Shown: positions 1 to 64,000 of the stretch, in pieces
Layout: each line of letters begins with the position of its first letter
Position numbering within the stretch: the stretch's first letter is position 1
DNA from: Buxus sempervirens
Taxonomy: Eukaryota > Streptophyta > Magnoliopsida > Buxales > Buxaceae
Direction of reading: 5' to 3'
Length of the DNA stretch: 64,000 bases
Assembly: GCA_947561395.2 (NCBI GenBank)
Contig: OX387194.1
Location: 18,338,048-18,402,047 of the forward strand
Notes under the pieces: generated by a model
Told to the model about the DNA's origin: nothing
The model's input: the letters and a program-made list of their open reading frames with translations, nothing else
Database searches by the model: none
Made by a program: the position numbers and the translations under genes

Positions 1-1138
1 TTCATCCTCCGGATGAATTTTTGAGTGATTCCAAAGACATGTGATAGATGGGTATGCCTATATTATATCTGGAAAATTTCGTCCACTTTCATGTAGCCAA
101 TTTTTGACACCATCTGTTCAAAGTTTGTAAGTCAGTTCAGCCCAGATTGCTGAACTTGCCGCTTTGATGGTGCACCGTTTGCTCAGTTTTAATCCGTTTT
201 GTGTGATTCTAATTTCTGAATTTTCCTTGAGAAGTCTATTTTCATTTCCAATTGGTTTCAGCAGATTTGGATCTGTTTTGTGCCTTGGGTGCTCAGTTGA
301 CTCAGAGGTGCTCGCTGGCATAGTCCAGAGCTAATCTGTGGTCTTCTGGGCCTGTTCCAGTAAGCACACAGGTCACATCTGGTTAGAGTTTGGTGTGAGG
401 TTTTTTTTCTTTGGAAAGATGACACCACATACTTCCCCCATACCAATTTTCATGGATTTTTATTGAGCCAAACTCCACGAATAGGATTTTGAAAATGCCT
501 ACTTAACACTTTTTCCAAGTTATAACAGCAAATTTTAGATGTGGATTTCTCTCTCATTTTAAGTCGGATGGAGCTGAATTTTTTACTGTATACTCTACTA
601 TGTACCAGTTTTCAAATGACATTGGTTTCAATGGATTTGAATTTAAATTGAGTGAGTTATGGTTAATCGAAGCTTTCCAGCTCTTTTGATCTAATTTCTC
701 CATATTTGCCTTAACTTGATTCTCTTCATTTTTACTTGGATTTCCCTTCACTCATGAAGTTTTAGAGGTGATGGATCCACAAAGAGAGTCTAAGCTCATT
801 AGACTTCTCATGTGGGATGGTCTCACACATTGTGCTTGTTATAAGCACCATTTTTTGTTTATTTTTATTAGCAAACAATCTCTAGCATAAGCAAGCATGT
901 GGCAACCGTCTTAGGCGGATGAGTGGGGGTGCCTAACACCTTCCCCCGCTCATAAATAATTCCCCTTACCCAATCTCTGGATTTTTCCATATATTAGAGC
1001 TACTTTGGCTCTATTTGGCTCTTATGAATATTTTGGTGTCCATTCACACCTTAAGATGGATGGTGGCGACTCTTACATTTATCGATCCCCGCGTGACGAT
1101 ATCGGAGGTCATCCTAGATGACAAATCCATGTCTCACA
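1..1138 (+). repeat. Element B 5' LTR, 3' portion
   Basis: Last 1138 bases of the 5' LTR, matching 43849-44986. It ends in TCTCACA, followed after two bases by the primer site. Near its end it carries the U5 stem (TCCAT at 1039-1043, ATGGA at 1056-1060) and a primer-site mimic TGGCGACTC at 1064-1072. The promoter and first-exon part of this LTR lies outside the window and is seen only in the 3' copy. Confidence 0.92.
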
Positions 1139-1140
1139 AC

Positions 1141-1158
1141 TGGCGACTCTGCTGGGGA
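1141..1158 (+). promoter_or_regulatory. Element B primer binding site (tRNA-Arg type)
   Basis: TGGCGACTCTGCTGGGGA begins two bases after the LTR end. It resembles the complement of the 3' end of plant tRNA-Arg(ACG), the primer reported for Ogre-type elements. The tRNA comparison is from memory and has about two mismatches. Confidence 0.8.
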
Positions 1159-2053
1159 TTTTTTGGAATTGAGCCATTTTTGTGTGCTTAACATGTTGGA
1201 TTGCTTTTATTTGATTGTTTGCTGTTTGGCTTGTTTGAGAAGCATGCTGATTTGAATGCCTCTTGTTTTTAGAGAATGCAAGACCCATGGAAATATGGCA
1301 TGTGATGTGTGTATGCCTTGATTATGTTTAGAACCATGATTAGGAAGGCCTAAGTAGCCTTACCATGCTAGATCACTATGTTTCAATGATAGCATGCTTT
1401 GATTTGTGATTAAATGTCATGAACATGAGATCTGAGTTCTTTTTGAGAGATGTTTTGAATATGTCAAGCATGCTCACCATGATTTATTTGCTTTTTTACA
1501 ACATGATAACATGCTTGCATGATGCTTGTGTGAATACATGTTTAGTATGAGCATGCTAGGTGTTTTTATTACTTTGTTTTACTCATGATTGTTTACTTTA
1601 GATATGATTCCCATATCATGCCTTGGTGAATGTGATTGCGCTTGCATGGCTACGAAAAAAGAGTGGCAAGGGTGGGATGTTGTGTTGAATGTGACCTTCT
1701 TTTTCAAATGCACTTGAGCACTTTTTTTATTTTTTACACAGCCTACCTATCACCTATAGGAAGTTGAACAAGAATGTGTGTAGCTTGGTGCACCGAGGTC
1801 GTTACTTCGGAAAGCGAAAGTGAAAACATTCACCTTAGAGACTTTGAGCCAATGATGTGATGACATGGTGGATCTAGAATTCTGGTCATACACTAGGCTT
1901 GAGCTCTAAGTTGCCAATAAGCTAAAACCCAAAACCCCTACGCGAAGGTGGAGAAACACCCTTTTGGCCAAAATAAACCAAATGCGATGGGAAAAGGGAT
2001 TGTAATGAGGGAAGGCCGTCTTGCATGGCTCAGGTGACCCCAGGTATGATATG
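1159..2053 (+). other. Element B leader, part 1 (noncoding)
   Basis: AT-rich untranslated leader between the primer site and the insertion point of A, with many CATG-containing words. No open frame or repeat array was found. It continues at 24801. The last five bases, ATATG (2049-2053), are duplicated at 24796-24800. Confidence 0.75.
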
Positions 2054-2627
2054 TGTAAGCACCTCATTTTTGCGCCCCCGAAAGAGCCGGAAATGCAAAC
2101 CCTGGTCAAAAAGTCAAACCCTGATGGGTCAAAATTTGACCTTTTGATCAAGTAATAATCTGCCACCTTGCCCTATACCATTGGATAGAGAATCTTGACA
2201 CGGTTCCAATGCAACTGAGTCTGTTGGAATCGGAGTCCGGATGAGGGTTCTGCGGGCGGTCAAACTGGAGGATGAGCCGAAAGTTGACTTTTCCTCGAAC
2301 CCCGTGCCAAGTGCTTAACCCTATGTCATTGAATAGAGGGATCCAAGATGAGTTCAACGTAATTGAGTTTGCCCAAACCGGAGATCAGATGAAAGAGATA
2401 TGAGCTGTCGAAGTTTCCGGGTAGCAAAAGCCAGAAACTGCACACGTGGCGCAAGAACTGCACACGTGGTTGCCAACGCAGCAAAATATCTCGGGGGCTA
2501 AATCTTAAATATCTAAAAAATCTCAAGGACTAAACAAAAATTCGTGCGGGGTAATCCGTAGATATCCAAAAGTGTCGAATCGGTCGAATCGGTCAAGTCG
2601 AAGGGCAAATCCGTAATTTTTTGATTT

Positions 2628-2873
2628 GTATCCGGTCAAATATACCGGATACACATACCCTTGTGTATATTCGGACTCCAAGGCCGGATACGAAGATTTG
2701 CTCGGCAAGATTCGCGCCGATTCTCCGACAAATTCGCGGCGGAAATCAATTTTGCCAATTATTATGTTTTGTATCCGGACTCCAAGACCGGATACAAAGG
2801 CAACTTAATGTATCCGGACTTGGAGTCCGGATACACATGATATATAGTGTATCCGGACTCCAAGTCCTGATAC
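2628..2873 (+). repeat. Cluster of five 25-bp palindromes upstream of the A promoter
   Basis: Units of form GTATCCGG-N9-CCGGATAC at 2628-2652, about 2666-2691 (imperfect), 2771-2795, 2810-2834 and 2849-2873. The last ends 13 bases before the TATA box. The 3' LTR repeats the cluster. Confidence 0.85.
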
Positions 2874-2885
2874 ATTAAGTTTTTT

Positions 2886-2893
2886 TATAAAAG
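2886..2893 (+). promoter_or_regulatory. Element A TATA box
   Basis: TATAAAAG in a T-rich context followed by GGGGGCAGCAGCCCCC, which can itself fold. It is repeated at 21796-21803 in the 3' LTR. It would place the transcription start near 2915-2920. Confidence 0.6.
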
Positions 2894-4924
2894 GGGGCAG
2901 CAGCCCCCTTTCCAATGGTTGGTGGTTTCCATTGTTCTTAGACCTCCTTGCCCGACCTTTGCTCATTGGAACCTTCCTTCTCCAGCACCCATTGACCTCC
3001 ACCACCTTCCCACCACCACCCCAAGGCAGCTCCACCCCTTCTCCTCCTCCTTCCTCCTCAACTCTCACTCACCAAGTGTCAAGAAGGAGAGGTTGCTTGC
3101 TGTAGTTGTTGGAGAGGAGGCTTCCAGCTGCTGTTTGGTCTCAAAGAGGTGTCTCCCCACTGCCAAGAAGACCAACAACCATCAGGTATAGCCTCTTATC
3201 ACCCTTTGATATACATATATGAAAATGGAAGCTTTTCCAAGTGTTTAGAAAGCCAAGGTTCTCCTTGGTTGGAATCTGTCTCTAGTACTAATCCTACGTG
3301 CATTATCTTCTCATCTTCACCGCATGCAAGTCTCCAAGTAAGGGGGATGCCTACGATTGGTTCCTTGGGAGCATGAGCTTTCTTCCTACATGTTTATAGT
3401 ACTCACAAGGCACTGTTTTGGGCTTCTTCCCAAGCATTTCCGCAAGGAACCTGTTCTTCACTTACCACATCCAGTGTACCCCCAAAGTAACCCCCCATTC
3501 CCTTTCAAAATTGGTTTTTTTTTTTGTTTTATCCTTCATTGCTTTGGTCCTATCACTTTTCTGGGTGTCTTTGCTAGCCGTGCCATTATGTTGTTTGCTA
3601 TTTTTTGTTTGTGGTTGCACAGGCAGCATGTTCTCTAACCTCCAGTAGCATACCCCTGTTCTAATTGTTGCTTGCTGCCCCATGCCATTGTTATGCTCCC
3701 CCACCTATGGTTTGGTTGCTGCCCCACTAAGCTACATGATAGTAATTTTCACATATTAGCATGCCTAACTAGCCCTTTTAGCTTTTCTGTTTTAAACCTT
3801 GCCAACACCTCTCATGTCCCTCTAAGGTGGTTTCTTTTTACTATATGTATGTGAGCATGCTCCCCACAACCCCCTAGTAATGGCTCGCTCAAGTTGCTGC
3901 TGGGGGACAGCGGTAAGCCGAGATGCTATGGCTGTCCCCGTTAAGTTTGCCAACCCAAAGACCTAAGCTCCTTCAAGCCTAGCCCGCTAACCCACAGCCA
4001 TGTTCTTTTCTTTTATTGGTGGTCCCTGATTTCTTTTTTCTAGATAGAGATGCATGCCTTCTTTCCTTGGTTCTTTGATGTTTTTTTTATATATATGTAT
4101 GGGTATGATCCTTTCCCCCAAGAACTGGCTGCGTGCCTTTGTGCGTCAATGCCTGCCCCACAATTCCTTTGCCCTTCGCTGTATTTTTGTGCATATGAGC
4201 ATGTTCCTTCTTCTCCTAAAGCCCACTGTTTAATCACTTTGAAACCCCCAAGACCTTCTGAGATAGCTTGCTGTCCCAGCAGGCATGCCCATACCCCAGC
4301 ACCTCTAGGATAGCCTCCTCCCAAGCCTAAGAATGAAGGCCATTCCCTCCGCAATCCCCATGCACCACCCCCCTTAGCTGTGTTCTTGGCCATTGTATAT
4401 TAGCTGCTGTTGTTACACTTATTGCTGCTCCATGGTTTTGAACATTGGAGTTCGTGTTAGGTTAGTGTAGCATGGGTCATTTAATTGCCAGATTTGGGTT
4501 GCCATTGATGGACGGAGGGAAAAACACCCGGGTAGGGGTGCAAAGACCCCTACCTTGCTGCTGTTGTGTTGCTGAGAAAAGCAATGGGGGCAGCAACTCT
4601 CATGCCCCCTCTTCTTTGTGTTCTTGCTGGAGATTACAAAGGGAAGCCAAACAAGGCTCCGCCCTCAAACCTGAACCAATGTGGGCCTACCCGAGGGCCC
4701 ACATGACTTGTGAAAATCCCTAGGAACCCCTTTGAAACAACCCCTATGGCCTAACCCCAAAAAAAGGGCATTTTTAAGGTAATCCGGCAACTCAGGCCGG
4801 ATCACCTAGGGCCTGTGTGTATCCGGCCACTAAGGCCGGATACATGATAAAAAATGCAATTTTTATGATTTTGTGTTCTTGGCCGGATTTTGCGATGATC
4901 TTTACTAAACCAGGCAAGCCAACC

Positions 4925-4949
4925 GGGTTTCCGGGTCACCCGGAAACCC
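4925..4949 (+). repeat. Perfect 25-bp inverted repeat in the A 5' LTR
   Basis: GGGTTTCCGGGT, one base, then ACCCGGAAACCC. The same repeat is present in C (50869-50893 and 61916-61940). In A's 3' LTR one 12-base arm is missing, leaving 23835-23846. Confidence 0.9.
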
Positions 4950-5831
4950 AACATGGGACCTGGACTACCGGTCCAATTTGGAACAGTTAGTGGGCCTTCC
5001 AACGGGGCCCACCAAGCCCAATAAACTTCTTATGCATGCAACTAAGCAACTTAGAGTAATTAATTGAATCGAGTGGGCCAAGCTTAATGTGGCCCACCCC
5101 AAACCCATTTTGTGCAACAATGATATGTTGTGGATTGCATGGTTTGGCCGAGACCTAGGGCTAGGGCCTATCGGGCCCGCCAAGGCCCATTAACCTAACC
5201 AAGGAAGGGTGCGAACCCTAAGCCTCAAGGAACTGGGCTTTTTAAGCCCAAATTTGGACTACGGGCCCCAAGCCCAACATCCAACCCACCTGGGTGAATT
5301 TAAATAAAATAAATTAAAGACATTTTGGCAACCAACATGGGGGCCCACCCAGGGGCCCGCAAATCAATGCCGGCCCGCTCCTTGCATGGAAATCACTTAA
5401 GTATCCAACTGGAACAAACTAAATAAAACCAACACACTTAACCAAAGCCCACAGGGCCTCATAGACTTAGACAGAGGCCCACATGGGCACATGGGCTTAC
5501 CCAAGCCCGCCAAGGACACCGTGGGCCTTCCAACGGGGCCCACCCAATCAGACTCAGACAATTTAAGTTAAGCAAAGATAAAATCAACTAAAGGGACCCA
5601 TACCACTCAGGTGGTCCCGCCAAGACCTAACTTAAATACCTGCTGGATTAGGAATCGGGTGAGAACCAAGCAAAAGAGCTGACTCAAACCAGGGAACCCA
5701 CGGGACCCGTCATCCGACGGGGTGGACTGGGGTGTCTACGGACTTCCCCAGACCACAACCGAGAACCAAACTTAGAATCTCAAGCCGCAGACCAAAAAGC
5801 CCTAAATAGACAAGATTAGGCACCCAGGTGT

Positions 5832-5863
5832 CCGCCTGCACCCCATCAGGCGGTGGCGACTCC
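5832..5863 (+). other. U5 hairpin with primer-site mimic (element A)
   Basis: Stem CCGCCTG (5832-5838) with CAGGCGG (5847-5853), immediately followed by TGGCGACTCC (5854-5863), a copy of the start of the primer site found 48 bases downstream. Confidence 0.75.
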
Positions 5864-5901
5864 GAATTACCCCGTGCCACATTTCCCACGCGCGCACAGC
5901 C

Positions 5902-5919
5902 TGGCGACTCTGCTGGGGA
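5902..5919 (+). promoter_or_regulatory. Element A primer binding site (tRNA-Arg type)
   Basis: TGGCGACTCTGCTGGGGA starting three bases after the LTR end, identical to the site in B and C. Confidence 0.85.
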
Positions 5920-7448
5920 CCACTCAGCCCAGTATGACCCTGCTTAGACTGAGTCAGCTTAAGAGGGAATTAGTGGATATTTAGGAACTCTTGCTACCCT
6001 ATATAGCAAGGCATAGAATACACGTAGCTACGTATTCTGGGGAGTCCTGCCACAAGGACGTGATAATTGCCTAAGGCAAGTGGAATTTAAGTGGTCCCCT
6101 GTGACCCTCCACTTACCTGGGGATTCTCCCAGGACATCATAAAACGTGCCAATTCTGCACCTTACTATACGAGGCAGTAGGGATTCCTTTATCACCTAAA
6201 TCCAGACAAAACTCACCCGTATAGGCACAGCACGCAGCCCAACTGCACACACGGGCACACCACCACACCGTGGATGGATGATTACATAAATTTAAAAATT
6301 TTAATTCCCGCATTTGCATGATAAAACTGCGTGGGGTGACACGCACGAGGGAGACTGCGTGGATGATCCGACCTTTGATAGATGAGTGAATCGGATACTG
6401 CTACTTCTTTACCAAAACTTAGACCTCTCTAGCAGCGTACCCTTCTTCTTACTATGAACTGATCTTTGGGATGGTATTAGCACCTACGCTCCCGTGGCTT
6501 GCCGGGGAAAGCAGGGTAAACCCATCCCCCCAGTTTTCTGGAGTCCATTAGCACCACTGGTTTCTTGCCGTGGCACGCGAGGATCCAGTACTGGTCCAGA
6601 CCCTTGTAGGCTTATGTCTCGGGCTGGGTATCCTTCCCCACCTAACGTTTCTGAATGAACCTTGCGTTGAGCATGAGAGGGTGAGTAGGATGTGAATGAT
6701 GATTAAAATTGAAATAAAATCCGGAGTCCATTTGGGGCAGCAACCCCCGTTCTTCGCATCCAATTGAGTAAACCCTAGATGCTGGGCTACCTCGGCCCTA
6801 GCTTAGGAAGCTCACCTAATTCTTGATCAGGGGAACCACCTCAGATCCATGCATGGAGTCCTGTATGCTATGGGTCTTGACCCATTAGAGTCCGCTGGGA
6901 GCACTTTAAGTCCAGATTGGTCTTTTAGAGCAGACGAAAGCCGGCCAGATCAGACAAACAGATGAAAGCATGCCAGATCAGAACATGGGCACTAAACCCT
7001 AGAATTAGGATTTTTAGCCTACCCACTTTGAAAGCAATTTGTATCCTCCCTTTTGGCTCCCAACAGCCTTAAGGATGAATTCTTTGCAACTTTTGTAAAT
7101 ATCTTGTAAAAATTCGCCCTCGATGGCAAGCTGTAATTTCGCTAGGGTCCGACACCGAAAGCAGATGAAAGAACAGATGAAAGACAGAAAGACTGATCGG
7201 GACTTGAATGTGCTCCTCTATACAAGTATGTCTAGGAGTCGCGCCTTCATTGGCGCCAACCCTTAGGACCACACACCATGTGTGCTCAAGTTAAATTCCG
7301 CATTGCTTTGTTCTTTCTCCATTTGGTGAAGCATGTTAGAACTGCTAATGGTTATCTCCTTTGCTTAAGATTATGCATGTCTTAGGACTAACTTAGAGTC
7401 TTGGTGTGGAACCCTAATTTGACTCGGAACTTTGATCGGATAGTTGGT
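5920..7448 (+). other. Element A leader between primer site and ORF1 (noncoding)
   Basis: Untranslated leader. Most of it is alignable by eye to C's leader (51878-53210), for example the block GGTCCCCTGTGACCCTCCAC near 6092 and the GCACCACTGGTTTCTTGCCG block near 6550. No coding frame is supported. Confidence 0.75.
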
Positions 7449-8882
7449 ATGGCATCTTCATCCTCATCTGAGAGAACCCGTTTCCCTAGGATAGAGAAGT
7501 ACGCCTGGGATACCCCCTGGATCCGTTCTTGGACAAGGCAGCTCCAAGGGAGTGAGTAGATTGAATGGGAGCACAAATACCACATGGGACAGACTTTGTC
7601 CCTGTTAAATGTGCCGATTAACTGGGACATGATCCAAGCGGCATTGCTTTTCTGGGATACCCAGCTTTCAGTATTTCGATTCGGGGTCAATGAGTTGACT
7701 CCCACAATTGAGGAACTTGACCTGTTCCTCCGATTTCGTGACTTAGGAGAACCTGCTAGGCCAAGTCTCAAAGAAAGTTACAAGAATGAAGCTTGTGTTT
7801 TCTTTGGCCTCTCAAGGGGAGAATTTCAGACCTTAGGAGGTGACAAATCATTTACTCGGGTCTCTAAAACATTCCTAGCTGAGAAAATGAGAAACAAAAA
7901 GCAGGAAAGACCCCGGGCTTGGTTTGACACCTTCACCCTTGTGGTTCTGTCACAAATCTTCTTTCCAACTGGGGGAGACACCATTAATTTGGCCCTCATG
8001 GAAATTGTGGATCAACTCAGGGCAGGGTACCGAATCATGCCACTGATCCTAGCTCAACTGTTCCATTCCCTGACTTTGTCCAAAAACGGAACTCGGAGGT
8101 TTCAAGGGTGCGCTCCCCTTCTCCACATTTGGCTGCAAGACCACCTGACGGTGTCATCACCCGTTAGTGCATATTACAAGGCAACCGGCAACAACATCTA
8201 TTGGTTGGCTCAAAGAGAGATCAAACCAGACCTATCCGCCCGTGAGGATTGGTTTAACCACTTTCTCCACCTGAAGGGAGAAACGGACATCAGATGGTGG
8301 GGTACATACAACATCCCCTACATCCCCATCATAGCTTTCAAGAAAAGAGAGGGGCTTTCCCTGATAGGACTCACCCATGCCGTGCCATACTATCCGATTC
8401 GGGTTCTGAGACAGTTTGGGAAACCGCAGGGAATCCCGGTCAAGGATGACATGAGCAGTTTGATTGGTCCACTCACCAAGGGGTTAAGGACACAACTGCT
8501 GGCGGAATGGAAGACAGTTTGCATATATCGAGAAGATGTCTTCATCGAATCGCACTTTCGAGACTACGAGCAATGGATAGCTCGGGAATTTGGCCATGAC
8601 GGCCCCCCACCTCTTCAGTCTGTCGCATCAGGTGACATTCCAGTTCCGCCCCCTAACACATATAGGGACAGGGTGGCCGAACTGCAAGAGACTCACTCCC
8701 GTATCCATTCAGCTTATGTGGATTCGGAACGGGAGAGCAGGCAGGCCAATACGGCCTTGCAACACGCAATGGAATTAGTGCGCAAGCGCGCTGAGGAGGA
8801 CCGACGTCTGCGGAACAAGCTTCTGCGAGCCTTGAGGAGGCAGGATGTGTCCTCCCACTATGATGATGACCAACCTAGCTAG
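7449..8882 (+). pseudogene. Ogre ORF1: accessory protein related to plant mobile domain, one nonsense codon
   Basis: Accessory ORF upstream of gag, as known for Ogre elements; its function is unknown. The ATG at 7449 runs in frame to the TAG at 8880-8882 (about 477 codons) but meets an in-frame TAG at 7557-7559; the frame reopens with an ATG at 7584. I chose 7449 because the MAS-S start matches that of the homologous antisense gene in element B (ATG at 37309). The body has WDMIQAALLFWD, FGVNELTPTIEELDLFL and a later RVLRQFGKPQGIPV segment, all alignable to the B gene. The general layout (W...LTPTI-E-D) recalls plant-mobile-domain proteins. The C-terminus, from about 8670, is a charged coiled coil. 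The copy is intronless at the position where the B homologue has an intron. Confidence 0.75.
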
Positions 8883-9230
8883 ACTTTGGCTTTGTTGTAT
8901 TTTGCCATGAATGATGATGTACTTTGTGCCGTGACGGCGCCTTTTGATTAAAGCATGAATTTATTTCTACTTTGCTACATATTGTGCAAACTTAATAAGA
9001 ACAAGAGATAAAATAATTAATTCCCTCCAATAGGGCAAATCGGTCTCCGACAGACCACCTCTCTCCAGATAATTGCAATGTGCTTGGTCGCTGCGACCAC
9101 CTAATTTCCTTTGATTGCATCTCTCTCATTGAGATCGCCAAACCCGGCAAGTGTTTAAAAAACACCCGAGACTTTGAGCTCAGATCACACCCGTCTGCAT
9201 CTTTTCAAGATCATACGGTCAAACCTGTAG
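8883..9230 (+). other. Spacer between ORF1 and the repeat arrays
   Basis: Noncoding, AT-rich after the ORF1 stop. No open frame, palindrome cluster or repeat was seen. Confidence 0.6.
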
Positions 9231-9665
9231 GGCACCGAAGCCGCCGACGGATGAGTCGGATATTGGTGGAGGAGCGTCCTGGCATAGCCAACCCCTTTCA
9301 GTGACACCAAAGCCGCCGGTGATTGAATCGGATATTGGCTGCGGAGCGTCCGGGTACTACTAGCCGAATTCTTAGGGCACCGAAGCAGCCGATGGATGAG
9401 TCGGATATTGGTGGAGGAGCGTCCTGGCATAGCCTACCCCTTTCAGGGACACCAAAGCCACCGGTGATTGAATCGGATATTGGTTGCGGAGCGTCTGGGT
9501 ACTACTAGCCGAATTCTTAGGGCACCGAAGCCGCCGATGGATGAGTCGGATATTGGTGGAGGGGCGTCCTGGCATAGCCTACCCCTTTTAGTGACACCAA
9601 AGCCGCCGGTGAGTGAATCGGATATTGGCTGCGGAGCATCCGGGTACTACTAGCCGAATCTTTGT
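9231..9665 (+). repeat. Three 145-bp tandem repeats, each a dimer
   Basis: Units start GGCACCGAAG at 9231, 9376 and 9521, with an exact 145-base period. Each unit contains two diverged halves of about 72 bases, both with (A/G)TCGGATATTGG and GCGGAGCGTC or GGAGGAGCGTC. Noncoding. Confidence 0.9.
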
Positions 9666-9792
9666 ATCGCCGAGACCCCCGACGAGTGAGTTAGGATTTG
9701 GTTAAGGCAACCCTGAGTGCTGTTCTTCAGTCCCCTTTCTGAGACCTTGATTGGTCCAACCCTGTGATTCTGAGCTCAAACAAAACCCCTTA

Positions 9793-10233
9793 AATTGAAG
9801 GTTCTCTTTCCTTGCCTAAACAGCTAAAATAGATTAGTTCAACCGGGTTCTCTTTCCCAGTCGCTTCCAAGCGACTAAAATAGATCAGCTTTTAGAAAAT
9901 AGGGTTCTCTTTCCCAGTCGCTTCCGAGCGGCTAAAATAGATCAGCTTTCGAAAAAAACAGGGTTCTCTTTCCCAGTCGCTTCTGAGCGGTTGAAATAGA
10001 TCAGCTTCCAAAAAAAGTAGGGTTCTCTCTCCCAGTTACCTGCGGGTAGCTAAAATAGATTCGGTCATTAGGGTTCTCTTCCCCGGTCGTCTTAGGATAG
10101 CCAAAATAGATCAGTCTTCTAAATTCCTTAAGGTTCTCTTTCCTTGTTACCTACGGGTAACTAAAATAGATCATTTGATTCGAAACCAGGTTCTCTTCCC
10201 TTGTTGCCTTAGGGTAGCTAAAATAGACCAGTT
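9793..10233 (+). repeat. Pre-gag array of about eight hairpin units
   Basis: Units of about 50-60 bases with GGTTCTCTTTCC, a short stem-loop, then CTAAAATAGATCA. Stem arms vary together: GTCGCT/AGCGAC, GTTACC/GGTAAC and GTTACC/GGTAGC (a G-U pair). Several loops are TCCG, TGCG or TACG, which fit the UNCG class. Related units occur before gag in element C. Confidence 0.85.
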
Positions 10234-10350
10234 AGTCAAATCATATCATAAAACAAAAAAATAAATAAATAAATGAATAAATTCAATCAGATAAAATTGT
10301 GTAATCAATTTGTGTAATATTGCACTAATGCCTGCGAATTGTCCCATCAG

Positions 10351-11991
10351 GTACCAAAAATTGCTTTCAGAAGTCCGTACCTGTTAAGATCGAGGAGAAG
10401 ACTCGATATGGAACAGCAAGGAGAGCAGACGCCACCAGGGCAACACCCAGCAGAGTCCAGTCATGCCCAAGTGGTCAATGAGATGCAGCAAAGGATGGAC
10501 AGTATGGGTTCCATCATCCAGGAATTGATGACAGAACTGAGGGAATTGAGGCAGGCCCCACCGGCAGCACCAGTTGCCCAGCAGCCGCAGCCACCGTTCC
10601 CACCACAGGCAGAAGTGGCGCCACCGCCGCGTCCAGCGAACCCCCCTCCCCTAGCACCACCACCACCACCGGCGGTGCCATTCCATGTTCCCCAACCAGA
10701 TCAGTTTCTGCCTATCCATCTGGGACAGGGTGATGAGGACTGGTACAGAACCCAGGAAATGCAGTTTGAGGAGAAGCTGACAGCGGTAAGGGAGGAGAAT
10801 AGAACGGAAATGGCTGCCCTGAAGGAGCAGTTCAAACAACTCCAACCTAGCACAGTGCAGAGCGAGGCTACTCTGGAAAGCCTCTGTTTCTTTTCAGATA
10901 TCCAACTCCCGGCTAAGTTCAAATGCCCTGAGTTGCACCAGTTCGACGGCACCGGGTGCCCCTTGAACCATCTGAGGTCCTATTCTGGTGACATGTGCCA
11001 GTATGCCAAGGAAGAGCGGATTATGGTGCAGTTCTTCCAGAAGTCACTAGCCGGGGCCGCTTACTCTTGGTTCCTGAGTCTAGACAAGGCTAAGATCAAG
11101 ACATAGAATGACCTGGCAGCAGTCTTCATCCAGCAGTACCGCCTGAACAGTCAGATAGTGCAGACGAGGGCAGAATTGCAGAGGCTGGCAAAGAAGAGCC
11201 AAGAGTCAGTAAGAGAATACGCCAAGCGCTGGAAGGAATTGGCAGCATTAGTACAGCCGCCGTTGCTAGAACAAGAGATGACGTCATTGTTTATTGGGTC
11301 ATTGGGCCAACCTTTCTTCACTCTGCTGCTGGGGCAGAGTACATCGAACTTCAATGACCTGATCTTGACTGCAGATCGGATTGAAGACGCAGTAAGGGCC
11401 GGAAAGATAGATGGCAGTGGGCAGAGTGCCGCACCAAGGAGGCCAGTGTCAGGGCAAGCCAGCAGAAACCAAGGGCAAGAGCCTAGGAGGTCAGAACAGC
11501 AGGCAGTGAACTATGTATACCCCACACAACCCCACCATTTCTCCCAAGGACCGGAGGCAGTGGCACCCCAAGGAACCGGACAAGCTGCTTACCAAGGGGT
11601 AAGAAGAACAAGGGAAGAGATGGAGGCCAGAATGAAGCAGGTTTTCACTCCACTCCCGTATGCGCCGGCAGAGTTGCTGCCTACTTTGCTAAAGAAGGGG
11701 TACGTGCAAGTCAAACCCCCGAACCCTCGTTTGGTCAACGCCAGAAGCTATAACACTGCAGAGCGGTGCGAGTACCACTCTGGTGCTCCAGGGCACCACA
11801 CCAATCGGTGCTGGGATTTGAGGCACGATATCCAAGACCTGATTGATAGTAAGCGCATCACGGTCGACCCTCCAGCGCCACCTGCCCAGACTCCAGCAGC
11901 CGGAGTAACTACCAATCCTCTCCCAGATCACTCAAAGGCCTCCACTAGTAGGACGGCAAATCAAGTGAGCAGTGATCAAGGCACCGAGTAG
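10351..11991 (+). pseudogene. gag: gag of element A, nonsense codons at 11104 and 11989
   Basis: Structural capsid/nucleocapsid polyprotein. The first ATG in frame is 10408, but the frame is open upstream, and 15 residues at 10360-10404 are identical to those upstream of C's gag ATG with only synonymous codon changes. Translation therefore probably begins further upstream. Domains: basic leader, Q/P-rich segment (10410-10720), capsid (retrotransposon gag family) about 10890-11380 with FDGTGCPLNHLR and REYAKRWKE, and a C-terminal knuckle CEYHSGAPGHHTNRC near 11770, a C-x2-H-x5-H-x4-C variant. TAG at 11104 stands where C has Trp (TGG). TAG at 11989 separates gag from the protease frame without a frame change. 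A branch-point-like GCACTAATG and AG at 10349-10350 form a possible splice acceptor. Confidence 0.88.
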
Positions 11992-14900
11992 CTCAACCCT
12001 TCCATACTTATCGGACGGCCAGGGCAGATAGTGAGGGTACAGCTGCAAACAGGAACCCCCTCGGCAGCAAGGGCAGTTAATGAGAATACAGACGTCCATG
12101 TCTGCACGATTGAGGATGAACCTCAGAGCAGTGAGGAAGTCACGGGACCTTGGAACCCGATACAATGTGGATGGATCAGTGATTCCCCATCCCCCCCACG
12201 CAGGGAAGGAGTGGGCAGCTCCAGTGGGCTCCAGATCAGGGATAGGCCGCAGATCTCGGACGCTTCAGTAGGTAGTTCAAGGGTGCCGCCCCAGTTATCC
12301 ACCGGGTGGCCGCCAGAGGGCATGTCCGCGACATCGGGGCCACACCCATATCTGGCATACTCTACCGACTCGTCATCACTTGAGTCTAATCCTGCCCCCC
12401 TCCCATACAACATGCTTGAGTGGTTCGCTCCCCCTCATGCCGCAGCAAAAGAGGAACCACCATCCACTCCTGAACTCGTAAACCTGCCGGATCCGTACGA
12501 GAGCTCGGATGAGTCTGCTGACGCAGGCTCAGATGACACGTCCGCAGAAAAGAGTGAGACAGTGAACGTTATCGAAGAAGACGGCCGTGACCCCTCTACA
12601 AATTTCCCTTTGGTGCACTTCCACCCATCCGAAGACCAAGAATTCTTCTACCCAACCCCCATCTCTCACCCTAGCCCTTTAACCCTCAACATCCACGACA
12701 TCATGGACTCGCCTCCACAAGACCCCTTCTACCTTTCAGTCGAACCACCTACCCTGAACCTTTCCAAGCTTAACCTGGAACCACCTTCGTACAACGTCGT
12801 ACCACCACCTTACCCCACCCCATCTTTCTACCATCAAGCCACCACCACCACTACTGAAGCAGAAATCGATCGGATCACCCGATCCGGTCGATACATAAAC
12901 ACCGACCCCCCACCCGCACCAGAAGAGGGAGCAGAAGCAGAAGCGAAAAGGAAAGAAAAAGGGAAGGACGTGGTTATAGAATTGCCACCGACCCTCAAGA
13001 GAAAGGGGAGGGCCACCGAAGAGGAGATCATAGAATTGCACCACAGTGTTTTCACTCCAGAGTACAACATCCTCCAGCAGTTGAACAAGGTGCCCGCCCA
13101 AATCTCCATAATGCGACTTCTGATTGATTCAGAAAAGCACAGGGCAGTGTTAATGAAGGTCCTGGGAGACGCCCACGTACCGGCAAGCATTGATCCCGAG
13201 CAGCTAGGGGCAGTGGTGTCAGTGATCATGGCACCCCAGGCCATCTCCTTCTCTGCAGCAGATCTGCCACCTGAGGGTTGCGACCATGCTGAGCCGCTTT
13301 ACATCACAGTGAAGTGTGTAGATCTCATTGTGAAACGTGCCATGATTGACAATGGGTCGGCATTGAACATATGCCCGATGAGGACATTCCACAGTCTACA
13401 GTTGAGCCCTACCATGATCAAGCCAAGTGGGCACAATGTCAGAGGCTTTGACAACGCCCGAAGGGACTCACTGGGAGAGGTCACTTTGGTGATCATAATT
13501 GCAAATAGGCCCTTTACCATGGAGTTCGAACTCATGGATATCAATGCCTCGTTTAACTTGCTAATCGGGAGGCCTTGGCTGCATCAGGCAGGAGCAGTAT
13601 CTTCCACACTGCACAGAATGGTCCGATTCGTGTCAGGCAACGAACTCATAACAGTACATGCCGAGGATCATCGAGAGTTCGAAAGGGTCGGAGTACCCTA
13701 TGTGGATTATGAGTTGCCCACCACCCTCAATTTCCAAGCGGTAGAGATGGTGCAGGTGAATCGTATCCCTGAATCGGAAAGGGGGCAACGACTCTCGAAA
13801 AGGAGGAGAAAGTACATGTTCAGCGCTGCTGACTGCGCAGACTGGGGCCTCCGAGCCGGTGATGGGTTGGGCAAGTATAAGCAGGGAATCAAGGCAGCCA
13901 TCCAACCTTATGAGCAGACCGCTGGGTTTGGGTTGGGATTCAGACCACAGCCAGAAGACTACTCCCGACTCCTTGGGAACCGTGCCGAAAGAAAAAGGGC
14001 AAGAACTGAAGGAAGAGAGCCCCATTGGCCTATATGCGTGCACGGGAACTTATATCACCGCTTCGCTAACATGGAGCGTGAGGCGGCCCAAGCCATTGAG
14101 AATATAGTCCCCCAAGGATGGGGAGATGAGTTTCTGTACACCCCTGTCGCAGAAGAAGACTACCTGCAAGGCCTAGCCCAAATGCTCTGGGAGGAGCCAC
14201 CGTCTATGGACATAATTGGAGATGCTGTAGAAGTAGACCCGTTGGCTCCTGAGGTGTCGCCAGATGGCCTACAGGCACTGGTCGCCTTGGACTCAGTTGA
14301 CGAAGTTACCATGGCCTTCGCCCCACCAGATGAGCAATTCATCCCTGATGGGGTCCCGATCAACTCTGCAATTGTGATGGAAGCGCCGTCACCTGCTCCC
14401 ATTGAGGAATCCAAAGAAGAAGGTCCGATCATGTATGTCTGCATGATGGAAGGGCGAGACAGCTCAGGAGCGCCAACCCGCAGGCCAAGGTCGCCTCCTC
14501 CACGCCCCTATATCCCGCACCCTGGAACTCGCGATGGCTTGAACCGCATGTTCCGTAGCATGCCCCAAGTGCTAGGGCCAGTACCAGAAGAGGTGTACCA
14601 TGCAGCTTACGGAAAATGGGCACCACCAGCTTACTCTTCTACGGTGCCTGGGATACCAACTGGAATACCCATAATGTTTGCACCCCCCAGAGTTGACCCA
14701 GCCAACGAAGTCACCATTGCATATGCGCCACCCGAGGATGAGATACCAATGGCAATCGCCCTCAGTGGATCATGGGTAAGGGTATCATCAGAGTCTGGCC
14801 CCCGATCAGAGAGAAGCCAGAACAAGCCGGTAGGAGGCGCAGCACAGGATCCTATCTACATTTCTTCTGACGAGAGCGCCAACATGGTGGTGGTAGGAGA

Positions 14901-15333
14901 GCCAGAGAAGATGATCGCTATCAACAAGGAAGCCGAGGCATCACTGAAGAACTGGAGCGCCACGCCTTTTGCACTCAGCAAAGCTGCTATCCCAAAGGGG
15001 GTTTCTGCCACCTCTGAGATTTCTGTTGTAGCTACTGCTGAAATTTTTAATGAATATCTCGATGCTTCCTACTACTTGCATCTGTTTGAAAAAGAAAATA
15101 ACAAAAATAAGCAACTTGAGCATCGCAATCTTAGTGTCAATCCCGACGCACACCTGGAAGATCTGGGGCACGGGATTGGTAATAAGATTGCCATAATTGA
15201 ACAAAAAGAACAAAAGGAAATGGAAAAGCCAGTACAGATGGCAATGATAAATGAAATGCATGAGCCAGTGCCCAATCCTGAAAACGAGCAAGAACTCGAC
15301 AAGTTAGATTGGGGCACTCGCCCATCGCAGTAA
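11992..15333 (+). pseudogene. pro: Protease region of element A with G-patch and long acidic linker
   Basis: Same frame as gag. The aspartic protease lies at about 13240-13600: IDNGSALNICP carries the catalytic Asp in a DNG context, and NLLIGRPWL is the downstream flap motif. A G-patch-like segment follows at about 13820-13905 (GLRAGDGLGKYKQGIKAAIQP). The N-terminal 400 residues are acidic and proline-rich, and a long linker of roughly 450 residues follows to 15333. The TAA at 15331-15333 is in frame with RT. It overlaps a GTAAGA that could be a splice donor; Ogre elements are known to have an intron between protease and RT, so this stop may be natural rather than damage. Confidence 0.82.
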
Positions 15334-18300
15334 GAAGATTCAAACATCGTCCCCTGTGAGCCTTTCGAGCATGAGGACAACGATGAATCATGGGAGACCC
15401 CGCTCGAAATCCAACTCGCGTTGGAAAGGCACGAAAAGGGTCTCCAGGCCAACATTGAGGAAACAGAGTCAATTGACATAGGTGAAATAGCACAACCAAG
15501 GATCCTCCAAATTGGTAAAAAGCTGTCACCATTATTAAGAAAACAGATGTTTGATTTTCTTAAATCTTATTCTGACGTGTTTGCATGGTCATACGAGGAT
15601 ATGCCCGGGTTAGACACGGACTTGGTTGTGCATCGGTTACCAACAAAGTCTGAGGCCGTACCTGTGAAACAGAAGCTCAGGCGTACGAAGCCGGAGTGGG
15701 CCCTGAAGATCAAGGAAGAGGTCACCAAGCAGTTGGATGCCGGATTCTTGCAAGTAACTCACTATCCAGAGTGGTTGGCCAACATCGTGCCGGTTCCCAA
15801 GAAAGACGGGAAAGTCAGGATGTGTGTTGACTATAGAGATCTGAATAGAGCAAGTCCGAAGGACGACTTCCCATTGCCGCACATCGATGTACTGGTAGAC
15901 AATACAGCAACACATTCGATGTTCTCTTTCATGGACGGTTTCTCTGGTTACAACCAGATAAGAATGGCACCCGAGGATATGGAGAAAACATCCTTTATCA
16001 CGCACTGGGGCACTTACTATTACCGCGTGATGCCGTTCGGACTGAAAAATGCGGGTGCTACATATCAGCGTACGATGACTCTGTTATTCCACGACATGAT
16101 ACACAAGGAAATGGAAGTGTATGTGGATGACATGATAGCAAAGTCCAAGGAAGAAGAAACCACTTGGTAAACCTTGGAAAGGTGTTCAACAGACTCAGGG
16201 AGCACAAACTTCGGCTTAACCCAAACAAGTGCGTGTTTGGAGTTACTTCAGGGAAGTTGCTCGGCTTCATAGTGGGCAAGCGGGGCATAGAGGTCGACCC
16301 CGTCAAAGCAAAGGCAATTCTGGAGATGCCTCCTCCGTCGACAGAAAAGGAAGTGAGAGGGTTCTTGGGCAGGTTGCAGTATATCAGTAGGTTCATTGCG
16401 CAGATGACTCCTGTGTGTGAGCCTATATTCAAGCTGCTAAAGAAAGACAACCCTGTGGTTTGGAATGACGACTGTCAAGTAGCGTTTGATAAGATCAAGG
16501 CCTATCTGATGAGTCCACTGACATTGGTCCCACCTGTCCCGGGACGACCCTTGATCATGTATCTGACAGTCTCAGAGACGGCAGTAGGATGTGTGTTAGG
16601 GCAACACGATGAGAAAGGAAGAAAATAACAAGCTATCTACTACCTGAGCAAGAAGTTTACCAACATTGAAGTTAGATACACAGTGCTTGAAAAGACATGT
16701 TGCGCCTTAGTCTGGGCAGCTCAGAAGCTGCGGCATTATTTGCTCAGTCACACAGTCTTGCTGATCTCCAATCTAGATCCTTTGAAATACATCTTTGAGA
16801 AGCCGATCTCCGCTGGTATGGTTGCCAGGTGGCAAGTCCTTTTGTCTGAGTATGACATTGTCTACACGACTAGAAAGGCGATAAAAGGGCAAGCCGTGGC
16901 GGATCACTTGGCAGAGCATCCACTACCTGACTACCAACCACTTCTAACTCACTTCCCCGATGAAGGTGTGATGTGTGCAGAATCCGTGGAGGGCACAGAG
17001 GAAACTAAGTGGCAAATGTTCTTTGACGGGGCAGTCAATGTAAATGGAAAGGGGATCGGAGCAGTGCTAATCTCCCCAGACGGTGTCCATCACCCGATAG
17101 CAGCAAAACTTCTGTTTGATTGCACTAGCAACATGGCCGAATATGAAGCATGTGTGTTAGGCTTGCGAGCGGCAATCAGGATGCATATACAAGAGCTAAA
17201 AGTATTTGGTGATTCAAGTCTTATCATCTATCAAGTGATGGGAGACTGGAAGACCAGAGACGTAAAGTTGGTGCCCTACCAAGAACTGGTCAAGGAATTA
17301 GAAGAAGAATTCGAGAGCGTGACATTTGACTACATGCCACGAGACGGGAATCGATTTGCGGATGCACTAGCTACACTGGCATCAATGGCCACCATCACGA
17401 ATGATGCTTGGGTGCAGCCACTGGAAATAGAAATTCGGCGTTACCCTGTTTACTGCTTCAGTATCAAGAAAAGCACACCCGAAGAGGAGCCTTGGTACAC
17501 AGATATAGAGAGGTATATAAGAGACAGAATTTTGCCAGAGTGTGCCTCAGCTGCAGAGAAGCGAACTATACAGAGGTTGGCGGGGTAGTACTTCTACAGT
17601 GGGGGCAGACTGTACAAGAAGTCATACAACGATTCCCTACTGCTATGTGTCAGAGAAGCCGAGGCGCAGAAGTTAATCGAGGAGGTCCATGGAGGGTTGT
17701 GCGGCCCACACATGAATGGGCATATGCTAGCAAGGAAGATTCTAAGGATGGGCTATTACTGGATGACCATGGAGGCAGACTGCTACGCTCATGTTAGAAA
17801 ATGCCAGTTATGCCAGATTTATGCCGACAACATCCATGCACCGCCAAATGCGCTGTACTCCATGACATCACCTTGGCTGTTCGCCATCTGGGGAATTGAC
17901 ATGATAGGCCAAGTTCATCCAATGGCTTCAAACGGGCATCGGTTCATCTTAGTGGCAATTGACTACTTTACCAAGTGGGTAGAAGCCATGTCCTTCGTGA
18001 ATGTGAAGAAGTCTCATGTGCTCAAGTTTATCAGAAACAATATAGTCTGTCGCTACGGGGTTCCAGAAGCGATCATCACTGATAATGCAAAGAATCTGAA
18101 TAATAAGGACATGGAAAAGATGTGTGAAGATCTGAAGATCAGACATCTAAACTCCACAGCATACCGGCCCAAGATGAATGGGGCAGTAGAGGCTGCCAAC
18201 AAGAATCTGAAGAAGATACTTGAGAAAATGGTAGTCACTTACAGAGACTGGCATGAGAAGCTGCCCTATGCACTGCACGCCTATCGGACGTCGATTAGGA

Positions 18301-18740
18301 CATCGACCGGGGCAACCCCGTTCTCCCTGGTATATGGAATGGAAGCAGTCCTCCCAGTGGAAGCACAGATTCCGTCGCTCAGAATTCTAAAGGAAGCAGA
18401 GATCAGTGACGTCGAATGGGAAGAATCCAGATTTGACCAGTTGCAATTGTTGGATGAAAAGAGGATTAAGGCTTTGTGCCATGGCCAGCTTTATCAACAG
18501 AGAGTGGCACGAGCCTACAACAAGAAGGTAAAGCCACGGCATTTCAAAGAGGGAGATCTAGTACTGAAGAGAATCTTCCCTCATCAAGAAGACAACAGAG
18601 GGAAATTCAAGCCAAACTACGAAGGGCCATTCGTAGTCCACAAGATTCTGTCCCAAGGAGCACTCATCCTACAAGAAATGGACGGGGCAATTTTTCCTGA
18701 GCCGATAAATGTAGACGCAGTCAAACTGTACTATGCCTAA
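15334..18740 (+). pseudogene. pol: RT, RNase H, archaeal RNase H and integrase of element A, broken
   Basis: Enzymes for reverse transcription and integration. The RT core spans about 15650-16250, with FPLPHIDVLVDN, FMDGFSGYNQI and the catalytic YVDDMIAKS. RNase H is about 16540-16930. The archaeal-type RNase H is about 17010-17400 (MFFDGAVN, NMAEYEACVLGL, VFGDSSLI, NRFADALATLASM), diagnostic of the Tat lineage. Integrase has the zinc-binding H-H-C-C around 17690-17810, the DDE core (GIDMIG, TDNAKN, NGAVEAANK) and a C-terminal domain ending LYYA at 18740. Damage: a one-base deletion near 16158, judged against B's GAGGAAGACCAC, then stops at 16626-16628 (TAA) and 17586-17588 (TAG, where B has CAG). 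This copy cannot encode full enzymes. Confidence 0.93.
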
Positions 18741-20960
18741 GATCATTCTGATTGAGAAATGAAGAGAGGCCTTCCTTGACTCTCCTTTAGACTGTAAATC
18801 CTTCCAAATACCTTAAATTCTCCCATAGTTAGACAATTTTGAGCCTTAAAATTCTTTCAACCCATTGCAAGTGTTCTACACATCAAACCGGGGCATTCCT
18901 GGCAAAGCAAAAAGAAACCAAGCATTCTTGCCCAGAAAAACCTCAAAAAGAAGAGAAAATACAATAAGAAAGAAAAAAAAAGAAAAAGAAACAGAGAAAA
19001 TGGGGAAATGTTTACCCAACAAAAATATAGAGATACAAATAAGCTAGGATGTAAGTCCCACCAATAATAAAAGTAGCACACTTTGCAAACCCAAATAATT
19101 AAGCTTTTTGAGCCGTCTATCCTTTCTTTCATAACCGAGACCCAGCCTACGTTTCGTCCTATCTCTAAGACCTCTCGGATCTTGAAAGGAATGATCAAGG
19201 CAAACAGTTAGGTTTGCGTTCATCAGCAATGACGGAATTCAGAGTTTCCTAAAAAGGTTGGACACAACGAAAACCCGAAAAAAGGGCGTTGTGTGGTTAG
19301 TCAATCAAAAAAAAAGAGAGAGAAAAGAAAAAAAGAAAAGAGAAGAACTGGTCGCATCTGGATCAAGCAGAGCAAGATACAGACGAGAGCAGTGACGGTG
19401 GCAGACAGTAAACTGAGAAAATTGCACAGATCTGAGGGGTCCGAACCGGCAAGTTGCGCTCGAGTCAAGGACTTCACAGTGGCCTATGATGACAATGCTA
19501 CGGAAAATACCCAGCACTCCAAGTCCCGTTTGACCATGGAAAATTTCTTTGATATTGCAAACACAGGCACACACTGACACACCTGTTTTCTCTATAATTG
19601 TTCTGCTTAACTGTTTTGAGCTCCGCGTTGGGCCACTAACCTGAGTTGATAATCTCTTAACCTTGGCAAGGGCCGCTGCTGGCTGCAATGGGCAAAAGGC
19701 TCGGAGCAAAAAGAGAATAAGAGAAATGTTTTGCACTCCCCAACTATTCCATGGCTAACATGTTGTCGTTTCCTGCCTTCACAGGTACGCCGAAAGTGAG
19801 ATGACGGACGTCGTCTCCAAAATCCCCAGTGGAGCTCCTTCAGTAAACGGAGAATAATACCCTCCAAAATCCCCAGTGGAAGACCTTCAGCAAACAAGGA
19901 ACGACACCCTTGCATCCCCAGTTGAGGCCTCCCAAGCAATAAGAGAGTGATACTTGATGATGTAGACTTCTCAAGCCTTGCCCAGTCTGAAGAGGCCGGC
20001 TTTGCGAAGATGAGCGGAAAGGAGACAAACAAGCTCGCATCAATCCCTGGTGGAGTCTCTCGCACTCAACAAGAGCACAGACGAGCCTAAGGAACTCACG
20101 CCGGAGCAGAGGGAAAAGGCCTTACAAAGAAATAATGACAGCGTAAGAAATCCCTACTTATCCCCAGTGGAGCATCCTTCCCCAGGGAACTCCCATGTTT
20201 GTCACTAACAAGGCTCGACCCGAAAGAAGAGGCGATAAGAAAAAAAGATTCCTTCCCAATCCCCAGCAACAGTCACTCCAAGCTAGGGAGCCTCCACCAA
20301 AGGGAAAGCCAACCAGAAAGCACTGCCAAAGAAGGAATGACAAGACATGAAGAAGAATGAGCATAAATAAAGATATCATCGGGCAAGATGGCCCCTTTTG
20401 TAATTTTGATTTCACACTTTTGTAAATAGAATAGAGCAGGTGTGTGGACTCCCTTGAGGCATCGGACAGCTCTGGAAGCACCTCCTCACCAACAGCAGCT
20501 CCTCCTCCACTCTTCCTTCCTCCTTTCTCCATTCGGTCCACATCTTAACCAAACCTTTGGCCACAAAATCCTAAAAGAAAAAAAAATGCAAGCAAGCTTC
20601 AAGTAAAAGACACAAAATGGATCAGAAGTTTGGAGTCACTTAAAAGCTTTAATGGAACAAACAAGAAGAAAAGAATATTGTCAAGTATCTGGCATCGACG
20701 CCGAAACAGGTTGGCGAGCTCAAGTCCAATCTAATCTCTTTCAAACTTAAGTTAAATGCTGAAGAGTTGCCCTACAAAAACCCGAAAAGCAAAGGGTGAG
20801 GAAACTCTGAAGCTAGGAAGTGACGCCACATCATTGGCCGCTTCCCGCTCAAAATGAAAACTTCAAAGGACTAAAGCTCGTCGACCATGTCGACAGAAAT
20901 GCCAGGCGCAAAAATGAGATTCTTTTTCTCTTTGCCGTTCATCCACAAGGTGACTCCAGC
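18741..20960 (+). other. Element A 3' untranslated region with conserved blocks
   Basis: Noncoding, 2.2 kb. Blocks shared with B and C: GAGGCC...TTTTGAGCC at 18766-18850, a CTTTCTTTCATAA...CCAGCC...TTTCGTCCTAT block at 19111-19195, and a pre-polypurine block at 20881-20960. A strong hairpin CACAACG...CGTTGTG lies at about 19262-19293. Purine-rich runs occupy 18895-19010 and 19300-19345. Loosely repeated CCCCAGTGGAG words recur at 19820-20290. Confidence 0.75.
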
Positions 20961-20973
20961 AAAGAGGGGCAGC
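20961..20973 (+). promoter_or_regulatory. Element A polypurine tract
   Basis: AAAGAGGGGCAGC directly abuts the 3' LTR, as expected for the plus-strand primer. Confidence 0.85.
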
Positions 20974-23900
20974 TGTAAGCACCTCATTTTTGCGCCCCCG
21001 AAAGAGCCGGAAATGCAAACCCTGGTCAAAAAGTCAAACCCTGATGGGTCAAAATTTGACCTTTTGATCAAGTAATAATCTGCCACCTTGCCCTATACCA
21101 TTGGATAGAGAATCTCGACACGGTTCCAACGCAACTGAGTCTGTTGGAATCGGAGTCCGGATGAGGATTCTGCGGGCGGTCAAACTGGAGGATGAGCCGA
21201 AAGTTGACTTTTCCTCGAACCCCATGCCAAGTGCTTAACCCTATGTCATTGAATAGAGGGATCCAAGACGAGTTCAACGCAATTGAGTTTGCCCAAACCG
21301 GAGATCAGATGAAAGAGATATGAGCTGTCGAAGTTTTCGGGCAGCAAAAGCCGGAAACTGCACACGTGGCGCAAGAACTGCACACGTGGCTGCCAACGCA
21401 GCAAAATATCTCGGGGGCTAAATCTTAAATATCCAAAAATCTCAAGGACTAAACAAAAATTCGTGCGGGGTAATCCGTAGATATCCAAAAGTGTCGAATC
21501 GGTCAAGTCGAAGGGCAAATCCGTAATTTTTTGATTTGTATCCGGTCAAATATACCGGATACACATACCCTTGTGTATATCCGGACTCCAAGGCTGGATA
21601 CGAAGATTTGCTCGGCAAGATTCGCGCCGATTCTCCGACAAATTCGCGGCGGAAATCAATTTTGCCAATTATTATGTTTTGTATCCGGACTCCAAGACCG
21701 GATACAAAGGCAACTTAATGTATCCGGACTTGGAGTCCGGATACACATGATATATAGTGTATCCGGACTCCAAGTCCGGATACATTAAGTTTTTTTATAA
21801 AAGGGGGCAGCAGCCCCCTTTCCAATGGTTGGTGGTTTCCATTGTTCTTAGACCTCCTTGCCCGACCTTTGCTCATTGGAACCTTCCTTCTCCAGCACCC
21901 ATTGACCTCCACCACCTTCCCACCACCACCCCAAGGCAGCTCCACCCCTTCTCCTCCTCCTTCCTCCTCAACTCTCACTCACCAAGTGTCAAGAAGGAGA
22001 GGTTGCTTGCTGTAGTTGTTGGAGAGGAGGCTTCCAGCTGCTGTTTGGTCTCAAAGAGGTGTCTCCCCACTGCCAAGAAGACCAACAACCATCAGGTATA
22101 GCCTCTTATCACTCTTTGATATACATATATGAAAATGGAAGCTTTTCCAAGTGTTTAGAAAGCCAAGGTTCTCCTTGGTTGGAATCTGTCTCTAGTACTA
22201 ATCCTACGTGCATTATCTTCTCATCTTCACCGCATGCAAGTCTCCAAGTAAGGGGGATGCCTACGATTGGTTCCTTGGGAGCATGAGCTTTCTTCCTACA
22301 TGTTTATAGTACTCCCAAGGCACTGTTTTGGGCTTCTTCCCAAGCATTTCCGCAAGGAACCTGTTCTTCACTTACCACATCCAGTGTACCCCCAAAGTAA
22401 CCCCCCATTCCCTTTCTAAATTGGTTTTTTTTTTGTTTTATCCTTCATTGCTTTGGTCCTATCACTTTTCTGGGTGTCTTTGCTAGCCGTGCCATTATGT
22501 TGTTTGCTGTTTTTTGTTTGTGGTTGCACAGGCAGCATGTTCTCTAACCTCCAGTAGCATACCCCTGTTCTAATTGTTGCTTGCTGCCCCATGCCATTGT
22601 TATGCTCCCCCACCTATGGTTTGGTTGCTGCCCCACTAAGCTACATGATAGTAATTTTCACATATTAGCATGCCTAACTAGCCCTTTTAGCTTTTCTGTT
22701 TTAAACCTTGCCAACACCTCTCATGTCCCTCTAAGGTGGTTTCTTTTTACTATATGTATGTGAGCATGCTCCCCACAACCCCCTAGTAATGGCTCGCTCA
22801 AGTTGCTGCTGGGGGACAGCGGTAAGCCGAGATGCTATGGCTGTCCCCGTTAAGTTTGCCAACCCAAAGACCTAAGCTCCTTCAAGCCTAGCCCGCTAAC
22901 CCACAGCCATGTTCTTTTCTTTTATTGGTGGTCCCTGATTTCTTTTTTCTAGATAGAGATGCATGCCTTCTTTCCTTGGTTCTTTGATGTTTTTTTTATA
23001 TATATGTATGGGTATGATCCTTTCCCCCAAGAACTGGCTGCGTGCCTTTGTGCGTCAATGCCTGCCCCACAATTCCTTTGCCCTTCGCTGTATTTTTGTG
23101 CATATGAGCATGTTCCTTCTTCTCCTAAAGCCCACTGTTTAATCACTTTGAAACCCCCAAGACCTTCTGAGATAGCTTGCTGTCCCAGCAGGCATGCCCA
23201 TACCCCAGCACCTCTAGGATAGCCTCCTCCCAAGCCTAAGAATGAAGGCCATTCCCTCCGCAATCCCCATGCACCACCCCCCTTAGCTGTGTTCTTGGCC
23301 ATTGTATATTAGCTGCTGTTGTTACACTTATTGCTGCTCCATGGTTTTGAACATTGGAGTTCGTGTTAGGTTAGTGTAGCATGGGTCATTTAATTGCCAG
23401 ATTTGGGTTGCCATTGATGGACGGAGGGAAAAACACCCGGGTAGGGGTGCAAAGACCCCTACCTTGCTGCTGTTGTGTTGCTGAGAAAAGCAATGGGGGC
23501 AGCAACTCTCATGCCCCCTCTTCTTTGTGTTCTTGCTGGAGATTACAAAGGGAAGCCAAACAAGGCTCCGCCCTCAAACCTGAACCAATGTGGGCCTACC
23601 CGAGGGCCCACATGACTTGTGAAAATCCCTAGGAACCCCTTTGAAACAACCCCTATGGCCTAACCCCAAAAAAAGGGCATTTTTAAGGTGATCCGGCAAC
23701 TCAGGCCGGATCACCTAGGGCCTGTGTGTATCCGGCCCCTAAGGCCGAATACATGATAAAAAATGCAATTTTTATGATTTTGTGTTCTTGGCCGGATTTT
23801 GCGATGATCTTTACTAAACCAGGCAAGCCAACCGACCCGGAAACCCAACATGGGACCTGGACTACCGGTCCAATTTGGAACAGTTAGTGGGCCTTCCAAC

Positions 23901-24795
23901 GGGGCCCACCAAGCCCAATAAACTTCTTATGCATGCAACTAAGCAACTTAGAGTAATTAATTGAATCGAGTGGACCAAGCTTAATGTGGCCCACCCCAAA
24001 CCCATTTTGTGCAACAATGATATGTTGTGGATTGCATGGTTTGGCCGAGACCTAGGGCTAGGGCCTATCGGGCCCGCCAAGGCCCATTAACCTAACCAAG
24101 GAAGGGTGCGAACCCTAAGCCTCAAGGAACTGGGCTTTTTAAGCCCAAATTTGGACTACGGGCCCCAAGCCCAACATCCAACCCACCTGGGTGAATTTAA
24201 ATAAAATAAATTAAAGACATTTTGGCAACCAACATGGGGGCCCACCCAGGGGCCCGCAAATCAATGCCGGCCCGCTCCTTGCATGGAAATCACTTAAGTA
24301 TCCAACTGGAACAAACTAAATAAAACCAACACACTTAACCAAAGCCCACAGGGCCTCATAGACTTAGACAGAGGCCCACATGGGCACATGGGCTTACCCA
24401 AGCCCGCCAAGGACACCGTGGGCCTTCCAACGGGGCCCACCCAATCAGACTCAGACAATTTAAGTTAAGCAAAGATAAAATCAACTAAAGGGACCCATAC
24501 CACTCAGGTGGTCCCGCCAAGACCTAACTTAAATACCTGCTGGATTAGGAATCGGGTGAGAACCAAGCAAAAGAGCTGACTCAAACCAGGGAACCCACGG
24601 GACCCGTCATCCGACGGGGTGGACTGGGGTGTCTACGGACTTCCCCAGACCACAACCGAGAACCAAACTTAGAATCTCAAGCCGCAGACCAAAAAGCCCT
24701 AAATAGACAAGATTAGGCACCCAGGTGTCCGCCTGCACCCCATCAGGCGGTGGCGACTCTGAATTACCCCGTGCCGCGTTTCCCACGCGCGTACA
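20974..24795 (+). repeat. Element A 3' LTR
   Basis: 3822 bases, from TGTAAGCACC to GCGTACA. TATA box at 21796-21803, palindrome cluster at about 21538-21783, U5 primer mimic at 24751-24760. It lacks one 12-base arm of the 25-base inverted repeat present in the 5' LTR, and one copy of a 9-base repeat. Confidence 0.95.
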
Positions 24796-24800
24796 ATATG

Positions 24801-26229
24801 GACACCATTTTCTGAAGGTAAACATGAGGTAACAAGGTATTCTCATTTTATTTCCTGTGGTGACCTCTGTACTTTGTCAAATCAAGCTCATGGTGTCCAT
24901 TTGGTGGGATTTTGTTGATCCCAGAAAGTTGTTGTTATCCTAGGATTGGTGTAGCCCTTAGAGAGAGTTTTTACTCTTCTTAGGTGTCACTCTACCCAAA
25001 TGTCCATAGGAGGCACCCAAAAGTCCCAAAATCCATGCATTGGGTGTCCATTTTGGGGAGGGAGCCTAGGCCCTCCTATGTATGAATATTACTAATCCTT
25101 TGTTTTGCAGGAAATTTGTGTGTGAAGGCCACCCAGGAGCTGCTGGTGCAAAGGGTCTTTTCCTTTTTTTAGTTTAAAAATTCTCATTCTCAAGCCCAAG
25201 GAGGCTAAAATTGTAATTTTATTTTGATTCATGCCCTTGAAGGCCAATTTGTGTTGTAACATGTTTCTTTTATCATAAGAAATCTGTTTGTGCATATTTT
25301 TTGTATCCCCATGCAATCTCATGAAATTCAAGGGTTAAGCGAGCCTTTAATGCCATTTGATGTGTCAAATGCCCAATTTGGGGCAGTCTGGAAGCCACCC
25401 AATGGTGAACAATGTGTTTGGGCATTTAACTAAGCTAATGAAACCAATTGGAAAAAGAAACAAATCGAAAATCTCATTTTCGGCTTGCAACCGTCCTGAG
25501 TATGCGGTTGTTTGCATTTTCGCTGCAACCGCATGTATCATACGGTTTGAGCCAAACCGTCCTGAATGTACGGTTTTAAGCCAAAATCCCATTCTAGCCT
25601 TGCTAATTAAACATTTCGGGGTCCTTTTATCCCTAAGCCATATAAGCAAGTGGGCAGGTGTGCTAAATAAGATAAATGGCATATAAAACATTCCAAATCC
25701 ACCCAAACCAAGAGATTAAGGTCATTTTTAACGTTTTCACCCAAATTGAACAAATCAACTCAACTCAAAGGTGGAAATGATAAAATAAAAGTTGGCTCAA
25801 ACCAAAAAACAGGTCAAACACCTCAACTTGGGGGTTAAGTCCACATTGGGCCCTTTTTGTCCAATTTGACCGCTTAACCCATCTTAAGTGAAGTAAATGA
25901 TTAAAAGAAAATTGGTTCAAATAATCGACCTAATCATACTTCAATATCATAAATTGACCGGGGAAATCATGATAAGCTTCCAAAGCATGTTTAAAGCTTA
26001 AAGTGGGATCTAAACCAAGAAGCTCAACTCTTTTGAAATGGAACAAATTCCAACCAAAAATGAGAAATTTTAAGCATCAAGTATTCCAACTTTTAAGTTT
26101 TCAAATCATAGGTCATTTAGGAAACCTTTGAACTCCAAGTCAAATCATTTAAAATTTTTCATCACCTTAAAGGCAAATTGAGTCTCTTTTTAACTCAAAA
26201 CACCTAAAGGGGGAAAATCAAAATTTTTT
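24801..26229 (+). other. Element B leader, part 2 (noncoding)
   Basis: Continuation of the leader after A. No coding frame. Contains three 21-base AACCG-N11-CGGTT palindromes at 25489-25509, 25527-25547 and 25555-25575. Confidence 0.75.
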
Positions 26230-26900
26230 GGGCATCTGAAAGCCTTGGAATTTCAGAAAATCAACTCATAGGACCCTGGAAGCCTGAAATTCCAGATTTT
26301 TCCAAAACCTTCATAGGCCTTCTAAAGCCTTAATTTAGAAACTCATAGGACTCCTGGAAGCCTGAAATTCCAGAATTTTTCAAAATTCTCATAGGCCTTC
26401 TAAAGCCTTAATTTAGAAACTCATAGGACCCTGGAAGCCTGAAATTCTAGATTTTTCCAAAACCTTCATAGGCCTTCTAAAGCCTTAATTTAGAAACTCA
26501 TAGGACTCCTGGAAGCCTGAAATTCCAGAATTTTTCAAAATTCTCATAGGCCTTCTAAAGCCTTAATTTAGAAACTCATAGGACCCTGGAAGCCTGAAAT
26601 TCCAGATTTTTCCAAAACCTTCATAGGCCTTCTAAAGCCTTAATTTAGAAACTCATAGGACTCCTGGAAGCCTGAAATTCCAGAATTTTTCAAAATTCTC
26701 ATAGGCCTTCTAAAGCCTTAATTTAGAAACTCATAGGACCCTGGAAGCCTGAAATTCCAGATTTTTTTCCAAAAACCTTCATAGGCCTTCTAAAGCCTGA
26801 ATTTAGAAAATCATAGGCACCTGAAAGCCTGCGTAATTTCAGGAGGTTGTGGAAGCCTTAATTCCAAAGCATAAGCCCTTGGAAGCTTGCGTAATTCCAA
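26230..26900 (+). repeat. Pre-gag hairpin array of element B, 155-bp dimer period
   Basis: Two alternating units of about 77-78 bases form a 155-base higher-order repeat (GGACCCTGGA at 26271, 26426, 26581 and 26736). Each unit contains the stem CTGGAA-N8-TTCCAG. Edge units carry compensated arms: CTGAAA/TTTCAG at 26236-26256 and 26821-26842, and TTGGAA/TTCCAA at 26879-26900. Confidence 0.92.
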
Positions 26901-27151
26901 GTCTCGAGTTTGTCTAAGGATTTTTACTTTGGACATCTCATCTTTTGTGGGACATGTTGGAGGCCCTAGAATACTCCAACAAAATTTCTGTGGTTTGATC
27001 TTTTTCGTATCAATCACCTCATTTTAACAAGGTTATTTCAACCATAAATCCAAAAGAAAAAATATGAATACAAGGAAAATCCCAAACCCATGTTCACCAA
27101 GCCTACATGCATGCATGCATAGGTGTGTAAAATTGATTTAATGGGATACTA

Positions 27152-27178
27152 ATCTTTTTTCTTTTTTCTTCTACCAAG
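27152..27178 (+). promoter_or_regulatory. Predicted 3' splice site before B gag
   Basis: Branch-point-like ATACTAAT, a long C/T tract and CTACCAAG at 27171-27178. Joining here to the LTR donor at 43272 (in its 5' LTR equivalent) keeps the gag frame. Confidence 0.55.
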
Positions 27179-28922
27179 GTTTCCGGTTCCTACTGCAACC
27201 ATTGCTCCCCGACGTTCTCAGAGACTGAAATCTGTCACTATGAATCCTATTGAAGAACAATCTACTGTGTCTGCTGAAGCCTTTGCTCAACTGCAAGAGC
27301 AAGTGGCAGGGATGACAAAACTACTGGAGAATTTGCTGGCCAACCAAGCCACTCAGGCTCAGATGCAGGCGTAGTAGGCGCAAGCTCAGGTTCACCAGGC
27401 TTCATCATCCCACAATGCACCACCAGCTCAACCCCAGACTGACCTTCCACCACCAGTTCAACCTATTCCACCTCAACCTGAACTCTACCAGCCAACCCCC
27501 GAACCTATCTTGATCCGGGAGGAGGAATCTGAATGTGAGAGAGAGAAGGAGAAAGAAAAGGAAAGACTGAGGGTAGAAGTGGAAAGAAAATTTTTGGACA
27601 AGTTGGAGTCCATTCAAGAGGAGCTGAAAGAAGTAAGGGGGATCAACACGTTGGGTGGTACCAACTTTAAGGATCTCTGCATGTACCCCGACGCGTGCCT
27701 ACCGGCCAAATTTAAGTGCCCAGACTTCGAGAAATATGACGGCACCGGATGCCCAATGAGCCATCTGAAGCTCTACTGTGGGGCGTTGTGCCAATTTGGC
27801 CGGGATGATGGCATCCTGATCCAGCTATTCCAGAGAAGCCTAACTGGGGCAGCCTTGAGGTGGTTCGCAACTGTGGACCACGGCAGAATCAGAAGGTGGA
27901 AGGACCTAGCTGATGCTTTCCTTGCTCAGTACCGTTTCAATGTTGACATCGTGCCAGACAGGTACGATATGATGAAGATGAGCAAGGGAAGAGAAGAGAC
28001 AGTCAGACAATATGCCAAAAGGTGGAGGGAAGTCGCCTCTCAAGTCAGGCCTCCTATGATGGAGCCAGAGATGGTTACCACCTTCATTGGCACACTAGGG
28101 CAGCCATTTTACAATCACTTGGTGGGTCAGATTACCACCAGTTTTGCTACTCTAGTGCAAGTTGCGGACCGGATTGAAGATGGAATCAGATCCGGGCAAA
28201 TTTATGACCACACTGCCTCGGCTCGTCAGCAAGAGCCCACTGCTGATCCTTCTACCCCGAAGCAAAAAAATGGGGCAAGAAGGAACGGAGGAAAGAAGGA
28301 AGGGGAAGTAAATATGGTACAACCCCAACCACCCAAAAAACCACTCCAAGTCAACATTTCTGCACCTCCATCCAACCTAGTGTAGCTACAATCGACCTAT
28401 CAAAACCCTCTCAATATTAATGTTCCTCAAGCAGCAATGCCCAACCAAAAAAGAGTATTCTCAAAAGAGGAGAGAGACGCTTGGATGGCGTCCAGAAGGA
28501 GCAGGGTCCTTTCCCCTTTTCCTGTGACTCCATCCCAGCTATTGCCATCTTTGTTAAACGCGGGGTATGTCACCCTGAAAGAACCAAATCCGAATGCTTC
28601 AAAGGGAAAGAATTTCGATCCCTCCACCACCTGTGAATACCATATGGGTGCACCAGGACACCTTACAGACAGGTGTTGGCCATTAAAACATGCCATCCAG
28701 GATTTGATCAATCAGGGAACCCTGTTGTTTAACACGACTGCATCCTCTCCCGCCAGGACTGACATTGGTCAGAATCCTCTGCCCCAGCATAATGGGGCTG
28801 GTCCTTCCAATTTTGTAGGGACCATCTCTTCTAGACCTAGGACGTTTGATCCTTCGCAGTTAATTGCGCCAATAGGGACGTCCGTTAGGGTCTATTTTGA
28901 CCAGGAAGAGATAGGGGAATAA
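27179..28922 (+). pseudogene. gag: gag of element B, several nonsense codons
   Basis: Capsid/nucleocapsid polyprotein of the Retand-like element. The first ATG in frame is 27240; the frame is open back to the predicted acceptor at 27179. Capsid about 27690-28190 (YDGTGCPMSHLK, QYAKRWRE, FIGTLGQPFYNHL). Knuckle CEYHMGAPGHLTDRC near 28630, the same C-x2-H-x5-H-x4-C type as A and C. In-frame stops: two adjacent TAG codons at 27372-27377 in a glutamine-rich tract, TAG at 28383-28385, and TAA at 28920-28922 near the gag/protease boundary. All parts share one frame, so a gag-pro fusion is likely ancestral. Confidence 0.9.
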
Positions 28923-31300
28923 ATCAATGTCATTTCTGGAAATAATGGAAATGGCAAGACTGCAGAGGACATTAATGCCTCTTTAAACCTGGCCGTTTCT
29001 CTCATGGCCCAGCTTAATGTAACCAAACCCCCTCTCATTATTAATTGCAACCAGGCTGTTGCTTCCCCACCTACTCCATCGTCCAAACCATCTTTGGTCA
29101 TTAATTATGACCCCACCACCGCATCAATTACATCTGTTTCCTCTCAGACCTTAAAATCCTCTCAAGCCAAGGAGCCCAGGCAATCTTCGCCTCTGGTTAT
29201 TGAGGTGCCTTCTTCTAGCCCCATCCCCATATCAACTCCTGCACCAAGGTCTCATCTCCAACCCTTGGTATTTAACGTTCCTAAACCCTCCTATTCAGAA
29301 ACTGTTGTACCTTGGAACTACAGCGAGGGTTATACGACCACTATCCCAGTGGCCAGGAACCAGGGTCAGGAGGAGGTAAACCTCATGACAAGATCGGGGA
29401 GATGTGTGGAAGGAAAAGAGCAAGAAAAGAAAGAGGCTGAGCAAGTCCAGAAAGGAAAGGCCAAGATTGGGGAGGACACCCCCCAGGTCGACAGTAAGGA
29501 GGCAGAAGACCTCCTAAAAATACTGAAAAAGAGTGAATTCAATATTGTCGACCAATTAACCAAGGTCCCTGCCCAGATATCAATACTGGGATTATTGCTT
29601 AATTCAGAAAAGCATAGGGACTCATTAATGAAAGTACTCCAGAGCGCCCACATGCCCAAAACAATTGAGCCAGACCATCTCGGCACGATGATCGGCCAGA
29701 TTTAATCTCACAATGTAATAAGCTTTTCAGAAAGCGAGATAAGCCCTGGCGGATGTTATCACATGGACCCTTTGCACATCACTGTGCTTTGTAAGGGTAG
29801 CATGATAGCCAGGGTCCTAATTGACAATGGGTCAGCCTTAAACGTCTGTCCCCTGGTAACATTTGTGAGGCTTGGTCTGGACCAATCCAAGATAAAACAG
29901 AACGGGAGGATAGTGAGAGCTTTTGATAGCTCCAAAACACACTCTCTGGGAGAGATTGAATTACCGATTACCATCGGACCAAATATCTTTAATATCACAT
30001 TCGAAGTGATAGATATTCCGGCTGCCTTCAATTTACTTCTGGGAAGGCCGTGGATCCACTCAGCTAGGGCTATACCATCCACCCTCCATCAAAGAGTGAA
30101 ATATATAAGGGGTCAGAGGGTGATAACGGTCCTAGCCGAGAGTCTAGTCCCTCCCGTCATACCACCTGACGTACCTTTCATTAATGTGGAATTAACGGCA
30201 GACAAAATTGCGTTTCATTCTTTTCAGTTTGAAACAGTCAACTTCATACCTGGGGGGTGTCTAAAAAAGAACGAGAAGTTGACATGCACCAACAAGATGG
30301 TGGAGAAGGTTCTGAAAGATTGCAATTTCCACCCAGGGAAGGGGTTGGGAATTAATCTACAAGGAAGAGTGGAGCCCATAGAGGCACAGAGGCTAGTCCC
30401 ACGAGCGGGACTAGAGTTGAAAATAAGAAGATGGAAGAGGGGATCACAAGAAGAAAATGGTAAGGAAAAAAATCAAGGAAAACTCCCTCATTTAAGGGAA
30501 ACCTTTCCGAAGCCCTCTCATACCATTCAATTGTCTCCTCCTTCAGATTCCTCCAGACCTCCATATTTTAACGATAATCCTTTTAGAAAACCTTTTACCT
30601 CAACCCTTCAACCTTTTATCCCCCTCTCACCCACTTTGGCGCCTAAAGCCATGGATGAGCCTGAGCCACTGCCACAAGAGCAGCAGGATTTCACGGAAGA
30701 GATAGGGGCATTCTTTGCAATGGAAGAGGATGAAGGGATAAAGAAAGCAGAAAAAAAGGTTCCTTTTATTAACTGGGCCTCAATCAAGATCCCAGATAAG
30801 TTCATTTCTGAACTCAGCCCCGAAGCAGAAAAGGGCAGTTTTTTTTATCCGGTAATGATGGTATCGGATCAAGAGCTTGAGGAGGAACAGGTTTGCACTA
30901 TACCACCTGTTCCAGAGGGCTTTGTACTAAAAAATTGGGAAGAGATCCCTTTGACACTTGAGGCTGCATATGGTTGGCAAACAGCTGCGGCCTCCAAAAA
31001 AAAAACTCCATTAGTGGATTGCCCTTTTCCTGAAGGTTTTAATGAACCTTCATCTTCAGGAAAAGCCTCCTTAGAAGGTTCTCAAAAAACCCAAAAAGAT
31101 TTGTCAATTTTTTCTAGAAAATCTAAAGCTTTCAAAATGGTCCAGACTGCTTATGAGCCATATATACAGACTGAATTAGAGCAAGTTGAATATGACTTCG
31201 ACCTCGAGCTCGACTTCGACCTAATGGGGATCGAAGAGGAGATCGAGGCCGAAGACGATGACCTTCCAAGAGAAATATCATATCAATTGGAACGTCACGA
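28923..31300 (+). pseudogene. pro: Protease region of element B with G-patch
   Basis: Same frame as gag, one TAA at 29703-29705. Aspartic protease about 29760-30060 with LIDNGSALNVCP and NLLLGRPWIH. A G-patch follows at about 30297-30385 (MVEKVLKDCNFHPGKGLG, then NLQGRVEPI), clearer than in A. A long acidic linker leads to RT. A one-base shift near 31301-31305, judged against A's CACGAAAAGGGTCT, moves the reading to the RT frame. Confidence 0.88.
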
Positions 31301-34300
31301 AAGGGTATTCAACCTAATATTGAAGAAACCATTTCCATAAACCTGGGAACCGAAGAGGACCCAAAAATTGTAAAGATTGGTGCATGCTTGTCTGATATGC
31401 AACAAAAGGAAATGTCCCAATTCTTGGCCGATTACAAGGACGTGTTCGCATGGTCTTATCGAGATATGCCGGGATTGGATACAGACATGGTTGTACACAG
31501 GCTGCCGATCCTGCCAGGAGTAAATCCTATTAAGCAGAAATTGAGAAGGTTGAAACCAGAGTGGACTTTAAAAGTCAAGGATGAAGTGGTGAAACAGTTT
31601 CAAGCCGGATTTTTGGCAGTGTCCACATACCCTGATTGGCTAGCTAATATAGTCCCGGTTCCAAAGAAGGATGGAAAAGTCAGGATGTGTGTGGATTACA
31701 GAGACTTGAACAAGGCGAGCCCGAAGGATGATTTTCCTTTGCCACACATCGACATCTTGGTTGATAATATGGCAGTGCACAGCTTGTTCTCTTTTATGGA
31801 CGGCTTTTCCGGATATAACCAAATCAAAATGGCAAAGGAAGATCAAGAGAAAACCGCTTTTATCATTCCTTGGGGAACCTTTCACTACACAGTCATGCCT
31901 TTCGGATTGAAGAATGCTGGGGCAACATATCAGCGAGCCATGACAGCCCTTTTCCATGATATGATCCACAAAGAAATGGAGGTCTATGTGGATGATATGA
32001 TCGCCAAATCATGTGAAGAGGAAGACCACTTGATCAATCTAAAGAGAGTATTTGACCGTCTAAGGAAGTACAGCTTGAGGCTTAATCCAGCAAAGTGTGT
32101 TTTTGGAGCCACATCAGGGAAATTATTGGGATTCATTGTAAGTAGAAGAGGGATTGAGATAGACCCGTCTAAAGCAAAGGCAATCATTGAGATGCCGTCT
32201 CCTAAGACGGAAAAAGAAGTTAGGGGCTTTCTGGGAAGAATTCAGTATATTAGCCAGTTCATAGCACAGCTCACTACTATTTGCGAACTGATCTTTAAGC
32301 TTCTAAGGAAGAACAACCCAACTATATGGAATGAGGATTGCCAACAAGCATTCGACAAAATAAAGGATTATCTGTTAAATCCTCCTGTTCTAGTACCGCC
32401 AACTCCAGGAAAACCATTGATTCTGTATCTATCAGTTTTAGAAACATCAATGGGATGTGTATTGGGGCAGCATGATGAAACAGGCAGAAAAGAAAAGGCT
32501 ATCTACTATTTGAGCAAGAAGTTCACAGATTATGAGACGAGATATTCGCCTTTGGAAACGACTTGTTGTGCTTTGGTCTGGGCAACTCAGAGGCTTAGGC
32601 ACTATTTCTTAAGCTATTCAACTTTGTTGATTTCCAGGATGGATCCGTTAAAATATCTGTTTGAAAAGCCGGCTTTAACTGGTAGAACAGCGAAGTGGCA
32701 GCTTTTGCTTTCAAAATTCGACTTGACATATGTCACGTAGAAAGAAATTAAAGGTCAGGCAATTGCTGATCATCTAGCTGAGCATCCATTACCAGATTAT
32801 TAGCCTCTTAAGACGAATTTCCCTGATGAGGCTATCTTATTTGCTGAAGAGGAAGAAAGTGAAGACTCCTGGCAGATGTTCTTCGATGGGGCTGCAAATA
32901 TGAATGGAAATGGGATCGGCGCAGTATTAGTAAAGCCAGATGGTTCACATATCCCAATCGCAGTGAAATTGAGGTTCCAGTGCACGAACAACATAGCAGA
33001 GTATGAGGCATGTATAATCGGGTTACAGGCTGCTCTAGATCATAATGTTCAAGAACTTGACGTATATGGGGATTCGAGTCTTATCATCTTCCAAACAACT
33101 GGGGAATGGAAAACCAAAGATCATAAATTGATCCCATATCACCAATATTTGGAAGAAATAAGTACCAAATTTACTCGAATTTCTTTTAGCTATATGCCAA
33201 GGGCTAAGAATCAGTTTGCGGATGCCTTGGCGACGTTGGCCTCAATGGTTAGTATTCCAGAAGGGGTAGACATACAACCACTTGAAATTGAAGTCAGAGA
33301 CGAGCCAGCTTATTGCCTTGTTTTAGAAGGAGCGCAAGGATCAGAAATACCATGGTTCCAAGATATCAAGAATTTCTTAGACAATCAAAATTTTCCAGAA
33401 AGCGCTAGTCCCACTGAAAAAAGAACAATACAGAGGTTAGCAGGACAGTTCCTTATAAGTGGTGGGCAGTTATACAAGAGATCTTACAGTAGTGTTCTAA
33501 TCAGATGCGTCACCAAGGTTGAAGCAGAAAGGTTGATTGAAACAGTGCACGGGGGAGTCTGTGGGCCGCACATGAATGGACACATGCTCGCAAGGAAAAT
33601 ATTGCGATTGGGATATTATTGGTCTACAATGGAGCACGATTGTTGCCTACATGTTAAGAGATGCCATTTGTGCCAAATATACGCTGACAATAAGCATGCA
33701 CCACCAAGTGAGCTGCACAGCATGACCTCTCCCTGGCCTTTCTCTATGTGGGGTATTGATGTCATTGGGATGATTTCTCCTAAAGCGTCAAATGGACACC
33801 GGTTCATTCTAGTGGCAATCGATTATTTCACAAAGTGGGTTGAAGCTGCTTCATATGCAAATATTACAGGAAACCACGTTCTTAAATTTCTGAAGCACAA
33901 CATAATTTGCCGCTATGGGTTGCCAAAAGCCATAGTTTCAGACAATGCTTCAAATATTAAGAACAAGGATATGAAGAAGATGTGTGAGCAGTTTCAGATA
34001 ACTCATCACAAGTCAGCCCCATACAGGCCAAAGATGAATGGAGCAATAGAAGCGGCAAATAAGAACATAAAGAAAATAATCCAGAAGATGGTAGTGAGCT
34101 ATAGAGATTGGCACGAGATGTTACCATTTGCTCTCCATGCTTACAGAACCTCGATCCGAACTTCTACTGGGGCAACGCCGTATTCCTTGGTTTATGGAAC
34201 GGAGGCAGTCTTACCTGTTGAAATAGAAATCCCTTCATTGAGAGTGCTTATGGAAACAGAGCTTGAAGAGGCTGAATGGGTTCAGTCTAGATATGAGCAA

Positions 34301-34600
34301 CTCAATTTGATAGAAGAAAAGCGGTTGAATGCGCTTTGCCACGGTCAACTGTATCAGAGGAGAATGGCCAGAGCCTACAACAAGAAAGTGAAGCCCAGAG
34401 CTTTCCAAGTGGGTAATTTAGTCTTAAAGAAGATATTGCCATTTTTGGAGGACCCTCGCGGAAAGTTTAAGCCAAATTGGGAGGGACCTTATGTAGTGAA
34501 GAAGGTCTTGTCAGGAGGCGCTCTTATCTTCACAGAAATGGATGGGACAGATTTTCCTGAGCCAATCAACTCCGATGCGGTCAAACAATATTTCCCTTGA
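31301..34600 (+). pseudogene. pol: RT, RNase H, archaeal RNase H and integrase of element B, two nonsense codons
   Basis: RT about 31560-32110 with FPLPHIDILVDN, FMDGFSGYNQI and YVDDMIAKS. RNase H about 32410-32790. Archaeal-type RNase H about 32869-33255 (MFFDGAANMNG, NIAEYEACIIGL, VYGDSSLI, FADALATLASM). Integrase zinc ligands about 33545-33680 (HGGVCGPHMNGH, CHLCQ), catalytic core (WGIDVIG, SDNASN, NGAIEAANK), and a C-terminal domain ending at TGA 34598-34600. TAG at 32738-32740 and 32801-32803 interrupt the RNase H connection where A has lysine-adjacent or CAG codons. Apart from those two stops the frame is open for 3.2 kb, so decay is mild. Confidence 0.94.
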
Positions 34601-35656
34601 AGGAATATCACAAAGAAATGATCCGAGGCCATTTTTCCGTTATCCCTCACAAATTTTAAATATCCCTAGATTAAACCAAGTTGAGCCTGTTCGTGTTTTA
34701 AAAAACCCAAACTAGAGCTTACAGTCGCGACTGGGGCAAGGTTAATAGGAGAAAAAAAACACAAAAAGGAAAATAGTAAAGAAAGGCCAAATACAAAGAA
34801 AAGAAAAAAAGGCCAATATTAGGAATGGGGGGTCGCATCCATTATGGCTGTAAGCCCAGTTGTCCCATTTTCAAGATGTCAAAATTTTGAGCCTATAATA
34901 ACCTTCTTTCATAAACTCAACCCAGCCTTCATTTCGTCCTATTGGTCAAGTCCTCGGTGATCTGGGTGTACTCCTTCAAGCTCGCGGTGTTGAAAGGGCG
35001 ATGACGGAATAAATAAGCCGGTCCTAGTGAAAACCGTAACAGGCACTAGGGGCAATATTGGCAGAAAGAAGGCAAAAGAAAAGGATAAAAGAAAAGAAAG
35101 AAACAAGAAAAAGGTCACCAACCGCACTTGGGATACAGATTGAACCAAACCGCCCTTTTTCCACGGTTTTCGCAGAAGGGCTATGCAACCGCATATTGAA
35201 GACGGTTTTGGCTAAACCGTTCTGAATGCACGGTTTTGGGCGGCATAATTGAATTGAGCAAATTTTCTGCATAGGACTGAACCAGTAGGCTATGACATAT
35301 CCCTTGAAAGTAGGAAGGAAACTTGGGGATGAGTCTAAAGGTTCCAAGGGGGACGAAATGGCTTCCTCCTCATTAACTTAAATACCCTTTTTGCTCAACT
35401 TACTTCAATTTATCCAACTATATGGGATTAAAGCATTATGGACTAATTTACAATAAAGACACACAAAAATTAAAATTATATTTTGGCCGATGATGAGAAA
35501 TCAGTGACTTTTCATTAAAACTGTCAGTTTTTTATAAGCATATGAGAGTTCTGAGGCCAATAGTATAAAAACCTATTTTGTATTCTCTATCTTTCCACTA
35601 GTGGAGTTTCTCTTTGTACAGAAGTGTAAAAAAGGAAAAAAATACAATAAAAGTGG
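34601..35656 (+). other. Element B post-integrase noncoding region
   Basis: Contains blocks shared with A and C: GAGGCC...GTTGAGCC at 34624-34690, and TTCTTTCATAAACTCAACCC...TTTCGTCCTAT at 34888-34970, followed by a CCTAGTG...CACTAGG hairpin at about 35024-35051. Palindromes AACCG...CGGTT are at 35148-35169, 35187-35207 and 35215-35235. The AT-rich remainder to 35656 would be the 3' flank of the antisense gene. Confidence 0.7.
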
Positions 35657-37309
35657 CTAATCTCTATCCCCTAGCCTTTCCTCAAGCTCTCTGATCCGAG
35701 CCGCCTGAACCGCCACAAGCCTTTCAGCCCCTTCTGCATCTGGGTCACTGAGGAATGAGATGACGTCATCGGAGAGGGTCTGCCTAGTCCTCATATCTCT
35801 GAGCCTGGCCATGGTCTCATCATGCCTGCGCCATGCGGCTCTCACCTCGAAGCGACGGGCCTGTATCTGCTCTGATAACCGTCTCTCCAGATCTTCCTTC
35901 TCCAATCTCAAAGTTCAGGCCTCCTCCACCCATATGAGCTGAAGCCGCCTATGAGAAGCCCGCTCGGTCTCCAAGAGGTCCTCATAAGTAGGACACGGGA
36001 TAGCAGGAGGATCCACCGGTACAGAAGCACAGCTCTGCACCTGCTCTCTAATCCAGAAGATATAGTCCTTCTCATGCAATTTGGAGAAGACAGGACCTCT
36101 CAAGAAGCAAGCTTGCGACCAATCCTTCAACAGGCGGAAGCATAGGCCCATGGTAGCCGGTGTGAGCGGACCTATGAATTATTCATACCCCTGAGGTACC
36201 AAGATCCCCTGCACCTCCTCTCCAAACTGCCGGATGACCCTCGAAGGCAAGTAGAGCAAGGCAGACCGCAAGCCCATGAGCACAGCGAAATTCTGATCCG
36301 AGAAGCTGATTACTGTCTCGACAGAAGGCTGATAAGCACCAGGCCATCTCACTTGGTCGTCTTTAAGCGTTCCCAAAAAAGCAAACCATCCCTGTTTGCC
36401 ACCGTGGATGTTGGGACATCCTCTGTTGCTCATCAAGACAGGAATGTTTAATCTGGGAAAGAAGCGGCGGGTAATCTCTTCAACTTGACTCAGGTGGTCA
36501 AGTAGCCAGAGCTGCAAATAAAAGGGAAGCATTTCTATCTTAGAAAATCTCAATTTTGCAATAAAAGTTATAATTCAAGAAAGAGGTTCAGATTTTACCT
36601 GAAGTATAGGGGCGCAGGCGAGGAAACTTTTCTGCTTCCGGTGATAGCAGTCAGTCAAGGCCTGGTATATTTCAGCCAGGATCATAGGGGCGAGCCTTTC
36701 AAGCTCCCTAACTTGGCAAATGACTGAAATGAGGGATAAATCAACCTCGCTATCACCTCGGGGGAATAAAAGTTGGTTGACCACTATCAAGGTCAAAGCA
36801 TTGAACCAAGCCGATTGGTTTGGGCTATTCAACAGCTTTTCAGTCAAAAATGACTTTGATAAGGTCAATAAGGCGTAAGCTTCCCCTAACTCTCTCTTGC
36901 TAATTCCTAAAAAAATGGAGGCTTCCTTTTTAAAGCTTGGCTTGAGAGGTGGGTTGACAACTTTCTTGAAGAACCTAAGGTTGAGGATGGTTTCAACCTC
37001 CTCGACTGTAGGGGTCATCTCTTTTTCCCCAAACCGAAAGAGGTTCAATTGGGGTTCCCAATGCCCAATCAATGCCTCTATAATTTCCCATTTTAAGGGG
37101 ACCTTTGGGATTGAAAGAAGGTGGCCTAGATTGGCAGAATCCCAATCTATCTCATCCTGTGGGGTCATTGAATCAACCCACCTCTCATAATAAGTATCTA
37201 CAATGGCATACCTAGTCAAGTTGGGAGGTTTGGACCTAATTTGTGGCCTAGGTGCTAATGTTTCAGGTACAGAAGATGAAAATGGCACAGAAGCTGAAGC
37301 GGAAGCCAT
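35657..37309 (-). pseudogene. Antisense accessory gene 2 of element B, homologue of Ogre ORF1
   Basis: Minus-strand gene downstream of integrase. Predicted exons 37309-36599 (237 codons) and 36511-35657 (285 codons including the stop) are joined by an 87-base intron, CAG|GTAAAA to TTTGCAG|, phase 0. The product aligns with element A's ORF1: MAS start, KWEIIEALIGHWEPQLNLFRFG, MTPTVEEVETIL, AWFNALTLIVVNQLLFP, then RVIRQFGEEVQGILVP, and a C-terminal coiled coil rich in Arg and Glu (35660-35910). Exon 2 has two in-frame stops, TAA at 36179-36181 and TGA at 35915-35917, with the homologous reading continuing after each. Function unknown; plant-mobile-domain-like fold suspected. Confidence 0.78.
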
Positions 37310-37787
37310 TAATGGGCAAAAGTGGATTAAAGGCAGCTAGGAGAGAGAAAATCGCCAAAAGGGGGTTTTTGACCTAAGCAATACGTCAAAATGATGTCCT
37401 GCCCGCAATTCGCGGTTTTAAAATAACCTAAGGGCAAAAACCGCATACACAGAACAGTTATGCTTGAACCGCACTCAATGTGCGGTTGCATTCCCGCAAA
37501 GTTTAAAAACCGCGGGATAAGTACGGTTCGTGTATAACCGCCCTGTATGTACGGTTTTTGCACAAAAACAGTTTTTCTTCTTTCTTTTAAAAAGTCAGGT
37601 TCCCCAAAAAACCTGTTACCTGCATAACAGTTGCAACAGGACAAACATACACAAATAAGCAAAAAATTAAAAGAAAAGAAACAAAAATGAATAAATTTTC
37701 TCTTTTTTCATATAAACTACCAATGGATACATCATGTTTTATATACAGATATCAAATGAATCCTAATCTAAACCTATCTCCTACAGG
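37310..37787. other. Spacer between the two antisense genes
   Basis: Noncoding. Carries 21-base palindromes at 37439-37459 (imperfect), 37467-37487, 37508-37528 and 37536-37556. On the minus strand it is upstream of antisense gene 2, a possible promoter region. Confidence 0.65.
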
Positions 37788-40586
37788 TCAATCCGCCTCG
37801 CCTCTACCTCGCCGTCGCTGACGGATGAAGAAATGATCGGAGAAGCGCTGGCTAGCCGGAGAAGACGGCTCAGCAGGAGTCGAAAGACTAGCAGGAGGCT
37901 CTGGGTCTGCAGCAGGTGCAGGATCGGTAGAAGATGCAGGAACAGGAACTGGATCGTCCCGAGACAGGTCCATGAAGCAAGAGACTGAAGTGTTCGTCGC
38001 CAGAGGGACCAGCTCCAGAATCTGGGGATCCTCGGCAGGAGGAGTGGAATCTGTGGGACCCGCTGCGTCACGCACCTCTGCCACCTCGGGCTCAGCTACA
38101 TCTGGCATCCCCTCCTCTCTCACGGGCTCGGCCGCCTCAGGAACTGCAGGAGCCTCTAAGTCACCCTCCTCTGTCTCAGGAGCAGTCTCTGGCTCAGATG
38201 CAGGAGCGGTCTCAAATACAGGTGCAGCCTCTGGTATCTCAGCTGACTTAGGAACTGCTGCAGCAGAGGTAGCCTCGGCCGCCACCTCGCTCTCTCTCTC
38301 TGGGATCTTTGTAGCTCCTAAGGAAAAGGATAGAGTGCGAGAGCTGGATGGAGAAGCCGCCACATCCTCCTGAAAGGCAAAGACAGACTGATCAGAAGCA
38401 GAAAAGATAAAGGAAAAAATACAGAAACTGAAAAAGACAGACCTGAGCTCCTGAAGGCCCCGCCTGGCCCTGAGCACTGGCCAACTGGGCCCGCAAGTTG
38501 GCAATAAGAGCGGCCTGCCCAGTGATGATGACGTCGCTCTCAACAATGGCGGCATCTCTCTCAGCCAGCTGGCGCTCCAGATCCGCATATCTAGCCCGGA
38601 CCTCCTCTAGCTGTGCCTCCTGAAATGAGATAAGGAGAGAAAAGATATCAGTAAATAAGAAAGGAAGACTAGAAGACTGCACAAGGAAAGGAGGTTCATA
38701 CCGTGGTGTCGTATAGGCGGATCACCACCCCTCCTATCTCAGTAACTCCACCTCGAACGGGCATGGGCTGCATAAGACAACCCACTGAAACTTGCCCGAA
38801 CCAGGTATCATAGTCACCATCGACTAAAAGGGTATCTCCTGCCTCCCACTCGCCAAAGTGAGCAGGGTCGAATGGACCAGGAGGGGTGAAGGGTGCTGTA
38901 GCTGGAGGAGCCACTGGGATCCGGAGCTCGCCAGTATGCTGGAAGAAGAAACGCTCGCCGAGGTACCATATGCTACCCAATTGCCCGATGAAGAATGGGT
39001 ACCTCTGGCGCCGCTGATCCAAGGCAAAAGCGTCATCCACAAAGGGCTGAAAAGCCAACTCATCGTGCAGGCCGTCGAGACGGGGAACAAAGAGCTGAGG
39101 ATAAACAGAGTAGAATGTCAAATTCTGGAAAAAGGGATAAAAGAAAAGAAAGAAAGAAAAGAAGAAAGTGCTTACCTCTCTCCTGAAGGTCCTGTCCAGA
39201 TGAGCTTTGGCCGACCTAGGGCGACTCTTCTCTGAGTCACACCTAATCTGATTCCACCGGCGGGCCAAGGGAAACGTCCCCTCAGGCAGTGTGGAGGTAG
39301 GCCGAAAATGGGCCACGTAGACCCGAGCAAAGAACTAAAAGAAAAAAAAGAGAGAGAGATAAGCAAAGGCAAAAATGAGAAGAAAAAGAAAAAAAGAAAA
39401 GAGAAAAAAAAAAGAGAGAAAAGGAAAAAGCAAGAAGAAAAAAGAAAGAAAGTCATTTATACCTGTAAAAAGGGCAAGAAAAACCTGCAACCCACTCCGG
39501 CCCCTCTGGGAGAGGATAGGCCGGAAACCACTCGTCGTAGGCCCGCTAACAAGGTGCCATAGACAAGTTGGCCCCAGGCGTACTCCCTCGCTCGGTGCAG
39601 ATCCCGAAGAAGACTCAGAAAATGGGGACTGATTGAGGTAGTATCCTCCAAGCAGAAGCAGGATCCCATCATCAGAAGGAAAAGAAATCTGAAGGCCAAG
39701 GGGAAACTGGGATGCTCCGCTGCTAAGGTGCTATACCCCCTCGAAAGAAATGTCTCCCTCAACCATGTCCGGGAAATGCGGGTGATCCTGCTCCTATCCC
39801 ACGCCCCCACGGGCATCTCATCATATCCCAAGAGTTCGGCGATCTCCAAATCTGCCGGCCAATCCATCTCAGTGATGACATCTCCAGTCATCCTGATCCC
39901 AGTAATAAGAGCGAAGTCGGAGGGGCGAATACCAATCTCCACGTCAGGCAGATGAAAGCTTAAGGTCTCTGGGGAGAATCGCTCCATCAGGGCCAAGATC
40001 AAAGGCCGATCCTGACGAACGCCGGTGATGGTGATGAAAGGGCCAAATCCGAAACGGCCCATCTCTCGACGCAAAGGAGTCGAACAGGCCCCTACTACAT
40101 CAGCAAAAAGGGCCCAGCTCCCGCGGAAATGAGAAGAGGGATAAGCAAGAGGGATGTCCGCCCTGACGCCCGCCGAAGGATGCGTTGTCAAACTATGAAG
40201 GAGAGAGGTGTCCCGGATCTGATCCGCTATCTCCGCAGGAATGGCCACATGAGTCACCCGGGCTCCTGCCCTACCTCTACGACGAGCTCCCCTACGCTCT
40301 CGAACCTCGGCAACGGGCTAGAAAAGCAAATGAGAGGGTTTCAGATTGAATGTAGCAAAAGGGGAGATTTGTTTTTGAAAAGAAGAGAGAATACCTCGGG
40401 TGCCGACTCTAACGAATCCTCGGACGCTCCCGAGTCTGAATCTGAAAGATCCAGACTACTGGGAGAAGAAGGATCAGGGTCTGGCTCGGTCCTAGAAGAA
40501 GAGGCCACATCGGCCGGGTCCCTCCGAACCCTCGAAGATGAAGGCTCATCTGCAGGACCCCGAGAAGCGCGACGTGTACGGGCCAT
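37788..40586 (-). CDS. Antisense gene 1 of element B: six-exon plant mobile domain protein, intact
   Basis: Predicted exons on the minus strand: 40586-40395, 40317-39463, 39334-39176, 39124-38702, 38619-38443 and 38369-37788, giving 795 residues. All five introns (51-128 bases) have GT..AG ends, all are phase 0, and no exon contains a stop. Exon 1 is Ser/Arg/acid-rich. Exon 2 carries the plant-mobile-domain signature (FGPFITITGVRQDRPLI, MERFSPETLSFHLPDVEIGI, FALITGIRMTG), and exons 3-4 its C-terminal half. Exon 5 is a heptad coiled coil (EAQLEEVRARYADLERQLAE) and exon 6 an Ala/Pro/Glu-rich tail ending in a basic cluster. In Arabidopsis, PMD proteins (MAIN, MAIL1) act in silencing and genome stability. 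The role here is unknown. A TATA-like AT run at about 40785-40815 lies about 200 bases upstream of the ATG. Confidence 0.8.
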
Positions 40587-42564
40587 CTATAGGATCAGAG
40601 TGCAGGGAGAAATTCATTATCTTTTGTAAAGCCAATAGGTCTTATTCATGATTTCTTCAGTAGGGCTATGGATTAATCAAGTTGTTTGCAGGAAAAAGAA
40701 AATCGGAAGAAGCACTTCAAAAAGTGCCCCACCAAACCAGGATTTGATTTCTTCCATTCGTTATTAATTTCTTTATTATCTCTGTTATATATAAGAATTA
40801 TATACAAGAAACAAAATTTCCTATATGTCTTTCTTATAAATAAAAAAAAAAAAATAGAGATTTTTGAAGCAAGCTATTCGGAATTCTCAATTCATGTTTA
40901 GAATTCTGATAAGTTTAATGATTGACTAAAATTCTAAATTGTTGAATATGTTTTAATTCTCAGGTCCACAGAATTCAGGATCACTCAGTTCCTTACAAGC
41001 ATTTGGGTGTTCAGCTCAAGTTATTGTTTCTGGCTCAATCCCATTTATGCTAATAGGGTATCGGCATCAATCGGATCCAAAGCCAATCAATGCCAGCATA
41101 CAAGTAAATCAGGGGGAGACATCTGTGCCTCTATCCCAAACAGCAGAGATCATGCATAAACAAGTGGAATGTCAACCAAGAGAAGTCAGATGTATAGTAG
41201 CATGAACAGATACAGAAATTGAAAATATTGATAGCATTGGCATTCAAAAAGATCACAAATTGTCAGAAATCCATATTTTCGGCAGGCATAGCATTTGGGG
41301 ATTTTCTTCAGTCAAGACATTCAAGCATGTCGGAAAAGCAGAAAATTCCAGTCTAAGGGTCCAGGCTAGCAGAAATAGCATACCAAGTAGGCAAAAACAT
41401 GCATTACAGGGTGAGCAAGCCGAGTGTTATACTGCCGCAGAAAAGAAATCCTCATGCCAATGTGGAGCAAATATGTAAAGGTTCAAAATTGGATAAACAA
41501 AAGTCATGATTGATTCCAAAAAAGAACTTGGGTAAAAATTGAAGCAATGCAAGCCATGGTCAAGTACAGATCGACACAGGCAATGGGCACATACAAGATT
41601 GGGGATTTTTTTTTATCCCATTGACCACAAGGTGACTAAGGCATTAAATCAATGGCAAATTTCGTGCATAAAGGCATTCAATCATGGAGTCAGAGCACAA
41701 AACTTTCGAACAAGTTGTTTGCAAATTCGGACAAGGATTCGGCCACCTACCTGTATCAGCCGAAAAATAAGTCTGGCAAGGAAAACAGGAGCTTGACCTC
41801 ACCAGGAACTTGGAGGAGGGTCGATTGAAGTGGCAGTCGAGCAAGCTCAGAACAGAGGACAGTATGACGGGTCCGCCGGAAGCTACAGTCACCACAAGGA
41901 TCGTTGGTCACTCGAAGAAGCTAAATCACCGGGAAAAAACGGAAATCACCGGAGAGAGCAATGCCACCAGAAGAAGATGAAGTCACCGGAGGATGTGATT
42001 TCGCCAGAGAAGGAAGGATGAAGACCGGAGAGAACGCACGGTCGCCAGAGAGAACGCAAGAGTTCCGGAAGTCAAGGGTTTCGCGAGCGAAATGAAGCCA
42101 GGCGCGGTCGCGGTCGCGTTTATATTCAACCTACAAAACCGCACATACAGAACGGTTAGTATTAATATTGTTGAAAACCGCACATACAGCACGGTTGAAA
42201 TTGAAAATGCTAAAAACCGCTCGTTCAGTACGGTTGGCACCCAAAAATGAATTTTCAAAACTTTTTCCAATCTCTTTCAAAAGATCTATGTCCAGGATAG
42301 TCATGAATGGCAAGAAGCATCACCCTATCAACTTTTGCTTTAAAAATTTGCTTAAATCTCACTTCATAGCCACGAGTGCTCTGTGAGACGGGAGAAGAGG
42401 ATTTGCCCCTTAAGGTTAGGGACTTTTCATCGGATCCTCTAAACAAATTTTTTTTCAAAAATCAAGTCGGAATTCTTGCAGCTCATGATCGAATGGACAT
42501 GATCTTGGGAAGCGCAATTTGCAGATCTTTTTGCTCTCCGCTGTTAATTGTTTCCAATTCCAGC
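40587..42564. other. Element B region between antisense gene 1 and polypurine tract
   Basis: No supported gene. On the minus strand this is the upstream region of antisense gene 1. TCACCGG and GCCGG words repeat loosely at 41870-42060. Three 21-base palindromes lie at 42137-42157, 42176-42196 and 42215-42235. From 42486 it aligns with the pre-polypurine blocks of A and C. Confidence 0.65.
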
Positions 42565-42578
42565 GAAGAGGGGGCAGT
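42565..42578 (+). promoter_or_regulatory. Element B polypurine tract
   Basis: GAAGAGGGGGCAGT directly precedes the 3' LTR start. Confidence 0.85.
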
Positions 42579-42690
42579 TGTAGACACCCCAAATTGCACT
42601 TCCATAAGAGAGAACCTTCAAAAGAACTTTAAAAGTCTTATTTGAGCCTTGACATATGTCAAACACTCAAGAACTCTCAAAATTGGTGCC

Positions 42691-42957
42691 AACCGTACTG
42701 AGTATACGGTTTTTATAGTTTTGGTCTCAACTGCCCTGTATGTACGGTTGCAACCGCATACACAGCACGGTTTATATTCATGCTTATCGCGCGGGTTGCC
42801 ATGTGGCTTCCGGAAGCTTCGGCCGTTGGGACACATCGACAGCACTCATGACGAGCGTAACTGAATTGAACCGCTCTGTATATGCGGTTTGGTTAAGTTT
42901 GTATATGAACCACACTTTGAGTGACGGTTGTGTTGAAACCGTACTGTGTATGCGGTT
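42691..42957 (+). repeat. Six 21-bp palindromes upstream of the B promoter
   Basis: AACCG-N11-CGGTT or near versions at 42691-42711, 42729-42749, 42752-42772, 42869-42889, 42908-42929 and 42937-42957. The centre reads CTG(T/A)RTRT in one orientation, and some copies are inverted. Confidence 0.88.
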
Positions 42958-43158
42958 TTGGCTGTTTCGGGGATTTGTGAAATGGTTCGATCTCTGAGCC
43001 TTATTTACGCATATTACCTCTCTCTTGGGGACTTGAACTCCATATTTCACCCTCCGAAACTTGCTGAATTACTCCAATTCAAGCCTTGGAGGAGAATTGG
43101 AATAATCTAGAAGGCCTTTTTGGCCTACCCTTGGGACTCTTCTACCCTTGGCTTGGCC

Positions 43159-43166
43159 TATAAATA
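43159..43166 (+). promoter_or_regulatory. Element B TATA box
   Basis: GCCTATAAATAGAGG is a classic plant TATA context. The start would fall near 43185-43192, almost at the ATG of the LTR exon. Element D has the same box near 48143. Confidence 0.75.
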
Positions 43167-43186
43167 GAGGGGTCCTCCTCTTGCAA

Positions 43187-43272
43187 ATGGCTGACAATTT
43201 GAAGCTTAGAAGCTCTGCAAGAAGAAGGAGAAGCTCTGCTGGATTGTCTACTCAAGTGTTCAAGCTACCAAG
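43187..43272 (+). CDS. Predicted LTR-encoded first exon of B gag
   Basis: ATG at 43187, 28 codons plus two bases, rich in Arg and Ser, ending at CCAAG|GTAAAG. In the 5' LTR equivalent (outside the window) this donor can join the acceptor at 27178/27179. The split codon becomes AGG and the reading continues in the gag frame with no stop up to the first ATG of gag and beyond. The excised intron would contain the rest of the LTR, the primer site and the whole leader, about 5 kb without A. Seen directly: the open exon, both splice motifs and matching phase. Inferred: actual splicing. Confidence 0.55.
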
Positions 43273-44986
43273 GTAAAGTCCTTTACATTTTCAGCATTCT
43301 CTTTACATTACACTCCCAACTTCTACCTTTCTGTAGTGTAAAGCCAATCTCTGTTGATTTGTAGCCCCAAACCCCTTCTAAAGTACCTGGGAATCCTCTC
43401 TAGCCGTAAAACGTGAAGAGAGAGCCTTGGGAAAAGGAAGGTGGAATGGATCCTCTAGGCTTAGAACCCACCAATGATGAAAAGCATGCTATATGGTTAT
43501 TTTGATCCTTTGAATGCTTATCTGATTTATTTTGTATTTGGAGAAGATGTAGGAATCCATGCTCTCAATAGCAAGGGATTCAAATCTTCTCTTAGTTAGG
43601 TATTTTTCACATTATCACACACTTTTCACTGTTTTTGCAAGAATAGGCTAGATCCAGGATCTTCCATGCAATATGGAAAATCTGAGATCATTGGCCTTAA
43701 AGTGAATCTTAGAACTTCATGAGAGGTTTTTTGTTGATTTTTAAGGTTTTGGTCGAATCCACATGCACACATACACTGGTTTCCATATTTTATCCAAAAA
43801 ATCTTCAAAACAGGGCAGATCTGTGGCCTGTCTTGGAATGCTTATAACTTCATCCTCCGGATGAATTTTTGAGTGATTCCAAAGACATGTGATAGATGGG
43901 TATGCCTATATTATATCTGGAAAATTTCGTCCACTTTCATGTAGCCAATTTTTGACACCATCTGTTCAAAGTTTGTAAGTCAGTTCAGCCCAGATTGCTG
44001 AACTTGCCGCTTTGATGGTGCACCGTTTGCTCAGTTTTAATCCGTTTTGTGTGATTCTAATTTCTGAATTTTCCTTGAGAAGTCTATTTTCATTTCCAAT
44101 TGGTTTCAGCAGATTTTGATCTATTTTGTGCCTTGGGTGCTCAGTTGACTCAGAGGTGCTCGCTAGCATAGTCCAGAGCTAATCTGTGGTCTTCTGGGCC
44201 TGTTCCAGTAAGCACACAGGTCACATCTGGTTAGAGTTTGGTGTGAGGTTTTTTTTCTTTGGAAAGATGACACCACATACTTCCCCCATACCAATTTTCA
44301 TGGATTTTTATTGAGCCAAACTCCACGAATAGAATTTTGAAAATGCCTACTTAACACTTTTTCCAAGTTATAACAGCAAATTTTAGATGTGGATTTCTCT
44401 CTCATTTTAAGTCGGATGGAGCTGAATTTTTTACTGTATACTCTACTATGTACCAGTTTTCAAATGGCATTGGTTTCAATGGATTTGAATTTAAATTGAG
44501 TGAGTTATGGTTAATCGAAGCTTTCCAGCTCTTTTGATCTAATTTCTCCAGATTTGCCTTAACTTGATTCTCTTCATTTTTACTTGGATTTCCCTTCACT
44601 CATGAAGTTTTAGAGGTGATGGATCCACAAAGAGAGTCTAAGCTCATTAGACTTCTCATGTGGGATGGTCACACACATTGTGCTTGTTATAAGCACCCTT
44701 TTTTGTTTATTTTTATTAGCAAACAATCTCTAGCATAAGCAAGCATGTGGCAACCGTCTTAGGCGGATGAGTGGGGGTGCCTAACACCTTCCCCCGCTCA
44801 TAAATAATTCCCCTTACCCAATCTCTGGATTTTTCCATATATTAGAGCTACTTTGGCTCTATTTGGCTCTTATGAATATTTTGGTGTCCATTCACACCTT
44901 AAGATGGATGGTGGCGACTCTTACATTTATCGATCCCCGCGTGACGATATCGGAGGTCATCCTAGATGACAAATCCATGTCTCACA

Positions 44987-47385
44987 CTAACCCCAACTAA
45001 CTAATGAGGAGCTGCACAACTTCTTCCCCAACCGAAAGTTACTTCAAAGATTAGCCAACTCCAACCAACTCGTGAGGTGTTCCTACACAATTTAATTATT
45101 CTTGAATAGTTGCAGATTAGATTCGTAAGGGTATATATTAATTAGTGTTGAAAAGTTCATATAGATAGAGCTTGTTTATGTTTTTATTTAATGATAGAAT
45201 AAATAAAGCTTGTTTATGTTGAGGTTTTTGTTATTGATAATATATGAAATATTATATCTTTTCAATATGCTGAAATTAGATCATATTTAGCTCCTCGAAA
45301 AATTGTCTTAACTTTTTTTATTTTTTAATTATTGTCTTTCACAGGATATTCGGCAAAACTATTTTGAATATTCAAATTCAGTTTCCTTTCTCATGGATAA
45401 GAGTTGGATTCTAAAGTCAAGGTAACTTGGTTAACAAATTTAAATATGTCACGTTTATATGGCCCTATATATTTAGGGCCATATATACTACATACATACG
45501 CACACACATTAGGGTTTTTCCTTTTTCACTTAGTTATTTTATTCATAAATAGGGTGAGTCAGGAATATATCAAAGGGGTAAAGAAGTTCATTAATTTTGC
45601 ATCTGATAATTGGGCAACAGTTGAAGGAAAGTTGAAGTGCCTATGTCAAAATTGTAACAATGTATTGTATCAAGATGAAGAGACAGCATACGATCACATG
45701 ATTTGTGATGGATTTGATAAGAATTACATCGAACGGATATTTCATGGGGTCATGGGGAGGATATATTAAATCGTGCATCTACGAGTGTGGAGATAATGTA
45801 TTTGACGCACATTGTCATAGTGGTGATATGGAGGATTTGTTGCATGATTTAGTTGGAAGCTTCAATTGCCGAATCATAAATGTTCATATATGCGTTTGAG
45901 GTTACCTCTTCAGGTCACTATTGATGTAATGTGGGATGAAGTTGCATCTGTTCTAAACTTGACAAGAAGCTCTCTAGATCTTTGGGTTTTAGACCTTGTT
46001 TTTTCCCTCTTAAAACTTTTCCTAGCAACCCATAAAATATAAAATATACTTTAAAATTTTTTTTCTTTTTGATTTTTTTATGTTTCTGAAACATGCTATT
46101 AAGTTGGTTAAGAGATCTTGTTGATAAGCCACTTTCTGGATGAATGAGAAAATCTAGAAGAATGATGCTGTAAGTAGTCCAACTTGCTAGGCTAATGGAT
46201 ATTCGTTTAGTTTAAATCTTACAAGGTTGGTGCAATACTGTTTATTATATTGATATGCTTCTGACATTTGTCAATTTTTTGGATTTATAGGAAAACAGAA
46301 GTGCAAAAGCCCAAGGACCAGAGGCCCAAGGCAAGTGAGAATAAGCCTGTAATGACAGAGTGAGAAATAACTGCATGGATGATGTGGTCCTTAGAAGAAT
46401 GTAGGAGAGGATACTATTTGAACTTTGTTAAAAGCTTTCTTGGATGTAGGCAAGGAACCTGTTTCTGAAGCTATACATACGTCTGAGGCTTCATATTTGA
46501 CTTTGAATTGAGTTGTGTTTTTTGCTATATCTATGAACGGCATGATTTGATCAAAATCAATCGATTCGTACAATTTACAAACCCCGCTTTAGGTATGCAA
46601 GCTGCAACTAGCTCTAATATTAAAGCTTGTTTAGTGCTATTCTATAATCAAAAAAAATATTACAAATTAAAAAATTTTAGAGATTAATGATGGTCCAGAA
46701 ATAAACCTTTTTGCTGTTTTAATGTCTTTAAGCTTTTGTTTACATAATGAGCTTGGCATGAGAATTTTGCTTGATTCTATTAGTTGCTAATGGTTTCCTT
46801 ATTTTAATTATAACTTCTCGTATTGCTCTTAATTTAATCTCTATGTTGGAAGGTTTAGATGAAGAAGACTGTTTTAGAAGTGGAGCTTGAAGGTTTGGAG
46901 ATGGATTTGGAAGCATCAAATCATGGTTGTGAACGGTATTTTTTTTTCTGATAAGAATTCTAGATGAATTTTGAACCATCAAATGTCATACAACAGGTTT
47001 TTTTTGGCTTGGTACCAATATTGTAATGGAAGGTGCAAATTTCAAATTAATATTTTTTTAATTTGCAAATTAATTTTATTTTTTTTTATTTGGTTTAATT
47101 TGGTTAAATTTGGAGGGTTGGGGAAGGGGTGGGGCTGGTAGGGCGTTGCACCCCAATCTAATGCGCAAGGGGGATTTTGTAAAAATTAAAAGAAATTGGG
47201 GTAAATGCATAGGGCGGTTTTGGTATAAAAAAAAGGGCTTTAGCGGCAGGCGCGACCACCGCTACAAGATTTAGCGATAGACCAATCAACAGTGGACAGG
47301 CGTCGTTGGATTGGGGCTTTAGCGGCGGGCTTTTGAGATTTAGCGACAGTCTTAGCCTGCTGCTAAAATCCCCTTTTTTGTAGTG
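44987..47385 (+). mobile_element. CACTA (En/Spm) transposon, right part, interrupted by element B
   Basis: Contains a transposase N-terminal fragment and ends at 47380-47385 with TTTTTTGTAGTG, the reverse complement of a CACTACAAAAAA terminus. Subterminal TTTAGCGGC/GCTAAA words (47230-47370) are typical of the superfamily. The matching left end is not in the window. It should lie left of position 1 because element B splits this transposon. Bases 45900-47220 hold no recognisable coding sequence. Confidence 0.75.
45393..45899 (+). pseudogene. En/Spm-type transposase N-terminus, truncated and frameshifted
   Basis: Exon 1 is 45393-45421 (MDKSWILKS plus two bases). A 131-base GT..AG intron follows and exon 2 starts at 45553, giving the transposase-associated domain: RVSQEYIKGVKKFINFA, then C-x-C-x2-C (CLCQNC) and a later HMICDGF. 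Near 45760 the frame shifts and the homologous reading continues in another frame (ECGDNVFD, GDMEDLLHDL) to 45899. The catalytic core of TNP2-type transposases is absent. The start is chosen by family similarity, not from the longer frame opening inside the intron at 45404. Confidence 0.8.
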
Positions 47386-47726
47386 AACCCAAACCCAAAC
47401 TAGCCTCATCAAGGGTTTGGGTAATACCAAATCCTAACCGCCCCTATCGGGTCAGTATTGCCTCGGTTGCATTCTAAAACTTATAAAGAACTATTTTTTA
47501 ATTAGAATACGGACACGCCCGAATTTAATATATGGGCAGATTCATGCTTTTCTTATTCGCACAAGTGGTTGCCACTTGTCGACCGGAAGCTTTGGCCATT
47601 ACGCCACATTAGAAACGCACATGGGTGCATAACAAAATCTCATCTGCAGGTATTGTGCGGATTTCAATTATATTTGTCATGTCCGTATATATCATACGGT
47701 TTGGACTAAACCGTATGACATATACG
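47386..47726 (+). repeat. LTR remnant E, left part
   Basis: From about 47460 it resembles the LTR of element B between its start and promoter: a block with GGTTGCCA, CCGGAAGC, GGCC and CACAT at about 47565-47615 matches 42794-42835. Palindromes GCCCG-N11-GGGC at 47517-47537 and GTCCG-N11-CGGTT at 47681-47701. The left boundary is unclear and 47386-47459 is unassigned. The remnant resumes at 63911. Confidence 0.6.
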
Positions 47727-48462
47727 TGCAGACACCCCAAATTGCACTACAAAATGAGAAAATAATTGAAAATATTAATTGGGATTTGAAAAAGGCCAAT
47801 AAAGTGTAAAATTTGGTCAAACTGGTCATGCTCGTATTTTATTTACGGTGTGGTCATGCCCGTAGTTGATATACAGGCACAGCGTGCCCGTATTAATATT
47901 ACAGGCAAGGCGCGACCGTAATATATATACGGGTAAGGGGTTTTTTGGGCGAATTTATGCTTTTTGATTTTTAAGCCTTATCTGCACCCAAATATCTCTC
48001 TTGGATAAGCGAATTCTCTTATTTATCTGTTTGAACTATCTCATTTATCCTTGTTGGCCATGGATTGGCATCATCTCTATTTTCAACTCTATCTTGAGGA
48101 TCATGGTATATCTCTTTGGACCAACCATGCCCCCAGGCTTGCCTATAAATAGAGGGCAGATCCTCAAGCAAATGGCCATGAAAATTTGAAGACTCAAGAG
48201 CTCCAAGAGAAGAGAGGAATCCCTGCTGCTCTGCTTGCTCAATCCAGGTGAGTCCCTTTTCCCTTTTATTTACTTTTATTTTTTGTTTTTAATTCTAGAA
48301 GTAATAGGATCTTCTCCATTGTTGTAGAATAAGGCCTTCTTTTATTTTGTATTCCTAAACTTGTCTCTAAGTACCTTAAGAGTCTTTTTAGCCGTAAAAC
48401 GTGAAGAGAGAGCTAGGGGAAAGGGGAACAGGTGGATCCCTAGAATAGAACCTCATATTCTG
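47727..48462 (+). repeat. Solo LTR D, left part
   Basis: Starts TGCAGACACCCCAAATTGCA, close to B's LTR start. Target duplicate ATACG at 47722-47726 matches 63906-63910. Palindromes at 47830-47850, 47858-47878, 47886-47906 and 47914-47934 have GCCCG-type arms. TATA box GCCTATAAATAGAGG near 48142, donor-like CCAG|GTGAGT near 48250. Interrupted by element C after 48462. Confidence 0.88.
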
Positions 48463-51400
48463 TGTAAGCACCTCATTTTTGCGTCTCCCAAAATGAAATT
48501 TTAATTGAAAAGTCAAACTTGAGAAAGTCAAACTTGAGAAAAGTCAAACTTGAGAAAGTCAAAAAGTTGACTTTTTATCTGGTGCAAATCAGTTGCCATG
48601 CTTCCCACCATTGGAAAGAGGATTCCGATGCGATTCTAATGGAACAGAGTTTGCTCAAATCGGAGTCCAGATGAAGAAGTTATGGACTGGTCAAATCTGA
48701 GAAAAGCAGAAATTGATTTTCTGCTAAACCCCAGATCAGCTATTCCATTTGATATCAGCAGAAAGAGCATCTCGACACGATTCCAACGCAACTGAGTTTG
48801 CTGGAATCGGGGTCCCGGATAAGGAAATATGAGCAAAATCGGCTCCCGGACGCGGCCCGGCACTTCTGCTAAAAAACTTGAATTTGCTGCTAAACTGAAA
48901 TTCAGTGGATTGGGAATCTCGAGCTGATTCCAACGCCACTAAGTTTGCTAAAATCGGATATCAGATGAGTGAGTTGTGGGCAGTTGAAGTTTCTGAAAAA
49001 ACTGCACACGTGGCAAATAGTGAAGAAAGAGCAGCAAAATGAAAAGTTTTGAATTAAAAAAATAATATTTTTGCTATAAATCTAATCAAAGTATTTAAAA
49101 CAAAAGAAAAAGAAAAAAAATTAAAAGATGCATGTGCATCCAAAATTTAAAACAAAAAAACCCTAATATAATAATAATAAAAGTACATAAAGAAAAAAAA
49201 GAAAATAAAAAAACATGTGGTTGGACGAATTCTCCATGTGGAGAATTCGTCCAAGCAAACTTAGCCTCCAAGTTTACTTGGAGGCTAAGGAAAGAATGCA
49301 ATCATGAGTTTTGTTTAAAAAAGGGTATGAATGAAAAAGGGGTTGGCTTTTGGTGATAAAGTAGGGAAATATTTGCATTTTGGTCATTGCTTATAAAAAG
49401 AAAAAACCCTAGCAATTAGGGAGGTCGGCTGATTTTTGTTTGGGGTTCTCCCATCTCTCCCAAGCTCCTCCATTCTCTCCCCCATGCTCCTCCACCTCTC
49501 CTTGCTCCCTAGTCCCAAGTAGACCACCTAGAAACCTTATTTCTTCTTCTTGATCTTCTTCTCCTTCACTTAAGCCAAATAGGAAGGTGAAGGTGTTGCT
49601 TTTGGTGCGTGAAGGTGCTGCCCCAGCACTTCGGTTGGCTTCAAGAGGACCTCTACGCACAAGAAGAAGGGTCTTCCACCCCAAGGTATCATTCCTTGTT
49701 CCCTTTTACACTACATATGTGAAAATGGAGGCATTTCATGATGTTTCATAAGTATCGTTCCTCCCATGCTCTCAATCGGTTTCTTTGTTCTTTTTTGAAA
49801 TGTCTTATATGTGTTCTTGTTTTATTTTCATGGCTGTTGGGTGTGCTTTGCTTTAGTTTAGAAGGGAGCATGTTCCCTCTCGATTAATCATCTAATGTAC
49901 CCCCCGAGTAACCCCCCTCTTCCCTTCTTCAAGTGCTTCCTTTCTAAGATGAATGGGTGATGTATGTGGGTAGGATGATGAATGTAGCACCTGATGCATG
50001 CTAAGTCTATCCTCTGTTGGTTTATTCACATAAGGCCTAGTTGTTGTCGTACACAGGCACGGATTGATTATTGTCCAAAATATAGGTTTTGCCCTCTTTA
50101 GGATCATGTGAGTATCCCATCTTATTTGCTGTTTTGTATGTGTTAGTCATTGTTTCGGGTCATGAAAAACCAGCCCATTCGACCTTGTGCCGGCTTCGTA
50201 AGCATGCTTACTTGTTCATTCATTAGAAGCATATCTAGGTACCATACATGTGCTACTACTTAATATGATTTGCATGCATGGAAAACTTGCTTTTTTTCAA
50301 CTCTTAATGGCCTATCTTGTTCTTCAGTTTGGTTGTAACTTGAACATGTTTATGGGTGCTTCGTGTTGTTTTTTTATATAAAGTAATGGTGGGTTCTTAG
50401 AAGAAGGAAGGGAATCAAAATAGGGACACTTGAGTCCCTGTTTGTGTGTGGATTTGGTTTAGAGAGAGGAGGCAAACCCCTAACCTCCTCCCATCCTCTT
50501 AGTTTTCCCTAAAGAGAAGCTCATTCTTCTCTATTTTGGAACCATTGTGGGCCCACCCAGGGGCCCACACAATCACTGGAACTCCCCAAGAAGCCTAAAA
50601 AAACCCAACCCCAGTGGAAAAATCCAAAAAATAGGTTCTGTATGTTGATCCGGCAACTCAGGCCGGATCAACAGAGATTTATGTGTAGCCGGCATTAGAT
50701 GCCGGATACACTCAAATCAAGGTGTAGCCGGCTAAAGATGCCGGATACACAGAGACTTGTGTGTAACCGGCATCTCAGGCCGGCTACACTGCCAGAGTTC
50801 TTCCTTTGCTATTTTTGTGATTTTGTGCAATATTTTGAACTGTTTGATCAAATCCGGGCGAACCAGAAGGGTTTCCGGGTGACCCGGAAACCCAAAACGG
50901 GCCATGGACCGACCCGGTCCAAACTGATTCCAGGTGGGCCTTCCAACGGGGCCCACCAAGCCCGACCAACTCATTCATGCTTAAATAAGATAAATAAGAG
51001 ATTTGAGTGGGCCAGACCAATTGAGGCCCACCCAAGCCCTAATTGGGCCATGCATGATTAAAGTAGGATGTGGTTTGGCCGAGACCAAGGGTAGGGCCTA
51101 TCGGGCCCACCAAGCCCATTAACCAACCAAACTTAGGGTTTCAGAACCCTAACTCAGGAAGTCTTGGGCTTTCAAGCCCAAGCCCAGGTAAAGGGCCCCA
51201 AGCCCAAGGCCTGGCCCGTTTTGGCAAAGGTTAATCAAGAATAACTCAAAACACTTGGCAACCAGGGTGAGGCCCACTCAAGGGCCCACAAACAGTCCCG
51301 GCCTACTTGTGCATAGAAATCACTTAAATAATCAAACTGGAATTTAAATAAAATCAATTCACTTGAACCAAAGCCCAAAGGGCCTCTCAGGTTTAGACTG

Positions 51401-51856
51401 AGGCCCACCAAGGAGACACGTGGGCTCAACCGAGCCCACCAAGGAATCCGCGGGCCTTCCAACGGGGCCCGCCCTATGAGACTCACATCACTTTAATTAA
51501 AAAGATAAAATCAAGTGAAGGGACCCATACCACTTTGGCGGTCCCGCCAGACTTAACCGAATAGAATGCTGGATTAGGAATCGGGTGAGTGAGAGACCAA
51601 CTAAGTTGACTCAAACCAGGGAAACTTATGGGACCCGTCACTTGACGGGGTGGACTGGGGTGTCTACGGACTTCCCCAGACCGCAACCGAGCCCCTACTT
51701 AGAATCTCAAAGCCGCAGACCAAAAGCCTTAGTAGAAGAACTTAGGCACCCAGGTGTCTGCCTGCACCCCATCAGGCAGTGGCGACTCCAAACAAATCCC
51801 GAGGCACGCATCGTTTTGCGTGCGCTTCGTCGTGCGACCGAAATCGGGTGCGCACA
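48463..51856 (+). repeat. Element C 5' LTR
   Basis: 3394 bases, TGTAAGCACCTCATTTTTGC to GCGCACA. TATA-like CTTATAAAAAG near 49390, donor-like CCAAG|GTATCA after 49685, palindromes at 50644-50787, 25-base inverted repeat at 50869-50893, U5 stem CTGCCTG/CAGGCAG (51758-51779) and primer mimic (51780-51789). Confidence 0.95.
50644..50787 (+). repeat. Four palindromes of 25-28 bp in the C LTR
   Basis: TTGATCCGG...CCGGATCAA at about 50646-50671, then 25-base units GTAGCCGG/CCGGATAC at 50685-50709 and 50724-50748, and GTAACCGG/CCGGCTAC at 50763-50787. Unlike A, they lie downstream of the TATA box. Confidence 0.85.
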
Positions 51857-51859
51857 GCC

Positions 51860-51877
51860 TGGCGACTCTGCTGGGGA
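51860..51877 (+). promoter_or_regulatory. Element C primer binding site (tRNA-Arg type)
   Basis: TGGCGACTCTGCTGGGGA, three bases after the LTR end, identical to A. Confidence 0.85.
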
Positions 51878-53695
51878 CATCTTAGCCCAATAGAACCCTT
51901 GGTTAGAATGAGTCAGCCTATGAGGGATTTAGTCGATTTTAGGGTTTTTTCTGCCTAGCTTAGTAAGACGTGGAATACACGCAATTACGTATTCTGGGGA
52001 GTCCTGTCACAAGGACATGATAATCGCCTAAGGAAAGTGGAATTTAAGCGGTCCCCTGTGACCCTCCACTTACCTGGGGACTCTCCCGGAACCTCGTATT
52101 GCGTGCCAATTCTGCACCTTACTATACGAGACGGTAAAAACTCCTTTATCAACAAAATCCAGTCAAATCTCACTCGGTTTGACACCGCACTCAGCCCAAA
52201 TGCACATACGGGCACACCACCACACCGAGGATGGATTTATTTTCCAGTTTTGTGATAAACTGCGTGGGGTGACACGCACGAGGGAGGATGCGTGAATGAT
52301 CCGACCCTGAATGATTGAGTGAATACGGATATTGCTTCTTCTTCTCCAAAACCTAGATCTATCTAGCAGCCTACCCTTCTGATTCCTATGAACTGATCTT
52401 TGGGATGGTATTAGCACCTACGCTCCCGTGGCTTGCCGGAGAAAGCAGGGTAAACCCATCCCCCCAGTTTTCTGGAGTCCATTAGCACCACTGGTTTCTT
52501 GCCGTGGCACGCGAGGATCCAGTACTGGTCCAGACCCTTGTAGGCTTATGTCTCGGGCTGGGTATCCTCCCCCACCTAACGTTTCTGTGTAAACCACGCG
52601 TTGAGCATGCGAGGGTGAGTATGTTGTGAATGATGAATACGAGAGGAGTAAAACTGGAATAAAACTCAGAGTCCATTAGGGGCAGCAACCCCCGCTGTTT
52701 GCATCAAATGGAATAAACCCTAGATTATGGGCTGCCTTAGCCCTAATTTAGGAAGCTAACCTAACTTTGATCAGGGGAACCACCCCAGATCCATGCATGG
52801 AGTCCTGCGAGCCGTGGGCCTTGACCCATTGAGTCCGTCGGAAGCACTCTGAGTCCGGGTCAGCCTTTTGAGCAGATAAAAGCCGGCTAGATCAGACAAT
52901 TAGATGAAAGCAGGCCAGATCAGAGTAGGGGCACCAAACCCTAGATTTAGGAATTTGGCCGATCCGCCTTGAAGCAAACTTGTACCCTTCCTTTTGGCTC
53001 CCAACAGCCTTAAGGATGACTCCTTTGCAGATTTTTTGTGAATATCATGTAAATTTTCGCCCTCGCTGGCAAGTTGTAAATTCTCTTGGTTTGATACTTG
53101 AAGTCAAAAGGCAGATGAAAGAACAGATGAAAGAAAGCAGACCGGGACTCGGATGTGCTTCCATACACAAGTATGTCTAAAAGTCGTGCCCTGCGAGGCA
53201 CCAACCCTTTTTTTAGGATTGTGCACACACCCTTTTTGGTGTACTTTTTATATTCATTTTTTGATATTGAATTCTTGAATGGTAATACCATTTGGCCCTG
53301 GCTTTAATTTTGTGCAAGCATCTTCATGCATTGAGTGCACACACTTCAAAGTCATTTGCACAAGCTTTTTTATAAAATCATTTTCAAAAGAAATAATGCA
53401 AGAAATTTTTTTTCCAAAGATCAAAGCTACACCGGGACTTGCTCCAATTCCCTGTGCTTTACTCAGATTCAGCTTAATAAGAAAAATCATGAAATAAATT
53501 GGCTGTGACCTAGCCCAAAAAAAAAAAAAAAAGGGCCAAGTCTGACCCTTGCTAGGGACCAGCGGCCCAAGTTGAAAGTACAAAGAAAAATGATGAAAAG
53601 AAGAAAGAAGAAATTTCAAATCCAAGGAAAGACCAAATGTGTCAAAATGTAAAATCCCAGTCAAGGCTATTTTGTGCTCCTGCAGCCCTAGGAAA
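51878..53695 (+). other. Element C leader (noncoding)
   Basis: Aligns to A's leader up to about 53210, then diverges. No ORF1 is present: where A has its accessory gene, C has AT-rich sequence and repeats. A poly-A run lies at 53518-53533. Confidence 0.75.
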
Positions 53696-54990
53696 TCATT
53701 TCGTGTTTCCCCGAAAACTGGGACTTCTTCCCAAACAAGGACTTTCCCCAAAATCAAGAACTTCTGCCCAAAATAAGGAACTCCTCCCCAAGCCGGGACT
53801 TCTTCCCAAACCGGGACTACCCACACAATCAGGGACTCTCCCCTTGCCTCCAGATAGCGGCTAAAAAGAGATCAAAGTGAAAATTAAATTCTTGAAAATT
53901 CCCAAAAAAATTTCAGAAATCAACTCTTGCAGTTTCTGGAACCAAAAAACAGGGACTCTCCCCTTGCCCCCAGATAGCGGCTAAAAAGAGATCAAAGTGA
54001 AAATTAATTCAAATTCACAAAAAAAAAAAATTTTTGCAGAAATCAACTCTTGCAGTTTCTGGAACCGAAAAATAGGGACTCTCCCCTTGCCCCCAAATAG
54101 CGGCTAAAAAAAAAAAAAAGATCAAAGTAAAAATTAAATCAACTTCCAAAAATCTCAGAAATCAATTCCTCAGAGTTTCTCAGAAATCAACTCTTTGAGT
54201 TTCTCGAAAATCAACTCTTGTAGTTTCTTAGAAATCAACTCTTCGGAGTTTCTCAGAAATCGACTCCTACAGTTTCTCAGAAATCAACTCCTCGGAGTTT
54301 CTTAGAAATTGACTCCTATAGTTTCTCAGAAATCAACTCCTCGGAGTTTCTCAGAAATGGACTCCTATAGTTTCTCAGAAATCAACTCCTCGGAGTTTCT
54401 CAGAAATCAACTCCTACAGTTTCCCAGAAATCAATTCCTCGAGTTTCTCGGAAATCAACTCTCGCGGTTTCGCAGAAATCAACTCTTCAGAGTTTCTCAG
54501 AAATCGACTCCTATAGTTTCTCAGAAATCAACTCCTCGGAGTTTCTCAGAAATCAACTCCTACAGTTTCCCAGAAATCAACTCCTCGAGTTTCTCGGAAA
54601 TCAACTCTCGCGGTTTCGCAGAAATCAACTCTTTGAGTTTCTCGGAAATCAACTCTTGTAGTTTCTCAGAAATCAACTCTTCGGAGTTTCTTAGAAATCA
54701 ACTCCTAGAGTTTCTCAGAAATCAACTCCTCGAGTTTCTTGGAAATCAACTCTTGCAGTTTCCAAAAACTTCAGAAATCAACTCTTGCAGTTTCTGAAAT
54801 CAAAAACAAAAACTTTCTTCCTTTGCCTCCGAAGTGGCGGTCAAAACGAAACCTTGTCTCCTTACCTCCGAAGTGGTGGTCAAAAAGAAATCCTCACCTC
54901 CGAAGCGGCGGTTGAGAGAAAATCATTACCTCCGAAGTGGCGGTTAAAAGAAACCTTCTTCCCTAACCTCCGAAGTGGCGGTTAAAAAGG
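53696..54990 (+). repeat. Pre-gag repeat and hairpin arrays of element C
   Basis: Four adjacent arrays. GGACTTCTTCCCAAAC-type units at 53720-53820. Three units of about 122 bases starting GGGACTCTCCCCTTGCC at 53832, 53951 and 54075. About 20 units of 25-27 bases at 54150-54790 with CAGAAATCAACTC and small palindromes (ACTCC-TC-GGAGT, ACTCT-TC-AGAGT). Four units with ACCTCCGAAG(T/C)GG(C/T)GGT at 54822-54985. The second array resembles element A's array (…AGCGGCTAAAA-AGATCA). Confidence 0.85.
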
Positions 54991-55102
54991 GAATCAAATA
55001 ATGGAAAATCATCACAGTTAATCTGCAGAGACATGCATTATATTTCGTTATAATGTGCATTCTTTATACTGACGTGTCTATTGTCAACCCAAAGGTACCA
55101 AG

Positions 55103-56728
55103 ATTGCGTTTCGCAGTCCATACCTCCTGCGTTCAAGAAGAAGATTACAGATGGATCCCGCTGAAGGACTCGAGCAAGCGCCACCTCTCCCGCCTCACGG
55201 GCAAGAGGACTTGGAAGGCCACCCTGTGATTGCTGGCCTTAATCAACAGATGGCCAACATGACCACCATGATGACTGCCATGATGCAGCAAATGGAGAGA
55301 ATGCAAGCGCCACAGCAGCTTGTACAGCCACCAATGCCGGTACCTCCGCCACAGCAGCCGGCACCTCCGGTGCAACAGCCACAACTAGAGCGGCCACCAC
55401 CAGTTCTCCCACAGTTGAACCTACAGCCGCCAGAACTACAGAGCCCGCATCGTTTGGCAGCTCAACCGGAGCAGCCCTTACAGATTCCGGCACCCTTGGC
55501 CGTACCGCCGCAACAAGTAATGCCACAAGGAATGGGGCGTGAAGAAGAAGAGTGGTACAGAGCACAGGAGGCAGTGGGTGTCACAGCCCAGATGCAAGCA
55601 GACTTGCAAGCCCTAAAAGAACAGATGCAGAATGTGAACCGAGGTCCTATGCCAAAGGAAGCTTCATTGGACAGACTGGGATTCTTCCCCAATCTGCAAC
55701 TGCCGCCGAAGTTCAAATGTCCGGACTTCGTGAAGTTTGATGGAAGTGGCTGTCCACTGTCGCACCTGAGGGCATACTACGGGGATATGTGCCAATACGC
55801 CTATGATGAGAGAATTATGATCCATTTCTTTCAGCGTTCATTGATAGGCTCAGCTCAGAAATGGTTTGCCAGTCTGGACCGGAACCAGATGAGAACTTGG
55901 GACGACCTAGCTAGCACATTCCTTGAACACTTCAAGTTCAACATGGAGGTCTTGCCCACTCGAATGGAATTGCAGAAAATGACAAAGAAGAGCACTGAGT
56001 CCATTCGTGAATATGCAAAGAGATGGCGAGAAATGGCCGGTATGGTGCAACCACCCATGTTGGAGAAGGAAATGGTGACATTGTTCATCTCGACGCTGGG
56101 GCAGCCGTACTACACTTTGCTGCTAGGGCAGTTCGCTGCAAGTTTTGCTGATCTCGTTGTAGTCACAGACAGAATAGAAGATGGGGTGAAGTCTGGCAGA
56201 GTGGCTGGATTTGCAACCGAACAGAGAAGGAACCCCGTCGCTGGAAGGGGCATGGATAGAAAGAGAGATGACGAGGCCGTCAACTACATCCAGCAGAATA
56301 GGCCCTTCCACTTTTCAGCACCTGATAGAAGAGAGAATCAGAACAATGGCCAGGGAGCACAATTTGCAGGACAGCCGAGGCGGTCCAGAGAAGAGATGCA
56401 AGCAAGATGGAATAGGGTGTTCACACCTCTCCCTTACCCGTTGACAGAACTGTTGCCAACGCTGCTGAAGAAGGGATACCTGCAAAAGAAGCCGCCAACT
56501 CACCAACCGGCCAATAGTCGCTCCTACAACCCCAATGAGTGCTGTGAGTATCATATGGGAGCTCCCGGGCATCACACCAACCGCTGCTGGGACTTAAAGC
56601 ACGATGTCCAGGATTTGATCGACAACAAGCGGATTTCGGTCGATCCCCCAGTGACAACTCCTGCGACAGGGATCCAGACTAATCCTCTCCCGGACCACAA
56701 TCGGGCGTCTTCAAGTGGCACCAGCTGA
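55103..56728 (+). CDS. gag: gag of element C, intact
   Basis: Only gene of element C. ATG at 55151, TGA at 56726-56728, 525 residues. The frame is open upstream, and 15 residues at 55103-55147 are identical to those before A's gag ATG, so the true start may lie further 5'. Order: Pro/Gln-rich segment (55160-55540), capsid about 55690-56180 (FDGSGCPLSHLRAYYGDMCQYA, REYAKRWREMAG, FISTLGQPYYTLLLGQ), linker, and knuckle CEYHMGAPGHHTNRC near 56540 (C-x2-H-x5-H-x4-C). It ends shortly after the knuckle, where A continues into protease. It has no stops or frameshifts, in contrast to A and B, which fits selection for a functional capsid or a very recent insertion. Confidence 0.92.
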   Translation: MAFRSPYLLRSRRRLQMDPAEGLEQAPPLPPHGQEDLEGHPVIAGLNQQMANMTTMMTAMMQQMERMQAPQQLVQPPMPVPPPQQPAPPVQQPQLERPPPVLPQLNLQPPELQSPHRLAAQPEQPLQIPAPLAVPPQQVMPQGMGREEEEWYRAQEAVGVTAQMQADLQALKEQMQNVNRGPMPKEASLDRLGFFPNLQLPPKFKCPDFVKFDGSGCPLSHLRAYYGDMCQYAYDERIMIHFFQRSLIGSAQKWFASLDRNQMRTWDDLASTFLEHFKFNMEVLPTRMELQKMTKKSTESIREYAKRWREMAGMVQPPMLEKEMVTLFISTLGQPYYTLLLGQFAASFADLVVVTDRIEDGVKSGRVAGFATEQRRNPVAGRGMDRKRDDEAVNYIQQNRPFHFSAPDRRENQNNGQGAQFAGQPRRSREEMQARWNRVFTPLPYPLTELLPTLLKKGYLQKKPPTHQPANSRSYNPNECCEYHMGAPGHHTNRCWDLKHDVQDLIDNKRISVDPPVTTPATGIQTNPLPDHNRASSSGTS

Positions 56729-59487
56729 ACAAGTTGGTAAAACTGCAAGGCAGAGAGCAATCCCAAAATCCAAAATCTTCAGGTCTACCATGACCAGGAT
56801 AAGTTGAAATCTACTTTTTGCACCATGCATCCCTGGTAGGAGTGGTCGTTTTGTAAATATTTTAAATGCTTTTTACTTTCATGCAAGCTTTGTAAAAAAC
56901 CTTTTGAAAAACACAAAAAAGAAAAGAAAATACCTTTTGAAAAAATACAAGTGAGTGGTTGGTGATGACATTGCTCTGAGACCATACCCTTTTTGGCAAT
57001 GACCTCGATCATGAAAAGAATGCCGAGCTGTTCAAAGGTGTCTTCAGCTGGATGCAGTACACTGTCCCATGAGAACCTTGACTGAGCCAAAGGCAATCAT
57101 TTCCTGATCCAGATCATAATTTCCCTCCTAACAACCTATCTTTGCAATAGGGTAGAGCGACCCTTGAGAGAAAAAAGGAAAGAGAGCGCAAGAACCGGTT
57201 AAGGGCTGAGGCCAGCTTTAGCATCATGTCTCTAAGAAAGGATGAGAGGCCATCCTTCATACATCCCGAATTATGAGAATCGCTAGTCAAAACACGTTGA
57301 GCTTGATCGTATTATTCAAATACCCGTGTTGTGTCTAGCCACCCCACATTGGGGCAAAGCTACAAAAGAAAATGAAAAGGATGAATAGATTCTTGAATGA
57401 GTTTGCATGAGCATTCCGAGTCGTCACAACTTCTGCAAAAGGATGAAAGGCCATCCTTGCTTTATTTCCCCAGTCTTCAAAATCATATCTCTAGACAAAC
57501 CATTCGAGCCTAATTTTCTTTCTTCTAACCCACTGAGTCATGAATCCTAAATCTGGCGCTGGGTAAAGAAGAGAAGACCTGAATGAGTAGAAACAAAGAA
57601 GAGAAAAAGAAAGTAGAAAACACACTGGGACTTGCTAATCAAAGCAAAAAGCCAAGTTGATCCCAGAGCAAAGGAAAAGAAAGGCAAAAATGCCAGAGGA
57701 AGAAACGAAGGTCATAAAAGACCTCACAAAGAAAAATGAAGGAAAGCAAAAAAGGGTATTGGCGAAGCCCAAGCAGCCAAGAAAATGGTGGAACGTGACT
57801 CAACCCATTTACAAAGAAACTTTGAGCCATATTCCCTTTCTTTCATAAACTAAACACCTCAGCCTTCGTTTCGTCCCATCAAAAGTCCTTTCTGATTGCA
57901 GAAAATGTGATGCTAGAATTCATGCAAGTTAATGATGAAGGAATCTAACAAGAAGAATGAGCTTTGGCAATACACAAAGAAAACCTGAAAATGAAAAGAT
58001 AAGAATTTGGGCCTTATGTCCCTTCATTTCTCAAATTTAAAACCAAGCCAATGTTTCGTCCTAATGAAAAGACCTCTCGGATCTATGGGACATGATGCAC
58101 AAGTCGGCTGAAACCCATAAACCGGGATTGGCACTAACCCAAGGGAAAAGAAAAAGGGAAAAACCTTCAATTGCAAAATCCTAAAACCACCCTAGAAAAT
58201 TGGGTCAAGGTGAGAGAAAATCAAGACAGAGAGAACATCCCTCGAGATGCCCTTCATCTTTTAAGTCCCTGCCGGCACAAGTCGAGAATTTCATGGGAAT
58301 CCGTGTCAAGCACACAATCCCAAAGCCCTTTGAGTTGACAAGGCAACTTACCATGGTCATTGGTCATGCCATTTCTCTTAAAATCGCTTGTACAGATATT
58401 CAAAAAAAAAAAAAAAAAAACTTCATTTCAATCATAAGTGTCTGCACTTTAAACTTTAGATACCTCACTGCTCTGCGAGAATTTTGCAGACCCAGGCGAG
58501 GCAAAAGAATCAGAAAGAAGTCCAGAAGCGCCTTGAAGTCGAGAGCAAGAGAAAGGCAAAGACAGAATGAAGCCAATGCAGTAATATACTAATAGGGAAA
58601 CGGCAAGGACTTCCTTTCCTTTTCCCCGCAGAGCTTTCAAGAAACCTAGAGCAGCACGTCAAGACCGTGCCCAGTCTGAAGAGGCTAGTTTTGCATAAGA
58701 GTGAAAAATCCAAGAAGGCTTCCACAAGCCCCCAATGGAGTAGTCGCTTCTAAAGAAGTCCCAGCACTGGCCTAAATGATGGCCTCCTCCCTGCAAGAAC
58801 AAGAGCAGAAGTCAAAACCTCCAAAAAAGAACCTCGTAGAGAAAAGCCTGATCAAAATCAGACAGATGGCCCTGCCAAAAGAAAGAAACGGCAGAAGAAA
58901 GAAGAGCAGAATGAAGAAGTTTTTTGGGCAAGTTGGCCCCATTTGTAAAATTTTCAATTCCCACTTTTGTAAATAGAATAGGACAGGTGTGTGAGCTCCC
59001 TTGAGGCACCGAGCAGCGCTGAGAGCACCTCCTCACCAAGAGCACCTCCTCCTTCTTCGTTCCTTCCAGTCCCTAATCCAAACCCTTTAAAAAAAAAAAA
59101 AACTGTCCTCAAAAGTCCCAAGTCTAAAAATCTGAAATCTGAAAACACCTAAAAGCTTTAATGGAACAAACAAGAGAAAGAGAAAACTGTTGAGTGCCTT
59201 GAATCAACGTCGAAACAGGTTGGTGAGCTTAAGTCCAACCCCATCCTTTTTTAATCTGAATCAGAAGCTGCTCCCAGAAGCCCGAAGTGGGTGAGCAAAC
59301 TTCGAAATCTTAGTGGAAACCAGTTGGTGTTTTCACTACTTTGGAGATCAACGCTTGTCGTCTCCACCACCCTTTTTTTTTGAAAATCAAGAGGATTTAA
59401 GCTCATCAATCATGTCGGCAGAAATGCAAGGCGCAAAAACAAGGTTCTTTTTTATTCTTTGCCGTTCATCCCCAAGGTGACTCCGGC
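56729..59487 (+). other. Element C 3' untranslated region
   Basis: Noncoding. Carries two copies of the block GAGCC...CTTTCATAAAC...TTTCGTCC (57821-57900, 57999-58090) and two of the GAGGCCATCC...TTGAGC block (57240, 57426). From about 58940 it aligns with A's 3' end (CTTTTGTAAATAGAATAG, AGCTTTAATGGAACAAACAAG, GTCGGCAGAAATGC). Confidence 0.75.
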
Positions 59488-59500
59488 AAAGAGGGACTGC
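59488..59500 (+). promoter_or_regulatory. Element C polypurine tract
   Basis: AAAGAGGGACTGC directly before the 3' LTR, close to A's AAAGAGGGGCAGC. Confidence 0.8.
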
Positions 59501-62500
59501 TGTAAGCACCTCATTTTTGCGTCTCCCAAAATGTAGAAAATGAAATTTTAATTGAAAAGTCAAACTTGAGAAAGTCAAACTTGAGAAAAGTCAAACTTGA
59601 GAAAGTCAAAAAGTTGACTTTTTATCTGGTGCAAATCAGTTGCCATGCTTCCCACCATTGGAAAGAGGATTCCGATGCGATTCTAATGGAACAGAGTTTG
59701 CTCAAATCGGAGTCCAGATGAAGAAGTTATGGACTGGTCAAATCTGAGAAAAGCAGAAATTGATTTTCTGCTAAACCCCAGATCAGCTATTCCATTTGAT
59801 ATCAGCAGAAAGAGCATCTCGACACGATTCCAACGCAACTGAGTTTGCTGGAATCGGGGTCCCGGATAAGGAAATATGAGCAAAATCGGCTCCCGGACGC
59901 GGCCCGGCACTTCTGCTAAAAAACTTGAATTTGCTGCTAAACTGAAATTCAGTGGATTGGGAATCTCGAGCTGATTCCAACGCCACTAAGTTTGCTAAAA
60001 TCGGATATCAGATGAGTGAGTTGTGGGCAGTTGAAGTTTCTGAAAAAACTGCACACGTGGCAAATAGTGAAGAAAGAGCAGCAAAATGAAAAGTTTTGAA
60101 TTAAAAAAATAATATTTTTGCTATAAATCTAATCAAAGTATTTAAAACAAAAGAAAAAGAAAAAAAATTAAAAGATGCATGTGCATCCAAAATTTAAAAC
60201 AAAAAAACCCTAATATAATAATAATAAAAGTACATAAAGAAAAAAAAGAAAATAAAAAAACATGTGGTTGGACGAATTCTCCATGTGGAGAATTCGTCCA
60301 AGCAAACTTAGCCTCCAAGTTTACTTGGAGGCTAAGGAAAGAATGCAATCATGAGTTTTGTTTAAAAAAGGGTATGAATGAAAAAGGGGTTGGCTTTTGG
60401 TGATAAAGTAGGGAAATATTTGCATTTTGGTCATTGCTTATAAAAAGAAAAAACCCTAGCAATTAGGGAGGTCGGCTGATTTTTGTTTGGGGTTCTCCCA
60501 TCTCTCCCAAGCTCCTCCATTCTCTCCCCCATGCTCCTCCACCTCTCCTTGCTCCCTAGTCCCAAGTAGACCACCTAGAAACCTTCTTTCTTCTTCTTGA
60601 TCTTCTTCTCCTTCACTTAAGCCAAATAGGAAGGTGAAGGTGTTGCTTTTGGTGCGTGAAGGTGCTGCCCCAGCACTTCGGTTGGCTTCAAGAGGACCTC
60701 TACGCACAAGAAGAAGGGTCTTCCACCCCAAGGTATCATTCCTTGTTCCCTTTTACACTACATATGTGAAAATGGAGGCATTTCATGATGTTTCATAAGT
60801 ATCGTTCCTCCCATGCTCTCAATCGGTTTCTTTGTTCTTTTTTGAAATGTCTTATATGTGTTCTTGTTTTATTTTCATGGCTGTTGGGTGTGCTTTGCTT
60901 TAGTTTAGAAGGGAGCATGTTCCCTCTCGATTAATCATCTAATGTACCCCCCGAGTAACCCCCCTCTTCCCTTCTTCAAGTGCTTCCTTTCTAAGATGAA
61001 TGGGTGATGTATGTGGGTAGGATGATGAATGTAGCACCTGATGCATGCTAAGTCTATCCTCTGTTGGTTTATTCACATAAGGCCTAGTTGTTGTCGTACA
61101 CAGGCACGGATTGATTATTGTCCAAAATATAGGTTTTGCCCTCTTTAGGATCATGTGAGTATCCCATCTTATTTGCTGTTTTGTATGTGTTAGTCATTGT
61201 TTCGGGTCATGAAAAACCAGCCCATTCGACCTTGTGCCGGCTTCGTAAGCATGCTTACTTGTTCATTCATTAGAAGCATATCTAGGTACCATACATGTGC
61301 TACTACTTAATATGATTTGCATGCATGGAAAACTTGCTTTTTTTCAACTCTTAATGGCCTATCTTGTTCTTCAGTTTGGTTGTAACTTGAACATGTTTAT
61401 GGGTGCTTCGTGTTGTTTTTTTATATAAAGTAATGGTGGGTTCTTAGAAGAAGGAAGGGAATCAAAATAGGGACACTTGAGTCCCTGTTTGTGTGTGGAT
61501 TTGGTTTAGAGAGAGGAGGCAAACCCCTAACCTCCTCCCATCCTCTTAGTTTTCCCTAAAGAGAAGCTCATTCTTCTCTATTTTGGAACCATTGTGGGCC
61601 CACCCAGGGGCCCACACAATCACTGGAACTCCCCAAGAAGCCTAAAAAAACCCAACCCCAGTGGAAAAATCCAAAAAATAGGTTCTGTATGTTGATCCGG
61701 CAACTCAGGCCGGATCAACAGAGATTTATGTGTAGCCGGCATTAGATGCCGGATACACTCAAATCAAGGTGTAGCCGGCTAAAGATGCCGGATACACAGA
61801 GACTTGTGTGTAACCGGCATCTCAGGCCGGCTACACTGCCAGAGTTCTTCCTTTGCTATTTTTGTGATTTTGTGCAATATTTTGAACTGTTTGATCAAAT
61901 CCGGGCGAACCAGAAGGGTTTCCGGGTGACCCGGAAACCCAAAACGGGCCATGGACCGACCCGGTCCAAACTGATTCCAGGTGGGCCTTCCAACGGGGCC
62001 CACCAAGCCCGACCAACTCATTCATGCTTAAATAAGATAAATAAGAGATTTGAGTGGGCCAGACCAATTGAGGCCCACCCAAGCCCTAATTGGGCCATGC
62101 ATGATTAAAGTAGGATGTGGTTTGGCCGAGACCAAGGGTAGGGCCTATCGGGCCCACCAAGCCCATTAACCAACCAAACTTAGGGTTTCAGAACCCTAAC
62201 TCAGGAAGTCTTGGGCTTTCAAGCCCAAGCCCAGGTAAAGGGCCCCAAGCCCAAGGCCTGGCCCGTTTTGGCAAAGGTTAATCAAGAATAACTCAAAACA
62301 CTTGGCAACCAGGGTGAGGCCCACTCAAGGGCCCACAAACAGTCCCGGCCTACTTGTGCATAGAAATCACTTAAATAATCAAACTGGAATTTAAATAAAA
62401 TCAATTCACTTGAACCAAAGCCCAAAGGGCCTCTCAGGTTTAGACTGAGGCCCACCAAGGAGACACGTGGGCTCAACCGAGCCCACCAAGGAATCCGCGG

Positions 62501-62903
62501 GCCTTCCAACGGGGCCCGCCCTATGAGACTCACATCACTTTAATTAAAAAGATAAAATCAAGTGAAGGGACCCATACCACTTTGGCGGTCCCGCCAGACT
62601 TAACCGAATAGAATGCTGGATTAGGAATCGGGTGAGTGAGAGACCAACTAAGTTGACTCAAACCAGGGAAACTTATGGGACCCGTCACTTGACGGGGTGG
62701 ACTGGGGTGTCTACGGACTTCCCCAGACCGCAACCGAGCCCCTACTTAGAATCTCAAAGCCGCAGACCAAAAGCCTTAGTAGAAGAACTTAGGCACCCAG
62801 GTGTCTGCCTGCACCCCATCAGGCAGTGGCGACTCCAAACAAATCCCGAGGCACGCATCGTTTTGCGTGCGCTTCGTCGTGCGACCGAAATCGAGTGCGC
62901 ACA
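59501..62903 (+). repeat. Element C 3' LTR
   Basis: 3403 bases, equal to the 5' LTR except for two substitutions and a 9-base insertion (TAGAAAATG near 59532). U5 primer mimic at 62827-62836. Confidence 0.95.
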
Positions 62904-63905
62904 TTCTGTTTTTCTCTTTTCTTCTAGAATAAGGCCTTTGATTGTATTTGTGTACCCAAACCTATCTCCAAGTACCTCAAGAGTCTCTCTAGTCGTAAAA
63001 CGTGAAGAGAGAGCTAGGGGAAAAGAGAACAGGTGGATCCGTAGGGTAGGCCCCCATGAGCTCTAATTTGTGAGATATGGCTGTTTTTGATATCCTGATC
63101 ATGTTTTAATGATTTTATTTTGAATCTGGATTAATCTTATGAGTTCATGGTGATTATAGCATGAGATCCCCACTTTTTTCTAAAGTTTGGATTTTTCACA
63201 CTTTTGCACCTACAGCACTGTTTTCGTGATTTTTGGGATATTAGGTTAAGATCCTGAATAGATTCAGAAGCCTAAAAATAACTTCTAGGGTTTCATGATG
63301 TGGTTTTTGAGTTTTTTTTCACTTTTGAGAGAAGACCCTACGGTCTAAGTTCTTCCCTTTTGATGTTCTTCATCAACGTGGGTATTTTTGGTTTTTATTT
63401 TTTTGATTTAATGTGAAATTTGGGCTTTATCTATGTCCTGGATTATTCAAGTTCAATTTTGAAATATTTCATAAAAATCATATTTTTCTAGATTTCTAGA
63501 ATTTGACTTGAAGCCAGATTTTTGGATTTTTCACTTTATTTTGGTTTTGTTTGATTTTATCTCAATTTTATGAAACCCTAGGAGTGGTATGATCATATTT
63601 GAAAGTTCTGGATCAATCAGGCTATTCGTATGAAAAAAACCATACATTTTTGTCATTTTTTTATGATTTTTCATGATTTTTGTAGTAAGCCTTTTTTCCT
63701 TTATTTTAACATAAACAATACCTGGCAACCACCTTGTTTAGTTGTTTTTTTAGAGGGTTATTTTTACCTTAAATTTGCCTTTTTGTGCTTATTTGATATT
63801 TTGGTGTCCATTCACACCTAAACAGAATGGTGGCGACTCTTTGTTTTTAATGAACCCCGCGTGATTATGAGGAAGTCATTAAATTGATTTTTCCCATGTC
63901 TCACA
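62904..63905 (+). repeat. Solo LTR D, right part
   Basis: Continues D after element C and ends in TCTCACA, then ATACG. No primer site follows, so D is a single LTR with its own duplication, not a full element. Its first part (62925-63040) is a diverged repeat of 48325-48440. U5 stem CCATTC/GAATGG (63808-63830) and primer mimic TGGCGACTC at 63831-63839. Confidence 0.87.
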
Positions 63906-64000
63906 ATACGGACACAGCTATTTTGTTCAATTTCGTAAAGGGCCAAGATCTAAGCCTTATTTACCCTTCGTACCTCTCTCTGGGAGACTCGATCTATCCT
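63906..64000 (+). repeat. LTR remnant E, right part
   Basis: After the ATACG duplicate, the sequence (CTAAGCCTTATTTAC...TACCTCTCTCT-GGGA-ACT) matches B's LTR at 42994-43035, so D had inserted into another LTR of the same broad family. Continues beyond the window. Confidence 0.65.

Follow-up and report, generated by a model that had tools for sequence, protein, structure and literature searches.

The stretch of Buxus sempervirens DNA analyzed here (64,000 nucleotides of contig OX387194.1, herein referred to as the window, with positions counted from its first letter) holds three LTR elements, A, B, and C. Element B hosts the gene of main interest, gene 1, and element A is nested inside the leader of B. 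Judged by its sequence, the safest statement about the locus is that B is an Ogre-like element with two antisense, intron-bearing genes of the plant mobile domain (PMD) type, one of which is open in this copy. The main features are as follows:

2054-24795, plus strand: element A (TSD ATATG), nested in B
7560-8882, plus strand: intronless PMD/DUF7745 ORF of element A, upstream of gag (sense ORF A)
27240-34600, plus strand: gag-pol of B, with seven premature stops and one frame change
35657-37309, minus strand: gene 2 (antisense PMD/DUF7745), exons 37309-36599 and 36511-35657, stops at 36181 and 35917
37788-40586, minus strand: gene 1, antisense and of the PMD type; 785 aa without a stop, from six coding exons (40586-40395, 40317-39463, 39334-39176, 39094-38702, 38619-38443, 38369-37788)
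42579-44986, plus strand: right LTR of B, TGTAGACACC..TCTCACA, with a polypurine tract just before it
48463-62903: element C (TSD TTCTG)

The left LTR of B ends at 1138, and the 1138 bp of it that lie inside the window, which alone enter the divergence estimate, are 99.3% identical to the right LTR (8 differences, 0.70%); without A, B would be about 23.5 kb long. All three elements carry CTGGCGACTCTGCTGGGGA after the left LTR, a candidate PBS that may match tRNA-Arg; a PBS complementary to tRNA-Arg is an Ogre trait. A Pfam scan of the B pol gave the domain order RT, RH, second RNase H (RVT_3), and integrase, with RT and RT_RNaseH in 31262-32737 and RVT_3 followed by rve in 32804-34597; we take RVT_3 to be the aRH. 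A second RNase H between RH and INT, as found in B, marks the Ogre and Retand elements of angiosperms (PMC6317226) and places B on the Ogre or Retand branch of the Tat clade. The first-pass annotation had pointed to Grande/Retand-type elements; Ogre-like is the better label for B, because PMD is reported in 57% of Ogre elements as against Transposase_28 in 23% of Retand elements (PMC6317226). On its domain order and PMD content B is best labeled an Ogre-like Tat LTR retrotransposon, of very large size. Its leader also contains tandem repeats (26218-26831) with a unit of about 77-78 bp, and Rfam at gathering scores gave no match across the window.

Gene 1 is divided by five GT..AG introns of 77, 128, 81, 82, and 73 nt, all in phase 0. 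The proposal from which we started, six stop-free exons on the minus strand joined across five such introns, was borne out, although the product counts 785 codons plus a stop and not about 795. The spliced coding sequence has no stop in its own frame, as against 24 and 41 in the other two, and none of 2000 dinucleotide shuffles was open (mean 25.6 stops). Its period-3 power (11.9) far exceeds the maximum of 300 shuffles (2.9); the introns have no period-3 signal, and exon 3 lacks periodicity when taken by itself, its value being reached in 91 of 300 shuffles. GC content is 56-63% in the exons and 26-37% in the introns. With openness, periodicity, and GC contrast far beyond the shuffles, the gene structure looks real. 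A blind spliced-ORF search of 37600-40700 scored 2250, 2050, and 1850 at three intron penalties, compared with shuffle maxima of 1884, 1263, and 1055 (60 shuffles per penalty), and its traceback returned the start, the stop, and introns 1, 2, and 5 exactly as modeled (three of the five introns). The search read through intron 3, whose removal is not needed for openness, so that introns 3 and 4 are supported by the look of their splice sites and by composition and are not forced by the reading frame. Three introns deserve separate entry:

39335-39462, minus strand: intron 2 of gene 1, 128 nt; joining exon 3 raises the PMD match from 58.8 to 72.2 bits
39095-39175, minus strand: gene 1 intron 3 (81 nt), T-rich with GT..AG ends, yet open and in frame
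38620-38701, minus strand: gene 1 intron 4 (82 nt), in whose place the blind search picks 38746-38677

The spliced product of gene 1 matches the PMD profile PF10536 at residues 162-398 (E 5.9e-20, 72.2 bits), well over the Pfam gathering cut-off of 34.9 bits, and the PMD identity first read from the letters alone is thereby upheld. Exon 2 by itself scores 58.8 bits, to which the rest of the spliced protein adds 13.4; exon 2 ends at residue 349, the match crosses the junction with exon 3, and intron 2 is supported because the match continues beyond the end of exon 2. Against the same whole-protein cut-off, sense ORF A also scores 72.2 bits, whereas exon 1 of gene 2 barely passes (35.2) and the exon 2 piece of gene 2 falls under it (11.8). 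A Pfam scan of spliced gene 1 (E up to 1) returned no family other than PF10536; PF04195 was absent from the spliced protein at this threshold and from exons 2-6 taken singly (E up to 10), and exon 2 alone gave a weak match to DUF1985 (E 0.08). The protein consists of a basic N-terminal patch near residues 70-80, the PMD, a heptad-like exon 5, and an acidic, Ala/Pro/Glu-rich tail (residues 591-785; 39 D+E, 29 P, and 34 A among 195 residues). Dimerization of the product is speculative, since the heptad signal of exon 5 is modest (P 0.016) and is absent from sense ORF A (P 0.40); coiled-coil families in Pfam reached at best E 0.0036 on this exon, below their cut-offs. Protein searches with the whole of gene 1 (E up to 0.001) and with residues 120-540 (E up to 1) each gave no match among 8000 candidates scored, a search of viral contigs with exon 2 gave six pattern matches of which none was confirmed, and a 592-aa part of the protein had a single chance-level match in the PDB (E 0.36). 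Neither the window nor the protein and viral-contig searches yielded another copy of gene 1.

Gene 2 lies downstream of gene 1, combines PF24924 (DUF7745) with PF10536, and has two premature stops in this copy. Its relative in the window is sense ORF A (E 3e-60, with 35% of 296 aligned positions identical), and the two genes differ at this place:

36512-36598, minus strand: intron of gene 2, 87 nt, after ..PILQ

Gene 2 reads ..CAPILQ/LWLLDHL.. across this intron, and sense ORF A is continuous there (..CAPLLHIWLQDHL..). Two potato proteins (P0001 and P0002), found among 7999 scored in a protein search with sense ORF A, read ..LLLQLWAIEHF.. at the same site. In a three-sequence alignment, intron 2 of gene 1 (..CRFFLPFLQ/FFARV..) falls in the column of the gene 2 intron; in a five-row alignment that includes only exon 2 of gene 1, the conserved Cys aligns free of gaps and intron 2 of gene 1 shifts three residues further on. 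The two antisense genes thus probably have an intron site in common, which we word as probable rather than proven because the link between them is weak: BLAST gave no significant match, and the profile comparison by hhalign returned a probability of 1.4 and an E value of 0.037. When exon 1 of gene 2 is compared with sense ORF A over 182 codons, identity at codon positions 1, 2, and 3 is 0.54, 0.73, and 0.31, which points to past coding constraint on the gene 2 family; a 104-codon piece of gene 2 exon 2 gave a weaker coding pattern (0.42, 0.51, and 0.36).

The contrast between an intronless sense gene and a split antisense gene suggests how the introns may have persisted. Reverse transcription of spliced RNA would remove introns in the sense orientation, whereas those of gene 1 and gene 2 would stay, the spliceosome being blind to them on the genomic RNA that is reverse-transcribed. 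That splice sites are hidden in this way had been proposed for gene 1, and the comparison of gene 2 with sense ORF A speaks for it. The pattern fits an escape of antisense introns from removal by retrotransposition, as far as a comparison of one sense with two antisense genes goes, and sense introns are themselves sometimes kept, as in Ogre and EVADE, which retain partly spliced ones (PMC12786077, PMC6317226).

The noncoding parts of B carry arrays of a 21-bp quasi-palindrome, AACCG-N11-CGGTT, and elements A and C carry a different one:

25489-25575: B 5' leader, three exact sites
35148-35235: between pol and gene 2, three exact sites
37439-37556: between the start of gene 2 and the end of gene 1, three exact sites and one with one mismatch
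42137-42235: between gene 1 and the 3' LTR, three exact sites
42691-42957: within the B right LTR and upstream of TATAAATA (43159), four exact sites and one with one mismatch
2630-2871, 4782-4841, 21540-21781, 23691-23750, 50648-50785, and 61695-61832: arrays of ATCCGG-N9-CCGGAT

All 16 exact copies of AACCG-N11-CGGTT in the window are in B; 18 of 19 other gap lengths gave none, and gap 23 gave one. Allowing up to one mismatch brings the count to 20 sites (18 in B and 2 in C). All exact B sites are noncoding (coding share 0.56; P 0.017 with the five arrays as units). Of the 18 B sites, 13 have a core that reads CTG in a single direction (CTGNNT in 12), the other five keeping the arms alone; 8 sites point to the plus strand, 5 to the minus strand, and 5 are not orientable, and the three above gene 1 agree. 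Most neighboring sites stand 28 or 38-39 bp apart; expressed in helical turns, 9 of the 12 distances share a phase of 0.62-0.71. RNA hairpins as the cause of the B palindromes were set aside as less probable in view of the arms, which measure just 5 bp in 11 of the 16 exact sites, the conserved core (13/18), and the helical phasing (9/12 spacings). The palindrome flanks gene 1 on both sides and recurs in the LTR, which argues that the gene 1 region belongs to B and agrees with the original placement of gene 1 inside the element and antisense to its gag-pol. The palindrome of A and C, ATCCGG-N9-CCGGAT, is likewise 21 bp and often recurs 39 bp apart; with up to two mismatches it has 24 sites at gap 9, as against 0-5 at 16 other gaps, and 22 of the 24 are in the LTRs of A and C.

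One of the B arrays stands directly above a candidate antisense promoter:

42118-42124, minus strand: candidate TATA box of gene 1 (TATAAAC), 12 nt below the array 42235-42137
40587-41750, minus strand: candidate 5'UTR intron of gene 1, with an AG/GTAGGT donor at 41750

The leader below the candidate TATA box is CT-rich and A-poor, the AGGTARG donor at 41750 is the single one in 1544 nt scanned, and a pyrimidine tract and TATAG stand immediately before the gene 1 ATG; counting against this layout are upstream ATGs and a second TATA-like site closer to the start codon. We checked eight arrays for TATAWA (five in B, two in the left LTR of A, and one in the left LTR of C), and two of them have it within 20 nt, namely the array above gene 1 (12 nt) and the array 2773-2871 in the LTR of A, where TATAAA lies 14 nt beyond; the chance is about 1% per random point in B. 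Elsewhere the distance is 107 nt (B leader), 155 and 184 nt (gene 2/gene 1 spacer, plus strand), 202 nt (B LTR), and 268 nt (C, minus strand), and no TATAWA occurs within 300 bp outward on each side of the array between pol and gene 2 or of the second array of A. From this anatomy, gene 1 would begin with a noncoding exon and have an antisense promoter inside the element; the antisense unit may be transcribed from that promoter, whose candidate TATA at 42124 lies a short way below an array.

Plant LTRs are known to carry host factor sites, and the AACCG/CGGTT half-sites of B resemble, as we read them, a MYB core; there is in our view an even chance that the arrays are MYB-like sites for host factors, unrelated to the PMD proteins, even though the fixed 11-bp gap, the CTG core (directional in 13 of 18 sites), and the different arms in elements A and C look element-specific. 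In a bolder reading, the two antisense genes would encode sequence-specific regulators, perhaps acting as dimers, whose targets would be the 21-bp palindromes in the LTR and spacers of their own element and which would drive or de-silence both of its strands; they would form an LTR-retrotransposon counterpart of VANC whose genes keep their introns through their antisense course. We regard this reading as improbable. VANC of the VANDAL DNA transposons is likewise an accessory gene accompanied by short family-specific motif arrays in the noncoding DNA of its own element (PMC5735166, PMC10398659), although it probably differs in protein family and belongs to another element class. B resembles VANDAL in having noncoding motif arrays that differ between families (16 of 16 exact sites in B, another palindrome in A and C) and departs from it in that its 18 sites do not follow a single motif orientation. 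For B the VANC comparison is a proposal, since it rests on the palindrome arrays.

The sense genes of B are decayed as first annotated, with seven stops (27372, 27375, 28383, 28920, 29703, 32738, and 32801) and a frame change at 31262-31340. From the LTR divergence, about 0.9-1.1 new gag-pol stops would be expected since insertion, and the probability of seven is 4e-5 to 1e-4 (0.002-0.006 at the upper divergence limit), given equal rates and the visible half of the LTR. Seven being too many for the age of B, most gag-pol lesions appear older than the insertion, and B probably moved in trans as an already defective copy.

The same arithmetic weighs on gene 1, which had been described as surviving amid decay. 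Since insertion it should have gained only 0.21-0.24 new stops, with P(0) about 0.8, and the probability that all nine stops present in gag-pol and gene 2 would miss gene 1 is 0.20-0.23 by mutational opportunity, so the contrast is not significant. Gene 1 intactness as proof of selection was rejected, openness being expected under neutrality. It is close to an even matter, if slightly less, that this copy is a neutral relic, that is, a passenger whose gene 1 was functional in ancestors and is open for lack of time; gene 2 and gag-pol are broken, the seven gag-pol lesions (about one expected) probably predating insertion. Such a relic leaves unexplained the joint persistence of the full intron-exon structure, the PMD, and the promoter-like arrays, and it is compatible at the level of the whole family with the explanation that we favor.

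In that favored explanation, which we consider likely, the region between pol and the 3' LTR of Ogre-like B holds two PMD genes on the opposite strand, with antisense transcription, retained introns, and a product that is a nuclear accessory regulator. The basic patch, PMD, possible coiled coil, and acidic tail would suit such a product, which may act on the expression of B itself; regulation of the element is a reading of this anatomy together with the Grande precedent. Recent capture of a host PMD gene (transduplication), with no role for the element, would account for the gene-like look of five introns, and we think it improbable: B has two diverged PMD genes, A has another in sense orientation, and 57% of Ogre elements contain the domain (PMC6317226), all of which indicates long residence. 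Least probable of all is that the antisense transcript works as RNA, pairing with genomic RNA or feeding siRNA so as to tune transposition with the protein incidental, a possibility raised for antisense ORFs in a review (PMC7264820), since coding periodicity, the conserved PMD, and stop-free exons demand a protein role, at least in the past.

Ogre eORFs with a plant mobile domain were reportedly described by Steinbauerova et al. in 2011. B is like the Ogre elements surveyed by Neumann et al. (2019; PMC6317226) in its second RNase H, very large size, and PMD extra gene, and element A matches them in having its PMD gene in sense upstream of gag, whereas the two PMD genes of B are antisense, after pol, and split by introns. 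In Grande (gene23), RIRE2, and Retand the accessory ORFs are likewise antisense and between pol and the 3' LTR (PMC7264820, PMC11963269), and for the Grande gene a separate promoter upstream of it and nuclear localization of the protein are reported (PMC7264820). Retand proteins are mostly Transposase_28, in contrast to the PMD and five introns of gene 1, and the words "intron" and "PMD" do not occur in the main text of PMC11963269, as far as that text was available. MAIN and MAIL1, which act in silencing in Arabidopsis, have the PMD in common with gene 1 (PMC5418596, PMC7156037); they are, however, host genes of clade PMD-C, whereas Gypsy PMDs form clades A1/A2 (PMC5418596), for which we noticed no functional data in the available portions of PMC5418596 and PMC7156037. 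HBZ of HTLV-1 is likewise an antisense accessory gene of a retroelement and a nuclear regulator (PMC11963269), differing from gene 1 in host, protein, and promoter position.

The literature already records PMD in Ogre elements and, for Tat elements, antisense ORFs; new here are gene 2 and the intron contrast, the 21-bp quasi-palindrome of B, and the different palindrome of A and C. The antisense HBZ gene of HTLV-1 is spliced. Among the literature matches listed we recognized neither intron- or PMD-bearing antisense genes in LTR elements nor palindrome arrays like those of B, which leaves their absence unproven. Two surveys of extra ORFs, as described in the available text, sought uninterrupted frames, of at least 250 codons by getorf (PMC6317226) or by ORF Finder, mainly of at least 600 bp (PMC11963269), so that intron-split antisense genes are easily missed or shortened; the longest uninterrupted pieces are 285 codons in gene 1 (exon 2) and 237 and 284 codons in gene 2, whose 284-codon exon is interrupted by stops in this copy. 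If intron-split antisense genes are common, the accessory gene set of these elements is larger than recorded, and the contrast between sense and antisense introns is a simple signature open to testing. Host relatives of the retrotransposon PMD work in silencing; the palindrome arrays offer a concrete candidate DNA target for a retrotransposon PMD protein, and the VANC-like reading, if true, would tie a host silencing domain to selfish relatives.

The companion elements add some minor observations. The LTRs of A (3.8 kb) differ by 26 substitutions over 3822 sites (~0.7%), and its gag-pol (10318-18740) has in-frame stops at 11104, 11989, 15331, 16626, and 17586 and a frame change near 16131-16170, even though LTR divergence is that low. 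Element C, with 2 LTR substitutions over 3394 sites, is very young; its sole long ORF scanned (55073-56728) is gag, the ORF list has no long pol-like ORF for it, and it may be non-autonomous. A tandem repeat array occupies 53827-54803 of C. Directly left of C, 48338-48425 is 72% alike to 88 nt of the right LTR of B (43350-43437) and is perhaps part of an older related LTR.
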